Source: Polyangiaceae bacterium (GTDB lineage Bacteria > Myxococcota_A > Polyangia > Polyangiales > Polyangiaceae). From it: a stretch of DNA of 64,000 nucleotides. This document shows positions 1-64,000 of the stretch, one piece after another (within the stretch, counting starts at the first letter, position 1; each line of letters starts with the position of its first letter). Under the pieces are notes generated by a model. It did no database searches, was not told the DNA's origin, and was given only the letters and a program-made list of their open reading frames with translations. The position numbers and the translations under genes are program-made. The stretch covers positions 124,001 to 188,000 of the forward strand of contig JANXOF010000053.1 of NCBI GenBank assembly GCA_025353725.1. The letters run 5' to 3'.

Positions 1-785
1 ACCCATGGGTTTTCTTGGTCCTGAGCCGCAACGTACTCTTTGGCTACGAGGTTCATGCCATCGCGGAGTGGCGTAACGTAGCCAACGTGGGCAATCCGAT
101 AAAGCAAGCCAAGCTGGGCCGCGGAGTAGCCGCGATAGAGGTACCGTACAGGCACCCAATTGGCTTCACCAAACTGACCGTTGATGCGGCCGAAGATCTC
201 TTCGACTCGCGCTCGTTGCTCAGCGTAGTGCGGCACGTCCGCGCGTGAAGGTACCGAGACTTGGACCAGCGAGACCTTTCCGCGCCACTCGGGAATTGCT
301 TTCAGCAGATGACCGAATGCGAGAAGTCGCCCTGGAATCCCGTTCGTATAGTCGAGTCGATCGACGCCGAGAATCAACTTGCAGTCGCCGAGCGACCGGA
401 CAAGGCCTTCGAGTTCTTCGGCGAACTCGGGGTCTTGGGTGCCTTGATAGTCTTCCGCGATGATTCCAATCGGAAATGCGCCCACACTGGTCTTATGCCC
501 TCGGTACATAACGGCGTCGTCGGACACGCGCGCCGGATGGTGTGCACCCACACCCTCCAAAAAGTTTTTGGCGTGTTGTGGCGTGTGAAATCCGAGCAGA
601 TCAAACTCTAGCAGCGCATCCAACACCTCTTCGGCTTGCGGAAACATCGAGAAGATTTCTTGCGGCGGAAACGGCACATGAAGAAAGTGCGCCATCGGCC
701 CCTTGTGACCGCGACGGCGGAGGCTCCACGCGAGCAAGAACAGATGGTAGTCGTGAACCCATACCAGAGAAAATGACGCGCGCCG
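1..785 (-). pseudogene. otsA: Trehalose-6-phosphate synthase (OtsA, GT20) fragment, 5'-truncated, runs off left edge
   Basis: The complement reads an open frame from about 785 to base 1 that matches OtsA from its middle onward. It shows WVHDYHL, then FLHVPFPPQEIF (which holds the equivalent of E. coli His154), GVDRLDY, and TPLRDGMNLVAKEYVAAQD near the left edge. OtsA makes trehalose 6-phosphate from UDP-glucose and glucose 6-phosphate. Roughly the first 120 residues of the family are missing; a treS fragment lies in their place. The residue that should be Lys267 in E. coli (LDYSKG) reads as Asn here (LDYTNG), which would remove a phosphate-contacting side chain. The missing N-terminus, the hybrid junction and this substitution together argue for a pseudogene. 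Homology is clear; non-function is inferred, since the C-terminal part lies outside the window. Confidence 0.75.
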
Positions 786-1192
786 TCGTGTAGCGATCCG
801 TTGTGTCGCTCCACACGAAGTAGTCTCGATACGGTGACTCGCGGGATGCGCGCGCCGAAGCGAACCACGGAGGGTCGCAAGAGACGTGGTTTAGGACCAT
901 GTCAATGATAACGCGTACGCCGCGCACATGGGCCTCTTCAATAAACCTATCAAAGTCCGCCAGACTTCCGTACTCGGTTGCAACTACACAAAAAAACGGC
1001 CACGTCATAGCCATCATCTTTACGCGGCGATGGGTAGAACGGCAGAAGCCAAATGCAGCCAACCCCGAGGGCTACGATGTAGCCAAGTTTCTGACGCAGC
1101 CCTTCGAAGTCGCCGATGCCGTCACCACTTGCATCGTAGAAAAATCGAATATAGACCTCGTAAAAACGGGATCTTTATGCCAATCATGAAGT
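784..1192 (-). pseudogene. treS: Trehalose synthase (TreS) N-terminal fragment, frameshifted
   Basis: On the complement, three frame segments reproduce the start of the GH13 trehalose synthase/maltokinase family: HDWHKDPVF, then [19 protein letters not shown] through [18 protein letters not shown], then [15 protein letters not shown] through VIIDMVLNH and YFVWSDTTDRY. TreS converts maltose to trehalose. The frame changes at two places, both in T-rich runs (near 1150 and near 990). Homology stops after ARVIF near 784, where the otsA frame takes over. The catalytic residues of GH13 lie downstream of the break and are absent, so this cannot encode an active enzyme. Confidence 0.7.
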
Positions 1193-1694
1193 GTTGCGCG
1201 CGCAGCTTACCATACAAATGCACTACTTTATCGAATTCTTCAACTCACACAGTTGCAGGCGCAACCATCTCAATGCATGGTACACCTATTAAGAATACCG
1301 CAATGGTAAGTACAGACTAGCTAGACACGACACAGCGACGCATCGGCTCCAAGCACCCTGTACTTTTAAAATATTGACCTTAGGGTTTAGGAGTACTGCG
1401 ACGGGAATGATGATTGGCAAAAGTAGGCCCCCTTACGGTAGCCACACACGGACTCGGCATTTCGGTGACGCGATGCGCGATCGCGTCTGGGACGGCAACG
1501 CGGCATCCGTGCCGTGAGTCAACGCCTGACCCAGCGCTCACAAGCACGCGACGCCTCTGGACCGAATGAGCTCGTCTCGGCGCAGGCCTCGGACATCTCA
1601 CCACTTGAGCGATCTACCCGGCTAAAAGTCGCGATATCAGCGATGGGGACGTCTCGCAACAGGGGCGAGTAATCTCGTGCGTACGGGTAGCTCG
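1193..1694. other. Intergenic stretch with no recognised gene
   Basis: No convincing coding frame, tRNA or mobile-element signature was seen. The part from about 1190 to 1390 is visibly richer in A and T than its surroundings, fitting decayed DNA next to the trehalose pseudogenes. The upstream region of treS would lie here. Confidence 0.5.
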
Positions 1695-2501
1695 CTACGG
1701 CCAATCAAGCGCGGGGCATTGAAATTCGGTACCCGCTGGAAAGGCGAGACCAAAGTGCTCGAGGAGCGCCGCAAGCAGCGCCTCCCGAGAATCGAACAGG
1801 TGCGTGTTCTTCGCTCCTGCATGGTCGCGAAAGGAGAGCTCTCGATTCAAAATGGAAATGCGGCCGCCGTCGGTGCTGGCGCGCGCGACCAAAAGCCGAT
1901 TTTTGAAGTGGGACAGAGGGTGAGCACTCGTAAACCAATTGGCCACTTCCCGGTCAATCGGGGGCATCTCCTCGAGTGTGAATTCGGCAACGTCGTGCCA
2001 GTCGTCACCGAAACGGACTTGGTGAAAGTAGCGATGGTCCTCGAACACGATGCGACGCGGCTCGTGCGGCGTCAGCTGCTCGCGCCCGACTGACCATTCA
2101 AGGGCAGCCGTCAACGACATCGCACCGACGCCGACGTCGGCCAGGTACGTGCCTTCATCGAGGACAACACGGACGAAGACGTGGGTTCGGGGCGGAGTAA
2201 AATCGCGCGGCCTTTGGTAGCGAACTCTCGCGCTAAGCGGCGTTGCCTCGTAGCCCATCGTCTGGAGAACTCTGAGCAGTAGCGTGTTTTGCTCGAAGCA
2301 ATACCCACCCCGTCGCTCAAAAATTAGCTTTTGGTCGACGGCCTCGGGGGCGAGATCAATCGCGCGCCCAAGAAGGACATCGAGGTTTTCAAACGGGATC
2401 GACTGCGTGTGAGCGAGCGAGATCGCGTGCAGGTTGGCGAGCGTCGGACGCGGCGAACCTGCGTAACCGATACGTGCGAAGTACGCGCTGAGATCGACCA
2501 T
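1695..2501 (-). CDS. nat: Arylamine N-acetyltransferase
   Basis: A 268-residue cytoplasmic enzyme of the NAT family, which moves an acetyl group from acetyl-CoA to arylamines or hydrazines. The cysteine-protease-like catalytic triad is complete: Cys68 in RGGYCFEQN, His107 in RTHVFV and Asp122 in LADVGVG. The SIPFENLDVLLGR stretch near residues 34-46 is also typical. The length matches bacterial NATs (about 270-280). The ATG at 2501 is the natural start because family similarity begins within the first ten residues. It stands alone between the trehalose remnants and an alcohol dehydrogenase, so the natural substrate is unknown. Confidence 0.9.
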   Translation of the reverse strand: MVDLSAYFARIGYAGSPRPTLANLHAISLAHTQSIPFENLDVLLGRAIDLAPEAVDQKLIFERRGGYCFEQNTLLLRVLQTMGYEATPLSARVRYQRPRDFTPPRTHVFVRVVLDEGTYLADVGVGAMSLTAALEWSVGREQLTPHEPRRIVFEDHRYFHQVRFGDDWHDVAEFTLEEMPPIDREVANWFTSAHPLSHFKNRLLVARASTDGGRISILNRELSFRDHAGAKNTHLFDSREALLAALLEHFGLAFPAGTEFQCPALDWP

Positions 2502-2634
2502 GCGCTTAGCTATAGCTCGCTCTCTCCGCGTTCGAAAGATGACCCGCTACCTCCGATGGGTTTAAACGCTCGGGGGAACGGCGAGGCGGAGGCGCGAGAC
2601 GCCCCTTGGGGGCCCCGCCTCCACCTCGTTCACG

Positions 2635-3645
2635 TCACGGCACGAGTACGGCGCGGAACCGGACGTTGTTGGCCATTACCTTCGCGAAGGCCTCCTCGAC
2701 CTGACCGAGTGCGAATTTCTCGATGCGCGGCTTGACGTTCGCCAGCGCGCTGAACGCCATCGCATCCTCCGAATCAATCGAGCTCCCGCTCGGCCAGCCG
2801 GCCACCGTTTTTCCGCTAAGAAGCGCGAATGCCGACACGGCCATGGGCTGAAACGGAGCCGCTACGATGAGGAGCCTTCCGCGTGGCTTTAGGCCGTCGA
2901 CGGTGCTCGCGATGGCCTCGGCATGCGGCGCCGTGGCGAGAACCAAGTCAGCGCCGCCGAGCTTCTGCAAACCCTCGGAGGCGGTGACCTTCGACGTGTC
3001 GACATACTCGTGCGCGCCGAGCTGGCGGGCGAGCTCCTCTTTCGAAGCTCCACTCGAGATGGCAATCGTTCGAAAGCCCATTTTCACGGAGTACTGAATG
3101 GCAAGGTGTCCGAGACCGCCAATCCCTTGGACCGCGACCGTATCGCCAACGCGCGCACCACTATTACGCAGTGCATTGTACGTGGTAACGCCCGCGCAAA
3201 GAAGAGGTCCAGCTTCGGTCGCGTCAAGCTTGTCGGGGATACGCGCGACGGCCGCCTGAGGCACAACCGCGTATTCTGCATAGCCACCGTCGAAGCTAAT
3301 TCCTGTAATTTGTCCCTTTTCGCAATTGATGAAGAGACCGCGCCGGCACGCGTTGCACTCGAAACAATGGCCGCCGTGCCAACCAACGCCCGCGCGGTCG
3401 CCCTTCTTGAACATCGTGACGTCGTGCCCGACGGCGTCGACGCGACCGGCGATCTCGTGACCTGGAATCCGCGGCAAGACGAGACCCGGGAATGCCGCAG
3501 CTTTGACGAATGCGTCGCTATGGCAAATACCGCACGCCTCGACCTTGATACGCACCTCGCCTGGGCCAGGTTGAGGAATGTCGCGCTCTACGATCTCGAA
3601 TGGGCCGTTGGCTTTCGAGATTTGAACCGCTTTCATTGTCGCCAT
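2635..3645 (-). CDS. Zinc-dependent alcohol dehydrogenase (MDR family)
   Basis: A 336-residue NAD(P)-dependent alcohol dehydrogenase. The catalytic-zinc region is visible as ACGICHSD (Cys38) and GHEIAG (His63/Glu64). The structural-zinc loop is HCFECNACRRGLFINC, with four cysteines near residues 92-110. The Rossmann glycine motif is GIGGLGHLAIQ. Length and motif order match the AdhA/ADH3-like branch acting on primary alcohols. The ATG at 3645 has a good Shine-Dalgarno (AAGGTGA) just upstream on the coding strand. The physiological substrate cannot be told from sequence. Confidence 0.9.
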   Translation of the reverse strand: MATMKAVQISKANGPFEIVERDIPQPGPGEVRIKVEACGICHSDAFVKAAAFPGLVLPRIPGHEIAGRVDAVGHDVTMFKKGDRAGVGWHGGHCFECNACRRGLFINCEKGQITGISFDGGYAEYAVVPQAAVARIPDKLDATEAGPLLCAGVTTYNALRNSGARVGDTVAVQGIGGLGHLAIQYSVKMGFRTIAISSGASKEELARQLGAHEYVDTSKVTASEGLQKLGGADLVLATAPHAEAIASTVDGLKPRGRLLIVAAPFQPMAVSAFALLSGKTVAGWPSGSSIDSEDAMAFSALANVKPRIEKFALGQVEEAFAKVMANNVRFRAVLVP

Positions 3646-3812
3646 GAGTTCACCTTGTGCCGTGGTGGAAGCCTTGAATACGGCGCGAGGATCACCCGCT
3701 CGGAGGAACTCCGCAAGGGGGTCGTTAGGGTAGAGTCGTGTTGCACACGTGCCTCATAAAGTCGCAACCTCGGTGCGCCGCGACTCACGCTCATCGCCAC
3801 GGTTTTGGACGG

Positions 3813-4730
3813 TCAGAGCGATAGCTTCGTCTCAAAAGGCTTAGTTCCGGCACCAGGGGTCGTATTTGCCACCTTGTAAAAGGCACCATAACTCGCCCCT
3901 AGGCCCACATTGCCCCCTGCGTTGTCGGTGGGCATTTGGCCGTAGACGAAGCCGCTCGCGGAGGTCACGTATCCGAGCCAGGAAAACGACGACGGGCGAC
4001 GCGCCGCGGGGATCATGGCCCACGGAATAGCGATCTCACGCACGTCGCCCTTGCCTTGCACGACCAGACCTGTCGTGATGGGCAACGACCAGCCGTTCGC
4101 GCCGTCTGCGCTTCGGTGCTCTTGGTACGAGCTCTTCACGTAGGCCACAAAGTCTGCTCGAAACGGGACGGCGATTTTCGTAGTGTCGTACGCCACGCCC
4201 GTGATCGAACCGTCGGCGTTCACGCCGCCATTGCCGGGAAGCAGAGGGGCCTGGTCAAGATAAAGAACCACTCCTTCATCGATATTTGCGGCCGTCACCG
4301 CGACAAAAAGAGACGTGTCGTTCCACGTCATGAACCACGTATTGCCTGGGCTGCTCGAGACTTGTTGATTCTGTCCATTGACGTGTAGGCCGTATTCTCC
4401 CGCTCCGACGACGCCGTCGATGACGGGCGGCGGGCTCGCATCGACGGCAGCCGCGTCGAGCCCACCTGCATCAAGTACGCTCCCGTCGGGCGCGTTCCCA
4501 TCGGGCGCATTCCCGTCGGGCGCGTTCGCGTCTCCAGCGCTTCCGTCACGCGCCTCCGCGTCTGGACGCGCGGCTTCCGCGTCGACGACGCGCGGCACGG
4601 GAGGCCCAGCACTCCCAGCGTCCGGCACAAAATCGGTAACCCCCTCGGCGCACCCCGCGTAAAACGCAGACGCGCCGCAAGAGACGGCCAACATCATTGC
4701 GAAACCCGAGCGAAACCTTGAGGACGTCAC
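3813..4730 (-). CDS. Secreted lipoprotein with CBM9-like domain
   Basis: A putative outer-membrane or surface lipoprotein. From the GTG at 4730 the product starts with a basic-hydrophobic signal ending in the lipobox-like YAGC. A longer GTG frame from 4802 adds 24 residues before the signal and is less likely. A low-complexity linker follows, with a near-perfect five-residue repeat (DGNAP, three copies) and Ala/Asp-rich stretches, a style common in Myxococcota lipoproteins. The C-terminal 190 residues (VIDGVVGAGEYG..., then FMTWNDTSLFVAV) resemble CBM9-like/DOMON-type beta-sandwich domains that bind sugars or other small ligands. The ligand is unknown. It is divergent from the transporter gene at 4877. 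Confidence 0.65.
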   Translation of the reverse strand: MTSSRFRSGFAMMLAVSCGASAFYAGCAEGVTDFVPDAGSAGPPVPRVVDAEAARPDAEARDGSAGDANAPDGNAPDGNAPDGSVLDAGGLDAAAVDASPPPVIDGVVGAGEYGLHVNGQNQQVSSSPGNTWFMTWNDTSLFVAVTAANIDEGVVLYLDQAPLLPGNGGVNADGSITGVAYDTTKIAVPFRADFVAYVKSSYQEHRSADGANGWSLPITTGLVVQGKGDVREIAIPWAMIPAARRPSSFSWLGYVTSASGFVYGQMPTDNAGGNVGLGASYGAFYKVANTTPGAGTKPFETKLSL

Positions 4731-4876
4731 GCCGAGAAGAGTGGCGACATGAAGGACGACGTCAAGGACTCGATAGCGTCTCGAAACGTTTCTTCCCGGC
4801 ACGCACCTTCGCGCAGAAGGCGTTTGTGTGACCTCGACCGCCCTCGGACTCTCCCCTTCCGGTAGCCTCCAGCGCC

Positions 4877-5887
4877 ATGGACCGGGTAGCCACGTTTCTC
4901 GCAGAGAAGACCCCTCGTCGCTTTACGGCGATGACAGCTTTCGTAGCGCTGCTTTATCTCTTCCGACATCTCGCGCTTTTGTTCGTCTTCTTTGTGACCT
5001 TCGAGCGCGTCCTTCGATGGGGATCTCGCGTCTTGGCGGCAAAGACTGGACTGAGCCAAAAGAAGGCTGTGCTCACGCTTGTCGCGGGCTACCTCGCTCT
5101 GCTCTCCGCGCTGGCCTGGCTCGGTGTGGGCAAGACGATTCGAACCGCAGCGGAGGCGCGCGGATCGTTACCCGAGCGGCTCGCTGAACTGCGCGAACAT
5201 CCGCTGGTCGAGAAGCTTCAAGAACACATCGGCGGTACCGAAAAGCTCATCGAAGGCACGAAGCACTACGCGGGTGATGCGCTCTCGGCGGCCTCAGCCG
5301 TTGGACACTTTTTCGTCTACATGCTCGTCGGGTTCATCCTTGCGCTCGTCTTTGTGCTCGAGGAAGAGGCGCTCGCGGCGTTCTGGAAGCGCGTCGCACC
5401 ACGCTCACTCAGCGGCTCGCTGGGTCGGTGGATGATCCACGCGGCTGACGCCACGTTCGTCACCGTGCAGCTTCAATTCGTCGTGGCGGCGTTCAACACC
5501 CTCACCACACTGCCGGTGTTACTCGTCCTGGGCGTACAACATCTCGCGCCACTCATGCTACTGGTTTTCGTTTCCGCACTCGTACCCGTCGTAGGGAATC
5601 TCGCATCCGGCGCGGTTCTTTGCTTACTCGCCTACCAAGCCAAAGGTTGGCTAGGCGTGGGTATTTTCGCGGCTCTCACGTTTCTCTTGCACAAGGTCGA
5701 GTCGTACTACTTGAGCCCACGATTGACCGCGCGGCACGTGAGAATCCCGGGTTTTTTACTTATTGTGAGCCTTCTCGCGTGCGAGCACCTTTTCGGGTTC
5801 AAAGGACTCTTTCTCTCCTTCCCCATTCTCTTCGTCGCGGGTCGGATTCGCCGCGAATTCTTGGAGGAAGACGCCGCCGCTCAGTAA
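4877..5887 (+). CDS. AI-2E family transporter (UPF0118)
   Basis: A 336-residue polytopic inner-membrane protein. Hydrophobic segments lie near residues 20-45, 62-82 and 140-165, followed by a cluster from about 200 to 325. A charged soluble region (LPERLAELREHPLVEKLQ) sits between the third and fourth groups, as in the AI-2E/UPF0118 exporter family (YdiK, PerM, TqsA). The SALVPVVGNLASG stretch resembles the family's conserved P-x-x-G region. Members export quorum signals, sodium/protons or other solutes; the substrate here is unknown. The 3' end overlaps the stop of the convergent lipoprotein gene by 7 bp. Confidence 0.8.
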   Translation: MDRVATFLAEKTPRRFTAMTAFVALLYLFRHLALLFVFFVTFERVLRWGSRVLAAKTGLSQKKAVLTLVAGYLALLSALAWLGVGKTIRTAAEARGSLPERLAELREHPLVEKLQEHIGGTEKLIEGTKHYAGDALSAASAVGHFFVYMLVGFILALVFVLEEEALAAFWKRVAPRSLSGSLGRWMIHAADATFVTVQLQFVVAAFNTLTTLPVLLVLGVQHLAPLMLLVFVSALVPVVGNLASGAVLCLLAYQAKGWLGVGIFAALTFLLHKVESYYLSPRLTARHVRIPGFLLIVSLLACEHLFGFKGLFLSFPILFVAGRIRREFLEEDAAAQ

Positions 5888-6642
5888 AGTCCTTCAGGGG
5901 ACTTCAAGTCAGCCGGCCACTCCACCACAACGCCTGCAATTCCAACGGCACTTTCGATGTCTGCAAGGCCATCGAAGTTGGAATCTGTCCGCGAAAGTGT
6001 CTGGAACGAGCTTGCCGTCAAGCTCGCGCTGCCTCTTACAACAAAACCTATTCGTTCGTAGGCATTGCGGTCCAAGGCGTCTCCCGTCGGGAGGGTGAAG
6101 CGATCGATTTTTCCGTCGCTGTTTCGATCTTGGTAGTCGAACACGACATTTCCCTTCGCGTCGGTCTTCGCGTGCCAACTGACTCGCGCGACTTTCGTGG
6201 CACGCTTCGCGAACGCCAAGTCGGCAAAGAATTCGTCGGATTGAAGCTCGAGATCGTCGACGTTGAAGGGAAACGGCCCGCGGTATCCGCGCGAAACGAG
6301 CTCGAAATCGGCGCACTTCAGGCGCACAAAGTCATACGTGCTGACACGCGGAGTTGTCTTCGAGAGGTACATGTCGGCTTGGCATCCGCCCGACTGTTGA
6401 CGTGTCTCCTTGTCGTACGCCTTCGGGTCGGCGACGATCTCGCTGAACACGTCGTCGAGGGTACGTCCTAGGAACGCGTCGGTTGGGACCGCCACCTGCG
6501 GATCGAGGGTACGAAACACGAAGTTCGATGACGTCGTCGCGGGCGGCGCGCTCGAACAGCCGCCCGCGAAACCCGCAAAAACCGGAAGAAACGTAAGAGA
6601 CAGCGTCGCCATGCGCGGTGCGCTGAGAATGCCGACCTTCAT
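5881..6642 (-). CDS. Lipoprotein with two calcium-loop motifs
   Basis: A 253-residue protein of unknown function. The chosen ATG at 6642 gives a signal peptide ending in FAGGC, a lipobox-like site. The longer GTG frame (from 6729) would overlap proS and put 29 residues before the signal. Two acidic loops resemble dockerin/EF-hand calcium sites: DRNSDGKIDRF and DSNFDGLADIES. Such paired loops often mark secreted calcium-stabilised proteins. No catalytic signature was recognised. It follows proS in the same direction with a gap of about 60 bp. Confidence 0.6.
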   Translation of the reverse strand: MKVGILSAPRMATLSLTFLPVFAGFAGGCSSAPPATTSSNFVFRTLDPQVAVPTDAFLGRTLDDVFSEIVADPKAYDKETRQQSGGCQADMYLSKTTPRVSTYDFVRLKCADFELVSRGYRGPFPFNVDDLELQSDEFFADLAFAKRATKVARVSWHAKTDAKGNVVFDYQDRNSDGKIDRFTLPTGDALDRNAYERIGFVVRGSASLTASSFQTLSRTDSNFDGLADIESAVGIAGVVVEWPADLKSPEGLY

Positions 6643-6703
6643 GTCGGAAGGTGTGACACACACGAGCGGCAGCGCAACCTGAAGCCGCGCGTTGAAGGAA
6701 CCG

Positions 6704-8446
6704 CTACGGAGCCGACGCGGCCCCCACACGCTCTCGGAGCACGCGCACGGCGTCAGCGAGCGGGATAAGTTCAGCCTTCTTTGGGTCGAGCTCCTTTCGA
6801 GCCTTGAGCTCGATCATGCCATTCGCGAGGGACTTCGCTCCGATCGTGACGCGAAGGGGCATTCCGAGCAAATCGGCGTCCTTGAACTTCACGCCTGGGC
6901 GCTCGTCGCGGTCATCCCAAAGGACGTCGACGCCTTGCGCACGGAGCTCGTCGTAAAGCTTTTTCGCCTCTGCGGCGACATTCTCTTCTTTGCCAAGAGT
7001 CACGAGATGCACGTGATAGGGAGCAAGGCTCATGGGCCAGGTCATGCCGTTTTCGTCGTGGTTCTGCTCAATGGCCGTGGCGACCAACCGCGAGACCCCA
7101 ATGCCGTAGCAGCCCATCACAATGGGCTTTTTCTCCTGCTTTTCGTCTGCAAACAATGCTCCCATCGTCTCGGAGTACCGCGTACCGAGAATGAAGATGT
7201 GGCCCGCTTCGATACCTCGGTAACTCTTCAACGTGCCCGTCTCGCAGTTCGTGCAGAGGTCGCCGGTCGCGGCAAGCCGGATGTCGACGACCTCGCCGCT
7301 CCAGTCCCGTCCAAAGTTTAGCCCAGTGAAGTGATGGTCGCTCTCGTTCGCACCCGCCGCAGCGTTGGCGACGTGAGCCGCGGCACGGTCGACGAACACC
7401 CGACCCGCGAAGCCCACCGGACCCGCGAAACCGACCGCGGCCCGGGTCGCTTTCTTCACGTCGGCTTCGCCGGCTAGGAAAACTTCGTCGACGCCGAGCG
7501 CGCGTGCCAATCGAATTTCGTTCAGTTCGTGGTCCCCGCGGACGACCGCAAGAATGAGCTCCTTGTTCGCAGAGTACACGAGCGACTTGAGAAAGCGTGC
7601 CTTCGGAAGCGCGAGAAACGCCGAAACTTCCTCGATCGACGAGACCTTCGGAGTCACGACCTTCGTCTTCTCTTCTTCGGCGACATGAGGCGGCTCTATC
7701 GCGCCTGACGCGCCTCTTACGCCCTCCACACGAACAGTCGCGATTTCGACGTTCGCAGCATAATCACACGAGTCACACGCGACGATCGAGTCTTCGCCAG
7801 AATCGGCAAGCACCTGAAATTCAGCGCTCGTCGAGCCTCCAATGGCGCCAGGGTCAGCCGCGACCATCCGGTACGTGAGACCCATTCGGTCAAAGACGGC
7901 GCGGTACGCTTTCCGCATGATCTCGTAGCTTCCGCGCGCGGCCTCCTCGCTGATATCGAAAGAGTACGCATCTTTCATCACGAACTCGCGGCAACGCAGC
8001 AACCCACCACGCGGACGCGGCTCATCACGAAATTTGGATTGCACTTGATAGAGATTCATCGGCATATCGCGCCAGCTTTTGATCTCGCGGCGCGCAATGT
8101 CGGTCACAATTTCCTCGTGCGTAGGGCCGAGATGAAACTCACCCCCCTTGCGGTCCTTCAAACGAAAAAGCGTGTCACCGTAGACGTCCCACCGACCGGT
8201 CTCTTTGAAGTACTCCGCGGGCAGAAGCGCGGGCATCAAGATCTCCTGCGCACCGGCTCGGTTCATCTCCTCGCGGACAATCGACTCAATCTTCCGTAAC
8301 GCGCGTAGGCCGAGCGGAAGAAAATCGTACATACCGGCCCCGACCTTACGAATGTAGCCCGCCCGAACGAGCAGCTTGTGGCTCGCGTTGGCGGCGTCGG
8401 CGGGAGCTTCCTTGACGGTGGGAATGAGGGCGCGAGAATAAAGCAT
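6704..8446 (-). CDS. proS: Prolyl-tRNA synthetase, bacterial type with editing domain
   Basis: Charges tRNA-Pro with proline in the cytoplasm. The class II motifs are clear: AGYIRKVGAGMYDFLPLG (motif 1 region), FRDEPRPRGGLLRCREFVMKDAYSFD (motif 2) and MGCYGIGVSRLVATAIEQ (motif 3). Between motifs 2 and 3 lies the roughly 180-residue YbaK-like editing insertion (FLKSLVYSANKELILAVVRGDHELNE...), so mischarged Ala-tRNA-Pro can probably be cleared in cis. The ATG at 8446 (MLYSRALIPTVKE) matches the usual family start; a TTG 36 bp upstream extends the frame without similarity. 580 residues, normal for the family. Confidence 0.95.
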   Translation of the reverse strand: MLYSRALIPTVKEAPADAANASHKLLVRAGYIRKVGAGMYDFLPLGLRALRKIESIVREEMNRAGAQEILMPALLPAEYFKETGRWDVYGDTLFRLKDRKGGEFHLGPTHEEIVTDIARREIKSWRDMPMNLYQVQSKFRDEPRPRGGLLRCREFVMKDAYSFDISEEAARGSYEIMRKAYRAVFDRMGLTYRMVAADPGAIGGSTSAEFQVLADSGEDSIVACDSCDYAANVEIATVRVEGVRGASGAIEPPHVAEEEKTKVVTPKVSSIEEVSAFLALPKARFLKSLVYSANKELILAVVRGDHELNEIRLARALGVDEVFLAGEADVKKATRAAVGFAGPVGFAGRVFVDRAAAHVANAAAGANESDHHFTGLNFGRDWSGEVVDIRLAATGDLCTNCETGTLKSYRGIEAGHIFILGTRYSETMGALFADEKQEKKPIVMGCYGIGVSRLVATAIEQNHDENGMTWPMSLAPYHVHLVTLGKEENVAAEAKKLYDELRAQGVDVLWDDRDERPGVKFKDADLLGMPLRVTIGAKSLANGMIELKARKELDPKKAELIPLADAVRVLRERVGAASAP

Positions 8447-8506
8447 GGTCCGAGGATGACCTAGCACGGTCCACGACACCAAAGGCCGGCGCTGCGACGG
8501 CTACGT

Positions 8507-8935
8507 TCAGATTTCGGGGCGCGGGTTCATCGCGTGACTGTCGACCGTCACTATGAGAGGCGATTTGCCTGCTTTGTGGCGTAATGCGTCGACTGCGCGT
8601 CGTACCTTCGGCCGCGCGAGGAGCCATCGCAGGCACCGATTCGTGAACGGCAATTCAACAAAGTAGAGGCCTAAAAGCACCGTCATTAGCCCCTGCCCGG
8701 GAAGGACGGTTAACGCGACCCCAAGAGCGATCAGCACGGTGCCAAGCGCAAAGCGAGCGACCCGCTGCCCCTTCGTTCGCGGACCAGGGGGCCGAGCGAG
8801 GTAGTCGTCCGGCATCCGCACGAGGAACATCGGCACTGCGATAAGCGAGGTCAAACCCATCGCGACACTCGTGGCGACCAGCGCGAGGTCAACGGCGGTG
8901 TTGGAGAACGAGACGGAGGAAGTGAAGAGCTTCAC
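8507..8935 (-). CDS. Small membrane protein, PGPGW-like
   Basis: A 142-residue membrane protein with hydrophobic segments near residues 15-38 and 60-95. The VLPGQGLMTVLLGLYFVE stretch resembles the conserved motif of the PGPGW family of putative transmembrane proteins (function unknown). The start is GTG at 8935. It lies 60 bp upstream of proS in the same direction and could share its transcript. Confidence 0.6.
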   Translation of the reverse strand: MKLFTSSVSFSNTAVDLALVATSVAMGLTSLIAVPMFLVRMPDDYLARPPGPRTKGQRVARFALGTVLIALGVALTVLPGQGLMTVLLGLYFVELPFTNRCLRWLLARPKVRRAVDALRHKAGKSPLIVTVDSHAMNPRPEI

Positions 8936-8983
8936 GCGGCGAGGCGCGGTGCAAGACGCACGCCTCGACAGCGTCCGTAGGAG

Positions 8984-10822
8984 TCAACGGACAGCGCCGA
9001 AAATTTCCTTCGCCATCAGCGAGGGTGGCACGGTCCCGCGCGTTAACACCTCGGTGTGAAAACCTTTGAGCGAAAACGTCGCGCCCTCCCGCTTGCGGTA
9101 CCGCTCGCGCATGGCGAAGATCATCTGACGCCCCGTGAGATACGCGAGCGGCTGCGTCGGCGTAAGCGTGTAGCGCTTCACCTCCGAGATGGCGAGTTGA
9201 CGCTCGAGATGAACGTCGTCGGTGAGCATCGCTACCGCTTGCTCAAACGTCATCCCCCCAACATGCAAGCCGACGTCGATGACGACCCTCGCCGCCCGAA
9301 CGAGCGTCCACTCAAGCTGAAGGAGGCGCTCTTCGTCGGTGTAATACCCGAGTTCGGCCATCAACTCCTCGGCGTAGAGCGCCCACCCCTCGGAGAAAAT
9401 GGCGTGGTCGAGCACCTTTCGCACGAGGGACGGATGCCGGCGCGCGAACGACAATTGCAGGTGATGTCCGGGGTAAGCCTCGTGCACGGCCGTATCGACC
9501 AGGTCGCCGTGATCGTTTTCACGCAGCATCTCCTCTTGCTTAGCCGCGGGGAGTGACGCATCGACGGGCGTAACGAAAAAGAAACCTTTCGTGACAGCGT
9601 CGAAAGCCGGAGGCTGATCGTACGCGGCCGTCACGGTGCTGCGCATGAATGGAGGTGTGTCGACCACCTCGAGATCGTCGCCCGGAGGAAAAGCTACAAC
9701 ATTTTTCTGTCCGAGAAAGAGCCGTGCCCGTTGAACCTCATCGCGGTACGCATCGAGCAACCCGGAGGCGGTTGGGTGATGACCTTTGAGCTTGGCCACG
9801 ACCTCGGGCCAGCCTTTCGCGTTCGGGTCGACACGCTTCGCTACCTCGGTCATCTGCGCATTCGTTTCGGCAACGAGCTTCGCGCCCATGGCTCGCAACT
9901 CTTCCGGTGTCTCGTCGAGAAAGTAATCGTTTTTCAGGAGGAAACAAAAAAGTTCGCGACCGGCCTCGAAGCGCCCTGTGGACCGAGGAAGAACCTCGTT
10001 TTCGAGAAATGTTTTGTATTCTACATAGGCCGCTTCTGCACCGTGCAGTGCGAGGTCTGTACGTGTACGCTCCGAAGGAAGGGCGCTATGCAGGAACGCG
10101 CGCTGGCTCTCGAGAAATGACGTCGCCGACGATGCGCGGTCGATTCCAATCTCGGTCCAAATGCGCGGAGGGTGAAGCAGATTGGCCTTCGCCGCGGCAA
10201 CGATGCGCGGGACTTTTTCGAGGCGAGCCACAACGTTTTTGGCGCGCACCGAACCCTCTGCGTAGTCCCGAGCCGTCATCGAGAACAAGGCGTTGAGAGG
10301 CGACGTGTAAAGGTCAGGCTGCCGTTCGAGCGGTCGCTGCGTGCGCTTGGTTTGAATGGACACCTCGAGCGCGCCAAGAAGCATCGCGAGGTCCGTCTGG
10401 CCTGCGGGGCTCAGTCGCGCCGACTTGAACCTCACCTTGAGCGAAGTAAGCATCGCCTCTTCCCGAACGGTCGCAGCTTCATGGCCTGTCGTCGTTCGGT
10501 CGTCGAGTTCGGCGTCGCGCGCGTGAAGTCCAAACGACGTCGCGAGCTCGGGACTATTTAGCGTCACCAGGTCGAGGTAGAGTCGAGCCGCGGTCTGCAC
10601 CGCGACGTCGTCCGAACTCGCGTTGGAACTGTCGGCCGATACCGAAGTAGCGGGCTCTTTGGGAAGCCGCGCGCCTCGGGAAAGGACCGAGCCGTCGGCG
10701 CAAGCGCACACGAACGCGAGGGCCGCCGCGACAAGCCGCGTGACGGAGTGTCCGTCCGAGGCGAAGCGACATGGCGGCTTAGTGGGCGAGGACGGAGGCG
10801 AAAAAGAGGGAGGCTGCTTCAC
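8984..10822 (-). CDS. DUF885 family protein, predicted zinc metallopeptidase-like lipoprotein
   Basis: About 612 residues from the GTG at 10822. Near the N-terminus a hydrophobic segment ends in FVCAC, compatible with a lipoprotein signal though preceded by about 30 extra residues. The DUF885 hallmarks are present: AVHEAYPGHHLQL (HExxxxHH-like metal site), FSEGWALYAEELM and YLTGRQMI near the end. Family members are predicted M32/M3-like metallopeptidases; activity is not well established. The exact start is uncertain because the first in-frame codons are TTG and GTG only. Direction and spacing do not link it to an operon. Confidence 0.8.
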   Translation of the reverse strand: MKQPPSFSPPSSPTKPPCRFASDGHSVTRLVAAALAFVCACADGSVLSRGARLPKEPATSVSADSSNASSDDVAVQTAARLYLDLVTLNSPELATSFGLHARDAELDDRTTTGHEAATVREEAMLTSLKVRFKSARLSPAGQTDLAMLLGALEVSIQTKRTQRPLERQPDLYTSPLNALFSMTARDYAEGSVRAKNVVARLEKVPRIVAAAKANLLHPPRIWTEIGIDRASSATSFLESQRAFLHSALPSERTRTDLALHGAEAAYVEYKTFLENEVLPRSTGRFEAGRELFCFLLKNDYFLDETPEELRAMGAKLVAETNAQMTEVAKRVDPNAKGWPEVVAKLKGHHPTASGLLDAYRDEVQRARLFLGQKNVVAFPPGDDLEVVDTPPFMRSTVTAAYDQPPAFDAVTKGFFFVTPVDASLPAAKQEEMLRENDHGDLVDTAVHEAYPGHHLQLSFARRHPSLVRKVLDHAIFSEGWALYAEELMAELGYYTDEERLLQLEWTLVRAARVVIDVGLHVGGMTFEQAVAMLTDDVHLERQLAISEVKRYTLTPTQPLAYLTGRQMIFAMRERYRKREGATFSLKGFHTEVLTRGTVPPSLMAKEIFGAVR

Positions 10823-11153
10823 GGTGAGGAAGGACGCTACTCGAGCCTCCAAGCCTCGTCGAATGCCCCGCGCAGCCTCAAATCAAGGCCCAAACACGTA
10901 GGCTCGCACATGTGCCGCCATGTCTCCAAATACACGTCTTTGTGAGGCCAAAGTGTAAGAATCTCGGGAGGTTGTAACCGAACTGAGACGCGAAATGACC
11001 TTGCTGCCGAACGCTAGCCCGGGCACTGACTGTTCCTCCGCACGAATCCTCTTGAGCCGACTTGGGGCGCGTATTTCTAGCGCACGGCGAGAACGGGAAG
11101 CGTGGACGGAAGCTGCACTCACCACCACGCTTCGCAAAAACTTGGGGTCACCT
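10823..11153. other. Divergent intergenic region
   Basis: 331 bp between the DUF885 gene and the thermolysin-like protease. An ATG at 10995 opens the protease frame but its extension has no signal-peptide or family character, so I treat this as non-coding promoter space. No well-formed promoter or operator could be singled out. Confidence 0.4.
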
Positions 11154-12986
11154 ATGAAACTTCAAACGTCGCTCAAACTCCTCGGCGTCTTCGGGCTCAC
11201 GCAGCTCGCTATCTTTGGCTGCACCGCTTCGCAGGATGAAACGACCGACGCCCCTGCAGCGGCATCGGGCACGCCCACTTCCGAGGGCTCGCAGTACCCG
11301 GCAAGCGCTGCCGGCATCCGCGTCGTCGATGTCGGAGCAGACGGCGTCGCTACGTTCATTACGGGGAACCTCGGCACGGTTCCGTCCGCCTATACCCCGT
11401 CTTCTGTCGTCGCGAACCTCGCCGGCCTCACGCGCGCGTTCCACACCGACGCGTCGGACCTCGTGTTCACGCGCTCGCACGGCGACTCCATCGGTGACAC
11501 GCACTATCGGTTTCGTCAGACGCGCGAGGGTCGCGATGTCATCGGCGCCGAGCTCGTACTCCACGCCCGTAACGGCGTGGTTTACGCCGCGAACGGTGCG
11601 GTACGAAGCGACCTCAGAGTCAGCGCGACAGTCGCCGCGATCGGAGACAGCGTCGCCATAAGCTCGGCGCGGAAAGACTTGAGCGGAGTCGCCAACGTCG
11701 TCGTCGGAAGTTCCCCTGACCTCGCCTACCTGCCGACGGAGGACGAAGCTGTCCTCGTCTACCGTGTCGACGTGACCGGCTCGAAGCACGACGCCACACC
11801 GGTCCACGACACCGTGCTCGTCGACGCCGTGAAGGGCACAGTCGTCGCGCGAATTCCCCACATCCACACGGCCGAAAATCGCGAAGTTCACGATGCGAAG
11901 AATCGGTCGACGCTTCCGGGCGCGCTCGTGGTCAGCGAGGGCGGAACAGGCGGCGATGCGACCGCAAAAGGCAACTACGACAACCTGGGCACGACGTACG
12001 ATTGCTACAAGCAACTCTTCAACCGCGACTCTTTCGACAACAGCGGCGCGAAGTTGATCAGCACTGTTCACTACCAGTCGAACTACAACAACGCGTTCTG
12101 GAACGGCACGCAGATGGTGTACGGCGACGGCGACGGAACGCTTCTCGCGAACCTCGCCACGGCCATCGACGTCACGGCCCACGAACTGACTCACGCTGTC
12201 ACGGAGCGAACCTCCGGGCTCATCTACTCCGGCGAGTCGGGCGGCCTGAACGAGTCGATGTCCGACATTTTCGGCAACACATGCGAGTGGTTCAAGGCTG
12301 GCAAGCCCGAAGTTCCGCCTGACGCGACGTGGCTGGTGGGCGAAGAGGTACTCACTCCGGCGACCGCGGGCGATGCGCTTCGCTACATGAACGACCCCGC
12401 GAAAGATGGGAAATCCCTCGACTTGCTCGCAAACTTCACGAGCAGCGTGGACGTTCATTACAGTTCGGGCATCTCCAATCTTGCCTTCTACCTCCTTGCA
12501 CACGGCGGCAATCACCCGCGCGGGAAAACCAACGTCGTCGTCACGGGCATTGGCATCGACAAGGCGTCTCAGATCTTCTACCGCGCGAACACGACCATCT
12601 TCACGGCATCGACGAAGTTCGTCGCCGCGCGTACGGCCACCGAGCAAGCGGCAACGCAGCTCGGATACTCTCCAGACACGATCGCGTCGGTTAGCGCGGC
12701 CTGGGCTGCGGTTGGCGTCGGGCCGACGACCACGCCTCCTGGCGACGGCGGGACGGGCGGCGGTGGGACCGATGCCGGACAGCCTCCTCCTCCCCCGCCC
12801 CCTCCGGCGGACGGTGGCGCGAGCAGCTGCGCCCACGGCCAATGCAGCCGAGGCACGAAGCTTGAAAGTGCTTGCGACCCGTGTGTCGCCAAGATCTGCG
12901 CGGCAGACTCGTACTGCTGCTCCTCTTCATGGGATTCGCTCTGCGTCCGCGAAGTGAAGTCAATCTGCAAGCAAACCTGTAACTGA
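11154..12986 (+). CDS. Secreted M4 (thermolysin-like) metalloprotease with Cys-rich C-terminal domain
   Basis: A 610-residue preproenzyme. The ATG at 11154 (MKLQTSLKLLGVFGLTQL...) gives a clean signal ending in FGC, so it may be lipidated; an ATG at 10995 would bury this signal. An FTP/PepSY-like propeptide spans about residues 40-240. The catalytic domain carries AHELTHAVTE (two zinc His and the catalytic Glu), GGLNESMSDIFGN (third zinc ligand Glu) and VHYSSGISNLAFYLLA (transition-state His). A Gly/Pro linker and a short domain with a dozen cysteines (CDPCVAKICAADSYCC) follow; such tails recur in myxobacterial secreted proteins and probably serve surface anchoring or binding. Likely role: extracellular protein degradation. 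Confidence 0.93.
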   Translation: MKLQTSLKLLGVFGLTQLAIFGCTASQDETTDAPAAASGTPTSEGSQYPASAAGIRVVDVGADGVATFITGNLGTVPSAYTPSSVVANLAGLTRAFHTDASDLVFTRSHGDSIGDTHYRFRQTREGRDVIGAELVLHARNGVVYAANGAVRSDLRVSATVAAIGDSVAISSARKDLSGVANVVVGSSPDLAYLPTEDEAVLVYRVDVTGSKHDATPVHDTVLVDAVKGTVVARIPHIHTAENREVHDAKNRSTLPGALVVSEGGTGGDATAKGNYDNLGTTYDCYKQLFNRDSFDNSGAKLISTVHYQSNYNNAFWNGTQMVYGDGDGTLLANLATAIDVTAHELTHAVTERTSGLIYSGESGGLNESMSDIFGNTCEWFKAGKPEVPPDATWLVGEEVLTPATAGDALRYMNDPAKDGKSLDLLANFTSSVDVHYSSGISNLAFYLLAHGGNHPRGKTNVVVTGIGIDKASQIFYRANTTIFTASTKFVAARTATEQAATQLGYSPDTIASVSAAWAAVGVGPTTTPPGDGGTGGGGTDAGQPPPPPPPPADGGASSCAHGQCSRGTKLESACDPCVAKICAADSYCCSSSWDSLCVREVKSICKQTCN

Positions 12987-12998
12987 CTCACCCCACGG

Positions 12999-13030
12999 CG
13001 AAGCTTTCGTCTTGAGACGCGAGCTTCGCA
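12999..13030 (+). terminator. Candidate stem-loop after the M4 protease gene
   Basis: A perfect 8-bp inverted repeat, GCGAAGCT at 12999-13006 and AGCTTCGC at 13023-13030, lies 13 bp past the protease stop codon. The loop itself contains a smaller inverted repeat (CGTCT/AGACG). There is no following T-run, so factor-independent termination is uncertain. Confidence 0.4.
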
Positions 13031-13107
13031 AACGGGTTTACGTACGCCGACCGCAAAGCAGGTGCGCCTTCACGGGCGCTCGGCTTCGCGGTCGTCTCGT
13101 TTAAAGT

Positions 13108-14223
13108 CTAAACGGGTGTTTTCAGAACTGCGCCCATCGTCTCGCGGAGATACCGGACGGCAAGGCCCACGGTTCGCTCGGTCGAGTCGGGCTTGTCGCG
13201 CAGCGGCGGCGCAACCTCCATCACGTCCCCGCCAAGCATTCCGATTTCAGCGCCCAAACGGCGGATAAGGGTCACGACAAAGTCCGGTTCAAGGCCACCG
13301 GGTTCGGGGGTGCCCGTAGCGTCCGCGTAGTCGCTGTCGGTGCCGTCGATGTCGTTCGAGAAGTAGACAGAGGCGACGCGTCGTTCTTTGAGGTGAGCGA
13401 CGAGGGCGTCGAGCACGGCTTCCGGATCGCGGCGGCACTCGTTGGCCCAAAACTGCCGGACTCCGAGGGTGCTTTCCCAATGCTGCTGGTCGCGGCGTGA
13501 AGCTCGGGTCCCCACCTGAACAAGGCGGCCGTCGCGCCCCAGCCGTTCATTGGCGTGCCACGACCAGGTCGCAAAGCAGTATTTGATGCCAAGGCGCTCT
13601 TCGAGCAAGTCGGTATGCGCATCGGGCTGCACGATGCCCCATCGCTCTTTCCGCGCACGCGACAGCGCCGAGGCGACCGGCCATGCCGTCGAGTGATCGC
13701 CGCCGATGACGATGGGAGCTATCAGCGGGTTGAGCAAAAAGATGAGGTCGAGTGCGCGCTCCGCTATCGAGAGGGGCGAAACGGGAAGCGTTTGGCGCAG
13801 CCCTAACGGAACGTTGGGGTAGAGCGCCGCACGCGTGGCCTCTATTTGAGCAGAACCCAGCATGTCGTCGTGGAGAAGCTGCGGCACCACGAACACGTCG
13901 CCGACATCGACCACGCCGAGCTTCGAGGACCGCTCCGGCCAGTCAGGGACTTCCTCGAGCCATCGCGTACGAATCGCCTGGGGACCGAGGTTTGCGCCGC
14001 GACGAAAGCCTGCGCCGACATCTGACGGGATCCCAAGGACGAACGCGCGCGCGTCCTTGATTCCAGCGAGTGCCGCCCAAAATCGAACCTCCACCTCGGC
14101 GTCCGTCGACGCGCCGTAGAGCTTACGCTGCAGGGCGAGCTGCGCGTCGCGGCCCGTCGAAACGAGATAAAGACCGCCGGCGGCAGGCCTTAGAAGGAGA
14201 GCGAGCTCTTCGAGCGGGTTCAC
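13108..14223 (-). CDS. Arginase/agmatinase/formiminoglutamase-fold hydrolase
   Basis: About 371 residues from the GTG at 14223 (MNPLEELALLLRP). A longer frame from a TTG at 14280 would overlap the divergent ABC gene. The binuclear manganese motifs of the ureohydrolase superfamily are present: IGGDHSTAW, PDAHTDLLEE and SNDIDGTDSD. In the last, Asp-Ile-Asp-Gly-Thr-Asp fits the usual SxDxDxxDP pattern except that Pro is replaced. The N-terminal 90 residues are an extension not typical of arginase. The substrate (arginine, agmatine, guanidino acids, formimidoylglutamate) cannot be assigned. It is divergent from the ABC transporter with only 25 bp between starts. Confidence 0.8.
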   Translation of the reverse strand: MNPLEELALLLRPAAGGLYLVSTGRDAQLALQRKLYGASTDAEVEVRFWAALAGIKDARAFVLGIPSDVGAGFRRGANLGPQAIRTRWLEEVPDWPERSSKLGVVDVGDVFVVPQLLHDDMLGSAQIEATRAALYPNVPLGLRQTLPVSPLSIAERALDLIFLLNPLIAPIVIGGDHSTAWPVASALSRARKERWGIVQPDAHTDLLEERLGIKYCFATWSWHANERLGRDGRLVQVGTRASRRDQQHWESTLGVRQFWANECRRDPEAVLDALVAHLKERRVASVYFSNDIDGTDSDYADATGTPEPGGLEPDFVVTLIRRLGAEIGMLGGDVMEVAPPLRDKPDSTERTVGLAVRYLRETMGAVLKTPV

Positions 14224-14248
14224 GGCGGGCAGGCTAGCATGCCGCGCG

Positions 14249-15010
14249 ATGGAGGCCCTGGCACTCGAGTGCGTGACCAAATCGTTTGCGAGCGACGTGC
14301 GCGGGGAGGCGCGAATGGTCGTTCACGAAACGTCGTTGACGGTCGCGCCCGGCGAGCGACTTGCCCTCATCGGACCGAGCGGCTGCGGAAAGTCGACGCT
14401 CCTCCGAATGATTCTTGGACTCGTCGTGCCCGACACGGGCCGCGTGCGCGTCGGCGGGGTCGAGGTCACCGAAGCAACCGCTCGTTTGGTGCGGCGACGC
14501 GTCGGGTATGTGATCCAAGACGGCGGGCTCTTCCCTCACCTCACCGCCGAGGAGAACGTCACGCTCGTCGCACGGCTTAGCGTCGCGCGCTTCGACATTC
14601 GCGCTCGCGTTCGCGAACTCGCGGCGTTGGCGAGGCTTCCCGAAGCGCTACTTGCGCGCTTTCCTCACGCGCTCTCGGGCGGAGAGAGACAACGCGTCGG
14701 CTTGGTACGCGCATTGATGCTCGAACCCGAACTCCTGCTTCTCGATGAGCCACTCGGCGCACTCGACCCCATCGTTCGCGCGCGCCTTCAGGAGGACCTC
14801 CGCGACGCGTTTCGTAACCTTGGCAAAAGCGTTGTGTTCGTCACGCATGACATGGCTGAGGCCGCCTACCTCGCGGACTCTATCGCCGTGATGCATGCCG
14901 GCGTGATCGTCCAACGCGGGACGATGAAAGAGCTACGTGAAGCGCCGAAGGACTCTTTCGTCGCGGAGTTTGTCAACGCACAGCGAACGCTCACCGAGGC
15001 CCTCCGATGA
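14249..15010 (+). CDS. Osmoprotectant ABC transporter ATP-binding protein (OpuCA/ProV-like)
   Basis: 253-residue ATPase subunit. It shows Walker A GPSGCGKST (about residues 47-55), Q-loop YVIQDGG, signature LSGGERQRV, Walker B LLLLDEPLGALDP and the switch His in FVTHD. Sequence style and neighbour identify it as the glycine betaine/choline/proline-betaine type. It lacks the C-terminal CBS domains often used for ionic-strength sensing in OpuA/OpuC ATPases, since the protein ends about 20 residues after the core. Its stop overlaps the next start by 4 bp (ATGA), implying translational coupling. Confidence 0.88.
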   Translation: MEALALECVTKSFASDVRGEARMVVHETSLTVAPGERLALIGPSGCGKSTLLRMILGLVVPDTGRVRVGGVEVTEATARLVRRRVGYVIQDGGLFPHLTAEENVTLVARLSVARFDIRARVRELAALARLPEALLARFPHALSGGERQRVGLVRALMLEPELLLLDEPLGALDPIVRARLQEDLRDAFRNLGKSVVFVTHDMAEAAYLADSIAVMHAGVIVQRGTMKELREAPKDSFVAEFVNAQRTLTEALR

Positions 15011-16539
15011 GGTCAGCATCGTGCTTGATGCGGTGGATGGGAAGCGCATTCCTGGCGCTCGTTTTGGCCGCGAGCTCGCGTGCGCGCGCGAGCGAACCTA
15101 CCCTGCGCGTCGGGTCGAAGCGCTTCGTCGAGTCGTACATCCTCGCAGAGGTGGTAACGCAATTCGCACGCGGTGAAAACGTGACAGCGACGCACAAGCA
15201 AGGCCTCGGGGGAACAGCGGTCGTCTTCCGAGCGCTCGAAGAAGGCGCGATTGACGTTTATCCAGAATACACAGGTACGCTGGCCGAGACGGTCGTGAAA
15301 GGCGGCGCGGCCGATGTCGATTCGCTCCGCAAGGCCCTAGCCCCACGAGGAATCGCGGTATCCGACTCCTTAGGTTTTGACAACACCTACGCCCTCGCCA
15401 TGAGTCGAACCAACGCGTCGAACGCGGGAGTAACCAAGCTGTCGGAACTCGCGTCGCACCCCGCATTTCGGTGGGCACTCAGCCACGAGTTTTTAGGACG
15501 CCGCGACGGGTGGCAAGGGCTCGTGGGTCACTACGGGCTTCGTGCCGCTGCGCCCGTCGCTATGGACCACGCCCTTGCCTATGAGGCTGTCTCGCGGGGG
15601 AGTGCCGACATTCTCGATGTCTACGCGACGGACGCGAAGATCTCTCGCTTCGACTTGCTCGTGCTCGAAGACGACCGAAGGTTTTTCCCGCCGTACGAAT
15701 CCGTGTTGGTCTACCGCTCGGAGTTGCCCCGACGCGTCCCCACTTTCAACCGCATTCTAAACCAAATGCGCAACGCCATCGACGCGCGAACGATGCGCCA
15801 GATGAACGCGCGCGCGGAGCTCGATGGCGTACCCTTTACCCAAGTCGCGGGCGACTTCCTCGCGGAACGGTCGGGCAACGTTCCTCGCCCAAAAAGCGAG
15901 CGCTTAGGGCTCGCTTCCGGCACGCTCGAAGTCATTCGAAACCACGGCCCGCGCCACCTCATGCTCGTCTCCGTATCGCTCGCCCTCTCCGTCGTCCTCG
16001 GGCTGCCGCTCGGCATATTCGCCTACACGCGACGCCGCCTGGGCGTCGTTGTACTCGCCGCCGCAGGGGTCGTGCAGACGATTCCATCCCTTGCGCTCTT
16101 TTGCTTTTTCATCCCGCTGCTTGGCATTGGCCCCGTGCCCGCTCTAGCGGCGCTGTCGCTCTATGGTCTCTTGCCTATTGTGACCAATACGTACGCGGGT
16201 CTCGTTTCGATACCTGAGAACTTTCGTGAAGCCGCCATCGCCATCGGACTCTCGCGTGGAGAGCGCCTCAGGTATGTCGAGTTACCACTCGCGTCGCGCA
16301 CCATTCTTGCGGGCATCAAAACGAGCGCAGTGGTCTCGGTAGGGAGCGCGACCATCGCCGCATTCATTGGTGCCGGAGGGTTCGGCGAGCCTATTAGTAC
16401 GGGCCTATCACTGAATGATGCCACGATCATTCTCGAAGGCGCGATTCCGGCGGCAGGCCTTTCGTTCGTGATCGACGGCGCGTTTCGATTGCTCGAGCGC
16501 CTTGTCGTCCCGCGGGTACTACGCGTAAAACCACGTTAG
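15007..16539 (+). CDS. Osmoprotectant ABC transporter, fused substrate-binding protein and permease
   Basis: 510 residues. After a signal sequence (about residues 1-28), residues 30-300 form an OpuCC/ProX-like type II binding domain: LRVGSKRFVESYILAEV, GLGGTAVVFRALEEGAIDVYPEYTG and VYATDAKISRFDL. Residues 315-505 form an OpuCB-like permease with about five or six membrane segments and the ABC-contact (EAA) loop EAAIAIGLSRGERLRYVELP. Such fusions tether the ligand-binding domain to the permease and are known in this transporter class. Together with the ATPase it forms a complete importer for compatible solutes such as glycine betaine or choline. Which solute is imported is not visible. Confidence 0.9.
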   Translation: MRSASCLMRWMGSAFLALVLAASSRARASEPTLRVGSKRFVESYILAEVVTQFARGENVTATHKQGLGGTAVVFRALEEGAIDVYPEYTGTLAETVVKGGAADVDSLRKALAPRGIAVSDSLGFDNTYALAMSRTNASNAGVTKLSELASHPAFRWALSHEFLGRRDGWQGLVGHYGLRAAAPVAMDHALAYEAVSRGSADILDVYATDAKISRFDLLVLEDDRRFFPPYESVLVYRSELPRRVPTFNRILNQMRNAIDARTMRQMNARAELDGVPFTQVAGDFLAERSGNVPRPKSERLGLASGTLEVIRNHGPRHLMLVSVSLALSVVLGLPLGIFAYTRRRLGVVVLAAAGVVQTIPSLALFCFFIPLLGIGPVPALAALSLYGLLPIVTNTYAGLVSIPENFREAAIAIGLSRGERLRYVELPLASRTILAGIKTSAVVSVGSATIAAFIGAGGFGEPISTGLSLNDATIILEGAIPAAGLSFVIDGAFRLLERLVVPRVLRVKPR

Positions 16540-16603
16540 TTTCAGTTGTAACAGTGCCTTTCTCCGCGTGAATACATAGCAGAACCCAGCCCCCGAGGAA
16601 TCG

Positions 16604-17452
16604 ATGAAAACCATCGGCTACGCGTTCCGACTTTTGAATGTCTTTACCGTTGATGGCGATCGCTTTTCCGGTAATCCGCTTTGTGTGTTCGAGGCTGCGG
16701 AGGGCCTTGAGACCCGTCAAATGCAAGCTCTCGCGCGGCAGATGAATCTCTCCGAGACGACGTTCGTGCTCCCGAGTGAGCGAGGCGACGCGAGGGTGAG
16801 AATCTTCACGCCAGGGTTCGAAATGCCCTTTGCCGGGCACCCCACGCTCGGCACCGCGAGCGTCGTCGCGGCCGGACGCGAAAGCGTCGTGCTTGAGATG
16901 ACCGCAGGACTCGTCGAGGTCCGCGGCCGAAACGAAACGTGGACTCTGCGAGCTGCAAAGCCTCCGACTACGCGACCGGTGGTCGCAACGCCTGCAGAGC
17001 TTTCGCAGATGCTCGGGCTGCCAAACGGAGCCGTCTCCGACGTTGCACTTTGGGTGAACACGGGCGTCGAACAACTCGTCATTCCGCTGGCTACGCCGGC
17101 GCTCGTCCATACCGCGAAACCCGTGCCGGCACTCCTTGAGAAATGGGGCTATTCAGAGACGAAAGACGAAGCCATGGCTTACGTTTGGTCGAACGACGGC
17201 GCCTCCATCGTCGTGCGCTTTTTTTTCACTTCCTGCGGCGCGCTCCTCGAAGACCCGGCAACGGGGTCGGCGTGCGCAAACCTTGGCGGGTGGATGCTGG
17301 CGACCGGGAAGCCGCTCCCCTTCTCCGCGACGCTCAGCCAAGGCCACGCCGTCGGTCGACCGTCGCGAATCGGGCTCGCGGTCGAAGCTGACGGCGGCAT
17401 CTACGTCGAAGGTGCCGTTATCGAATTAGGGCGCGGAACGGTCGAAGTCTAA
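16604..17452 (+). CDS. PhzF-family isomerase
   Basis: 282 residues, normal for the PhzF/YddE family of diaminopimelate-epimerase-fold isomerases. Key residues are conserved: the catalytic Glu in MNLSETTFV, Gly-His in FAGHPTLGTA and Asp in EDPATGSACAN. In phenazine producers PhzF isomerises dihydro-3-hydroxyanthranilate. No other phz gene is nearby, so a different small-molecule substrate is likely. A good ribosome site (GAGGAATCG) precedes the ATG at 16604. It appears monocistronic. Confidence 0.9.
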   Translation: MKTIGYAFRLLNVFTVDGDRFSGNPLCVFEAAEGLETRQMQALARQMNLSETTFVLPSERGDARVRIFTPGFEMPFAGHPTLGTASVVAAGRESVVLEMTAGLVEVRGRNETWTLRAAKPPTTRPVVATPAELSQMLGLPNGAVSDVALWVNTGVEQLVIPLATPALVHTAKPVPALLEKWGYSETKDEAMAYVWSNDGASIVVRFFFTSCGALLEDPATGSACANLGGWMLATGKPLPFSATLSQGHAVGRPSRIGLAVEADGGIYVEGAVIELGRGTVEV

Positions 17453-17482
17453 ATAACTGCCGCGAGCGGATCAGCATAAATT

Positions 17483-17797
17483 TCATCGGGTGCAGGCACG
17501 CTTGTCGGAACCGTGCGTATCGGGTGAACCGCAAACTACCGTGACATCGGGACACGATGAGAATTCAGAAAAGAGCGAGCGCACGCGCAAGTCACTCCCG
17601 TACAAAACGCATGGCCTGCCGCGTAGTTGAAGGCCAAGCGCGAGCCCGACGGCCATCGAAAGCCGCGCGTGGAGCATCGTTCCGCCGGCCATCGCGTAGG
17701 CGGAGCCGTTGATCCACTCGCTCTTGAAACTCGCGGCACCTTCCGCAGCTACGTAGTCTGCATAGGAAAGATGCGTAGCGGTTGCCGCAGCGCTCAT
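17483..17797 (-). pseudogene. Uma2-family endonuclease-like protein, C-terminally truncated
   Basis: 104 residues that match the N-terminal half of the Uma2 (DUF820) family: YADYVAAEG, SEWINGSAYAM, ARLSMAVGLAL and CPDVTVVCG. In full-length members the PD-(D/E)XK-like core continues for another 80 or so residues past PDVTVV with a downstream ExLSxS-type motif. Here the frame ends 14 residues later in unrelated sequence, against the PhzF stop. I judge it a remnant. The family is common in high copy number in cyanobacteria and myxobacteria; its role is unclear. Confidence 0.65.
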
Positions 17798-17938
17798 GGA
17801 AATAGGTTAGCACGACTCGCTAACCGCGAAGAGACTGCGCGTAGCTACGGGAGTTTGGCGCTGAAGCGGCATCCGCAACCAGGCGTTACAGCGCTTGATT
17901 TCGTACAGGCGACGCGCCCTTCAGATACGCTCAAGCGC

Positions 17939-19453
17939 ATGTTCGACGCGGCTTCGACGGGCCATAAAGTGGGCGACGACCTCTATGCAAAAGAGGTGCG
18001 AGAACTTCGGTCGAGCCTCCTCGCCGCACAGTACGAACTCTTGGACCGTCCGACGTGTCCGGTCATTGTTCTTGTCAACGGCGTCGACGGCGCAGGGAAG
18101 GGCGAATCGGTCAACCTGCTCAACGAATGGCTCGATCCGCGTCACGTCAGGACGCGAGCGTTCGGGCCACCGACCGTAGAGGAGCGGCGTCATCCCTCCA
18201 TGTGGCGTTACTGGCAAGCGCTTCCGCCGAAAGGTAAAATTGGAGTGCTCTTTGGTAGTTGGTATTCGGATCCTATCGACGCCCGCGCGAGGGCAAAGCC
18301 GACCGATGCGGACCTCGCCGCCGAGCTCGAGCGCATTCGCACCTTTGAACAAATGCTCGTCGACGACGGCACAGTCCTCGTGAAGCTTTGGTTTCATCTC
18401 TCCAAAGAAAACCAAAAGCGGCGCTTCAACGAACTCGAGAAAACGAAAACCACGAGCTGGCGCGTCACTTCGCAGGATTGGAAAAACGCGCAGCGCTACG
18501 ACCGCCTATACAAAGTGAGTGAGGTCGTCCTCCGCGAGACCAGTACGGGCGTAGCGCCGTGGCTCGTGGTCGACGGCGCGGATGCGAACTACCGCGCACT
18601 GAGCGTCGGACGAGCCCTCTTGGCTGCCCTTCGCTCGCGTCTCGGCGCCGCGAACGTCGCGGCTCGTAAAGGCAAAGTGCAGGTTGTCGAGACCGACACC
18701 GCGACTCCGCCCGCCGTAGCGATTGTCCAGTCCCTTGATACCTCGGCCATTTTAGTGAGTCTGCCGTTCACGGAACGTCTTTCAAGAGAGAAGTACGACA
18801 TCAAGGTAGCGAAATCTCAAGCCAAGCTCGGACGCCTCAGTCGCTCGCCACAAGCTCAGCACCACGCCATCGTGGCCGTCTTCGAGGGCATGGACGCCGC
18901 GGGTAAGGGCGGCGCAATCCGCCGCATGACGCAGGCACTCGACGCCCGCCGCTACGTCGTCATTCCTATTGCCGCTCCGACCGACGAAGAGCGCGCTCAG
19001 CCCTACCTATGGCGCTTCTGGCGACATGTTCCGGCGGAAGGGCAAACTGCGATCTTCGACCGCTCCTGGTACGGACGAGTCCTCGTCGAGCGCGTCGAAG
19101 GCTATGCCTCCGAGGCTGCGTGGTCGCGTGCTTACCGCGAGATCAACGAATTCGAACAGCAGCTTCACGACCGGGGAGTCGTGGTCGTGAAGTTCTGGCT
19201 CGCGATAACGAAAGAGGAGCAAATCAAGCGTTTTAAAGAACGCCAAGCCACCGCGCACAAGCAATTCAAGATTACCCCTGACGATTGGCGAAATCGAAAA
19301 AAGTGGGACGACTATATCCGCGCGGCGAGCGATATGATTGACCGTACGAATACTTCGTACGCGCCTTGGACGATCCTCGAAGCCAACGACAAGCACCTGG
19401 CCAGAGTTCGTGCTCTCGAGACATTAAACCAAAGGCTCAAGAAGCTCGGCTAG
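17939..19453 (+). CDS. pap: Polyphosphate:AMP phosphotransferase (PAP, double PPK2 domain)
   Basis: 504 residues with two tandem PPK2 domains, as in class II PPK2/PAP enzymes that make ADP from AMP and polyphosphate. Domain 1 has Walker A NGVDGAGKGE (about residue 45) but a degenerate lid/Walker B (GSWYSDPI). Domain 2 has EGMDAAGKGGAI (about residue 320) and the intact DRSWYGRVLVERVEG. The C-terminal domain is therefore probably the catalytic one, matching the known family pattern. The ATG at 17939 is preferred; the open frame continues upstream over the Uma2 remnant without similarity. The likely role is energy or nucleotide recovery under starvation. Confidence 0.9.
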   Translation: MFDAASTGHKVGDDLYAKEVRELRSSLLAAQYELLDRPTCPVIVLVNGVDGAGKGESVNLLNEWLDPRHVRTRAFGPPTVEERRHPSMWRYWQALPPKGKIGVLFGSWYSDPIDARARAKPTDADLAAELERIRTFEQMLVDDGTVLVKLWFHLSKENQKRRFNELEKTKTTSWRVTSQDWKNAQRYDRLYKVSEVVLRETSTGVAPWLVVDGADANYRALSVGRALLAALRSRLGAANVAARKGKVQVVETDTATPPAVAIVQSLDTSAILVSLPFTERLSREKYDIKVAKSQAKLGRLSRSPQAQHHAIVAVFEGMDAAGKGGAIRRMTQALDARRYVVIPIAAPTDEERAQPYLWRFWRHVPAEGQTAIFDRSWYGRVLVERVEGYASEAAWSRAYREINEFEQQLHDRGVVVVKFWLAITKEEQIKRFKERQATAHKQFKITPDDWRNRKKWDDYIRAASDMIDRTNTSYAPWTILEANDKHLARVRALETLNQRLKKLG

Positions 19454-19481
19454 TGCCGTCCGACGGGTGCTCGAACCGATT

Positions 19482-20918
19482 CTACCTGTCGAAGCGCGTT
19501 GCATATCTCACCCGTCCGTCCTTCGACGAACGGTAGGCGATATGCGGCCTCGCGTTTTCGTCGACCACCATGTCCACGAAGCCTTCCGAGGGATTCACGG
19601 TGATGTCGAGGTCTATGATATCTCTCAGCCAGCGGATCTGCCCGCCGGTAGCGCGCGTCTGTCGTCGGTATTCCAACGACCCATTGACGGCAGATCCCGA
19701 GAGAATCGCGAGGTGTACAAGCCCCCAGGGGTCGACGGCCATCGCGACCGAGTACGTCGGGCTAAGGGCGTCCAAAGCCGGGATTCGCTGTTCGATCACC
19801 TCAATTTGAGGCGCATCCCTATCGGACTCCCAGGTGGCCAATCGGAGTTCGGCAGTCACCGCGCCGTCCGGTCCTTTCCGGGCGAAGTACGCCGCGTACT
19901 TCTTGGTTCCGTGTGTGGCAAGCCGGGGGCTGTACCCCGAAAATCCGTCGAAGCTAGGGTTGTCTATCGTCTTTCGATCGGACCACGAAGAACCTGCAAG
20001 AGCATGGTAGCGCGGAGCCGACGCGTTTCGGATGAGCGGTTCGCTGAACACGTACAGCAAGTGGGCCTCCCCGCCGGACTCGACGAAAATCGACGCCGAG
20101 CCTATGCCGACGGCGAGGTCCGGAGCCATCGCCATCACCACATCGGGAAGCCGCGAGAAGGGTTGCGCCGCGGGCTTCGTCCACGCCGACAGCTTGGCGA
20201 GACCTGCCCCCGTCGCGACGCGCGCGGTCGCGTAGACCGTTCCCGTCCGCGAGGTCGCCACGGCAATTTCCGTAGGCTCCTTCACTGCGGTGGTCATCAA
20301 GTCGTCGGTCAGAGGCTCTTGGCCGGCCACGAGGCTACGGAGGTGAATCTCTCCCACGCGCGAGGCCCCGGACATGTCGTAAGAAAGCATAGAAAGCGTG
20401 TCGGGCGCACTCGCCGCCAGTTTGACGCGAAAGCCGTCGTGAAAGGCAAAGCCGGTCGTCCGCGCGACCACTTTCGGCGTCGCGAAGTCCGGTGCGTTCG
20501 GGGCGAAGTGAACAAGGTAAAGCGTTCCGCTTTCGGCGTCTTGCTCGCCGTTGAACGCAATGCCGACGCGACCCGCAGGGGTACGCGCAATCACCAAGCT
20601 CTCCACGTAGAACGGCGGATCCGCGGTGATCACTCGGATCTGACGGGGCGCGCATTCTGGATTTGCCTTCGCCGTTTTTGTCCAAAGCTCGGCGCACTCG
20701 AAATCACGTGGCGCACTTGGGTCCGCAGGCGGTCCGCCATCCGGTGCGTCACGCCCCACGCGCCCGCCGTCGCCCTCTCCCTTGGTGTCGTCGCCGGGCT
20801 CAACACCTTTGGCTGCTAAGGAATCGTCCGCGCGCTTGAGACCAGAGCAAGCGGGGCCCCAGGCAAAGAACGACAACGAACAAATGATCACGCTTGCAAC
20901 GCAGTCACGCCTAACCAT
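19482..20918 (-). CDS. Hypothetical lipoprotein, probably beta-propeller
   Basis: 478 residues of unknown function. The N-terminal signal (MVRRDCVASVIICSLSF...) ends in PAC, a plausible lipobox. An Asp/Gly/Pro-rich linker occupies about residues 35-70. The remainder alternates short hydrophobic strands with small and aromatic residues (for example GRVGIAFNGEQ, GTLYLVHFAP, YAAYFARKG, LVHLAILSG, PHIAYRSSKDGRVRYA) at roughly 50-residue intervals. This suggests a propeller such as those of BNR/Asp-box or FG-GAP-like proteins. It converges on the PAP gene with 28 bp between stops. Confidence 0.55.
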   Translation of the reverse strand: MVRRDCVASVIICSLSFFAWGPACSGLKRADDSLAAKGVEPGDDTKGEGDGGRVGRDAPDGGPPADPSAPRDFECAELWTKTAKANPECAPRQIRVITADPPFYVESLVIARTPAGRVGIAFNGEQDAESGTLYLVHFAPNAPDFATPKVVARTTGFAFHDGFRVKLAASAPDTLSMLSYDMSGASRVGEIHLRSLVAGQEPLTDDLMTTAVKEPTEIAVATSRTGTVYATARVATGAGLAKLSAWTKPAAQPFSRLPDVVMAMAPDLAVGIGSASIFVESGGEAHLLYVFSEPLIRNASAPRYHALAGSSWSDRKTIDNPSFDGFSGYSPRLATHGTKKYAAYFARKGPDGAVTAELRLATWESDRDAPQIEVIEQRIPALDALSPTYSVAMAVDPWGLVHLAILSGSAVNGSLEYRRQTRATGGQIRWLRDIIDLDITVNPSEGFVDMVVDENARPHIAYRSSKDGRVRYATRFDR

Positions 20919-20995
20919 GCGTCCTCACCGTGACACGAAAAGCCAGAAGGGTCCCGTGGAACCCACACGCCCAGCGCTGAGATCACGCTTGGCGC

Positions 20996-21850
20996 TTACA
21001 CGGCCCGGACGCAAATCTCACCGGACGAAAGGGTGATTCGCGTGCCACACGCTTTTCGCACAAGGAGTCGCCCGTCCGTGTCGATACCGCACGCGACGCC
21101 GAGGACGACGGAAGGGGCGTCGGCACTCCCGACCTCCTTTCCCGCGAGCGCGTCGTACCGCGCGAGGCGTGCGTGGATGCGCGACAAGCCTGCGTGGGCG
21201 ACGGTCTCGACGTCAAGCGCAAGCCCCGCGAGGACGTCCGCCAAAATCGAAGCGCGATCCAAGTCGCCAGATAGCCCTCGAGCGTCGCGTTCGAGGGCCA
21301 ACGACGTCGCGATGGCGGCAATCGGCTCGGGCAACGCGCGCGAGTGGACGTTAATGCCCACGCCGATCACGGCGTGGTCGACCGTTTGTCCGATGACCGA
21401 CGACTCAACGAGGATACCCGCCACCTTCCGCAACCGCCGCTCGCCGGGGCGCCTCACGAGCACGTCATTCGGCCATTTTACGACAACATCGAGGTCCGAC
21501 GCGGCGCCCAGCGCGCGAGCAACGGCGTCGCGCACGACAAGGCCAACAGCAAGCGATAGGGGCGGGACGCGCGCTGGCGCACATCGCACTCGCATGAGAA
21601 CGGAGAACATCAAGTTCTCCCCGCGCGGCGAAAGCCACGAACGGCCCTGTCGACCGCGCCCTCCCGTTTGCGACTCGGCGAGCCACACGGAGCCGTGCGA
21701 GGCGCCCGCCCGCGCACCACGCTTGGCGTCGTCATTCGTCGATACAGTTTCCCCCAACCTCACGAGCGGCATCCCGAGGGTTAGGCCGCGCGCCGCGATG
21801 GCGGCGTCCGCTCCCGCGAGATCGCCGCCCGCGCACACCGCGCGGGTCAT
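20996..21850 (-). CDS. birA: Biotin--[acetyl-CoA-carboxylase] ligase (class I, no HTH)
   Basis: 284 residues. It activates biotin as biotinyl-AMP and attaches it to the carboxyl-carrier protein lysine. It shows the biotin-binding loop TGGRGRQGRSWLSPRGENL, the VVKWPNDVLV segment and VAGILVE. The N-terminal winged-helix domain of the bifunctional repressor form is absent, so it should not act as a biotin operon repressor. Its ATG overlaps the nadC stop (ATGA), so the two are translationally coupled. Birthing this pair together is common in bacteria (nadC-birA-coaX strings). Confidence 0.9.
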   Translation of the reverse strand: MTRAVCAGGDLAGADAAIAARGLTLGMPLVRLGETVSTNDDAKRGARAGASHGSVWLAESQTGGRGRQGRSWLSPRGENLMFSVLMRVRCAPARVPPLSLAVGLVVRDAVARALGAASDLDVVVKWPNDVLVRRPGERRLRKVAGILVESSVIGQTVDHAVIGVGINVHSRALPEPIAAIATSLALERDARGLSGDLDRASILADVLAGLALDVETVAHAGLSRIHARLARYDALAGKEVGSADAPSVVLGVACGIDTDGRLLVRKACGTRITLSSGEICVRAV

Positions 21851-22803
21851 ACGAGAAAATCGAGACCGATATCTGCCGCCGGCGCGGAATGCGTAAGGGC
21901 CCCAACGCTAATCGCGTCGACGCCAGCGCGCGCAAGCTCCGCGACACGCTCAAACGTAATCCCACCCGAGGCCTCGAGAAGCGCGCGGCCACGCGTACGG
22001 CGCACGGCCTCCTCAACCAGCGACGTCTCCATGTTGTCGAGGAGCACGATGTCTGCGCGAGCGGCAAGCGCCTCATCAAGCTGCTCGAGCGAGTCAACCT
22101 CGCACTCGATACGACTCGTATGCGGCGCTCTCGCGCGCGACGCCTCAATGGCCGCGCGGACGCCCCCCGCGGCGACGACGTGGTTATCTTTGATAAGGAC
22201 AGCAGACCCGAGATCGTTACGGTGGTTGTGCCCGCCGCCACATCGCACGGCGTAACGCTCGAACAAGCGCAGGCCAGGCGTCGTTTTTCGCGTATCCGTG
22301 ATGCGCGTGACACACCCGTCGGGAATGGCCGTGACGTAGCGACGCGTCGCCGTCGCAATGCCCGACATTCGTTGCGCAAAGTTGAGCGCAACGCGCTCGG
22401 CCATCAAAATGCTACGGGCGCTTCCCGTGACGGACCAGAGCCGCGTCCCCGCGGCGACGCTCGCTCCTTCAGGCACATGGGCCTCGACACGAAGCTGCGC
22501 GTCCACAAGCTCAAAAACCCGCGCAGCGACGGCCACACCGCACGCCACCATCGCCTTACGTGCGACCCCGTGCGCGTTCGCGCGCGCCGACGCAGGTACG
22601 CACGAGTCGGTGGTGACGTCGCCAGCCCCGAGGTCTTCGGCAAGAGCGCGAATGATCGCTTCATCGATGAGCGGAAAAGGCAGCGGACACGGCGGACCTA
22701 GCGAATTCGACGAATTCGACAAATTCGGCGCCACCGGAGGCGGCGCCGCGATGGAGGCCGAGCGAAACTCTGCAACTAAGGCCGAGACGTCAACGTTGTT
22801 CAC
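21847..22803 (-). CDS. nadC: Nicotinate-nucleotide pyrophosphorylase (carboxylating)
   Basis: 318 residues. Makes nicotinate mononucleotide from quinolinate and PRPP in de novo NAD synthesis. It has the conserved EDLGAGDVTT near residue 58, RKTTPGLR, YAVRCGGGHNHR, LIKDNH, IECEVDSLEQL and LLDNM, then the barrel end LEASGGI. The enzyme proper starts about 45 residues in. The N-terminal extension, from a GTG at 22803, includes an Asn/Ser stretch coded by a 9-bp tandem repeat and may be partly non-essential or reflect a start further in. Translationally coupled to birA. Confidence 0.92.
   Translation of the reverse strand: MNNVDVSALVAEFRSASIAAPPPVAPNLSNSSNSLGPPCPLPFPLIDEAIIRALAEDLGAGDVTTDSCVPASARANAHGVARKAMVACGVAVAARVFELVDAQLRVEAHVPEGASVAAGTRLWSVTGSARSILMAERVALNFAQRMSGIATATRRYVTAIPDGCVTRITDTRKTTPGLRLFERYAVRCGGGHNHRNDLGSAVLIKDNHVVAAGGVRAAIEASRARAPHTSRIECEVDSLEQLDEALAARADIVLLDNMETSLVEEAVRRTRGRALLEASGGITFERVAELARAGVDAISVGALTHSAPAADIGLDFLV
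22703..22720. repeat. Two-copy 9-bp tandem repeat in the nadC leader
   Basis: GAATTCGAC occurs twice in tandem (22703-22711, 22712-22720), followed by a degenerate third copy. On the coding strand it makes the Asn/Ser-rich part of the NadC N-terminal extension. It is short and probably a slippage product. Confidence 0.6.
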
Positions 22804-22857
22804 TGCCGGCAGAAACTAGCGCCCACGGCGGCTGGGCGCCAGCGCGAACACGCCGAC

Positions 22858-23577
22858 TCACCACGACTCGATGCGCCATCCGCGGCTTTTTGCGACGTGC
22901 CTCAGCCGCCGATCCGGGTTGACAACCACGGGCTCGGCGACCGCCTCAAGCAGGGGTAGATCCGTGTACGAGTCGCTGTAGAACGTGGCCTCTTCGAGGG
23001 CGAAACCTTGCTGCGCGGCAAGCTGCTTCGTCCGGACGATCTTTCCTGCCCCGTAGCAGAGAGGATCGACGAATTTCCCTGTAAAGCTACCGTTCTTTGC
23101 AACGGCAAGCTCACTCGCGACGACGTGCGGAATCCCAAGGCGCCGCGCGAGCGGTTCCGCGGCGTAAACCGAGGCACCCGTCACAATGGCGAGCAAATCA
23201 CCACGCTCGCGGTGGCGACAAACGGCGCGGCGCCCGAGGTCACACACGTGCTCTTCGACGTAACGGCGGAACCAATCGTCGCAGCGCGCGGCCATCACGG
23301 ATTCAGGTATTCCGGCCAGCGAGCGAGAGGCGCGCGCTGCAACCTCAGGCGCGTCTATCCAACCCATCGTGTACTGGATAACCCAATAAGTCACGCGAAG
23401 CATATCCCGACGGTTCGCCTCGAAGATGGAACGCTGATAGCGAACATAGAGCGACGCCGTTTCCTTGCGAACGAGCGTTCGATCCATATCGAAGAGTGCG
23501 GCGCGCATGGTCTGCGTGGATACGTAGCGCATCTCGGCGACCGGCGGGGGGCAAGACCGCAAAAGCTCACGTTGCAT
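22858..23577 (-). CDS. HAD-IB family phosphatase (SerB/PSP-like)
   Basis: Up to 239 residues. HAD motif I is ALFDMDRTLV, with the nucleophile and acid Asp near residues 30 and 32. Motif II Thr is in LAIVTGAS, and the later motifs are the Lys near GAGKI and the acidic pair in FYSDSYTDLPLL. The cap and length fit the HAD-IB subfamily (phosphoserine phosphatase-like, also lysophosphatidate/acyl-glycerol phosphatases). Starts at 23577 or 23508 are both possible; the core begins right after the latter. It follows the CPBP protease by 15 bp and may share its transcript. Confidence 0.8.
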   Translation of the reverse strand: MQRELLRSCPPPVAEMRYVSTQTMRAALFDMDRTLVRKETASLYVRYQRSIFEANRRDMLRVTYWVIQYTMGWIDAPEVAARASRSLAGIPESVMAARCDDWFRRYVEEHVCDLGRRAVCRHRERGDLLAIVTGASVYAAEPLARRLGIPHVVASELAVAKNGSFTGKFVDPLCYGAGKIVRTKQLAAQQGFALEEATFYSDSYTDLPLLEAVAEPVVVNPDRRLRHVAKSRGWRIESW

Positions 23578-23592
23578 CCTGCGCGGGCTTCG

Positions 23593-24318
23593 TTAGTAGA
23601 CGCGAAAACCATGGCCCAAAAGCGCGCTAAAAACGTTGCATAACGCATGAAACGCAACACTCGCGCCGATCCCACGCGTGCGACAACGGAGCCACCCGAA
23701 CGCGAGCGAGGGAAAAAAGACGGCAAGGCGGGCGGGTTCGCGAATCGTCGCAAAGTGCCCGAGAGCGAAGATGATACTCGTCGCGAGAAGCGCGAGTCCC
23801 ACCGGCGCGCCCAAGACCGTCACACGACTTGGAAACGCCTCGTCGAGTCGCGACTGAAGGTAGCCGCGATAGAAGGCCTCTTCAGGAAGCGCGATGATCA
23901 AAAGCTGTCCTGAAATCTCGTTCAGCAAGTCGACGACGCTACCGTGGAGCGCAAACGATCCCCGCACATGCCACACCGCGCGCCAACCGAAGAAGAACGG
24001 AGCGAACGTCAGGGCTCCGAAGGCGAGCGCCCAAAGCGTCGCCTTACAGACCTCGCGGAAAAGCCTTCTTGCGTTCAAGGGCCCGGGTAGGACGAGCCCC
24101 CCGAGCGTCAGCCCCGAGAGCGAAACGCGCACGTCGTCGCTACGCCAAACAAGCGCCCACGTGGCGGCAAGGAAGACGAACCCTACGGCCATGGCCACGT
24201 AGGCGTCGGGCACAAATCCGGACGCGACTGTCACTAAGCTCGTGACGGCAGCCGCGACGAGCAGAGACTCAACGAGCGCGCGTACACGCAGAGGGGTGTC
24301 CCTCGGGCGACGCGTCAC
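23593..24318 (-). CDS. CPBP family intramembrane glutamic protease
   Basis: About 241 residues with seven or so hydrophobic segments. Motif 1 of the CPBP/Abi family is seen as LPEEAFYRGYLQSRL (EExxxR), and a later membrane helix carries SIIFALGHFAT (His motif). The GTG at 24318 overlaps the stop of the kinase gene (GTGA) and gives the most economical start; a GTG at 24393 is longer but overlaps the kinase by 79 bp. Family members cleave within membranes (CAAX processing, bacteriocin immunity). The target is unknown. Confidence 0.78.
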   Translation of the reverse strand: MTRRPRDTPLRVRALVESLLVAAAVTSLVTVASGFVPDAYVAMAVGFVFLAATWALVWRSDDVRVSLSGLTLGGLVLPGPLNARRLFREVCKATLWALAFGALTFAPFFFGWRAVWHVRGSFALHGSVVDLLNEISGQLLIIALPEEAFYRGYLQSRLDEAFPSRVTVLGAPVGLALLATSIIFALGHFATIREPARLAVFFPSLAFGWLRCRTRGIGASVAFHALCNVFSALLGHGFRVY

Positions 24319-27044
24319 TTGCACTGAATGCGGGTCGCGTACACCTCGGGACTCCCTTTGGGTGCGTCCGAATCCTGCCAGGCGATGGCCCACTCGCTCG
24401 GACGCGCCCCCGCGGCGAGCGACGGTCGCGGAACACCGCTCGCGGTGCCCTCGAACACACGGAGTAGCGTGCTCGGCGCCGTCACACCGTCGCGTGAGAG
24501 AAAGGCCATTTTAAGGCGTCCGCTCTCGTAATAGGCGATTGCTACTTGACCGTTGTGCACCGCTATCGAGGGCCGCCCCCCCTTGTCGCTGAACTTCTTC
24601 CGCCATTGCACGCGACCGGCATTCGGGTCGATCGCCGCCGCGTATGCTCCTCCAGCTTCGCCGTGCCACACCACGAAACAGCCCTCTGAGCCGCACGCGA
24701 TAGCCGGCGCATCGGCGGGCGCCTTGTCTTCGTTTACAGGCTTTGCGTCACCGAACTCTCGGCTCTCACGGTTAACCTCTTTGCTCTCTTCGAGACCGTT
24801 CTTCTCGAGGTCAGCGAGCGGGACCCGCATGCGCACAATAAGGCGCTCGCGCTCTTTATCTTTCTCGAGCCGATAAGCAACGAGCAGCGTGTTTGCCGCG
24901 ACGGCAACACTGGGGTAGCGCACACGAGGAGCCGGAAATCTGGACTTCGGCGCGGCATAATAATCGGTCAGCCGCGTCTCCGGGCCGACCGTATCGAGGT
25001 CGTTCGAGAGCGCGCGGACAAAGAGGTCGTATTCTTTCTCCTTGTCTCGATCGTCTTGCCACACCACGAAGTACCCTGTCGGGCTCTTTTCAATGGCAGG
25101 CCAATAGTCACCCGGCCGAGCGGCTCCGACAAGGCGACTTTGCCCCTTCATTTGATCGATGCGTCCCTCGGCATCGAGGAATCGAACGCGAACTCCCTGC
25201 TCGCGACCCGAGCGGTCCCAGTAGAGAAGCACCGTGCGCTCCGAGTCAGGGCTTTGCGCAATGAGTTGAGGGCGCTGCGCGTCGGCAGCCTCGGGCGTGA
25301 GGTCACGAACAGGACCCAACGACTTTCCAGTATCGCCGAGCATGACGCCGTAAACGTGGTCGTGATCTTTTTGCTCGTGGTCATCCGTCCACGTGATGAG
25401 CGATCCCTTCGGCGTCGCGCGAATCGCCGGCCGCTCGCCTTTTTTTTCGGTCGCCAACCGCGGCCGAGAGAAAGCGACCGGCTTGCACGGGCCGGTCGCC
25501 TCTTTGGCGATAAATCGGAATTGGTCCGCGTACACCTTGGCAATCGCGGCGGCCTGGGGTCCTAGCGCCGTGGCCTCCTGGAGCTTCTGAAGGGCCCCGG
25601 GGGCGTCGCCGCCGGTGAAGCGTCGCTGCGCTTCGGTGATCACAGCCGACCACTTGGGCTCGTCGATGACCGGACCGCTTGTTCCGGCAACGCCCGACGT
25701 TGTCGCGCTCGGCACAACGGTAGCTGTAGATTGCACGACCGGCGTAAACACCTGCGGATTGAGGAACCGCAACCACACGAACAGCGCCGCCGAAACGGAG
25801 CCACCGAGAGTTACCGCGCTCACCGCGATTCGAAAAACAGGTGTACGCGCCGCTTGCCGCTCCGACGGGGCATCGCGAACCTCGAGCGGCGCGCCCTCGA
25901 TGGCCGAACGACGAAGGAGCGGCAGCGACAAAGAGGGGTCGCTGGTGAGGCTCCCCGGCCCCGTATTCGAGGGCGAAAGCGCGGCCACGTCACCGGCTTG
26001 GTTCCGCTGGGACATCGCGGGCGACGCGAGCTCGGCGCTCACGCCCACGGTAGCGCCGGGCATGTGTTCGTCGCCAACAGGCGGCAACACGCGCGGGGGG
26101 AACTTGCCCGAGCCGCTCGACATATTGACGTTGAGAAAACTCGCGCTCGAGACGGGACGCTGCCCCCAAGACTCGACAAACGCATCCGCGAGCTCTCGCG
26201 CGGACTGGTACCGATGGGCCGGATCTCGCTCGAGGCACTTCTTGAACCACGCGTCCAGCGCGGGCGGCAAGTCGGCGCGCGCGGCCGAGGGGACGGGAAT
26301 CGGGCCCGTCGCGATCGACGCGAACGTCATCGCGACGCCTTGATCCATGTTCCAGACCGGGCGGCCGATGAGGCACTCATACGCCATGCAGCCGAGCGCC
26401 CAGAGGTCCGCGCGGTGGTCGACGTTGCCCTGCCCTTTCACCTGCTCGGGCGACATGTAAGCAGGTGTCCCAAAAACGGCTCCCTCACGCGTAAGGCGCT
26501 TTGCGGCTTTCTCTTCCGGGTTCACCGGCGCGTAAAATTTCGCGAGGCCGAAGTCCAGGATCTTGCAGACGTCGTCGCCGTCCTCTCCCTTCGTCAGGAA
26601 AATATTCTCTGGCTTTAAGTCTCGGTGAACAATGCCCGCGCCATGCGCTTTGACGAGACCGCGCGCCGTGTGGACGATGACGCGAATCGTGGTGTCAACG
26701 TCGATAATCCGAACGCGCGCCATGCGATCGTAGAGCGACTCACCCTCGAGGAGCTCCATGGTGATGAACGGTCGTCCGTCATCGAGTCGACCGGAATCGT
26801 AGACATCAACGATGTAAGGACTGCTTACGCTCGCGGCCGCGCGCGCCTCTCGAAAGAACCGCTCGATAACGATCGTCGACGCAGCCAACTCGGAGGCGAG
26901 AATTTTGACCGCGACTTTTTTGCCGAGGGAGAGCTGCTCAGCCTCGTAAACCGCGGCCATTCCTCCGCGGCCAATCTCCCGCGCGACGCGGTACTTCCCG
27001 ACCAGGAGTGTCCCAACCGGGATCTTCGACTCAGTTGAAGACAT
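24315..27044 (-). CDS. Ser/Thr protein kinase with large extracytoplasmic domain
   Basis: 909 residues from the ATG at 27044, just before the kinase domain; the frame stays open much further upstream but without similarity. Residues 15-285 are a Hanks-type kinase: Gly loop GRGGMAAVYEA, Lys in VAVKIL, HRDLKPEN (about 138), DFGLAKF and the APE-like MSPEQ. A proline/serine-rich juxtamembrane part precedes one membrane helix at about residues 405-430. The outer 470 residues contain repeated segments such as SLITWTDDHEQKDHDHVYG and YFVVWQDDRDKEKEYDLF, which look like propeller blades. This suggests an outside sensor coupled to cytoplasmic phosphorylation. Coupled downstream to the CPBP protease. 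Confidence 0.88.
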   Translation of the reverse strand: MSSTESKIPVGTLLVGKYRVAREIGRGGMAAVYEAEQLSLGKKVAVKILASELAASTIVIERFFREARAAASVSSPYIVDVYDSGRLDDGRPFITMELLEGESLYDRMARVRIIDVDTTIRVIVHTARGLVKAHGAGIVHRDLKPENIFLTKGEDGDDVCKILDFGLAKFYAPVNPEEKAAKRLTREGAVFGTPAYMSPEQVKGQGNVDHRADLWALGCMAYECLIGRPVWNMDQGVAMTFASIATGPIPVPSAARADLPPALDAWFKKCLERDPAHRYQSARELADAFVESWGQRPVSSASFLNVNMSSGSGKFPPRVLPPVGDEHMPGATVGVSAELASPAMSQRNQAGDVAALSPSNTGPGSLTSDPSLSLPLLRRSAIEGAPLEVRDAPSERQAARTPVFRIAVSAVTLGGSVSAALFVWLRFLNPQVFTPVVQSTATVVPSATTSGVAGTSGPVIDEPKWSAVITEAQRRFTGGDAPGALQKLQEATALGPQAAAIAKVYADQFRFIAKEATGPCKPVAFSRPRLATEKKGERPAIRATPKGSLITWTDDHEQKDHDHVYGVMLGDTGKSLGPVRDLTPEAADAQRPQLIAQSPDSERTVLLYWDRSGREQGVRVRFLDAEGRIDQMKGQSRLVGAARPGDYWPAIEKSPTGYFVVWQDDRDKEKEYDLFVRALSNDLDTVGPETRLTDYYAAPKSRFPAPRVRYPSVAVAANTLLVAYRLEKDKERERLIVRMRVPLADLEKNGLEESKEVNRESREFGDAKPVNEDKAPADAPAIACGSEGCFVVWHGEAGGAYAAAIDPNAGRVQWRKKFSDKGGRPSIAVHNGQVAIAYYESGRLKMAFLSRDGVTAPSTLLRVFEGTASGVPRPSLAAGARPSEWAIAWQDSDAPKGSPEVYATRIQCK

Positions 27045-27131
27045 CGAGGGCGGCCCATAAAATGCTACGCCGATTCGCGCAGAAACGAAAAGCCTTCTTG
27101 GTGCGTCGCACTTCACGCCTATCCTACCAGC

Positions 27132-27941
27132 GTGGGCGCGTCGGAAACGAGTACCGATAAAGACAACGATGCCGGAAACGGCAACGACCTCCGTGAGGAG
27201 GCGGACGGGGGCCGCGATCGCGGTCGTGAGCGGCTGCGAGACGCAGAAGCCGGGCAAGCACGCTTTGCGGACCTCGGAGAAATTGCCGCTGAGGTGGCCC
27301 ACGAGCTTCGCAATGCGTTGCAAGTGATTCGCGCGAATGCGTTCATCGCGCGACAAGACATCCCCAAATGTGAGCGAAACCTCGCTCAAATCGAGCGTAG
27401 CGCGAGGCTGGCTCACCAAATCGTCGATGACCTGATGACGCTCGCGCGAGGCGAGTGCGGTGCCCAAGAGCCCGTGCTCGTCGCCGACCTCCTGAGCGCA
27501 GCGCGCGAGGATTTGCCCGAAGCGGCCGCCACTTACCTCGACCGCTTCGACCCGGCGAACCTTACGGTATTTGCCCACGTTGGTCTCCTTGCGCGGTGTC
27601 TGCACGCGCTCTATGACAACGCGCAGCGCGCTTCCTCGCCGCGCGCGCCACGGATCGAGACGCGCGCTTGGATCGCAGATGGCTGCGCCGTGATCGAGAT
27701 CGCCGATGATGGTCCGGGCATCCCTCCCGCGATGGCCTCGAGTCTTTTTGAGCCATTTGTCACGGGCCGTCCGGGAGGAACGGGGCTCGGCCTCGCGCTC
27801 GCGAAGCGCATGGCGATAGCCCACGATGGAAGCCTGGTGCTCGTTCCCTCCGCAACCGGGGCAGGAGCCACGTTCAGAATCGCATGGCCCTTGCCGACGT
27901 TCGATGCGCTTTCGCTTGCGCGAGCCTCGCTCGATCGTTAA
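27132..27941 (+). CDS. Soluble sensor-less histidine kinase
   Basis: 269 residues starting at GTG. There is no membrane segment or obvious sensor domain; a charged, probably helical N-terminus leads into HisKA with the phospho-acceptor His57 in EVAHELRNAL. The HATPase_c boxes are present: N box YDNAQRA, G1 DDGPGIP, F box FEPFVTG and G2 GTGLGLALAKR. No response regulator is adjacent. It is divergent from the Ser/Thr kinase and lies 10 bp before the next gene, so they may be co-transcribed. Confidence 0.85.
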   Translation: MGASETSTDKDNDAGNGNDLREEADGGRDRGRERLRDAEAGQARFADLGEIAAEVAHELRNALQVIRANAFIARQDIPKCERNLAQIERSARLAHQIVDDLMTLARGECGAQEPVLVADLLSAAREDLPEAAATYLDRFDPANLTVFAHVGLLARCLHALYDNAQRASSPRAPRIETRAWIADGCAVIEIADDGPGIPPAMASSLFEPFVTGRPGGTGLGLALAKRMAIAHDGSLVLVPSATGAGATFRIAWPLPTFDALSLARASLDR

Positions 27942-27951
27942 AAACCTGCGC

Positions 27952-28566
27952 ATGAAGCAACCTCGATCGCGCGTGGCTCACGGTATGGCACGGGCTGCGC
28001 TCGCGGGTACCGTCAGCCTCGCTGTTTTCGCAGGCGCAGGCGCAGGTTCGTGTGCAGGCATCGGTTCAGTCCGCGAGGCCCAAGCGCTCGGTCTCGTTGG
28101 TACGCTTCGCCCCGCCGCACAGGTCATCGATGCCGACGGTCACACGCTGGACCTCCGAGCGGTCAACGGCAAGCCGATGCTCGTTCTCTACGAAGATCAA
28201 GAATCGGCGAAACTCAACGATGCGTTCAAAGCCGATCTCGCGCACCTGGCAAAGGGCGACCGCTACCGCAGCTCCGTGGCACTCGTCCCCGTTGCGGACC
28301 TCCAAAGCTTTGATTTCTGGCCGGCGCGAGGCTTCGTGAAGGACGCCATCCGAAGCGAGTCGAAGAAGGCCGGCACGACCATCTACTGCGACTGGGATGG
28401 CGCCTTCCAACGTGCGGCAGGCTTCAAGCGTGGCACCAGCAGTGTTCTTTTGGTCGGTCGAAACGCACGCATTCTGTTCGCGTTCGAGGGCGCGCTTGGA
28501 AAGTCAGAGCGCGACACGGTCATCGCGCTGCTCCGCAGCGAAGTCGCGGCAGAGGGAGGATCGTAG
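27952..28566 (+). CDS. Secreted thioredoxin-fold protein (YtfJ-like), no CxxC
   Basis: 204 residues. The ATG at 27952 gives a signal sequence (ARAALAGTVSLAVFAGAGAG) before the mature part. The core (VNGKPMLVLYED through SSVLLVGRNARILFAFEG) follows the beta-alpha order of a thioredoxin/peroxiredoxin fold. The active-site CxxC is missing (YEDQESA at that place), so a redox role is doubtful. It resembles periplasmic YtfJ-type proteins. It is convergent with the cobalamin-binding regulator gene. Confidence 0.55.
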   Translation: MKQPRSRVAHGMARAALAGTVSLAVFAGAGAGSCAGIGSVREAQALGLVGTLRPAAQVIDADGHTLDLRAVNGKPMLVLYEDQESAKLNDAFKADLAHLAKGDRYRSSVALVPVADLQSFDFWPARGFVKDAIRSESKKAGTTIYCDWDGAFQRAAGFKRGTSSVLLVGRNARILFAFEGALGKSERDTVIALLRSEVAAEGGS

Positions 28567-28618
28567 ACCCCTCGGCCCCTCGACGACGATGCGACACGCT
28601 TCATCGTGAGTGCAGCGC

Positions 28619-29470
28619 TCACTCGCCGCGGACCGCAGCGGTGCCGTCGCGGAAGGTTCGGGCCACCGCTTCGAGCTCCCAGAGGGAAAAGAGGACATCC
28701 ACCCGCGGGTGGACCTCTTGGAGACGCGCCGCTCCAGCACCACCGAGAATCACGCGTGTGTGCGGACCTACGGACGTCGCGATGGCACGAAGTTCACCTT
28801 CGGCGCGGACGGCGTCGAGCGTGACGGGCACGCTGCAAACGATGACGTCAGGAGCTCGCGCGACGCACCAAGCAATGAGTTCGTTCGTCGGCACTCCGCG
28901 GCCAAGAAGGACACATTGAAATCCGACGGACTCGAGGCAAAGCTGCGCTAGCCGCGCGCCCATCTCGTGCTCGTCACCTCCCAAAGCAAGTACGCCTGCA
29001 AACCCTACATTGCACTCTGCACGCACATGGGGGCGCGCCATGATGAGCGCGGCTCCGAGGACATTCGCGATAATGTGCTCCTCGGCGATGCTCAGTCGAC
29101 CCGATTGCCACCGATCTCCCGTTTCACGTAACACGGGCCCGATGAGCGTCTCCAGTATGGGAGCAACAGCGGCGTCGCGTCGCGCTGCCGTTACGATGAT
29201 GTTCGCCGCCGCGTCGACATCACCGAGAAGTGCGAGAGCAATCACTTCGTCAATCGTCGTAACGGGAGCCTGGTCGTTCGACTCGAGCGTTCGGAGAAGC
29301 TCAATGTCGGTTCGCCGAAAGCGCAAGAGTCCGCCGGGGGTCATCGACGTGGGAAAGCTCCCCGAACGGACAAGGCGATGAACTTGCTCGCGTGAAAGAC
29401 CGAACCATTCGGCCACTTCCCCGACGGAAAGCCACTCACTCTGTCGGCTCGCTCGGCCCTTTTGCTTCAT
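28619..29470 (-). CDS. Cobalamin-binding regulator: excisionase-type HTH plus CarH-like B12 domain
   Basis: 283 residues. Residues 12-60 form an HTH_17/excisionase-like winged helix (WLSVGEVAEWFGLSREQVHR). Residues 70-145 match the B12-binding helical cap, with Trp121, Glu131 and His132 spaced exactly as Trp131/Glu141/His142 of Thermus CarH. Residues 155-275 are a Rossmann B12 domain with GGDEHEMGARL, where His168 equals the lower axial ligand His177. In CarH, adenosylcobalamin dissociates in light and releases the operator. Here the DNA-binding domain is HTH_17 rather than a typical MerR domain. The gene lies 84 bp behind the sigma-54 activator and next to the bilin cluster, so light or B12 control of that cluster is a reasonable inference. 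Confidence 0.82.
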   Translation of the reverse strand: MKQKGRASRQSEWLSVGEVAEWFGLSREQVHRLVRSGSFPTSMTPGGLLRFRRTDIELLRTLESNDQAPVTTIDEVIALALLGDVDAAANIIVTAARRDAAVAPILETLIGPVLRETGDRWQSGRLSIAEEHIIANVLGAALIMARPHVRAECNVGFAGVLALGGDEHEMGARLAQLCLESVGFQCVLLGRGVPTNELIAWCVARAPDVIVCSVPVTLDAVRAEGELRAIATSVGPHTRVILGGAGAARLQEVHPRVDVLFSLWELEAVARTFRDGTAAVRGE

Positions 29471-29553
29471 CCCGCTTGAGCGCGAGTGTGCACGCGCATA
29501 CGGAACCGTTCAAGCGTCGAATCGTTGCGTTCTTAGGTGTCCCCGCGAAGGGG

Positions 29554-30903
29554 CTAGAGCGCCCCTCCGCGCTTAAGCCGATCTCGAACGGTACTTCGAG
29601 GCAGGCCAAGTTCACGTGCTGTCGCGGCAAGGTTGCGACCGCTCCGCTCAAACGCGTTTATCGTCATCGTTCGCTCCATCGCTCGAAGGGCCGTAACGCT
29701 CTCAGGCGGTGTCGGCGTAGACGCGTCTCGGGCCCCGATTGGCGCGTCGAACTGCGGAACTCGCGGTGGCTTCAGAGACGGCAGGCGCGGGAGATTCGCG
29801 AACTCTTTCGGCGCGACGGACTCCTTCGCTTCTTGTGCCGCCGCCTGTCGAATCGCCTCGCGTATCGCGCGCGCGGTCAGCGCAAGCCCGTCGCACAGAA
29901 TCGCAGCCCTCTCGACCACGGCTCGAAGCTCCCGAACATTTCCCGGCCATTGATGCTCAAGGAGAGCCGCTTCGGCGTCCGTCTCGAGAACGGCGCTCCG
30001 AACTCCGTGGCGCAACGCAAATTGCTCCACGAACGAACGCGCCAAGAGAGGAGCGTCGCTTAGCCGCTCACTCAACGGCGGAATGCAAATCGTGAACCCT
30101 GAGAGGCGATAGAAAAGGTCGCGACGAAGCACGTGACTGCGCGCGGCATTGCGATGGGTCGCGCTGACGATGCGCGCCGCCAGCGGAATGTCTTCGTTCG
30201 AACCCAGGCGACGAAAGGAACGCTCTTCCAGGGCACGAAGGAGCTTGGGCTGCAGGTCGAAGGGAAGATCTCCTATCTCGTCGAGAAAAACGGTCCCACG
30301 TCCGCCGTGCTCGAAGAGGCCGGGGCGCGCCTTAGCGGCCCCCGTATAGGCCCCGGAGGCGACACCAAAAAGTTCAGCTTCAAACAGGTTCGCCGGAACA
30401 GCCGCGCAGTTGATCCCGACGAATCCGCCGTCCTGACTCTTCGACGCTGCGTGAATCGCGCGAGCGACGACCTCTTTTCCCGTGCCCGTTTCGCCGAGAA
30501 GCAGCACCGGCAGCCGCGGAAACTTAGCGACCCGACGAATCTGGTCGCGTACGAGCTCGATCGCAGGGCTCGCTCCAAGCACCAGGGCCGCCGGATCACC
30601 CGCCGGTAGTGGGCTCTCGGGTGCTTGCGTTTCGAGCAGCCATTCAAAAGCCGAGCGCGGGTGCACCTCCGTGAGGAAGCGAGGGGTGCGCGTGTCGTTC
30701 TGCAACCTACGCGCAAGAAGCAAGTGGCCGTCCGCTCGCGGACCGCACGCCTTTAGGGCGAGCGAATCGAGAATGGCGACCTCGTAATGAGCAAGAGCGA
30801 AATCCGCTCCTTCGGTGTCGATCCAACGCCAGCGTCGGCGCGCCGGCGACACGTCCAAAAGACGACGAAGGAGAGGGTCAGCGCTGAGGACTACGATGGT
30901 CAT
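29554..30903 (-). CDS. Sigma-54-dependent transcriptional activator (Fis family)
   Basis: 449 residues. Residues 1-100 look like a degenerate receiver domain (IVVLSADPLLRRLL, VAILDSLAL). The AAA+ domain (about 105-340) has Walker A GETGTGKE, the sigma-54-contacting loop as GAYTGA instead of GAFTGA, Walker B GTVFLDEIGDL and the WPGNVREL segment. A Fis-type HTH ends the protein (NLAATARELGLPRSTVRDRL). It should drive open-complex formation at sigma-54 promoters. A matching promoter and an inverted repeat lie between this gene and the divergent bilin operon, making that operon its most likely target. Confidence 0.9.
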   Translation of the reverse strand: MTIVVLSADPLLRRLLDVSPARRRWRWIDTEGADFALAHYEVAILDSLALKACGPRADGHLLLARRLQNDTRTPRFLTEVHPRSAFEWLLETQAPESPLPAGDPAALVLGASPAIELVRDQIRRVAKFPRLPVLLLGETGTGKEVVARAIHAASKSQDGGFVGINCAAVPANLFEAELFGVASGAYTGAAKARPGLFEHGGRGTVFLDEIGDLPFDLQPKLLRALEERSFRRLGSNEDIPLAARIVSATHRNAARSHVLRRDLFYRLSGFTICIPPLSERLSDAPLLARSFVEQFALRHGVRSAVLETDAEAALLEHQWPGNVRELRAVVERAAILCDGLALTARAIREAIRQAAAQEAKESVAPKEFANLPRLPSLKPPRVPQFDAPIGARDASTPTPPESVTALRAMERTMTINAFERSGRNLAATARELGLPRSTVRDRLKRGGAL

Positions 30904-30965
30904 TCACGATCTCGCGCTCATGTAAGTCAACCAACGAAGGCCGTCGCCGCACGCTCGCAGTCTAT

Positions 30966-31000
30966 GTGACGGAAACCGTCGAAGCGTCGGATTTCGTCAC
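30966..31000. promoter_or_regulatory. Inverted-repeat candidate activator site (UAS)
   Basis: GTGACGGAAACC (30966-30977) is matched on the other strand by GTGACGAAATCC (31000-30989), identical at 10 of 12 positions, centre-to-centre about 23 bp (two helical turns). It lies roughly 110-145 bp upstream of the -24/-12 element, the usual distance for a bacterial enhancer-binding protein, and 63 bp before the activator's own start. Binding by the neighbouring regulator is inferred. Confidence 0.5.
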
Positions 31001-31108
31001 CCGCCGTCGGAGTCCGTCGCGGTGGAGGTGGGAGGCCAGGGTCCGCGAACCGGTGAGATCGCGCGCCTTCACAGTGTGGGTGTGAATCGCCTTTGCGGCT
31101 TCGGCAGA

Positions 31109-31124
31109 TGGAACATGACTTGCT
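31109..31124 (+). promoter_or_regulatory. Sigma-54 (-24/-12) promoter of the bilin operon
   Basis: TGGAACATGACTTGCT matches the sigma-54 consensus TGGCACGNNNNTTGCW at all but two of the specified positions, with the invariant GG and GC at exact spacing. Transcription would begin near 31135, leaving a short leader to the AGGAG ribosome site and ATG at 31172. A divergent sigma-54 activator gene lies just upstream. Confidence 0.65.
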
Positions 31125-31171
31125 CTAAGTGGTGCGACGCCAGCTGCGGCTCGGCGACGATGAGGAGCGCG

Positions 31172-31381
31172 ATGACCCGTTTCATTCAATGGCTTTCGAG
31201 CTTTTTTACGAACCTATTCGGCAGCGCCATGACCCCGCTTGCGGCCGGACCGACCGCGAATGCGCCCGCGCTTAAAGAGGCAACGGCAGCGGCGACAATC
31301 GAACCTCTTGTCCCCACGAGCGCACCGCCCACGACTGGCCTTCGCATCTCGGAGTTCATCGCCACGACGGTTTGGGATTGA
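31172..31381 (+). CDS. Small protein with N-terminal amphipathic helix, first gene of bilin operon
   Basis: 69 residues. The first 20 (MTRFIQWLSSFFTNLFGSAM) can form a strongly amphipathic helix of the kind that lies on membranes or serves as a docking peptide. The rest is Ala/Pro/Thr-rich and ends in LRISEFIATTVWD. No family recognised. The ATG at 31172 has AGGAG four bases upstream and lies downstream of the predicted sigma-54 start point; an upstream GTG frame (from 31022) would start before the promoter and is rejected. It overlaps the next gene. Confidence 0.5.
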   Translation: MTRFIQWLSSFFTNLFGSAMTPLAAGPTANAPALKEATAAATIEPLVPTSAPPTTGLRISEFIATTVWD

Positions 31382-31872
31382 GGCGCGCCGGGTCACAGGT
31401 AGACACGCGCATTCCTGGCGCGGACGTCCGCCTTGCGGAGGAAGCCCTCTTCCGGAGGGTGACCCAGCGGGTGGTTCTTCCCGTTGACGTTCGAGAAGAA
31501 CCAGTCGGCGAGATGCTCACCGAAAAGCCGGTCGCCACGGAGTCATCCCTCGAACGGCAGCTCGGTCACATTGACTTTTTCGAGCAGGCCGTCGTTGTCG
31601 ATAGCGAGGGAAATGTAATTGCGGCGATTGGGGCAGAGCCCGAGTCGATTCTCGGAGTCGCAAACCTTCTTCGGGCTCTGATGGAGGACGCGACGTGCAT
31701 CGGCGCTCCCTTGACGTGCGAGCTCACGTGCGACGGACGAACTTTTTTCGGAGTGCTGGGAGGGAAGCGTTTCGCACTCCTCGCGCCGACGCGCCGCGAC
31801 ATGACAACGGAACGCCTCGCGGCGGTACTGCGGCTGCTGATCGACGATGGGGGTCCACGTGGAGATAGCTGA
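31378..31872 (+). CDS. Possible roadblock/LC7-like protein
   Basis: About 164 residues. The start is uncertain: a TTG at 31378 overlaps the previous stop (TTGA), and an ATG at 31513 would give 119 residues. The C-terminal 90 residues (VVVDSEGNVIAAIG ... FFGVLGGKRFALLAP) have the beta-beta-alpha-beta order of roadblock/LC7 domains, which in myxobacteria (MglB) regulate small GTPases. This is a fold guess by eye, with no diagnostic residue. It overlaps the next gene by 26 bp. Confidence 0.5.
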   Translation: MRRAGSQVDTRIPGADVRLAEEALFRRVTQRVVLPVDVREEPVGEMLTEKPVATESSLERQLGHIDFFEQAVVVDSEGNVIAAIGAEPESILGVANLLRALMEDATCIGAPLTCELTCDGRTFFGVLGGKRFALLAPTRRDMTTERLAAVLRLLIDDGGPRGDS

Positions 31873-32683
31873 CACCGCAGTAACGTTAGAAAGCATCGCG
31901 GCACCTCTCGTGAACATCGCAGGCGTTCGTCAGATTGTGCTTTTCAGCGGCCGCGATGTGCAAGCGTGTGATGCGACAGGGCCCGTCGAACCATCGCCCG
32001 ACGCGGGCGACATCGGCCTGAGCTTGCTCGACCTCCCGCGCGTCACGGAGACGGCGCCGAGGCGACTCGTCGTTCGCGGCGACAAGGGAACGCTCATCTT
32101 CAAGTTTTTTGCCACTCGCAGCGTCGTCGGCGTTCGTACGGAGTCGTGTGACAACTCAACGAGCTTGCAACGTGTCATCGACGCGCTCGGCGCCGGGACG
32201 CCACAACGCGATACCGAAACGATGAAGCTAACCGCCGTAAAGGCACCGCTCGCCGCCATCCCGCGGCCGAGAAACGCGCCTACGACTCTCGCTAACGCGA
32301 GTTCCGCGCCCGCAGCCGCTGCGACCCAAGACCGCGCGCCGCGCCCCCCACCTTCGCTCAGCACACACTCTCGCAAGGAGGCGCAAGACGCCTTTGCGCG
32401 ATTGGCCGTCACTGCGCGTAAGTACCTCGGTGCGCGCGTGGTCGCGACCTACTTCCGCGCGACGAAACCAGGTTTGCTGACAGGCTACGAGGTCGCGGAC
32501 AACTCGACGCTAACGGCCGTTGACGGCCGCCTGGACGTCAATGAAGTCGCGCACCTGAACGAATGGCTTACGGCCTTCATTGTGCGCGTCATGAAGGTCA
32601 TCCTCGACTTCGACGCTCAGGCAAAGGTCGCGCTCGGCGATACGGCCTCGTGGTTGCTCTCCGAAATTCAAAAAGAACCATGA
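31847..32683 (+). CDS. Possible roadblock-like protein with extra C-terminal domain
   Basis: 278 residues. The first 120 (TLESIAAPLVNIAGVRQIVLFSG ... GTLIFKFFATRSVVGVR) could again be a roadblock/LC7-like domain. A Pro/Ala linker (residues 130-170) leads to a C-terminal module (KYLGARVVATYFRAT, then LNEWLTAFIVRVMKVILDFD) that I do not recognise. The stop overlaps the ferredoxin start by 4 bp. Two consecutive proteins of similar fold suggest a heteromeric complex. Function not assigned. Confidence 0.5.
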   Translation: MGVHVEIADTAVTLESIAAPLVNIAGVRQIVLFSGRDVQACDATGPVEPSPDAGDIGLSLLDLPRVTETAPRRLVVRGDKGTLIFKFFATRSVVGVRTESCDNSTSLQRVIDALGAGTPQRDTETMKLTAVKAPLAAIPRPRNAPTTLANASSAPAAAATQDRAPRPPPSLSTHSRKEAQDAFARLAVTARKYLGARVVATYFRATKPGLLTGYEVADNSTLTAVDGRLDVNEVAHLNEWLTAFIVRVMKVILDFDAQAKVALGDTASWLLSEIQKEP

Positions 32684-33165
32684 AAACGCTCACTCTCGAA
32701 CCCATCGGGCGCGAAATTGACGTCCGCACGGCGTCGCTTCTGGTCACTGCGCTCCTTCGCGAATCTCGCGGCGCGCTCAAGCAAGTATGCGGCGGCAAGG
32801 GCATCTGCGCCACCTGCCACGTTCGTGTTCTCGTCGGAACTGAAAAGCTATCGCCGGTATTGGAGCGAGAGCGCAGGACTCTCACGCTCATCAGCGGGGC
32901 GAACGCTACGTCGAGACTCGCATGCCAGGCGCAGGTGATAGGCGATGGCGTAACGGTTCAAATCCCTCCAGGGATCTACCTCGAGAAACTTGCGGACGTC
33001 GAAGCGCTCATCGGACGACGCGCGGAAGAACCGCTCTTTCATCCTATCTCCGGCCAGGTGCTCGTTCCGGCCGGGAAAATCATCACGCGGAGCGTCGTCG
33101 GCGCCATTCGCACCCTTGAAGTCGACGTCGTGGCAGCACTAACCGGCACCCAACGAGCCTGCTGA
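32680..33165 (+). CDS. 2Fe-2S ferredoxin
   Basis: 161 residues. The plant-type cluster motif is complete: Cys37, Cys43 and Cys46 (CGGKGICATC) and Cys82 (RLACQ). The spacing resembles ferredoxins of the adrenodoxin/adenylate-cyclase-associated type. About 80 residues follow the usual domain end, an unexplained extension. Bilin reductases and bacterial heme oxygenases both take electrons from such ferredoxins, so the context suggests it as electron donor for the two enzymes at the operon's end. The ATG at 32680 overlaps the previous stop (ATGA). Confidence 0.85.
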   Translation: MKTLTLEPIGREIDVRTASLLVTALLRESRGALKQVCGGKGICATCHVRVLVGTEKLSPVLERERRTLTLISGANATSRLACQAQVIGDGVTVQIPPGIYLEKLADVEALIGRRAEEPLFHPISGQVLVPAGKIITRSVVGAIRTLEVDVVAALTGTQRAC

Positions 33166-33175
33166 GAGTCAAACT

Positions 33176-33961
33176 ATGCTGCAAGAACACAAGCAAACGC
33201 TCGATGAGTCCCTCCTCGTGCTCGCGTCGAAGCGCACGCGACGCGCCCCGCAAGCGCGATTGTTCAACGGCTCGGGCACGCCATCCAGTGAGGTCGCAAC
33301 CGAGCTCACTCCGAAAATCGCGGACGCGCGAACGGCCCCGTTGACTAAGCCGACACTGTCCCGCTTTGGCGGACTCAAAGCGATGATCGCCATGAGCCCG
33401 CCGATGGAGGGAAACGTCTCGGCCGCAAAGTCCGTCAGCGCGACCGAGATCTCGACCGGAAAGACTGTGCCACGCAGTATTCAGACGAGCGCCTCAAAGC
33501 CACCGTTACCGAGACCGCGCGCTGAGGTTAAACCTCGGCGGGATCCAGAGGCGAATGCCCACGAGGCTGCCACGCCAGAAAACGCCGCCGTCCTCAAGCA
33601 GGTCGGCGCGGTGAGCTCCTCGCTCGAAGACACTCATGACGGCGCGGAAGCGATGCAGCTTCGAGGCAAAATCACCGAGCAGGCTCTTCTTGAAGCGCCA
33701 TGGGGAGCGTCGCTGCACTGGCTCTCGAGTCCGGTGGCTCCGGCTACCCCGCGCGAAGAGGTTCTTAGTCTGACGTCTGGCGCCCAAAATTCCGACCCGG
33801 AGCAGCTCATTTCCGCGCCGTGGGCGGAGCTCCTTGCGCTTTTCGCCACCGCGCACGACGACGCAGCAAGAGCACCGACCGAGTCGGGAGTCGTCGCAAT
33901 TCACGGTGAGACCCGCGCGGACCTAAACATTCCGAAAATCGCAGCAGCCGCATGGGAATGA
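33176..33961 (+). CDS. Predicted disordered protein with duplicated APW motif
   Basis: 261 residues, family unknown. The first 150 are rich in Ala, Pro, Lys, Arg and Ser and likely disordered. The C-terminal third holds two related short segments: EQALLEAPWGASLHWLSSP and, 45 residues on, EQLISAPWAELLALFATA. Both have the pattern E-Q-x(0,1)-L-[IL]-x-A-P-W followed by hydrophobic residues, as in a repeated helical docking motif. It may act as a scaffold or linker within the operon's complex; this is inference. The next gene overlaps by 4 bp. Confidence 0.55.
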   Translation: MLQEHKQTLDESLLVLASKRTRRAPQARLFNGSGTPSSEVATELTPKIADARTAPLTKPTLSRFGGLKAMIAMSPPMEGNVSAAKSVSATEISTGKTVPRSIQTSASKPPLPRPRAEVKPRRDPEANAHEAATPENAAVLKQVGAVSSSLEDTHDGAEAMQLRGKITEQALLEAPWGASLHWLSSPVAPATPREEVLSLTSGAQNSDPEQLISAPWAELLALFATAHDDAARAPTESGVVAIHGETRADLNIPKIAAAAWE

Positions 33962-35352
33962 GCGGGACGCTTCCCGATCACGTGACTCAACTCGGTCCGT
34001 ACCACCTCAAGCGACTCCTCGGTGCGGGGGCTTTCGCAGACGTCTACGAAGCCGTACACACAACTTCTGGGCATCCGTTTGCGCTCAAAGTCTTCACGCC
34101 TATCGGAGCGGAAGCTGGATTCGTGCGCGAGCTCGCCGTGTCGTTCGCGCATCACCATCCAAACCTTGTTGAGACTCACGACCTTGGCTATGGCGCGCAT
34201 CCCTTCCTTGCGCTTCACCTCGCGCGCGGAGGGACGCTTCGCGCGCGGATGGCACAGGGGCGCCTCCAGCCTCAGGCGCTACGCCACGTCGTGCTTGAAG
34301 TCGGGCGCGGGCTGCACGCACTTCACGAGCGCGGGATTGTGCACGGCGACGTCAAGCCAGAAAATGTGCTCTTTGACGAAGACGGCGACTTCGCCCAGGC
34401 GCGCGTCGCGGACTACGGAGCTTCTTGCGTACGGGGGACCGCACAGCGAGCGGGTTCGCCGGCTTATGGCACCCCCGAAACGAACGGTGGACTGTCGACG
34501 TTCGCGCAAGACAACTACGCGCTCGCCCTCGTCGCGTTCGAGGCGATCACCGGAACGCGTTCGATCAAGGACTCGTTCGCGAACGTCACGGACCACGACG
34601 TCCGCGGGCTCGAAAGTCGCGTACTGGGCAAGCTTCGCCGTGCTCTCGCCGTGTCTCCTCGACTCCGTTTTCCGTCGACCGTCGCACTCGTTCACGCGCT
34701 TGACCAAGCCCTCGCCGGTCCGCACGAACTCGCGCGCGTCTCCCTCGACAACGACAACCGAACCCGACGGTGTCTCGCCTCTGGCGCGTTCGCCGTGCGC
34801 CGAGGCGACAAGGTAGAAATCCGAGACGCCTATGGGCTTCGCGAGCACATCGCTTTCGGGCCTGTCTTGGACCTCGCTATTAGCCTCTCGACGCCCACGT
34901 CTTCGGTAGTTCACGGAGGGTCCACCTTGTGGGTGAATGGGCAGGCCTTCGCAAGCAACCTGGAGGCGACATCACGAACAGGACCATGCACGATTCGGCG
35001 CTTTGCGGGGGACGCAATCGCCGTGGTCGATGCCGACAGGCGAACCCTTCGCTCCTTTCCCGCCAACAGGTACTGGGCTCGAGTCGATGAACCGCTTCGC
35101 GCGCTTTTCTCAGTGTTTACAACGCAGGGAGACATTGTTCTCGGCATACCCGAAAGTGGCACTTCCGTTTACCTTATCTCGGATCGAGAAAAAATCACGC
35201 GGGCGCCCGTGCCGCGCGGCGTCTCCCGTATGCACATGTCTCTTCACGATGCCATCATCGAGGACAAAAGCGGAGCTCGCACTACACTTGTTTCGGAAGC
35301 CCCTATCGAGGGCTCATTTGAAGGCACGTTTAGGAAGGAAGAGCGTTTATGA
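33958..35352 (+). CDS. Atypical Ser/Thr protein kinase
   Basis: 464 residues from the ATG at 33958 (ATGA overlap with the previous stop; an ATG 6 bp earlier is also possible). Residues 14-265 are a Hanks-type kinase: LLGAGAFADVYEA, FALKVF, HGDVKPENVL and VADYGAS. HRD is thus HGD and DFG is DYG. The catalytic Asp residues remain, so activity is possible, but loss of the Arg suggests it is not switched by classic activation-loop phosphorylation. Residues 270-464 are beta-rich with no recognised family and no membrane segment. Cytoplasmic, probably signalling within the bilin system. Confidence 0.85.
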   Translation: MSGTLPDHVTQLGPYHLKRLLGAGAFADVYEAVHTTSGHPFALKVFTPIGAEAGFVRELAVSFAHHHPNLVETHDLGYGAHPFLALHLARGGTLRARMAQGRLQPQALRHVVLEVGRGLHALHERGIVHGDVKPENVLFDEDGDFAQARVADYGASCVRGTAQRAGSPAYGTPETNGGLSTFAQDNYALALVAFEAITGTRSIKDSFANVTDHDVRGLESRVLGKLRRALAVSPRLRFPSTVALVHALDQALAGPHELARVSLDNDNRTRRCLASGAFAVRRGDKVEIRDAYGLREHIAFGPVLDLAISLSTPTSSVVHGGSTLWVNGQAFASNLEATSRTGPCTIRRFAGDAIAVVDADRRTLRSFPANRYWARVDEPLRALFSVFTTQGDIVLGIPESGTSVYLISDREKITRAPVPRGVSRMHMSLHDAIIEDKSGARTTLVSEAPIEGSFEGTFRKEERL

Positions 35353-35993
35353 GCAAGGGTCTCATCGCGGTATCCGAACAACTCGTCGAGCACGTAGCTC
35401 GCGCTTTACCGGACGACGTATCTGTCACAGTGAGCCCCCTTGCGGGCGCCATGCTTGAGGCCTGCGGTCGCCGAGCGGACGCTATCGTCGTCGTCGTTCA
35501 ACACGATGGCAGCGAGGACGACGACGCGAAGCTCGTCGGGGCACTCCGCTCTCTCGCGCGCGTCTCGCCAAAGCGAGGCCTGCTGCGTGCCGTTTATGTC
35601 GCTGGTCCCGGCGCGCGAAGCCTTTGCGCGACGTCTGACCTTTTTGTGCCGCTCCCCTCGGACCCGAAGGCGTTCTCAGACCTCCTTGCGGAAGACTTTA
35701 TGGCGGCTTCCGTGCACGCTCTGCAAGCCGTGGACGCGGAAGGCGCCAGCGGGCCGGCCTCCGCCACCGCGCCAGAATCGGGGCGAAGCCCACGAGACGC
35801 AGCCGCGAAGGTCGAACGCGAAACCGCGATGAAGCGTCTCGAAGAAGAGCTCGACAACATGCGGGTCCGGCTACGTGCGCTGAGCGACGAGAGCGACACG
35901 CGCGAAACTGAAAAAGGCACGGAAACAGAACCGTTTTCGGGTCGTGCGCCACGTGAACACCCCCGCGAGCCGGCTTGGCAATCGGCGAAGTAG
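35349..35993 (+). CDS. Possible degenerate receiver protein with coiled-coil tail
   Basis: 214 residues. Residues 1-115 alternate strands and helices (GLIAVSEQLVEHVARAL, DAIVVVVQHDG, LLRAVYVAG, DLFVPLPSDPKAFSDLL) in the order of a CheY-like domain, but without the usual acidic pocket. Residues 148-180 (AAKVERETAMKRLEEELDNM...) form a coiled coil, followed by a polar tail. The start overlaps the kinase stop by 4 bp. Function not known. Confidence 0.5.
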   Translation: MSKGLIAVSEQLVEHVARALPDDVSVTVSPLAGAMLEACGRRADAIVVVVQHDGSEDDDAKLVGALRSLARVSPKRGLLRAVYVAGPGARSLCATSDLFVPLPSDPKAFSDLLAEDFMAASVHALQAVDAEGASGPASATAPESGRSPRDAAAKVERETAMKRLEEELDNMRVRLRALSDESDTRETEKGTETEPFSGRAPREHPREPAWQSAK

Positions 35994-36023
35994 CAGCAAA
36001 TCACTCATCCCTCTGGAGCACTC

Positions 36024-36740
36024 ATGGCGCACCCGTACAATATCGCACCGCCGCAGTATCAGCCAACGCGCGACTACCCTTTTCCCGTTCCAAACATTGG
36101 TGAAGGCGCTTTCGTACTTCGAAAACACAACAACTACAATGCCAAGGACTTTTTGAAATTTGCGGTTCAAAAAGGAACCGTCCACACACGTTCGGGGCTC
36201 CGTGCGTTTCTCGCCACGGAAGACTTTGTCGTTGGACTTCATCGAGGCTTGGAAGAAGAGGTCGGCGACGCTGCGGCGATGATTCTTTACCGCTGCGGAT
36301 TCCGCTGGGGCGTAGAAGACATGAAAGTCTTTGCGCCGCTTGTCGAAGGCGAGTTCAACCTCCGTTTCGAGGATATGGACATTCACTTCATGTTGGAGAC
36401 GTGGTGGTGGTGGCTCCAAACTCAAGGGTGGGGCGCGTGGAGACTGGACTTGTCTCAAAGAAAACAAGGCATGATCACGGTCGACATTTTCGACAGTGCG
36501 ATAGCGAAAAGTCTTGGCAACGTCGGCAAACCCGTTTGTTACCTTTATGCCGGAGTCTTGGCCGGAGTGTTTACGTACATCGCAAAGCGCGATCTCGCGG
36601 GCATCGAAGTGCAGTGTTACGCAATGGGCGAGGACTTCTGCCGATTCATCATCGGCTCCGAAAAGCGTATTAATGCCGCTCAGTTCTGGCTTACCGAGGG
36701 CGCGACGGCGGCGGAGATCGTGAGTCGGATGTCCACGTAG
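36024..36740 (+). CDS. V4R-domain protein (first copy)
   Basis: 238 residues. The C-terminal half matches the V4R (4-vinyl reductase-like) domain: KPVCYLYAGVLAGVFTYI, then EVQCYAMGEDFCRFII, with the conserved cysteines and Gly of this fold. V4R domains bind small hydrophobic ligands or tetrapyrrole-related molecules in BchJ and act as sensors in XylR/DmpR regulators. The N-terminal part has an unusual WWWW run near residue 127. A strong ribosome site (TGGAG) precedes the ATG. Placed directly before the phycobiliprotein-like globin, it is a candidate bilin/heme carrier or sensor. Confidence 0.72.
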   Translation: MAHPYNIAPPQYQPTRDYPFPVPNIGEGAFVLRKHNNYNAKDFLKFAVQKGTVHTRSGLRAFLATEDFVVGLHRGLEEEVGDAAAMILYRCGFRWGVEDMKVFAPLVEGEFNLRFEDMDIHFMLETWWWWLQTQGWGAWRLDLSQRKQGMITVDIFDSAIAKSLGNVGKPVCYLYAGVLAGVFTYIAKRDLAGIEVQCYAMGEDFCRFIIGSEKRINAAQFWLTEGATAAEIVSRMST

Positions 36741-36819
36741 CGCTCGACGACCCGCAATCCAATGGCGTCAAAGGCGACGCCCAAATGATAGACGATTCCA
36801 CGACAGGGAGACAACAGCC

Positions 36820-37308
36820 ATGGACGCAGAGCTCGACACGATGATGCGCAACGCCGAAGGTCGGTATCCAAGTTCTGAGGAGCGACGGCGCGCCGGGGAG
36901 ATTATAAAAGCGATGGAGGCGCGGTTTGTGACCTGTGCGAGCCTCGAGGCCCGAGAGACGGAGATCATCAAGCAGACATCCGAACTCATGCTGAAGAAGT
37001 TCCCCTCCTTTAAAGAGCGCTATCTCGCAAAGGAAAAGACAGAACGCGACCTCGCGATTACGCTTCGTTACATCGGCCACGCGGTCCTGCGGAACGACGT
37101 TGAGTTCCTTCGCGAGAGGCTGCTTTACTGGATGCAGGGAATCTTCGCCTCCAAGGGCTTTGGCGAAACAGTCAAGGGCGCCTACGAAATACTTAAGCAA
37201 GTTATCGCGACAGAGCTTTCATCGCGCGACGCATTGGAGGTCAACCGATTCGTCGACATTTGCATTCAATCTTGCGAGCGACCGCAAGACCGCGTCGAGG
37301 TCGCATGA
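36820..37308 (+). CDS. Phycobiliprotein-like globin (BBAG-type)
   Basis: 162 residues, all helical. The segment ERDLAITLRYIGHAVLRND (75-93) aligns with the phycobiliprotein helix that normally begins C-x-R-D and continues with an aliphatic/LRY pattern. A following amphipathic helix and YEILKQVIATELSS fit the rest of the fold. The bilin-attaching Cys84 position is Thr74 here, so any pigment would be held non-covalently or through other residues (Cys39, Cys148 and Cys152 exist). Globins of this kind, called bilin biosynthesis-associated globins, are known beside bilin reductases in heterotrophic bacteria. SD AGGGAG precedes the ATG. Similarity is distant and was judged by eye. Confidence 0.6.
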   Translation: MDAELDTMMRNAEGRYPSSEERRRAGEIIKAMEARFVTCASLEARETEIIKQTSELMLKKFPSFKERYLAKEKTERDLAITLRYIGHAVLRNDVEFLRERLLYWMQGIFASKGFGETVKGAYEILKQVIATELSSRDALEVNRFVDICIQSCERPQDRVEVA

Positions 37309-37958
37309 TAGGTTTTGGTGCTCCCGCGAACTACTTCGCGCAGTCGACGTACTATAAGTGGGATATGGGACGCGGCGTCGTGCGCGAGCGCGGCGGGTCG
37401 CGCGTCATGGCGTTCCCGCAGGAATTCTCAATCGGCCTCATCGCGGGCCTCATCGAGGAGTGCGGCGAAGCATGGCCGGTCGTCCTTCAAAGCTGCGGGA
37501 GCTTTTGGGGAAAGCGGCAGATGGACCGTCTCGAAACGGAGCTGAGTGCGTTTCACGGCGAGCGCATGAAGAGCCTGCCGACGGCGACAGCTCACGCGGC
37601 GATCGCAGAATGCCTTGCCGTCCACGGATGGGGTCGTGCGGAATTCGACCTGTCCGAGATCAAGAAACGCCTTCTTCTCGTGCGTGTCAATGAAAGCCCG
37701 ATGGCTCGCGCGGTCATTGACGGAAAGCTAGACACCGGAAACAAGCCCGTAGACGCGCTTCTTTCTGGGGCTCTCGGCGCCATGTTTACCCACGCGAGCG
37801 GTGCAGCCATGGAGTGCCGCGAAATCCGCTGCACGGCGAGCGGCGCGCCCGTCTGCGAGTTTGTGCTCGCACCTGAAGGTCGCCTCTCAGGCGTGCTCGC
37901 GCTCGTGCGCAAGAACGCTTCGCGCGAAGATATCCTTGAGAGTCTCGTCGAGCAGTGA
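37305..37958 (+). CDS. V4R-domain protein (second copy)
   Basis: 217 residues from the ATG at 37305, overlapping the globin stop by 4 bp, so globin and V4R are made in step. The C-terminal half again has the V4R pattern: KPVDALLSGALGAMFTHAS, then ECREIRCTASGAPVCEFVLAP. The N-terminal half differs from the first V4R protein, but both share a Trp-Gly pair in a helical stretch (GWGRAEFDLS here, GWGAWRLDLS there). The two are therefore paralogues that may pair. No membrane segment; cytoplasmic. Confidence 0.68.
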   Translation: MIGFGAPANYFAQSTYYKWDMGRGVVRERGGSRVMAFPQEFSIGLIAGLIEECGEAWPVVLQSCGSFWGKRQMDRLETELSAFHGERMKSLPTATAHAAIAECLAVHGWGRAEFDLSEIKKRLLLVRVNESPMARAVIDGKLDTGNKPVDALLSGALGAMFTHASGAAMECREIRCTASGAPVCEFVLAPEGRLSGVLALVRKNASREDILESLVEQ

Positions 37959-38026
37959 GTTCTGGCGCTCGGCGCGTTCCCCTTCGATTTATACGACCCT
38001 TTGATTGATTGGTGATGAGGTAATTC

Positions 38027-38752
38027 ATGGTCCGCTCGGGTACGATGAAGACGTTAAAGCAGGCGACGCGTTCAGACCACGAACACGTCGAATCGTATCC
38101 CGTGACCCGGGCGCTCGCAGAGGGGACGATGACCCGCCTGCAGTATGAGCTGCTACTCGCCGGTTATGCGGCCTGCCACGAATCCCTCTTGGCACGCTTG
38201 TCAGGCCTCTCGCGATTCGGAGGGGTGGCGCGTGCGCCAGAACTAAAGCCGATTGTAGATAGCTTCACGCAACGCGTCGCTTGGCTTCAACAAGATATTC
38301 AAGCTCTCGGCGCGAGGAGCAACACGCGCGCATCGGGCTTCGACTCTACCGATGCCTTTCGCTTGCAGGTCTCGTCGTGGTCACTGCCGAAGGTGCTCGG
38401 TGCCTGCTACGTCTTTGAAGGAGCGGCACTCGGTAATGCGTTTCTCTACCCGCGCCTTCGGGAAAGCCTCACTCTCGAAGACCGCGAATCTCGCTACTTT
38501 CGTGGCTGGGGAGTAGAGACGATGAATCACTTTCGCGCCTTTGGCGAAGCCCTGAGCGGACTTCTCGATAGCGACGGCGATAGCTTCGACGGTCTCGACG
38601 TCGAAGCCGAAGCCGTAGTGGGCGCGCGCCAGACCTTTTCCGCCGTCGGCGCTCTCCTCGAAGAAGTGGGACACCTCACCTACGTTCCCGCCCGCGTGGT
38701 CGCTCGGGAAGGGCGCGCGACGGCTCCGCCGCCTGCGGCGTTCCTCGGATGA
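38027..38752 (+). CDS. Heme oxygenase (biliverdin-forming, BphO/HO-like)
   Basis: 241 residues. The N-terminal LKQATRSDHEHVE supplies the proximal heme ligand (His18, equal to His25 of HO-1). The ACYVFEGAALGNAFLYPRL segment matches the distal Gly-containing region of bacterial heme oxygenases (usually YVLEGSxLGG). The enzyme opens heme to biliverdin, CO and iron with reductant and O2. It directly overlaps the bilin reductase gene (ATGA) and shares the operon with a ferredoxin, which supports a biosynthetic rather than iron-scavenging role. SD GAGG lies eight bases before the ATG at 38027. Confidence 0.82.
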   Translation: MVRSGTMKTLKQATRSDHEHVESYPVTRALAEGTMTRLQYELLLAGYAACHESLLARLSGLSRFGGVARAPELKPIVDSFTQRVAWLQQDIQALGARSNTRASGFDSTDAFRLQVSSWSLPKVLGACYVFEGAALGNAFLYPRLRESLTLEDRESRYFRGWGVETMNHFRAFGEALSGLLDSDGDSFDGLDVEAEAVVGARQTFSAVGALLEEVGHLTYVPARVVAREGRATAPPPAAFLG

Positions 38753-39495
38753 CGGTCGGTTCCTTTTTCGACGAACTCGACATTGTCGTAGGCGAATTCC
38801 TCGAGGCCGTGGGGGCGGTGGAGGAGGCATGCAAAACGGAGTTCAACCACCTCGAAGGCAGGTTAGGCAGCGAAGGCGTATCTCTCGATACGTTGGTTTA
38901 TCGAACACGCGGTTACGGACGCATGGCGTGGGCGAAAATGACCACCGACGCAGGGCGTGCTTTAACCCGAACGCTCGTGGGACTTCCGAGCGGTACGTGC
39001 CCCATCCTTGGGCTCGACATCGTCGCGATGAAAGACAAGGTAAACCTCTTTGCGCTTGACCTCGCCACAACCGACTTGACGGAGTGGCAGGCGTGGGCCG
39101 TCAGCGCGCTTCAGGATGCGAGACTGAGTATTCCAGACTTCGTAGCTCGCCCCCTTCCGGCGTTCACCGAAGGAACATTTTCGGAGCTCGCGTTGATCGG
39201 AAGCATCGGCGACGAACCGCCGGCCGCACTTCTCGCTCCTCTTCGCGTCGTCCTTGATCGCGTGGATACGTTCGCGCGGGACGGCAGGCCTAGCCGAGCG
39301 GCGCGCGCGGCGCTGCATCGATGGATCAAAGCCGAGCGAAGCAACCGCAAGGAGATTGGGGCGCTCGGTCGGATCTTTGGCCAGAGTCTCGCGAATCGCT
39401 TTTTCGAAGACTTCCTCTTCGTCGCTCCACCCGAACTCGAGCTCGAGCTCGAGCTCGAGCGCGAACCTGCGCTCGAGTTGGAACTCTCTTTGTAG
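38749..39495 (+). CDS. Ferredoxin-dependent bilin reductase-like protein (PcyA/FDBR family)
   Basis: 248 residues. The central CPILGLDIVAMKDKVNLFALDL (84-105) matches the FDBR core, with Asp90 at the place of PcyA Asp105. The C-terminal NRKEIGALGRIFG and ANRFFEDFLF match the family ending (N-K/R...FG...A-x-R...LF). The PcyA His88 position reads as Ala60 and Glu76 as Asp47, so the protonation chemistry must differ from PcyA. Family members reduce biliverdin to phycocyanobilin, phycoerythrobilin or related pigments. A Glu-Leu repeat tail (227-248) is unusual. Coupled to heme oxygenase. Remote similarity seen by eye; product unknown. Confidence 0.72.
   Translation: MTVGSFFDELDIVVGEFLEAVGAVEEACKTEFNHLEGRLGSEGVSLDTLVYRTRGYGRMAWAKMTTDAGRALTRTLVGLPSGTCPILGLDIVAMKDKVNLFALDLATTDLTEWQAWAVSALQDARLSIPDFVARPLPAFTEGTFSELALIGSIGDEPPAALLAPLRVVLDRVDTFARDGRPSRAARAALHRWIKAERSNRKEIGALGRIFGQSLANRFFEDFLFVAPPELELELELEREPALELELSL
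39436..39459. repeat. CTCGAG hexamer repeat in the bilin reductase tail
   Basis: Four perfect tandem copies of the palindromic hexamer CTCGAG, coding for alternating Leu-Glu. It is a simple repeat likely to vary in copy number by slippage; each unit change keeps the frame. Confidence 0.85.
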
Positions 39496-39598
39496 CAGAG
39501 CTCGGATTGGCATTCGAGCGCGCGCGAGTTGCTGGAATGCGCGGCCGTCACTAAGGAGAGCTGCGAAGTCTTCTCCTTCAACGAGCGGTCCACCACCT

Positions 39599-42500
39599 AT
39601 GCTTCCTATCCGCCTACGCGGAGCCTGCACGCACAACCTTCAAAGCGTCGACCTCGACCTCGAGCCGGGGCAGCTCGTCGCGCTCACAGGGCCGAGTGGC
39701 GCGGGGAAATCTTCCCTCGCGCTCGATACGCTGTACGCCGAAGGTCAACGTCGGTTCGTCGAAAGCTTTAGCCCCTACGCGAGGCAATTTCTCGAACGAC
39801 TCGAGCGGCCACCGGTCGTCTCTCTCGAGCCCATCGCGGCGACGGTCGCGGTCGACCGGAGGGGACCGGTAAAGTCGAGTCGCTCGACCGTGGCCACGCT
39901 CACAGACATCGAGCCCTACCTCGCAGGTCTCTTTGCATGCGAGGCCGTTCCTACGTGCCCAGACTGCCACTTGCCAGCCGCAGCGACGAGCGCGCACGAT
40001 GCCGCGACGCGCGCCGTAGCCGACTTCGGGGAACGCCGAGCCGTCGTCAGCTACCCCGTGCGCATCGACTCTGCGGAAAGCTTTCTCGAAGTGCGCGACT
40101 CGCTGGTTCGTGACGGCTACCGCCGCCTTGTGGTCGGCGGCAACGTCCGAGACGTCGACGACGTGAAGCCGAGTGAAGCGGCCAGGCCCGACGTAGCCGT
40201 CGAGGTCGTCGTCGATCGCTTGACCCTCGCAGCGCGCGACGTGAGGCGCCTCCAGCAAGCGATCGAGGCCGCCTGGGAGCGCGGGCGTGGGCGCGCCGAA
40301 CTACGCACGGTCGAGGCTGCATCGGGTGAGGTTGCATCGATTCCGGACACGGTGACCGTCACGGCCGCGAAGGCGCACGTCGCCATCGCGCGAGGCCTCG
40401 TATGCCCAGGCTGCGCGAAAACGTTCGATCCGCCGCGCGCGGGACTTTTTTCCTACAACTCGCCGCTCGGTGCGTGCGCTGAGTGTCGCGGCTTCGGACG
40501 GATGATCGCGGTCGACTGGGAAAAGGTCATTCCAGACAAGACGAAGTCACTGGACCAAGGCGCCATTAAGGCGTGGTCGGGCAAGTCGAGCGAGTGGGAG
40601 CGCGAGGTGCTCGTCACCTTCGCGCGGAAGCGAAAAATCCCTCTCGACGTAGCGTGGGAGAAGCTCACTGAGGCCCAACGCGTCGCTATCCTCGACGGCG
40701 AAGGCGATTGGGCCGGGGGGAAGTACCCTGGCGTCAAGGCGTGGTTTAAATGGCTCGAAGGCCGCACGTACAAGATGCACGTGCGCGTGTTTCTTTCTCG
40801 GTACCGCGACTACATCCCTTGCGTTTCATGCCACGGTGCGCGCCTTAATCCGACGGCTCGCACGTACCTCGTCGACGGTCTCGACCTCGGTGGTTGGCAC
40901 GGCCTCACCGTGGAGGAATCAAGGCGTCGCCTCGACGCACTCACGCCGACCGACCCGCAAGGCAGGCGCGTGAAAACAGAGCTAGGCACGCGTCTGGCCT
41001 ACCTCGATTCCGTCGGTTTATCCTACCTGACTCTCGACCGTCAGGCGCGGACACTCTCCGGCGGTGAAGCGCAGCGAGCGAGTCTCACGACGGCGCTCGG
41101 CGCGTCGCTCACGGGTACTCTTTTCGTCCTTGATGAGCCCACCGTCGGTCTTCACGCGTCCGATGTGCCTAAGCTCGCAGAAGCGATGCGCGACCTCGCG
41201 AAAGCAGGTAACGCCGTCCTCGTGGTCGAGCACGATCGCGGCATCGTCGAGCGATGCGATCGCGTCGTCGAGATGGGTCCCGGCGCGGGGCCTCACGGCG
41301 GCCGAATTCTGTTTCAGGGGACGCCCGGCGAACTGAGCGCGAGCGACACCGCGACCGGACGAGCGTGGCGCCAAGGAGCAGCCTCGCGCGGCGCGGGGGT
41401 CGAGCGTCGCACGGCAACCGTCAAAGGCGCACCCAAACAGCTCGAAATCACGGGGATCTCCGAAAATAACCTAACGATCGACCGCCTCTCGATCCCACTC
41501 GGAACGCTTTGCGCCATCACGGGCCCGAGCGGCTCAGGCAAAAGCACGCTTGCCGAGGACATCCTCTATCGCGCCGTCGCGCGGTCGGCGGGCGTCGCTG
41601 TCGGCAAGCCAGGCGCGTTCGCCACGATGACCGGGCACGAAGGGTTCAAGAGCGCGGTGCTCGTCGACCAATCGCCGCTCGGCCGAACCGCCCGAGGCAA
41701 CGCTGCAACCTACACGCATGCGTGGGACCGCGTGCGTGCTCGCTTCTCGGCAGAGCCTGAGGCGCATCGGCGAGGTCTCACGCCTGCGCATTTCTCGTTC
41801 AACGTGCCGGGCAAAGGCCGGTGTGAGACGTGCGCGGGGGAAGGCTACGAGACGGTCGAGATGCAGTTTCTCGCCGACGTGATGCTGCTCTGCCCGGTCT
41901 GCCAGGGCAAGCGCTTCAACGCCGACGTCCTCGCCGTGACGCACGCGGGCAAGACCGTCGCGGAGGTCCTCGCGATGACCGTCGACGACGCCATCGCGCT
42001 CTTGTCGCCCGCAGCGACGCGCGATTACGTCATTGAGCACGCGCTCCAGCCACTCACACGCGTAGGGCTCGGCTACCTTCCGCTCGGCCAACCGCTCTCG
42101 ACCCTCTCGGGCGGCGAGGCGCAGCGACTCAAACTTGCGCGCGCGCTCGGTCAAGCGACGCCAGGGACGCTGTTTGTGGTCGACGAGCCGAGCGCAGGAC
42201 TTCACGCGCAAGACGCCGAACACGTCGTTCGCGCGCTTCGTCACCTCGTCGACGAGGGGGCGAGCGTGGTGATGGTCGAGCACGATCTCTCGGTGGTCCG
42301 CGAGGCTGCGTGGGTCATCGATCTCGGGCCAGGCGGCGGGCCGCACGGCGGGCGCGTGGTCGCCGAGGGCACGCCCGAGCAGGTAGCGTCGAGCGGCACC
42401 AAAACCGGCGACGCACTGCGGAACCTCGAAGCCTCAGAGCAAAAGCCGACGACGCTGAAGACCCGAGCAAAGCCGAAGCGCGAGACCAAGAGCGGCCCGA

Positions 42501-45046
42501 ACGCCGCGGGCCCGCCGGAGGCCATTACCGTGCATCATGCACGCGAACACAACCTGAAAGACGTTTCGTGCGCTCTTCCGCACGGCAAGCTTTGCGTCAT
42601 CACGGGCCCAAGCGGCTCGGGGAAAAGCTCGCTCGCGTTCGACGTCGTCTTCGCCGAAGGGCAGCGGCGTTTCATGGAGACGCTTACGCCGTATGCGCGG
42701 CAGTTTCTTCCGACGCTGCCACGCCCCGACGTCGACCTCGTTTCAGGTGTGCCCCCGAGCATCGCGCTCGAGCAGCGAACCACGCGCGGCGGCGCCAACT
42801 CGACGGTCGCTACGGTGACCGAAATTGCGCATTATTTGCGACTTCTATACGCGAAAGTCGGCGAGCTTTACTGCCCCGATTGCGACGCGCTCGTCGTACC
42901 GAGCTCGCCCGACGAGATGTTCGCGCGACTCCGTGCGATGGGACCTGCGAAACGAACCCTCTACGCCCCCGCCGTCCGAGCGCGGAAGGGAACGTACCTC
43001 GATCTCTTTACCAACGCCGGTCGCGCGGGCGTCGTGACGGCACGCGTCGACCACGCGATCGTGGCCATCGACCCGCCACCGAAGCTCGCGAAGACGAAGG
43101 AGCACACCATCGATCTCATCGTCTACTACGGCGGCTTCGAAGCGCTCGATAGGGCGTCCTTCGGTCGTGCGCTCATGTGGGGGGGTGGCACCCTGCGTAT
43201 CGGTCGCGGTGCTCCCACCGCAAACGCGAACGACGACGAGACGACGCTGTCCACCTCCCGTGCGTGTCCGTCGTGCGGCACCGGAATTCCCGAGCTCGAC
43301 CCTCGTTGGTTTTCATTCAACACAAAGCAAGGACAGTGCGCTGCATGCGAGGGCACGGGCCTTCGTGGCGGAACGGCCGACATGGAGACCGCCGCCGGAG
43401 GCCCGCCGCCGGAGACGTGTCGCGAATGCAAAGGGGATCGCCTCGCCAAGGTGCCAAGAAGCGTGCGATTCGGCGGCGAAACGTATCCACGCGTCATGGA
43501 GAAAAGCGTTTCCAAGGCACTCGCCTCCGTCCGCGCCCTCAGCCTCACGGGTAAAGCTGGCATCCTCGCGAAAGCGCCCCTTGCCGAGCTCGTGCGACGG
43601 CTCACGTTCGTCGAGCAAGTCGGCCTCGGATACCTTGGCCTTGGGCGCGCGGCCGGTACGCTCTCCGGAGGAGAAATGCAGCGGTTACGCCTCTCAGCTC
43701 AATTGGGCAGTGGGCTTACGGGCGCGCTCTATGTGCTCGACGAGCCGACCATCGGGCTTCATCCACGCGATACGGGCCGCCTCATTGCGAACCTGCGTGC
43801 CCTCGTCGACACGGGATCGACGGTCATCGTCGTCGAACACGATGCCGAGACGATTCAGGCGGCGGATCACCTCACCGATCTGGGACCTGGGGGCGGACGC
43901 AACGGCGGTCACATCGTGGCTCAGGGATCTCCCGCCGCCGTCCTCGCCTCGGAGGCTTCCCCGACTGGGCGCGCGCTCCGCCATCCACTCGGCGTCGTGC
44001 GCCCGAAAAGGCCGATGGCGGATACCTGGATAGAGCTCGAGGGCGCACGCGCGAACAACCTCAAAGACGTCACGTTTCGCGTGCCCGTAGGCCGCATGAG
44101 CGTCATCGCTGGCGTTAGCGGATCGGGAAAAAGCACGCTCGTCCAAAAGGTGTTCTTCCCTGCCCTGCGCAAGCACCTCAAGCTCGTCGCCGACACGCCC
44201 GGGGCCCACGGGTCGATACGCGTTCCGAAAACCATCAAACGAGCGCTCGCCGTCGACCAGTCCCCGATAGGGCGCACGTCCCGATCGGCGCCCGCGACGT
44301 TTTTAGGGGTGTGGGACGAGATACGAAAGCTCTTTGCGGGACTTCCCGAAGCGAAAGCCCGCGGGTGGACGCCCGCGCGCTTCTCGTTCAACACGGGCGC
44401 AGGAGGCCGATGTGTGGCCTGTGCCGGTCAGGGTTCGATCGTCGCCGAGATGTCGTTCCTGCCGGAGGTCATCTCCCTCTGTGAGACTTGCCAAGGTGCG
44501 CGTTTCGAGCCCTCGACACTCGACATTAAGTGGTCGGGGCTTTCCATCGGCGACGTGCTGCGCCTCGACGCCGAAGCGGCGGCCACGGTCTTTGCGGCGT
44601 TCCGTAAGATCTCAGGCCCACTCCGCACCGTCACGGAGTTGGGGTGCGGCTATCTCTCGATAGGCCAAGGGTCAAATACGCTCTCGGGTGGAGAGGCGCA
44701 GCGACTCAAGCTCGCCAGCGAGCTCACGGCGGGACTTGCGCACGAGCCGACCGTCTACGTCCTCGACGAGCCTACGACGGGCCTCCATCTCGAGGATGTG
44801 GGGCGCCTCGTCAACGTCCTCGATCGCCTTGTCGAGCGCGGCGACACCCTCGTCATTGTCGAACATCATCCCGACGTAATCGCGAATGCCGACTGGGTGA
44901 TCGAGCTTGGCCCTGAAGCCGGTGACGCCGGCGGAACGATCGTCTTCGAGGGCGAAGCAAAGCAGCTCGAGAAACGAAAGACAGCCACAGGGCGCGCACT
45001 CAACGCGATGGCCGCCGCGCGAAGCTCGTCACGGCATGTGCACTAG
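39599..45046 (+). CDS. uvrA: Tandem-fused UvrA (four ABC ATPase cassettes)
   Basis: 1815 residues, about twice a normal UvrA. Two complete UvrA units are joined near residue 970 by a Lys/Thr/Pro-rich linker. P-loops lie at about residues 30 (GPSGAGKSS), 641 (GPSGSGKST), 1002 (GPSGSGKSS) and 1505 (GVSGSGKST); LSGGE signatures at about 485, 836, 1355 and 1695. Zinc-finger CxxC pairs are present in each half (for example CPGCAKTF, CETCAGEGYE, CPSCGTG, CVACAGQG). UvrA dimers locate DNA damage for nucleotide excision repair, so one chain may form an internal pseudo-dimer. The ATG at 39599 starts right at the UvrA similarity. It lies 103 bp past the bilin reductase gene and is probably a separate unit. 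Confidence 0.9.
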   Translation: MLPIRLRGACTHNLQSVDLDLEPGQLVALTGPSGAGKSSLALDTLYAEGQRRFVESFSPYARQFLERLERPPVVSLEPIAATVAVDRRGPVKSSRSTVATLTDIEPYLAGLFACEAVPTCPDCHLPAAATSAHDAATRAVADFGERRAVVSYPVRIDSAESFLEVRDSLVRDGYRRLVVGGNVRDVDDVKPSEAARPDVAVEVVVDRLTLAARDVRRLQQAIEAAWERGRGRAELRTVEAASGEVASIPDTVTVTAAKAHVAIARGLVCPGCAKTFDPPRAGLFSYNSPLGACAECRGFGRMIAVDWEKVIPDKTKSLDQGAIKAWSGKSSEWEREVLVTFARKRKIPLDVAWEKLTEAQRVAILDGEGDWAGGKYPGVKAWFKWLEGRTYKMHVRVFLSRYRDYIPCVSCHGARLNPTARTYLVDGLDLGGWHGLTVEESRRRLDALTPTDPQGRRVKTELGTRLAYLDSVGLSYLTLDRQARTLSGGEAQRASLTTALGASLTGTLFVLDEPTVGLHASDVPKLAEAMRDLAKAGNAVLVVEHDRGIVERCDRVVEMGPGAGPHGGRILFQGTPGELSASDTATGRAWRQGAASRGAGVERRTATVKGAPKQLEITGISENNLTIDRLSIPLGTLCAITGPSGSGKSTLAEDILYRAVARSAGVAVGKPGAFATMTGHEGFKSAVLVDQSPLGRTARGNAATYTHAWDRVRARFSAEPEAHRRGLTPAHFSFNVPGKGRCETCAGEGYETVEMQFLADVMLLCPVCQGKRFNADVLAVTHAGKTVAEVLAMTVDDAIALLSPAATRDYVIEHALQPLTRVGLGYLPLGQPLSTLSGGEAQRLKLARALGQATPGTLFVVDEPSAGLHAQDAEHVVRALRHLVDEGASVVMVEHDLSVVREAAWVIDLGPGGGPHGGRVVAEGTPEQVASSGTKTGDALRNLEASEQKPTTLKTRAKPKRETKSGPNAAGPPEAITVHHAREHNLKDVSCALPHGKLCVITGPSGSGKSSLAFDVVFAEGQRRFMETLTPYARQFLPTLPRPDVDLVSGVPPSIALEQRTTRGGANSTVATVTEIAHYLRLLYAKVGELYCPDCDALVVPSSPDEMFARLRAMGPAKRTLYAPAVRARKGTYLDLFTNAGRAGVVTARVDHAIVAIDPPPKLAKTKEHTIDLIVYYGGFEALDRASFGRALMWGGGTLRIGRGAPTANANDDETTLSTSRACPSCGTGIPELDPRWFSFNTKQGQCAACEGTGLRGGTADMETAAGGPPPETCRECKGDRLAKVPRSVRFGGETYPRVMEKSVSKALASVRALSLTGKAGILAKAPLAELVRRLTFVEQVGLGYLGLGRAAGTLSGGEMQRLRLSAQLGSGLTGALYVLDEPTIGLHPRDTGRLIANLRALVDTGSTVIVVEHDAETIQAADHLTDLGPGGGRNGGHIVAQGSPAAVLASEASPTGRALRHPLGVVRPKRPMADTWIELEGARANNLKDVTFRVPVGRMSVIAGVSGSGKSTLVQKVFFPALRKHLKLVADTPGAHGSIRVPKTIKRALAVDQSPIGRTSRSAPATFLGVWDEIRKLFAGLPEAKARGWTPARFSFNTGAGGRCVACAGQGSIVAEMSFLPEVISLCETCQGARFEPSTLDIKWSGLSIGDVLRLDAEAAATVFAAFRKISGPLRTVTELGCGYLSIGQGSNTLSGGEAQRLKLASELTAGLAHEPTVYVLDEPTTGLHLEDVGRLVNVLDRLVERGDTLVIVEHHPDVIANADWVIELGPEAGDAGGTIVFEGEAKQLEKRKTATGRALNAMAAARSSSRHVH

Positions 45047-46876
45047 ATTCGTCGGAGACAGCGGAATAATCCCAGGCATTTCTCCGCCGATATCGTTCGA
45101 GCGGAGAGCGATTCCGCCGGCACCCGCCAGCAAGAGCTCCTTCGTGTAAAAGTCCGAGCCGCGGCGAGGAATCATGGTGTTGTAGCTCGCAAGACCGCAA
45201 ACAAGCGCGCCGATTTTGCCGCCCGGGCAAGCGTTGACGTCACTCGCGGAGGTTCGGTTCAGCTCGATCTTCCAATCGAGTCGCGTCAGCCCGAGCGGAC
45301 TGAGGTAACCCTCGATTTTCCCGGTCAATTTCGTGAGCTGGTTGAAGTCGATGACTTCGGGATCGGTCGCGTGAGCGCTGAGATACGATTTGAAGTCAGG
45401 CGTATCTGTCTTCTCTCGGAGCTTCGCGAGCGCGAAGTAGAGCGCTTTGCTCGAGTCTTGAACGCACGAATTACCGGGGGTAACCGCGGAGGACCCGGTG
45501 CCGAGTCCCGTACGGTAGCGCGCCGCCATCGCGTCGAGTTCGTCCGCAAGCCCGTCGATCGGGCGACCGATCCCGACGCCGCCAAGTGAGTAGTCACGAT
45601 TCAACGCGGGCAGGTAAAGGGCGACGTCGGCTATCGGCCGGCTGTACATCCACCCACGGTCGAACGTCCCGAAGTAGCTCGCGTGATCGTGAGAGCCCGC
45701 CACGATGCCTCGCCCGTTGTGGGCATAGACTTGCTTGTATTCGATATCCAGCGCGAGGTCGCCGGTTAGCGGTTCGTCAACAATCGTGCCTATCCCAAAA
45801 GCGAAATGCCCCGTTCGCAAGTATCCGTCCTCCGCCGGACCCGTCGCGCCGAACGTGTGGATGAGAAGGAGCTTCGTGCCGCTCATTAGCGTGTCACGCT
45901 GCCAAGCGAGGCCACGCGCCTCGCCCGTGTTGCCGTTTGGCACGAGGAGCGTCGAGGACGACGACCCCTTGGCAACCTTTCCTTTGGACGCGTTTTCAAT
46001 CGGGTCCCACATTCCCGACTCGGTGTACGAAACCGTTGCGCTCGTGCCGTTTCGCATGACCACCGAGGGCAGCGTTCGCAGCTTTCGCGGCACAAGGCCG
46101 CGAACGTGAAGCTGACCGTCGCCGCCCCGAACGGCGTGAATAAAGTAGCCCCCGAGGCGGTTTTCCGGCGACTTTTCGATGCCCGCCGTCGGCGAGAGCA
46201 CGGGACCCGTATCACCGAGCGACACAGCGGGTGAGTCAAACGTGAGGGTCTCCTCGAGGCCGGTAAAGTCGTGGTCTGTCTTCTTGTAATGAACCACCTT
46301 GAACGCACCTGCGCCTGCAGGCTCTTTGATGGTGACGAGCCCGACGTAGTCACCCGCGATCATCATGGGCTCGCGTGACATCACCAGGGTCTCGCCCTCG
46401 AGCGCCGCGCCTGGAAGCGCCACCAAAACGTCGTCTTCGACGTGAGCGCCGGCAAGGGACTCGAGAGGGCTGACATCCGCCCAACCGTCGAGACGCACGG
46501 GATGAATGTTCCCTTTGGCCATGCTCTTCCGAGCGGCATCGCCGAACGCAATCGTCCTTGTGACGCTGCGAACACGCGCCTGAAGTGCGGGGTTCGCCGC
46601 ATAGCGAACCCATACCGTCTTTCCCCGTAACGCGGAGTAAGGGCTATTGTGAATTTCGACTTGAACCGAGCCGTCGGAACGACGCTCGTCCGAATGCGGG
46701 AGAATGAGCCGGCCGGTCCAGGGAGCTGTTTCTCTGAAAAGGCTGGCGTTCACACCCACTTCTGAGTTCGCGTCCAGCGACAAATCCGCGGAAGGTGCGT
46801 CGCTGCAACCCACCGCGAAGACGGCCAAGAGGGAGAAGGCGAACGAGGCGGAGGCGGCATGTACTCGTGAGCTCAT
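45029..46876 (-). CDS. Large hypothetical lipoprotein
   Basis: 615 residues from the ATG at 46876 (a TTG 9 bp earlier is the longest option). The signal peptide ends in FAVGC, a good lipobox. The middle part has recognisable but unassigned motifs: GLVTIKEPAGAGAFKVVHY, GIEKSPENRLGGYFIHA and GRGIVAGSHDHASYFG. I do not recognise a catalytic family. Its 3' end overlaps the convergent uvrA by 18 bp, so the two transcripts must meet there. Confidence 0.6.
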   Translation of the reverse strand: MSSRVHAASASFAFSLLAVFAVGCSDAPSADLSLDANSEVGVNASLFRETAPWTGRLILPHSDERRSDGSVQVEIHNSPYSALRGKTVWVRYAANPALQARVRSVTRTIAFGDAARKSMAKGNIHPVRLDGWADVSPLESLAGAHVEDDVLVALPGAALEGETLVMSREPMMIAGDYVGLVTIKEPAGAGAFKVVHYKKTDHDFTGLEETLTFDSPAVSLGDTGPVLSPTAGIEKSPENRLGGYFIHAVRGGDGQLHVRGLVPRKLRTLPSVVMRNGTSATVSYTESGMWDPIENASKGKVAKGSSSSTLLVPNGNTGEARGLAWQRDTLMSGTKLLLIHTFGATGPAEDGYLRTGHFAFGIGTIVDEPLTGDLALDIEYKQVYAHNGRGIVAGSHDHASYFGTFDRGWMYSRPIADVALYLPALNRDYSLGGVGIGRPIDGLADELDAMAARYRTGLGTGSSAVTPGNSCVQDSSKALYFALAKLREKTDTPDFKSYLSAHATDPEVIDFNQLTKLTGKIEGYLSPLGLTRLDWKIELNRTSASDVNACPGGKIGALVCGLASYNTMIPRRGSDFYTKELLLAGAGGIALRSNDIGGEMPGIIPLSPTNLVHMP

Positions 46877-47052
46877 GTCGCTCAATTAAGCACAAGGTAT
46901 ACCTATGTATTCGATGCCAAAAGAGTCGTTAAACCGAGCGCTATTCCGACACGATGGGTCGTCCGTGACCCAGCGTGACGATCCACCCAGCGGGGCCCGC
47001 AAGCGGGGAGACACGTCATTGGACCGATCGCACGGGCACGCCCGAAAGTACG

Positions 47053-47766
47053 TCACTGGAAACACGTCTCCGGCGCGACCAAGCAGTATCCCGCACGGTA
47101 GTGGTTCTTGGCATTTACGGGACCGGAATACGGTGACTTCACCCAACGCAGCGAGATACGCGAATCAAGAGCCCACGTATTAATAACTGTGCCGACGACG
47201 AGCGGATCATGGTCTCCCTGAATCACGTCGACGTGAACGTGTTCGGGTCCGTGGAACAAGCTCAATTGGCTGCTGAACCAGAAAAGCGGATCGCCAGGGA
47301 CCGCGAAGATCAACGCGTGCGACGCGCGGCCGTACAAAACGACGCTCATAGCGTCGATCGCGCCCAGGCTGTGCCCGCGGACAGACACGTTCGAGGCGTC
47401 GACGCCTCGTCGGTCGATTTCCTCGATAACCCACTCGGCCGTCGACGAGAGGACTCCGAAGTTCTCCGCGACTCCCGTGAAAAATGAATTATCGAAGTCG
47501 CCAGTAAATACTCCGCTAATATCAACGCGGTACACAAGCCCATCCCGGTACACACTTGCGCGACGACTTGGGCTGACCGTGCACTCAACCTTGTCCGTGC
47601 AGTCCCGACCACTCGACTCGGTCAACCCTTCGGCAGATGTCGCCGTCGTATCGAGACTGTCGCGACGCTCTTCAAGCGCGCAGTGGGTCGTCGTGAGCAA
47701 AAAAGAAGAGAAAACGAATGCCGAACGCACAAAGCTCAGCCAAGATGTGGCGGAAGGTCGTTGCAT
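47053..47766 (-). CDS. Secreted alpha/beta-hydrolase-like lipase/esterase
   Basis: About 237 residues from the ATG at 47766; an ATG at 47790 and a GTG at 47796 are alternatives. The signal ends in TTHC, so it may be lipidated. The nucleophile elbow is GHSLG (VSVRGHSLGAIDAMSVVLYG), and the candidate acid and base are in DVIQGDHDPLV (Asp) and NAKNHYRAG (His). It resembles class 3 lipase/esterase folds. The substrate is unknown. Transcribed leftward toward the lipoprotein gene with a gap of about 175 bp. Confidence 0.65.
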   Translation of the reverse strand: MQRPSATSWLSFVRSAFVFSSFLLTTTHCALEERRDSLDTTATSAEGLTESSGRDCTDKVECTVSPSRRASVYRDGLVYRVDISGVFTGDFDNSFFTGVAENFGVLSSTAEWVIEEIDRRGVDASNVSVRGHSLGAIDAMSVVLYGRASHALIFAVPGDPLFWFSSQLSLFHGPEHVHVDVIQGDHDPLVVGTVINTWALDSRISLRWVKSPYSGPVNAKNHYRAGYCLVAPETCFQ

Positions 47767-47907
47767 GCACGCTTTGTGAGCAGGCGGCATGCCCACTCGG
47801 CGAACGCGACATGGCGTCTTTCAGCGGCCGCTTCGCCAGACATCGCCGTTAATCGCCAGGTACGCCCGCGTGCCTGTGACGGTCAACCGATCCAGTGAGG
47901 TAGACGA

Positions 47908-48081
47908 ATGACGGGCGCGGTAGAGATGGTCGACCCACCGGAGGACGTCGTCGCCATGCTTCGCAATCTGGATTTCGTCATGAAGGGCGGCCTCCACCAT
48001 GCCAACATGCCAACGGAGTTAATGCCAAAAGCGCTGCCATCACTGGCAAGTGCATCGATTTCCGATGCGGTATCGCCTTAG
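47908..48081 (+). CDS. Short doubtful reading frame
   Basis: 57 codons starting [19 protein letters not shown]. No ribosome site of note and no family recognised. It lies directly before a sigma-54 activator remnant and may be another piece of decayed DNA rather than a gene. Confidence 0.25.
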
Positions 48082-48083
48082 TT

Positions 48084-48419
48084 AACCACAAAGACCAAAT
48101 CCTCGCTCACCGTTGGCCGGGCAACGTGCGGGAGCTCGAAAACGCGATCGAACGTGCCGTCGTTCTCTGCGAGCAGCCGTAAATCGAAGCCGACGACCTG
48201 CCGTTCGAGGCCGCTCAGCCCGTAAAGGGCGCCGTCCGCGTACCGGGCGCGACGATGGCGGAGGTCGAGCGTTTGGCGATTCTCGCGACGCTGGAGGCGA
48301 CCGACGGCTCTACAGCGAAGGCTGCGGAGCTCCTTGACATCAGCGTGCGCACCATTCAATACCGCCTGCACGAATACGGCCTTATGGGCCGCGAGAGCAA
48401 GCCTCCGCCCCGCTCCTGA
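48084..48419 (+). pseudogene. C-terminal remnant of a sigma-54-dependent activator
   Basis: From about 48090 one frame reads [27 protein letters not shown], then a TAA stop (48180-48182), then continues in the same frame with IEADDLPFE and a Fis-type HTH ([20 protein letters not shown]) to a TGA at 48417-48419. This is the end of the AAA+ domain and the DNA-binding domain of an NtrC-like regulator. The N-terminal regulatory part and the ATPase core, including Walker A and GAFTGA, are missing. The in-frame nonsense codon and the truncation make it a pseudogene. Confidence 0.8.
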
Positions 48420-48690
48420 GTCACGTTCCGGGGTAGCCGTAGGTGCTTCGTCACCGCACGGGAATCCACGCTGTGCGCGACGCGGGCCTGGGCCATTCAT
48501 CGTGCCTGCCACGCGGTGCGCGAATGGCTCCCGACTTAGCAGCGAATTAACGGGAAGCCTTCGAAACGAACGCGCACGGGCCGGTCGCCCGCGTACGCTC
48601 TGAGCTCGCGCGGGGCGCTGACCTGCGACGGAAAGACGGAACCTTCGCCGCTCGACCTTGTCGGCCCCAAATCTCTGGAGGATCACTCGG

Positions 48691-51600
48691 ATGCATGAGA
48701 AGACGCTTCTATTCGGCGCGCTTGGGTACACGGCGCTCGCAACCGTGTTCGCGGTCGCTCGGGGGTCGAACACACCACCAAGCTCGCTTGGCGTCGTAGC
48801 GCCACTTGGGTACGTCGACGGAAGAACCATTGCGGCGACGGAGGTGCCTATTCGCCTTACATCGTCCGACGGCACGGGCCTTCGTCTGCAATCGCTCCGC
48901 GCAAATGCCGTCATCGAGGATCCGCTCGCGTTCACGTCACTACACCTCACGTTCGAGAATCCAGAGTCGCGCGTCCTCGAGGGTACGTTTCGGATCACGT
49001 TGCCTCAGGGCGCATCGCTCAGTCGTTTTGCGATGAAGGTCAATGGCATGTGGCAGGAGGGTGAGGTCGTCGAAAAGCAGGCCGCGCGGCGCGCGTACGA
49101 AGACTTTCTGCACCGCAAGCAAGACCCCGCGCTCATGGAGCAAGGCGCCGGCAACGAGTTCTCTGCCCGCGTGTTCCCCATTCCGGCGAACGGAATCAAG
49201 GAGATCATGATCGCGTACTCCGAGGGAATCGAGGCTGGCGCGCCGTACGTCCTCCCGCTTCGTGGACTTCCGCAGCTTGGTTCGCTTGACGTCGACGTGC
49301 GCGCAGCGGGCTCGCTCGCTGGCTCAGGGGGAAAAAACGACCTAGGTTTCAGCCTGCATCAGACGCGGTTTACGCCCGGGCAAGACTTCGTTGTCGACGC
49401 AAGGCAAGTACCCCGCAGCGCAGGCCTGCGGAGTGGTGAGCTCGCCCTCGCACGCGTCGTGCCTTTTGCGGCGTCGCGCCCCGAACCCATTGGGTCCGCC
49501 ATCGTGTTGGTTGACACAAGCGCTTCCCGCGGACTTGGCCTCGCTGAACAAGCGAAGCTCCTCAAAGAGGTACTGTCGAAGCTGCCCAAAACCGCAGTCG
49601 TCAGCGTGGCCTGCTTTGACCAGGAGGTTATCCAAATTTACGAGGGAACGGCTTCCGGATTCGGGGAGAAGGACGTCCGCGCCATTCTCGAGCGGACAGC
49701 GCTTGGCGCTTCCGATGTCGAGCAGGCGATTCAGTGGGCCGCGGATCAAGCCCAACGCACGAACGCAAAACGCGTCATCCTCGTCGGTGACGGGGTCGCA
49801 ACGGCAGGCGAAACCGACGCACAAAAACTGAAAGATAAAGTCGAGCGCCTCCGCACGTCCGGCGTGGAGCGGATGGATGCCATCGCCGTCGGAGGCATAC
49901 GCGACGACGCCTTCCTCCGCACGATCGTCCGCGGCGTTCTCGATCGCGACGGCGTCGTCCTTGACGCCGCAAAGCTTGGCTCGGACGCGCTGGCGAGGCG
50001 CCTCGGTGAGGCCACAACGTCCGGCGTTCCGGTAAGCGTCGAGGGCGCGAGTTGGTCGTGGCCACGGACGCTCGATGGCCTCCAGGCAGGCGACGAAATC
50101 ACGGTTTACGCCAAAGTCGACGCAAGCGCGCCCGTGCGGATTTCGGTCGGCTCGCAAACGTTCGCGCCGAACCTCCGTGCGAGTGAGCGACCACTCGTGG
50201 AGCGCGCCTGGGCGCAAGCTAAAATCCAAAGTCTGGTCGAGGCTCCCACGGACGACGCCGCAACCACCAAGCGCGAGATCATCGCGCTTTCGACGCAGCA
50301 CCGCGTCCTGAGTCCGCACACCGCGATGCTCGTGCTCGAAACCGACAACGACTACCGGCGCTTTAACATCGATCGCAACGCGACCGTCGACGTCCTTACG
50401 GTTGTCGCGGGGCGAATTGTGGTCGACCGAGAGCCGCGCGCCTCGGAGCAAAGAAAATTCCGTGCAGACTTCGAGGAGAAAGCAAAACGCGACTCCCCGT
50501 CCAAAGGTGGGAACGACGGTCGAGAGCGCAAGACCGAGAGTGCGGCGCCGCCCACCATGGCGACTCCCGCGCCCGTGGCGAAAGCGGCCGCAGCCGCCGC
50601 ACCAAACGTCGGCTCGCCCGCCGCCGAAGCTGAATCCGTGTCCCCCCAGCCGGGTAGCCCACGTCAGGAGGGGATGAACGATAACGCCGCCAATGAAGCT
50701 ATCGTGGGCACCTCGAGCGACTCGAGCTTCGGCGCGGCGGGACTTGGACTGAGCGGCGCCGGGGCGGGTGGCGGTGGCCAAGGCTCCGGCGCAGGACTAG
50801 GCGGGCTAGGAGCTAGCAGCGCCAGGGACGCGCGACCAAGCGCTCGCGCCATGGCGCCTCACGGCCAAGTGGACGCGGATAGGCCGTCGTCAGCGGCTCC
50901 TTCACCGAGACGCGTACCCGCGCAGCCGCGAGAAACAGACGATGGCTTCTCGGCAGCGCGGGCGGCGCAAGCGTCGGCTTCCACCGGTCCCACGGGCCAA
51001 GTGCGGAGCGGCGCCCTCGTCGTTCGGGGGGATCTCACGCAAAGCAACGTCCAGAGCGTCCTTCGCGCGGCGACGCCTCGTTTACGTGCATGTTACATAC
51101 GACAATTGGAATCGAACCCCTCGTTAAGCGGTCACATGGATATAAGCGTCGTCCTCGGCTTCGAGGGTGATGTGAAGTTCGTCCAAACCATGGCGACGCC
51201 CTCGGCAGGACTGAAAGACTGCGTGCAAGGCGCCTTTCGTTCGCTGCACTTCGTCACCACGGGAACCACCGAGAGCGGATTTACGGCCTCCTTCGATTTT
51301 GTACCGTCGGGGAACGACGTCGCGAACGGCGGCGACTCTGGCACCCCGCGCCCATCGAATGCCAACGTACCGAAGTCGCTTCCGTACGACGGTCGGTTCA
51401 AGGTCGTAATGGAGCGGCTCGCTCGCGGCGACAAGGAAGGAGGCCTCGACGAGGCGAAGCGGTGGCAGGTCGATCAGCCTGGCGACATCATGGCGCTCGT
51501 CGCCCTCGGAGAGGCCTACGAGGCGCGCGGGGATGCGAAAACCGCTGCGCGCGCGTACGGATCGATCCTCGAGCTCTTTTCGTTCCGCGCCGACTCGCGC

Positions 51601-52332
51601 CGATTCGCAGGCGAGCGGCTCGAGCGCCTCGGTGATCCCGCGGCACTCAAGCTCGCGGCCGACACGTACGGGAAGGCGGCCGAACAGCGGCCCGACCATC
51701 CGGCAAGTCATCGCCTGTACGCCTTTACGCTACTCAAAGCGGGGGACTACGAAAAGGCCTTCGAGGCCATGCGAAAGGGCGCTTCACGGAGCTATCCCGC
51801 GGGTCGATTTGCGGGCGCGGGCCGAATCCTCAAAGAGGATCTCGGGTTGATTGCATCTGTATGGTCCGCCGCTCGTCCGAGCCAGCACGACGACATCATG
51901 AGCCGCTTGCGGGAGGCGGGCGGAGCCGCGGAGACCGGCCCGAGTCTTCGCTTCGTTCTCGTGTGGGAGACCGACGCCAACGACGTCGACTTCCACATTT
52001 ACGACGGAAAAGGTGGCCACGCCTACTACGGGAACCGAGCGCTCCCGTCGGGCGGTGAGCTCTACGCTGACGTCACGACCGGCTATGGCCCCGAGTGCTT
52101 CACGATCCGAGGACCACGTGAGAAGCGTGCCTACCCCTACACACTCCAGGCACACTACTACTCACGCGGTCCTATGGGTTACGGGATGGGCAAGCTCGAA
52201 GTCGTGGAGCATGACGGCCAAGGTCATCTTTCGTTCGATGAGCGCCCTTTCGTCGTGATGGTCGACCGAGCGTATGTAAATCTCGGCACGGTCGAAAAGT
52301 CGAAACCCGCCGCGACGGCCTCATTGAAGTAG
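48691..52332 (+). CDS. VIT/vWA surface protein with AgmX/PglI, TPR and DUF2135-like domains
   Basis: 1213 residues. The ATG at 48691 follows a GGAGG site; a TTG 33 bp upstream also opens the frame. An N-terminal hydrophobic segment precedes a VIT domain (about 50-190). A vWA domain follows with the metal-site start DTSASRG (about 274) and LVGDGVATAGE. Residues 590-770 are Ala/Gly/Ser-rich and low complexity. The AgmX/PglI C-terminal-type domain is at 775-880 (RLRACYIRQLESNPSLSG). TPR-like helices lie at 930-1030, and a DUF2135/YfaP-like beta domain at 1085-1200 (WETDANDVDFHIYDG). AgmX is linked to gliding motility in Myxococcus. The role is probably assembly or adhesion at the cell envelope. 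Confidence 0.78.
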   Translation: MHEKTLLFGALGYTALATVFAVARGSNTPPSSLGVVAPLGYVDGRTIAATEVPIRLTSSDGTGLRLQSLRANAVIEDPLAFTSLHLTFENPESRVLEGTFRITLPQGASLSRFAMKVNGMWQEGEVVEKQAARRAYEDFLHRKQDPALMEQGAGNEFSARVFPIPANGIKEIMIAYSEGIEAGAPYVLPLRGLPQLGSLDVDVRAAGSLAGSGGKNDLGFSLHQTRFTPGQDFVVDARQVPRSAGLRSGELALARVVPFAASRPEPIGSAIVLVDTSASRGLGLAEQAKLLKEVLSKLPKTAVVSVACFDQEVIQIYEGTASGFGEKDVRAILERTALGASDVEQAIQWAADQAQRTNAKRVILVGDGVATAGETDAQKLKDKVERLRTSGVERMDAIAVGGIRDDAFLRTIVRGVLDRDGVVLDAAKLGSDALARRLGEATTSGVPVSVEGASWSWPRTLDGLQAGDEITVYAKVDASAPVRISVGSQTFAPNLRASERPLVERAWAQAKIQSLVEAPTDDAATTKREIIALSTQHRVLSPHTAMLVLETDNDYRRFNIDRNATVDVLTVVAGRIVVDREPRASEQRKFRADFEEKAKRDSPSKGGNDGRERKTESAAPPTMATPAPVAKAAAAAAPNVGSPAAEAESVSPQPGSPRQEGMNDNAANEAIVGTSSDSSFGAAGLGLSGAGAGGGGQGSGAGLGGLGASSARDARPSARAMAPHGQVDADRPSSAAPSPRRVPAQPRETDDGFSAARAAQASASTGPTGQVRSGALVVRGDLTQSNVQSVLRAATPRLRACYIRQLESNPSLSGHMDISVVLGFEGDVKFVQTMATPSAGLKDCVQGAFRSLHFVTTGTTESGFTASFDFVPSGNDVANGGDSGTPRPSNANVPKSLPYDGRFKVVMERLARGDKEGGLDEAKRWQVDQPGDIMALVALGEAYEARGDAKTAARAYGSILELFSFRADSRRFAGERLERLGDPAALKLAADTYGKAAEQRPDHPASHRLYAFTLLKAGDYEKAFEAMRKGASRSYPAGRFAGAGRILKEDLGLIASVWSAARPSQHDDIMSRLREAGGAAETGPSLRFVLVWETDANDVDFHIYDGKGGHAYYGNRALPSGGELYADVTTGYGPECFTIRGPREKRAYPYTLQAHYYSRGPMGYGMGKLEVVEHDGQGHLSFDERPFVVMVDRAYVNLGTVEKSKPAATASLK

Positions 52333-52398
52333 GGAAACCACAAGCCTTGCCCTTACGCCTTCCTGTTTGTCCCACGACCACGATATTCCTAGGAGACG

Positions 52399-53592
52399 TT
52401 GTCTAGATCGCGCGCGTCCGACTCCTCCAAACGAAGTCCCCAACCCCTGCGGACGCCTACACTCACATTGTGGAAACGCGCGGCTTACCGCTGGACGGCC
52501 ATATCGGCCGTCATGGCGATTCTGTGGGTGCTCTACACACAACACCCTTACTACCGGGGGAATCAGTTCGCACCGTTCCGCTCGTTTTACCCTTGTGTTT
52601 TGGCGCTTTGGCTCGCGTTCGGTCTGTTCTACGTTCGGGTCACGCTTCAAAAGTTTTCGGGGATGCGGTTCACCGTTCGCGACGGGGGACTTCATCTTCT
52701 TTTGCTCGCCAAAGCGCTGAAAAATCGGCGCTTTTGGAAGACGGCAAAGACCGCTCGCGTCCGCACTACGCTGCTTTTGATTGTAGTGAAGGCTTTCTAC
52801 ATTCCGCTTATGATCGGGTTCGTTTCCGGTCACGCAAATAACCTGGCCGAAGGGTGGCTGAGGCACAAGCACCTTCCCGCGCTGACGTTCGTGATGCCGC
52901 CGGGTAACGCGTTGGCCCAAGCGGGCGCGTGGCTGACTCAGCTGAAGGTGCGACTCCCCGATTTGCTCCCCGCCGCGGATGACTTGAGCGCTCTGTTCGC
53001 GCCAGGCGGGTGGAGCCGTGCAGATCTCAATTGGGGTCTTGGCATGCTCTACGACGGGGTATTCTTCGTCGATTGCGGTTGGGCACTCTTCGGTTATTCG
53101 CTCGAAAGCCGTTGGCTGGGGAATAAAACGCGAAGCGTGGAGCCGACGGCACTCGGATGGGCGGCGGCGCTTTCTTGCTATCCGCCGTACAACAACGTTC
53201 TAGGAACGTATTTGCCTCTCGAAACGGGAGCGCCGATCATTACGGGTCAAAACGCGCTGCTCGGATTGCGTATCGCAGTCCTGCTTCTCTTTGCGGTCTA
53301 TGCGTCAGCCACGGTGGCGTTCGGCTTTAAGTTCTCAAACCTCACCAACCGCGGCGTGATTTCACGCGGCCCATACCGTTTGGTTCGTCACCCTGCGTAC
53401 CTTTGCAAGTGCTCGGCATGGTGGCTCGAGCACCTGCCGACCATGACGCTCACAAAGGCCTTCTTTTTGACTCTCCTATGCGGCGTGTACGCGCTCCGCG
53501 CCTGGACGGAAGAACGCCACCTGAGTTTGGAGCCCGCCTACCGCGCGTACAAGGCGAAGGTGCCGTGGATCTTCATTCCGGGCGTCTACTAA
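52399..53592 (+). CDS. ICMT-like integral membrane methyltransferase
   Basis: 397 residues with about seven to nine hydrophobic segments. The C-terminal 90 residues contain GVISRGPYRLVRHPAYLCK and TEERHLSLEPAYRAYKAKVPW, the S-adenosylmethionine-binding signature of isoprenylcysteine carboxyl methyltransferase/phospholipid methyltransferase (PEMT/ICMT) proteins (RHPxY...EE). The N-terminal 250 residues are a membrane region not usual for short bacterial ICMT-like proteins. The start is TTG at 52399 with AGGAG four bases upstream. The substrate is unknown (lipid or quinone-like molecules are possible). Confidence 0.75.
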   Translation: MSRSRASDSSKRSPQPLRTPTLTLWKRAAYRWTAISAVMAILWVLYTQHPYYRGNQFAPFRSFYPCVLALWLAFGLFYVRVTLQKFSGMRFTVRDGGLHLLLLAKALKNRRFWKTAKTARVRTTLLLIVVKAFYIPLMIGFVSGHANNLAEGWLRHKHLPALTFVMPPGNALAQAGAWLTQLKVRLPDLLPAADDLSALFAPGGWSRADLNWGLGMLYDGVFFVDCGWALFGYSLESRWLGNKTRSVEPTALGWAAALSCYPPYNNVLGTYLPLETGAPIITGQNALLGLRIAVLLLFAVYASATVAFGFKFSNLTNRGVISRGPYRLVRHPAYLCKCSAWWLEHLPTMTLTKAFFLTLLCGVYALRAWTEERHLSLEPAYRAYKAKVPWIFIPGVY

Positions 53593-53613
53593 TTGACCTA
53601 TTCTTGCAAACCC

Positions 53614-54999
53614 ATGGCAACTCACACGATTGATAACCCGTTCACCGGCAGCGCCGCATGCTCCGTTTCAATCGCGGACGACGCCGGCATCGGGCGCGCG
53701 CTCGACTCCGCACGGGAGGGTGCCCGCGCGCTCCACGGCATGTCGGTGGACGACCGCATCTTGCTCTGCGAAAAAGCCCTGGTCGCCTTCGAGGGTCAGG
53801 CCTCAGAAATCGCGGCGGATATCACGACACAAATGGGCAAGCCGCTTTCGCAGTCGCTCGGCGAGGTGAAGGGCATGGCGGGTCGTTGGCGCTTCATGAT
53901 GGAGATCGCCAAGGCATCCCTTGTTGACGTCGTCCTTCCGCAGAAGGACGGCTTTGAGCGGAGGATCACGCGAGAGCCTCTCGGCGTGGTCCTCGACCTC
54001 CCCGCGTGGAATTACCCACTACTAACCGCCGTCAATGGGATCGTTCCCGCCGTCCTCGCCGGGAACGCCGTGGTCGTGAAGCACTCACCTCGAACTCCGC
54101 TCTGCGCTTCGCACTTTGCGCGTGCCTTCGCGGCAACGGGCGGACCGGCGAACACCGTACAGGCTCTTTTCGCCGACTATGAAGCGACCGAGAAAATGGT
54201 AGGTGATCGGCGCGTTGATGCAGCTCTTTTCACGGGTTCGGTCCACGGCGGGCACCGCATTCAAGCTGCCGCCAGAGACCGTTTCATTCGCTTGGGGCTC
54301 GAACTTGGAGGGAACGATCCCGCTTATGTGGCTGAGGATGCCGACTTAGCTAACACCGTCGAAAACGTGATCGACGGCGCGCTCTACAACGCGGGACAGA
54401 GCTGTTGCGCCGTGGAACGCATCTACGTGCATCGCTCGCTCTACGAGGCGTTTGTCGAAGCGGCGGAACCTCTCGTGAAAGCGTACGTGCTCGGCGATCC
54501 GATGAACGCCGAGACATCGCTCGGCCCCATCGCCCAGCCATGGCACGCAAAGGAGCTCTCCGCATTCGTCGCCGACGCGCGGGACAAGGGAGCGAAGGTC
54601 GTCGCCGGAGGCCATGCCCTCGCAGTCGGCGGAAAGGGCCGCTTTTTCGAGGCCACTCTGCTCCGCGACGTGCCGCAGACGGCGGAAGTTATGCGGAGAG
54701 AGTCGTTTGGTCCTCTAGTCGCCGTCTGTCCCGTAGATTCCGATGAAGACGCTCTCACGCGGATGAACGACTCGCAGCTTGGGCTAACGGCGAGCGTTTG
54801 GACGCGCGATCGCGAGCGCGCCGCCCGACTCGCGCGCGCTCTCGACTTCGGTACCGTTTACATGAACCGCTGCGACGCACTCGACCCTGCATTACCGTGG
54901 AGCGGTACGAAGGACTCAGGGCGCGGCGTCACCCTCAGCTCGCTGGGCTTCGCTGAGCTCACCCGACCGAAGGCCATTCACTTCCGGCTTACCTTTTAA
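53614..54999 (+). CDS. Aldehyde dehydrogenase (NAD(P)-dependent)
   Basis: 461 residues from the ATG at 53614. Catalytic features of the ALDH superfamily are present: general base Glu in LELGGNDP, nucleophile Cys in NAGQSCCAVER, the oxyanion/cofactor LPAWNYPLL region, and ESFGPLVAV. The overall pattern is closest to succinate-semialdehyde or broad aliphatic-aldehyde dehydrogenases. It begins 21 bp after the ICMT-like gene and may share its transcript. A TTG at 53593 is a less likely start. Confidence 0.9.
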   Translation: MATHTIDNPFTGSAACSVSIADDAGIGRALDSAREGARALHGMSVDDRILLCEKALVAFEGQASEIAADITTQMGKPLSQSLGEVKGMAGRWRFMMEIAKASLVDVVLPQKDGFERRITREPLGVVLDLPAWNYPLLTAVNGIVPAVLAGNAVVVKHSPRTPLCASHFARAFAATGGPANTVQALFADYEATEKMVGDRRVDAALFTGSVHGGHRIQAAARDRFIRLGLELGGNDPAYVAEDADLANTVENVIDGALYNAGQSCCAVERIYVHRSLYEAFVEAAEPLVKAYVLGDPMNAETSLGPIAQPWHAKELSAFVADARDKGAKVVAGGHALAVGGKGRFFEATLLRDVPQTAEVMRRESFGPLVAVCPVDSDEDALTRMNDSQLGLTASVWTRDRERAARLARALDFGTVYMNRCDALDPALPWSGTKDSGRGVTLSSLGFAELTRPKAIHFRLTF

Positions 55000-55191
55000 C
55001 CGCAGCGCAAGAACCTTCGTCCTCGCACCTTTCGGACTTCGACGCCGCCACGTCTTTGCATGAAAGATACGTGCAACACGTTTGCTTTTCTGGTACCCGA
55101 CACGAGACGACGTGTAAGCGCAGTTCCTCGTCAAATTTGCTATTCGGATTTTGGCGGGCGCGAGCGGCTAAGTGATAACGTTGTCTACCGG

Positions 55192-56925
55192 ATGTCGAGT
55201 TCCACGCGCGAGAGTGACATCCGCAGTGACCTCGTGAAAGGCCCTTCGTCAGAGGCCGTCATGACGGCATCCAATGCTTCAGGATGCGATAGGACCGGCC
55301 CGCAAGAGGTGCGCCGCGACCCTCTCCTAGGAACGCTGTTGAATGGCAAGTACCGCGTCGAGCGCTCGATTGCGCGCGGCGGCATGGGCCGCGTCTACTA
55401 TGCGGTTCAAGTACCTATCAACCGCCCGGTCGCTCTCAAAGTCGTTCAGGCCGACGGAGACCGCGAACATGCGTCTCAATTTCTCAAACGCTTTCTCCAA
55501 GAAGCAAGCATTCTAGCGAAGCTGCAGCACGCGAACGTTGTCATGCTTTTCGACTACGGACGCGTAGAGGGAACGGCCGTCGAGCAGTACTTCATGGCGA
55601 TGGAATTCCTGGCTGGCGAAACGCTCATGCACCGGTTAAGAGCGCGAAAGCGCCTCCGCGCGAACGAGACCGTCGTCCTTGCGAGGCAAATCGTGCAGGG
55701 GCTGGGCGAGGCTCACAAGCGCGGCGTAGTCCACCGAGACCTGAAGCCGTCCAACATCATTTTAGTCCCCGAGGGCGACGGCACCGAAAACGTCAAGCTC
55801 GTCGACTTCGGTATCGGGAAAGTACTCGACCGCAACGAAAACGAGGAAGCCCAAGACATCACGATGGACGGCAGCTTCGTCGGCACTCCACGCTACATGG
55901 CGCCGGAGCAGTTCGAAGGTTCGGCGTCCCCCGCCAGTGACCTTTATGCTCTAGGGACGATTCTTTTCCAAGCCCTGGCGGGACGCCTGCCTTTCCCAGG
56001 GTCGACGATGGCCGAGTTCATGGTCGCGAAGCTGCAAAATGAAACGCCACGCGTCAAGGACGTAGCCCCCGATACGGACGCCTCTGCGAACCTGCAAACG
56101 CTCATCTTCCAACTGCTTGCGCGCAATCCCCTCGACCGCCTATCGATGGAGGACTTGAATTATGGGCTTTTCGCTTGTGAAGAAGAGCTCTTCGTTTCGC
56201 AAAGCCTGCACGGAAGCGGGTCGTATAGCCAGCAGCAAACGGGTGCCAACGCGTGGCGCCATAGTGGTCGGCCATTATCGCTCAAAAGCCTTCTTGTCCC
56301 CTCCGCGGGCAGCGTCCACGGAGCTCCCTTAGTCCCTGTCGCCACCGCGATCGCGGAGACCTCGAAGCCAACGGTCAGAAGTTGGCGTCTGGGTGCGGGC
56401 GTCGCGCTCGCGACCGTTCTTCTAACCGCGGGAACCTACGGGGTAGTCTCCGTGCGCGAGCGTTCCGACGCTTCGCCCGCGCCAGTCAGTGTCACTGCGA
56501 CGGGGAATCGCGAGAGTTCTACATTTATGCTCACTCTTTTCTCCGTACCTTCCGGGGCGACGGTCGAAGACGGAGAACGCATTCTCGGTGAGACGCCACT
56601 GTCGATCTCGATCGCGCGCGGCAGCGTCGCACAGAACCCGCGAACGTTTGTGGTGCGCAAGGGTGGGTTTTCTCCCGCGCGCCTCGTACAAGGTCCAGCA
56701 ACCGATAGCCAACGCGTAACCTTGACCCTCGAGCCCCTTGCTCCGGTCGGTTTATCCGCCGTACCCTCTCCGTCGGCAACCTCCGCCACAGGGCTTGTCG
56801 GAACGAAAGCTATCCAAGCACCCCAAGCTCCCCAAGCACCATCCCCGCCAAAGTTCGTTGCCCGACAGGCCGCCGGAAGCAGTAGCGAGAGCGGTTCCGG
56901 GCTCGACATCCGAATGAAACGTTGA
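55192..56925 (+). CDS. Ser/Thr protein kinase with periplasmic PEGA domain
   Basis: 577 residues from the ATG at 55192; an ATG at 55060 adds 44 residues without similarity. The kinase spans about residues 46-320, with IARGGMGRVYYA, VALKVV, HRDLKPSN (about 180) and DFGIGKV. A membrane helix at about 399-420 separates it from a PEGA domain (SVPSGATVEDGERILGETPL) and a low-complexity AP-rich tail. PEGA domains are thought to bind surface carbohydrates or proteins. The gene ends 7 bp before a TonB-dependent receptor that has the same kind of domain, so they probably work together. Confidence 0.9.
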   Translation: MSSSTRESDIRSDLVKGPSSEAVMTASNASGCDRTGPQEVRRDPLLGTLLNGKYRVERSIARGGMGRVYYAVQVPINRPVALKVVQADGDREHASQFLKRFLQEASILAKLQHANVVMLFDYGRVEGTAVEQYFMAMEFLAGETLMHRLRARKRLRANETVVLARQIVQGLGEAHKRGVVHRDLKPSNIILVPEGDGTENVKLVDFGIGKVLDRNENEEAQDITMDGSFVGTPRYMAPEQFEGSASPASDLYALGTILFQALAGRLPFPGSTMAEFMVAKLQNETPRVKDVAPDTDASANLQTLIFQLLARNPLDRLSMEDLNYGLFACEEELFVSQSLHGSGSYSQQQTGANAWRHSGRPLSLKSLLVPSAGSVHGAPLVPVATAIAETSKPTVRSWRLGAGVALATVLLTAGTYGVVSVRERSDASPAPVSVTATGNRESSTFMLTLFSVPSGATVEDGERILGETPLSISIARGSVAQNPRTFVVRKGGFSPARLVQGPATDSQRVTLTLEPLAPVGLSAVPSPSATSATGLVGTKAIQAPQAPQAPSPPKFVARQAAGSSSESGSGLDIRMKR

Positions 56926-56932
56926 AAAAACT

Positions 56933-59900
56933 GTGCCCCACGTCGTTCTTATCGGCCTTTTATCCGCGCAGTCAAAGCGGCCCTTCCGATCCCGAAACGC
57001 CTTACGAATCGCACGATTGTGGCGCGTCAGCGTCATCGCTCTCGCCGGCCTCGTCGGGTTCGTGAGTTCTCCTACCTCCGCGCGCGCCGATGACGTCGCG
57101 GACGAAGCGGATCACCTCTTCACGCTCGGCGCAGAGCGTTACCAAGAAAAGGACTACAAGACCGCACTCCAACACTTTCTCGCGTCGAATCGCCTTGTCC
57201 GTAACCGCAACGTTATCTTCAACATTGCGCGGACGTACGAACACCTAAAGCTCTTTCCGGACGCCTTTCGCTACTACCAACGATCGCTCGAAGGCGAGCC
57301 TGACTCGGCCGCAAGCGCACGCACGCGCGAAGCGCTCCAGCGCATTGGGTCGAGCGTCGCCATCCTCAAAATCGAGAGCGACCCACCGGGCGCACTCGTG
57401 TACCTCAATCGTAAAGATCTCGGCGGTCGAGGGACAGCACCTCAAAGCCTTGCGCTCCAACCGGGCACGTATACGGTCATCGCGGAGCTCGCAGGGTACG
57501 AAGACGTGGTTTCGCCGCCCGTCGACGTCCGCACGGGCATTGAGAAAACCCTTTCACTTAAGCTGAGTCGCGTGGTCGGCACGGTCCGAGTGACCGGGGC
57601 GGACGGCGCCGCGATTCGCATCGACACCGATGACGCCCCTGTCGTCTGTACGGCGCCGTGTGACGTCCCCGCGCCGCCCGGTCAACACGTCGTGATTGTG
57701 ACGAAAGTCGGGTACCGACAAGCACGCCTCGCCGTTCAGGTCGCAGCCAATGCCGTGACGTCGCTCCGGGCTCTTCTCGAGGCTGAGACTGGACAGCTTG
57801 TGGTGAATGCCGACGAGCGTGACGCCGTCATCGATGTCGACGGCAAAACGATGGGCTTTACGCCCGCCGTACTCGCCGTGCCCGTGGGCCAGCATGACGT
57901 CCGCGTGACGTTGCGGGGATTCAAAGCGGCTACGCGGCGCGTCGAGATGCGAGCGAATGCGCAAACCCAGATCGACGTCCAACTCGTGACCACCGACTCC
58001 GTCGAAGCCGCTTCTCGCACGGCGGAGTCCGTGGACGATGCCCCCGCTTCGGTGACGCTCGTACCCGCGCCAGAGCTCCGCGCAATGCGTTACCCAACCG
58101 TGGTAGAGGCCGTTCGCGGGGTACGCGGAGTCTTCGTGACGGATGACCGCACGTACAAGTCCATCGGCTTTCGTGGTTTCGGCCGACCCGGGGACTATGG
58201 CAACCGCGTCCTTGTGCTGATTGACGGTATGCCGATGAACGACAACTACCTGGCTTCGTCGTATGTCGGCTACGACCTCAGAACAGACCTCGACGACGTA
58301 GAGCGTATTGAGGTCGTGCGTGGACCCGGATCCATTCTCTACGGCACGGGCGCGTTCTCCGGTGTCGTCAACTTGGTCATGGCCGGTGCGGACACGCCCG
58401 ACGGGCGCGAGGTCGGTGTCTCGGTCGCCGAAGATGGCGTGGCACGAGCGCGCGCTCGCATCACTCATCACTTTTCGAAAGACGCAGGGGTCTGGACGTC
58501 CGTTGCAGCGGCACGAGGGGGCGGCCGCGATATTAGCGTTCCCGAGTACGTGCCCGATGGTCCGCCCTCGGTCAACGGCGTGGCGCGCGGTGTCGACGGC
58601 TTTCGAAGCGAAACGCTTTCCGGGCGAGCGTGGTGGAAGGCACTGACCGCACAATGGCACTTTAATACCCACGACAAAAAGCTTCCCGGAGCTCAGTACG
58701 ATACCCTTTTCGGCGACGGCCGCACGCACCAGGCGGACACGCGCGCGGCACTCGAAATCAAGTTTCAGCCAAAGGTCGGTGAAACCATCGAGTCACTCAC
58801 GCGTGCGCACGGAAACTACTACGGATACCGAAGTTCGTTCGCCCGCGCGCCCGCCGATGGAGGCATGGAGCGCAATACGTACGATGGAATCTGGGTCGGC
58901 GTCGAGCAGCGCGGAGTGTGGAAGCCAACGACTATCGTTCGCCTCACGGCAGGCGCCGAAGCTCAAAATCATCTCAAAGCTCACGAAGTCGGGTTCGACG
59001 AGAAAGGGGCGATCCTCGACGATGACCACCCCTTCACGTTGCTCGCGGGCTACGCTATCGCAGACATCACGCCGTCCAACGCGCTGAAAATCTCTGCGGG
59101 CGCGCGCGTCGACTCGTACTCGACGCTGGGCGGCTCGATCAACCCACGCGCCGCGGTCATCGTGAAGCCTTACGAAGGTGGGAACTTGAAAATCCTCGCG
59201 GGCAAGGCTTTTCGTGCGCCAAGCATTTACGAACTCTTCAATGTCGCGAACGGCGGGCAAAAACGAAGCGTGGGCCTAAAGCCTGAAAACCTCTACTCGG
59301 CCGAGGTCGAATTCAGTCACCGCTTTTCCACTACAGTCGTAGGCGTGCTCGCAACTTATGCAAATTACATTGAAAACCTCATCGCTCAGCGAGACCTCCC
59401 TGACGCGACACTCGCCGCGCCGTCCTATGCCTACGGCAATACGGAGTCACCCGTAGGCACGGTTGGCGGCGAGGCCGAGCTTCGCCGCGAATGGAAAGAA
59501 GGGTGGGTGATAGGCGCCTCGTATTCGTTCCAAAAATCTCGTTATCTGCGTTCTGGCTCACTCGGTGACGTTGTCGCGTTCAAGCCGGCGTCGAATCTTC
59601 GCGAAGTCCCGAATTCGCCGAATCACCTCGGGGCACTCAAGGCGGGCGTTCCGATTCTCGGTCGCGCGCTCGTACTCATGAATCGAATCAGCCTCGAAGG
59701 CCCGCGCGCGGACCGCAATGACCGGGAGGCACCGGGCGCACCGGCGCAGCGCGAAACGCCCTCCGCGCTCCTTTGGGATATCGTGCTCTCGGGCTCGGAG
59801 GCGCGGTGGGGCCTTTCTTATGCGTTCGGCGTTTACAATGCGTTCGACTCCCGGTGGACGGTCCCCGTTAGTACCGAATTCCGACAGGCCTCCATGCCGC

Positions 59901-59944
59901 AGTCGGGGCGCACGTTCCTCGCCACGGGAGCGCTCGCGTTTTGA
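56933..59944 (+). CDS. TonB-dependent receptor with N-terminal TPR and PEGA-like domains
   Basis: 1003 residues from a GTG. After a signal sequence (about 20-52), residues 55-120 form TPR-like helices (LFTLGAERYQEKDYKTALQHF). About three PEGA-like units follow (for example SDPPGALVYLNRKDLGGRG, VDGKTMGFTPAVLAV; about 140-355). The plug begins near 365 (SVTLVPAPELRAMRYPTVVEAVRGVRG, then VLVLIDGMPMNDN, VERIEVVRGPGSILYGTGAFSGVVN). The beta-barrel continues to an aromatic C-terminus (FLATGALAF). Such a front end is unusual for nutrient receptors. The transported ligand is unknown. Linked to the PEGA kinase upstream and coupled (TTGA) to the next gene. Confidence 0.88.
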   Translation: MPHVVLIGLLSAQSKRPFRSRNALRIARLWRVSVIALAGLVGFVSSPTSARADDVADEADHLFTLGAERYQEKDYKTALQHFLASNRLVRNRNVIFNIARTYEHLKLFPDAFRYYQRSLEGEPDSAASARTREALQRIGSSVAILKIESDPPGALVYLNRKDLGGRGTAPQSLALQPGTYTVIAELAGYEDVVSPPVDVRTGIEKTLSLKLSRVVGTVRVTGADGAAIRIDTDDAPVVCTAPCDVPAPPGQHVVIVTKVGYRQARLAVQVAANAVTSLRALLEAETGQLVVNADERDAVIDVDGKTMGFTPAVLAVPVGQHDVRVTLRGFKAATRRVEMRANAQTQIDVQLVTTDSVEAASRTAESVDDAPASVTLVPAPELRAMRYPTVVEAVRGVRGVFVTDDRTYKSIGFRGFGRPGDYGNRVLVLIDGMPMNDNYLASSYVGYDLRTDLDDVERIEVVRGPGSILYGTGAFSGVVNLVMAGADTPDGREVGVSVAEDGVARARARITHHFSKDAGVWTSVAAARGGGRDISVPEYVPDGPPSVNGVARGVDGFRSETLSGRAWWKALTAQWHFNTHDKKLPGAQYDTLFGDGRTHQADTRAALEIKFQPKVGETIESLTRAHGNYYGYRSSFARAPADGGMERNTYDGIWVGVEQRGVWKPTTIVRLTAGAEAQNHLKAHEVGFDEKGAILDDDHPFTLLAGYAIADITPSNALKISAGARVDSYSTLGGSINPRAAVIVKPYEGGNLKILAGKAFRAPSIYELFNVANGGQKRSVGLKPENLYSAEVEFSHRFSTTVVGVLATYANYIENLIAQRDLPDATLAAPSYAYGNTESPVGTVGGEAELRREWKEGWVIGASYSFQKSRYLRSGSLGDVVAFKPASNLREVPNSPNHLGALKAGVPILGRALVLMNRISLEGPRADRNDREAPGAPAQRETPSALLWDIVLSGSEARWGLSYAFGVYNAFDSRWTVPVSTEFRQASMPQSGRTFLATGALAF

Positions 59945-60444
59945 CCCCTCGCGCTTCTGCCCTAACGCTCGTCGCCGCCTTCGGCGTCAGCCTGGTGACC
60001 GGAAGTTTGCTCACTGGGCTCGCGTCCTGCGATAGCGCCGCGTCTTACGTGTATTCCGCAAGAAGATGGGACCCTTCGGGCCACTGCCTTGCGCCCTACG
60101 CAGCCCTCGAGGTTGTAAACGGGACTGGAGAAGGCTCCTTTTGCCCCTCGGTGTGCCTAGTGCTCGGCAGCGCGACGTATGTATCCACCATGTGCCCGCC
60201 GTTCCCGACCGTTGCGGCTGAGGGAACCGCGGATGCGGGCGATTGCGTCGGGGCCCTCGAAGCGGCGCAGCTCGACATTTCGTGCGAAGGCGTGAGTGTC
60301 GACGACAGCGGCGCCACGGCGAGCGAGGAACGAGTGGACGCCGCGGGTGAGGCGGAGGCCGCGAATCGCGAGGACGCGGCCAGCGACCGCGACGCGACCG
60401 CGGACGCGTCCGACGGCGCCGTACGAAAGCCGGACGCTCAGTGA
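59941..60444 (+). CDS. Small Cys-containing lipoprotein
   Basis: 167 residues. The TTG start overlaps the receptor stop (TTGA). The signal ends in TGLASC, a plausible lipobox. Several cysteines in the mature half (CLAPYA, FCPSVCLVLG, TMCPPFP, DCVGAL, SCEGV) suggest disulfides. The C-terminus is Ala/Asp/Glu-rich and disordered. It could be an accessory of the receptor. No family recognised; it converges with the next leftward gene with 7 bp overlap. Confidence 0.55.
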   Translation: MTPRASALTLVAAFGVSLVTGSLLTGLASCDSAASYVYSARRWDPSGHCLAPYAALEVVNGTGEGSFCPSVCLVLGSATYVSTMCPPFPTVAAEGTADAGDCVGALEAAQLDISCEGVSVDDSGATASEERVDAAGEAEAANREDAASDRDATADASDGAVRKPDAQ

Positions 60445-60686
60445 CCTAGCGGCCCGTTCGGAGCCTGAACCTGCTCGCACCGAGACATGCACGCTGGATC
60501 ATCGTTGCATTGCCGCGAGCAATCCATCGTGCGCCCTCGCCTCTTCCCGCATTTCGGGTCGCGCTCGCACTTGAGTGGGTCTTCCTGAGCTGATTTTTGC
60601 AACGTTTGACAGCCTCCCGCGAAGCCTCCCGCGAGAAGAAGCGCGAACCACATCGACGTACCGAAAGCGCCGCCCGCGAACCTCAT
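60438..60686 (-). CDS. Small Cys-rich lipoprotein
   Basis: 82 residues from the ATG at 60686, which overlaps the lepB stop by 4 bp (ATGA). The signal peptide ends in FAGGC. The mature part has seven further cysteines in pairs (CERDPKCGK, MDCSRQCNDDPACMSRC), probably disulfide-bonded. Function unknown. Co-translated with signal peptidase I. Confidence 0.6.
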   Translation of the reverse strand: MRFAGGAFGTSMWFALLLAGGFAGGCQTLQKSAQEDPLKCERDPKCGKRRGRTMDCSRQCNDDPACMSRCEQVQAPNGPLGH

Positions 60687-62116
60687 CGGACGACCTGGCC
60701 ACCGCGCGGAGGCGTCGTGTGGTCGACAGACGGCCGCGCGCGGAGGCACGTGTCAATCGCGGGCTCAAGCGCCTTCATCGTAGCCGGCAACGTACCGAAC
60801 GGCCCCTTTCCTGGGGGGCGGCCCATGACCGGCGCCGATATCCGCGACCAATCCATCGAGTCCGCCACGCTTAGCCAAACGAAGAGCGCGCGCCCTTTCA
60901 CGTTTTCGAAGGGCACGCCACCGCCTTGGCCACCCCACCATACGCGAGAATCGTGGCTATTGTTCCGATTGTCGCCCATCACCCATACCTCCCCAGGTTT
61001 GACGTAAAACGGCCCTTGGTAGTCTGTTTGCGGACTTTGGCGGTCATAGAGCGTCAAGAACGCCTCGTCCTCGAGGAATTCGACAAAGAGCTCGCCCTCG
61101 TGCCGGCCTCCCTCTTGACCCTCCGTGTAGGAATACGGACCGGCGTAGCAGCTCGGCACCTCCCACCCATTGAGGATCGGATGTCCACCGCGTGCCTCGA
61201 GCTTATCGCCGGGAATGGCAATCACGCGTTTGATAAAGTCTTGCTCAGGATGCTCGGGGTACGCGAAAACGATGACGTCACCTCGCTCGGGAGGCATTCG
61301 CGACCAGAGTCGCGTGTGCGTGTACGGAATGGCCGGCCCGTACGTGAACTTGTTGACGAAAATGTGATCGCCGACTTGAAGCGTCGGAATCATCGAGCCA
61401 CTCGGAATCTTGAACGCTTCGAGCACGAACGCGCGCAACGCCATGGCGACGGCGATAGCGACAAAGATGGATTCAGCATATTCGCGAATTTCGCTCTTCC
61501 GCCACCGCCCGAGCCGTACATCGACCTCGCCGTCCGCCCTGACCAGCGCGTCAACGAAGGCTTCTTCGTCGAAAGGTTCGCGCTCCATCGACGCCTCGAG
61601 GGACTCAAGGTCGATACGGAGCTTCTCCCGGTCGTTCGCGGAGAGCTCGTTTTGGACCGCCCCCTTGTGCTTTGCGAGAAGGGACGCGGCTTCCTCGAGC
61701 AGCATGCGCGCTCGCTCGAACGGACCGCGCAGCCCTTTCGGTAGGTCCGCGCGAAACGCGGGATGGGCGTGCGACGAAAGCGGAAGTCGGTGACGCGCGG
61801 CCCACAGGGACATCTCGAAGAGCGTGAAGGTCACGATCCCCACGGGCACGGGCTGCTCGCGCACCCAACTCTCGAGCCAGCCGAGCAACCCCCCTCGGTC
61901 GACACCGCTCGCGGGGGTCAACGCCCACACGAGAAGCGACGCCACTGCGAACGGCGTCAAGATGAACCAGAGCGTCCAGTACGCCGTTTTCAGTAGCCTT
62001 CTTGTCGGAGGCGGGAGCGCTTTTTCGACGCGAAGAGCCACGGCATTCACCGCAGCGACGCCGCCTGCGCTCGAGTCGAGGGTGGAGGGGGTCGTCTCTA
62101 CGTCCTTCATGGTCAC
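60683..62116 (-). CDS. lepB: Signal peptidase I, extended form
   Basis: 477 residues, clearly longer than typical LepB (about 200-330). Two hydrophobic segments near residues 45-65 and 90-110 and a helical, charged stretch (about 120-200) precede the catalytic domain. The Ser-Lys dyad is present: Ser in FKIPSGSMIPTL and Lys in DFIKRVIAIPGD, plus the late MGDNRNNSHDSR box. It cleaves signal peptides of exported proteins at the inner membrane. The GTG at 62116 overlaps the previous stop (GTGA); an ATG 6 bp further in is also possible. About 60 residues after the catalytic core are unusual. Confidence 0.93.
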   Translation of the reverse strand: MTMKDVETTPSTLDSSAGGVAAVNAVALRVEKALPPPTRRLLKTAYWTLWFILTPFAVASLLVWALTPASGVDRGGLLGWLESWVREQPVPVGIVTFTLFEMSLWAARHRLPLSSHAHPAFRADLPKGLRGPFERARMLLEEAASLLAKHKGAVQNELSANDREKLRIDLESLEASMEREPFDEEAFVDALVRADGEVDVRLGRWRKSEIREYAESIFVAIAVAMALRAFVLEAFKIPSGSMIPTLQVGDHIFVNKFTYGPAIPYTHTRLWSRMPPERGDVIVFAYPEHPEQDFIKRVIAIPGDKLEARGGHPILNGWEVPSCYAGPYSYTEGQEGGRHEGELFVEFLEDEAFLTLYDRQSPQTDYQGPFYVKPGEVWVMGDNRNNSHDSRVWWGGQGGGVPFENVKGRALFVWLSVADSMDWSRISAPVMGRPPGKGPFGTLPATMKALEPAIDTCLRARPSVDHTTPPRGGQVVR

Positions 62117-63153
62117 GAACCGTCGCCGATCTGGATAAGGTAATTGACGACCGCAGCGCGGTCATCGAGGGCGTTGACCGGCGGGGTGGTGATCCCAGCG
62201 GAAGACGTGTTGTCGAACACTACGTAGTACATCCCGGACGGAACCGGAATCGCACGCTTCCACTCCTGACCTTGGCGCACGACGTCAGAGACGATCGGCG
62301 CTGCGGTGAGAGGCCCGCTTTGGGGGTAGTCAAAGTAGAGCTGCAACGAGGCGTCGCCCTCTTGCTTCCGCATGAGCAAGACGTCCACGGCAGGAGCGCC
62401 GTCGACCGCGGCCGTCACGAATAGCGACTTGCCGTCACCCTCGACGCGAATCGGGCCTACGAAGTCTCGCTGGGCCTGATGAATTTCCGTACGCTCGTTT
62501 TCGTACGTAATGCGCTCTTTGCCAGTGGCTTGGTAGGGGTGAAACGGCTTTTGACCGAGGGGTAGGATTCCCAGCGTAAAGTCGTCGACGTTCGTATCGG
62601 TGACGTGGACCACGGTAAAGCCCTCGGCGAGCTTCTTTCCCATAAGCTGTTTGCCAAAGCCGTCGCCCATCTGCGTGAACTGATTGAGCAAATTCGCGGC
62701 GCCTCCCTCGATGCGGTGAACCGTAAAGTTACTCGAGTCAACGCGACTCGTACGGAAGTAGGCATAGACGTCGCAGCGATCACCGTCTGTAACGAGAAAG
62801 TCATATTTGTAGAGCGCCGAGGCTTGCATACGAAACGTCGTTTTCTTCGCCACGTTGGTGTACGCATAGCCGATGCCACTAAAGTTCAGGGCGAGTTCGT
62901 CGCCTTCGGGGGAGGCGCACTGCGTCGGGTAAAATCGACCGATAATCGGAGAATCAGGCGACAAGCGGAGCGGCGCGTTCCGGTCGAGCATCTGCGGGCA
63001 AACATCTCCCATGCCTTTTTTGAGCATCGCGTGCCGCATCGACCGGTTCGCCGGGTCGTTTATCGTTCCGCGGAAGGTGCAATAAGGAGGACCGCAGCCG
63101 GTCGCGGTGACGGCGGCGACCGACATCACTGTCACGGCTGTCATCGCTGTCAT
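62113..63153 (-). CDS. Hypothetical lipoprotein upstream of lepB
   Basis: About 346 residues from the ATG at 63153, which gives a short hydrophobic signal ending in TATGC. The longest frame begins at 63297 and would overlap the start of gpsA on the other strand, so it is rejected; a GTG at 63174 is another option. The mature protein is rich in beta-type segments (YKYDFLVTDGDRCDVYAYF, KSLFVTAAVDGAPAVDVLL, GMYYVVFDNTSSAG) and matches no family known to me. Translationally coupled to lepB. Confidence 0.6.
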   Translation of the reverse strand: MTAMTAVTVMSVAAVTATGCGPPYCTFRGTINDPANRSMRHAMLKKGMGDVCPQMLDRNAPLRLSPDSPIIGRFYPTQCASPEGDELALNFSGIGYAYTNVAKKTTFRMQASALYKYDFLVTDGDRCDVYAYFRTSRVDSSNFTVHRIEGGAANLLNQFTQMGDGFGKQLMGKKLAEGFTVVHVTDTNVDDFTLGILPLGQKPFHPYQATGKERITYENERTEIHQAQRDFVGPIRVEGDGKSLFVTAAVDGAPAVDVLLMRKQEGDASLQLYFDYPQSGPLTAAPIVSDVVRQGQEWKRAIPVPSGMYYVVFDNTSSAGITTPPVNALDDRAAVVNYLIQIGDGS

Positions 63154-63295
63154 CGCCAGCGGCAGCGACCCCACGCCACCGAACGCGTGGCGGACCGAAC
63201 GCGCGTTCGCTTTCGCGTTCGCGAGCTGAAGAACGAGCCAACTTACTAAACGCAAGGCATCGCGACCGTACCACGGGACTGATAGCGTGGGTCGC

Positions 63296-64000
63296 ATGAC
63301 GAGCTACGCGGGCGGGGGTGGGGCAAGGGTCGCAGTACTCGGTGCCGGCGCGTGGGGCACCGCACTTGCGAAGGTTCTTGCGGACAAAGGCGACACTGTG
63401 TCGATGTACTGCAGACGACCGGAGCTTGTTGCGCAGATCAACGAGGCGCACGTCAATCACATCTATCTTCCTGACGTGAAGCTACCGGCCTCTCTCCGGG
63501 CGAGCGTTGACCCCGAAGCTGTCCTCAGCGGCGCTTCGCTGGTCGTGTTTGTCGCGCCGAGTCATGCAACGAGGGAAGTCGCGAAGCTCGTCGCGCGAAA
63601 GGTTCCGACCGACGCGCCCATCGTGAGCGCGACCAAAGGCATCGAAAACGATTCGCTCACGTTCGTCGACGAGATTCTTGCCGCGGAACTTCCCGGCGCC
63701 ACCCACCGCCACTTTGCCTTTCTTAGCGGACCGTCCTTCGCGAAAGAACTCGCGGCCGGACTCCCCACGGGCGTGGTGATTGCGGCGACGGATGACCGAG
63801 TCCGAAACCACGTCATGAAGCGCTTTCACACGCCGTACATGCGTACGTACGCGAGCCGGGACATTCCGGGCGTCGAATGCGGGGGGGCTCTGAAAAATGT
63901 CATCGCCATTGCGGCTGGAGCCGCCGACGGCCTCGGGTTTGGCCACAACACACGCGCCATGCTCATTACGCGTGGACTTGCCGAGATGGTGAAACTGTCC
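63296..64000 (+). CDS. gpsA: Glycerol-3-phosphate dehydrogenase [NAD(P)+], partial at right edge
   Basis: The first 235 residues are present. It makes sn-glycerol 3-phosphate from dihydroxyacetone phosphate for phospholipid synthesis. The Rossmann motif is VAVLGAGAWGTALA; ATKGIENDS, LSGPSFAKELAAGLPTG and CGGALKNVIAIAAG (containing the catalytic Lys) follow, then the start of the C-terminal domain (GFGHNTRAMLITRGLAEM). The ATG at 63296 puts the Rossmann motif at residue 12 or so, as in the family. The gene continues beyond the window. Confidence 0.93.
   Translation, partial: MTSYAGGGGARVAVLGAGAWGTALAKVLADKGDTVSMYCRRPELVAQINEAHVNHIYLPDVKLPASLRASVDPEAVLSGASLVVFVAPSHATREVAKLVARKVPTDAPIVSATKGIENDSLTFVDEILAAELPGATHRHFAFLSGPSFAKELAAGLPTGVVIAATDDRVRNHVMKRFHTPYMRTYASRDIPGVECGGALKNVIAIAAGAADGLGFGHNTRAMLITRGLAEMVKLS

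Follow-up and report, generated by a model that had tools for sequence, protein, structure and literature searches.

Gene content of the operon

The window (the whole stretch of DNA analysed, 64,000 nucleotides) carries at positions 31172-39495 twelve same-strand ORFs that overlap at most of their junctions. An ORF check found each of the twelve rightward genes where a preliminary description of this DNA had placed it; the 4-bp overlaps reported there are also present, but they number four (C/ferredoxin, kinase/G, globin/V4R-B and heme oxygenase/ferredoxin-dependent bilin reductase, FDBR) and not five. The remaining junctions consist of overlaps of 10, 26 and 10 bp and gaps of 10, 30, 79 and 68 bp. 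The genes are:

31172..31381, + strand: gene A, 69-aa tryptophan-motif peptide with C-terminal LRISEFIATTVWD
31372..31872, + strand: gene B, roadblock-like by eye only
31847..32683, + strand: gene C, roadblock/LC7 domain plus helical C-terminal domain
32680..33165, + strand: ferredoxin, [2Fe-2S] adrenodoxin-type, Fer2 match
33176..33961, + strand: gene E, low-complexity, APW-type repeats, C-terminal IPKIAAAAWE
33952..35352, + strand: Ser/Thr protein kinase, Pkinase match, beta-rich C-terminal region, cluster-kinase clade
35349..35993, + strand: gene G, no assigned family, counterpart only in sister species L007
36024..36740, + strand: V4R-A, V4R match
36820..37308, + strand: phycobiliprotein-like globin (BBAG), PF00502 match
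37305..37958, + strand: V4R-B, V4R match
38027..38752, + strand: heme oxygenase, PF01126 match
38749..39495, + strand: FDBR, pre-PcyA of pre-3 type by PF05996 match and active-site residues

Pfam matches were obtained for the heme oxygenase, the FDBR, the ferredoxin, the phycobiliprotein-like globin, the two V4R proteins and the kinase, all of which had been proposed earlier; with the first three, every family of the predicted gene complement leading from heme to a reduced bilin is represented. The heme oxygenase (Heme_oxygenase PF01126, 7e-10) is the sole match of its kind in the genome, and its proximal His was assigned by eye at ATRSDH. The FDBR matched Fe_bilin_red PF05996 (2e-7; score 31.3 bits, cut-off 31), and a profile built from its relatives reached PcyA structures (~2e-27), in agreement with its first description as FDBR-like. 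Its active site retains Asp105, with Thr at the His88 position and Ala at the Glu76 position, which is the pre-3 pattern; the His88 position was taken five residues before the conserved Pro93, where the HMMER alignment is one off. In a tree, the FDBR clusters with other Thr/Asp enzymes (support 96/92), and its link to the published pre-3 enzymes is through diagnostic residues and synteny, not tree placement. In the Gemmataceae loci, the FDBRs carry Asn where His88 would be, and most of them have no Asp105. The ferredoxin (Fer2, 2e-9) belongs to the same family as the ferredoxin of the cyanobacterial clusters, its equivalence to Fd5/Slr0148 being drawn from synteny; Thr17, Thr67 and Ser72 are conserved, and the positions of the Fd5 phosphosites were not found in the openly readable literature.

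The globin matched Phycobilisome PF00502 (1.4e-15), and a profile built from its relatives reached allophycocyanin and phycocyanin (~1e-14), as anticipated when it was first described as phycobiliprotein-like. Being such a globin encoded beside a pre-PcyA gene, it qualifies as a BBAG. It has TERD in place of CXRD and hence lacks the canonical chromophore cysteine; of the 108 aligned globins, 17 have a Cys at this position, and PMC10151467 describes CXRD in some BBAGs, not all, with no requirement for it in the family. As the FDBR barely clears the Pfam cut-off alone and the globin has no cysteine at the CXRD position, drift is conceivable for either. Both V4R proteins matched the V4R family (8e-19 and 1e-7). 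For an eight-globin protein, no relatives were found in viral contigs or in the three other genomes of its order.

Small proteins and regulatory front end

The counterpart of gene A in L007 ends in LRVSEFVASTPWD. A tryptophan-motif protein is encoded between V4R-A and the globin in the majority of clusters, including most of the cyanobacterial loci examined. Proteins A and E seem to correspond to it; for gene E this assignment is probable and is based on motif resemblance. Motif peptides of this group include xxFFxxVNWE and SEFIATTVWD. Neither the motif proteins nor protein C gave a convincing Pfam family. Protein C is, according to its predicted fold, a roadblock/LC7 protein: the domain spans residues 14-114, the AF2 pLDDT is ~70-90 over residues 11-120, and among the matches listed the top PDB folds are roadblock/MglB/Ragulator (E ~1e-3, prob 1.00). 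In cyanobacteria and in some deltaproteobacteria, homologues of gene C are encoded upstream of the cluster ferredoxin. Possible roadblock-like proteins had been suggested, and the suggestion holds for C; for B, whose start is uncertain (TTG 31372 or GTG 31459), the likeness is by eye and the Pfam search was blank. Genes B and G were found in the window and in L007 only.

The sigma-54/B12 regulatory front end in the preliminary description was confirmed by Pfam matches for both regulators, and comprises the following features:

28619..29470, - strand: CarH-like B12-binding HTH regulator (HTH_17, B12-binding_2 and B12-binding in Pfam)
29554..30903, - strand: sigma-54-dependent enhancer-binding activator (Sigma54_activat 7e-56, Fis HTH), divergent from the operon
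30968..30998, no strand: inverted-repeat block GACGGAAACCGTC...GTCGGATTTCGTC, conserved in the sister species (intergenic alignment), candidate activator binding site
31109..31124, + strand: sigma-54 -24/-12-like site TGGAACATGACTTGCT, a consensus match 47 bp before gene A

The sigma-54-like site is the only match with at most one mismatch in 64 kb, where 0.81 such matches are expected, and the corresponding intergenic region of L007 likewise contains a site with one mismatch. Orthologues of the activator, at the same place, and of the B12 regulator, adjoining the cluster, are also found in L007. The B12 regulator shares with the photoreceptor CarH an N-terminal HTH and a B12-binding domain in which the motifs Wx9EH (WQSGRLSIAEEH) and DxHxxG (DEHEMG) could be read; the Wx9EH and D/ExHxxG motifs of CarH were defined in PMC9304148. 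Unlike myxobacterial CarH, its sequence contains no RxWERRY and its DNA-binding domain is of the HTH_17 type, for which reason we call it CarH-like only; moreover, it lies beside a bilin operon rather than a carotenoid operon.

The kinase clade and related clusters

The kinase (Pkinase, 8e-28) has the invariant residues Lys46, Asp133, Asn138 and Asp154 aligned in place, indicating an active-type domain, and contains no recognisable sensor domain. Its AF2 model shows a good kinase domain and a C-terminal half of low confidence, which we would guess to be a beta-propeller. In a tree, a branch with an SH-aLRT of 98 separated 37 cluster-type kinases from the others, none of the 64 other kinases falling inside, and under LG+C20, with 33 kinases of the cluster type and 30 others, the same clade reappeared (97/89). 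Background kinases came from several of the same genomes as the cluster kinases and stayed separate, whereas members of the clade adjoin V4R-B in Myxococcota, Planctomycetota, Acidobacteriota and Cyanobacteria. A clade of second kinases in Gemmataceae was placed outside this group by the trees. A putative member of the group is SpkG (Slr0152), assigned to it by synteny with the cyanobacterial clusters. Of the 76 loci with room for one, 59 have a same-strand kinase whose start lies no more than 1.2 kb 3' of V4R-B, and the distances among kinases correlate with the V4R-A distances (r=0.89) and the ferredoxin distances (r=0.83; Mantel p=0.0002). The window kinase has a long branch and sits between the ferredoxin and V4R-A, not 3' of V4R-B. 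These sequence comparisons support its membership in a clade of kinases that lie beside V4R-B across several phyla.

The gene set is repeated in L007, and other Myxococcota and other phyla have it in rearranged form; that it recurs in relatives indicates that it is not a chance assembly. Neither outcome named earlier as a possible refutation was observed, since the FDBR and the globin gave their PcyA and phycobiliprotein matches and the gene set is present in related genomes. The core of the operon is the already published pre-3 pre-PcyA/BBAG-3 cluster of Myxococcales (Rockwell, Martin and Lagarias 2023, PMC10151467). Both have a heme oxygenase, an Fe-S protein, two V4R proteins and a phycobiliprotein-like globin, and the FDBRs of both carry Asp105 and Thr at the His88 position but no Glu76; the clusters differ in the TERD of the window globin, where the published motif is CXRD. 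That study reports that a pre-3 enzyme is active, yielding phytochromobilin and/or phycoerythrobilin, and that its BBAG binds bilin; its main text does not treat the kinase, the tryptophan-motif proteins, the roadblock protein or the sigma-54/B12 front end. The statement that the combination is not one known as described thus stands for these additional parts and fails for the core. The suggestion of a relict from the lineage ancestral to phycobilisomes was too strong, given that PMC10151467 places light-harvesting phycobiliproteins as sister of the BBAG-1/BBAG-3 line and not as its descendants.

The cyanobacterial slr0144-slr0152 operon ("cluster e", PMC4284462), which includes Fd5 and SpkG and is implicated in photosystem assembly and repair, likewise encodes a V4R pair, a phycobiliprotein-like globin and an adrenodoxin-like ferredoxin; its Ser/Thr kinase is assigned to the same clade by synteny. 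Cyanobacterial clusters differ from the window in lacking heme oxygenase and FDBR and in having a photosynthetic host. PMC11863333 and PMC7860145, both citing Angeleri 2018, state that SpkG, the last gene of the operon, is required for Fd5 phosphorylation in Synechocystis, and the former adds that direct kinase activity of SpkG itself has not yet been demonstrated. The pre-1-like clusters of Gemmataceae contain the same gene families, kinase and motif protein included, in a different order, and V4R/globin/kinase clusters also occur in Acidobacteriota.

Function and origin of the cluster

Comparison of sequences and gene neighbourhoods supports an operon in which the heme oxygenase and the pre-3-type FDBR are accompanied by two V4R proteins, a globin of the bilin-binding type and an adrenodoxin-type ferredoxin of their own, and suggests, with a probability of about 0.6, that this pre-3-type cluster serves kinase-controlled bilin synthesis and storage as the heterotroph counterpart of slr0144-slr0152. 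The heme oxygenase would form biliverdin, the ferredoxin would deliver electrons to the FDBR, and the product, by analogy with the characterised pre-3 enzyme, would be phytochromobilin and/or phycoerythrobilin. The cysteine-less globin would hold the reduced bilin non-covalently and the V4R proteins might pass it on. By phosphorylating the cluster ferredoxin or the globin/V4R assembly, the kinase could regulate the supply of electrons or the handling of bilin; the tryptophan-motif proteins would be docking peptides, and roadblock protein C would provide a platform. The divergent activator presumably drives transcription from the sigma-54 promoter, and the CarH-like B12 protein may provide a light or cobalamin input. 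A stored pigment, a light or redox sensor and photoprotection are candidate purposes of the cluster.

The locus could also be an ordinary pre-3 cluster whose functional unit consists of heme oxygenase, FDBR, ferredoxin, globin and V4R, the kinase and small proteins being local bystanders. The genome has 150 kinase matches, approximately one per 44 kb, the gene order in the window is unlike that of other clusters, and Rockwell et al. (PMC10151467) omitted the cluster neighbours, the kinase among them, for want of evidence that these were conserved. However, the cluster kinases of several phyla group in a single clade to the exclusion of the other sampled kinases, even those from several of the same genomes, they co-vary with the core proteins, and in many heterotroph clusters the kinase starts at most 60 bp from V4R-B; we therefore regard a bystander kinase as improbable, and the kinase and the other signalling genes appear to be real and ancient components of the system.

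If a bilin-loaded globin/V4R assembly instead signalled through the kinase and the roadblock protein, with synthesis just supplying the chromophore, the locus would be a light or redox sensor. The presence of these two proteins and of the adjoining CarH-like regulator fits such a role, as does the genome's want of an alternative bilin client: a profile search detected no PHY domain in it, and a phytochrome was dropped from consideration on this ground. Nevertheless, we consider a sensor unlikely, since the BBAGs tested in PMC10151467 did not photoconvert where this was reported on and were only weakly fluorescent, the kinase has no sensor domain that we could recognise, and no output gene is evident. 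There is likewise only a slim chance that the cluster handles heme, the V4R proteins and globin binding tetrapyrrole intermediates while heme oxygenase and FDBR detoxify heme or recover iron. The missing chromophore cysteine and the single heme oxygenase of the genome would be compatible with this, but iron recovery requires neither an FDBR, a dedicated ferredoxin nor a phycobiliprotein-like globin, and iron-responsive control does not usually take the form of a sigma-54/B12 front end.

BBAGs and phycobiliproteins have a common ancestry. Beyond what the main text of PMC10151467 treats, a specific kinase clade and the motif protein stay with the core genes in heterotroph and cyanobacterial clusters alike. 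A tentative and rather doubtful scenario is that a phospho-controlled bilin/ferredoxin module arose in heterotrophs and passed whole to cyanobacteria, where it became slr0144-slr0152, while in the myxobacterium it would still control bilin synthesis, possibly in response to light through the B12 sensor; the module would consist of the kinase, the roadblock protein, the tryptophan-motif scaffold, the V4R pair, the adrenodoxin-type ferredoxin and the phycobiliprotein-like globin. The cluster ferredoxin is already a SpkG-dependent phosphoprotein in Synechocystis, and whether the cluster kinase phosphorylates the heterotroph ferredoxin, and thereby controls bilin synthesis, offers a testable handle. 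Accounts of how cyanobacteria acquired the core genes should analyse the kinase alongside them.

Operon core and its affiliation

Each of the twelve rightward genes that the preliminary description placed at 31172-39495 was found there. The description counted five 4-bp overlaps; such overlaps are present, at four junctions. Because these are accompanied by three longer overlaps and by gaps of only 10-79 bp (four junctions), the arrangement is consistent with a single operon. GC3 is even across its genes (0.64-0.72). Family searches recovered a [2Fe-2S] ferredoxin, a Ser/Thr kinase, two V4R proteins, a phycobiliprotein-type globin, a heme oxygenase (HO) and a ferredoxin-dependent bilin reductase (FDBR), and sequence comparison establishes these core identities. 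Details for two of them and for the adjoining gene are:

36820-37308 (+), phycobiliprotein-type globin, as proposed; a globin profile reached chains of allophycocyanin and phycocyanin, with E-values starting at about 5e-15
38749-39495 (+), FDBR, as proposed; weak as a single sequence (31.3 bits, where the cut-off is 31) but firm with a profile of relatives, which matched PcyA structures at about 2e-27
39614-45046 (+), UvrA-type ATPase of double length (about 1810 aa), the next gene 3' of the operon; its listed TTG start at 39254 would make it overlap the FDBR gene and is probably wrong

The operon core is of an already known type. Heterotroph pre-PcyA enzymes were described by Rockwell, Martin and Lagarias in 2023 (PMC10151467); according to that paper, pre-1 and pre-3 clusters contain HO, an Fe-S protein, two V4R proteins and globins named bilin biosynthesis-associated globins (BBAGs), pre-3 is largely restricted to deltaproteobacteria, Myxococcales in particular, and one pre-3 enzyme yields phytochromobilin and phycoerythrobilin, with bilin bound by its BBAG. 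The window FDBR has Asp105, lacks Glu76 and carries a Thr at the His88 position, which was located relative to the conserved Pro93 by counting backwards; this is the pre-3 pattern of active-site residues. In a tree, it clusters with other Thr/Asp enzymes from Myxococcota (support 96/92). The HO and FDBR of the operon would together produce a bilin. Since FDBR occurs in 10 of 310 genomes of the class and V4R-A in 12 of 318, the cluster is rare and patchy there; within the genus, just one of 11 other genomes searched carries it.

In the window globin, TERD occupies the site of CXRD in phycobiliproteins and some BBAGs, so the chromophore cysteine is missing and bilin is not expected to be attached covalently at the usual site. 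A Cys at this position is found in only 17 of 108 aligned BBAG-type globins. The globin may instead bind bilin non-covalently, use another cysteine or have lost bilin binding; in the proposed mechanism, it would hold bilin non-covalently. A multi-globin frame was observed in the V4R/kinase/HO cluster of a Proteobacteria MAG:

L037:13892-16813 (+), 973-aa open frame made up of eight phycobiliprotein/BBAG-like globin domains in tandem, with mutual identities of 12-32% and no CXRD cysteines; neither viral contigs nor the other three genomes of its order yielded a relative

Regulators and accessory proteins

Two regulators, a sigma-54 activator and an HTH protein that binds B12, are encoded facing the operon, and both are conserved in the sister species. 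The B12 protein carries Wx9EH and DxHxxG, motifs for recognising light-responsive CarH (PMC9304148), but its HTH_17 domain lacks RxWERRY, and for these reasons we call it CarH-like. A sigma-54-like site 47 bp before gene A is the only one with at most one mismatch in the 64 kb, and the corresponding intergenic region of the sister species also has such a site; from local density, the expectation for each is about 0.4%. Further upstream there is a conserved block of inverted repeats. The operon may be under light control.

Protein C directly finds cyanobacterial homologues encoded upstream of the cluster ferredoxin (phmmer, down to 8e-10), with which it shares the conserved stretch LGxxVVxNYWKSxRP. 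Its predicted model contains a roadblock/LC7 domain, and the PDB matches listed are roadblock-type, including MglB and Ragulator subunits, at a modest E near 1e-3; protein C is thus predicted to have a roadblock fold. For protein B, a resemblance to roadblock proteins was noted by eye only. The window and the sister species were the only places where genes B, E and G were found.

In other clusters, the interval between V4R-A and the globin encodes a small protein of low complexity that has short xxFFxx(V/I)(N/P)W(E/D)-type repeats and no Pfam family match. Of 78 loci carrying both V4R genes, 60 were positive for it by a loose pattern, a count that describes the set and is no test against chance, as the pattern was drawn from the same sequences; the pattern missed the Pseudanabaena versions, which were recognised by eye. 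Its C-terminus is aromatic in many heterotrophs (FADFVWD or FFSDIAW, for example) and usually DDFSDLF in cyanobacteria. The window and the sister species have no gene at this place (gap of 79 bp in the window). The gene A product ends SEFIATTVWD, and the gene E product has APW repeats and ends IPKIAAAAWE; we read both as putative displaced counterparts, from the motif alone and with no alignable homology. The motif proteins may act as scaffolds.

Other neighbours recur elsewhere:

L045:12855-13634, also L046, L037, L039, L041 and L042 (heterotroph clusters), ParA/MinD-like ATPase gene, either separating V4R-B from the kinase or immediately downstream
L067, L075, L080, L082 and some 20 further loci (cyanobacterial clusters), commonly with a LysR-type regulator upstream of C, or with a thioredoxin-like and a small membrane protein downstream of the kinase

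The cluster kinase

Rockwell et al. (PMC10151467) explicitly omitted neighbouring genes for lack of evidence of conservation, and the only mention of 'kinase' in their main text is in a reference. The kinase was already listed for part of the cyanobacterial clusters in 2014 (PMC4284462). Of the loci with two V4R genes, 76 extend far enough downstream to be scored, and in 59 of these a kinase on the same strand begins no more than 1.2 kb 3' of the second V4R gene; in many heterotrophs the gap is below 60 bp. In several other clusters, the window's included, the kinase occupies a different position.

A tree of 109 kinase domains puts 37 cluster-type kinases (23 heterotroph and 14 cyanobacterial, one of the latter, from Pseudanabaena sp. 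lw0831, placed there by score) on one side of a branch with SH-aLRT 98. The 64 other kinases, drawn mainly from the window's genome, three cyanobacteria, one Gemmataceae and one Blastocatellia genome, all fall outside, with the limit that only the best-scoring of each genome were included and a closer non-cluster kinase could have escaped. The same split was recovered (97/89) with a slower mixture model on 63 rows. Against the sampled background, the cluster kinases thus share a common clade. Pairwise distances between the kinases parallel those of other cluster proteins, with r = 0.89 for V4R-A, 0.83 for ferredoxin and 0.61 for BBAG (Mantel p = 0.0002 in each case), in part owing to common species history. 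Observations on particular kinases were:

L187:8515-10299 (+), the Pseudanabaena kinase, away from the cluster and adjoining petC-petA-like genes; as it was grouped by score, it is not independent evidence of linkage
L039-L042, L048 and L077 (Gemmataceae-type clusters), second kinase of a separate clade (99), upstream of FDBR or HO
L025:2504-4049 (-), cluster kinase of genome G246 interrupted by a change of frame, so that it occupies two frames; it may be a pseudogene or an assembly error
24315-27953 (-) of the window, 1212-aa kinase left of the regulators, grouping with background kinases and outside the cluster clade

Synteny suggests that SpkG, the kinase of Synechocystis slr0144-slr0152, belongs to the cluster-kinase clade. 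Phosphorylation of Fd5 in Synechocystis requires SpkG, as stated in PMC11863333 and PMC7860145, both citing Angeleri 2018; the former notes that direct demonstration of SpkG's own activity is lacking. The cluster ferredoxin may likewise be the target of the cluster kinase.
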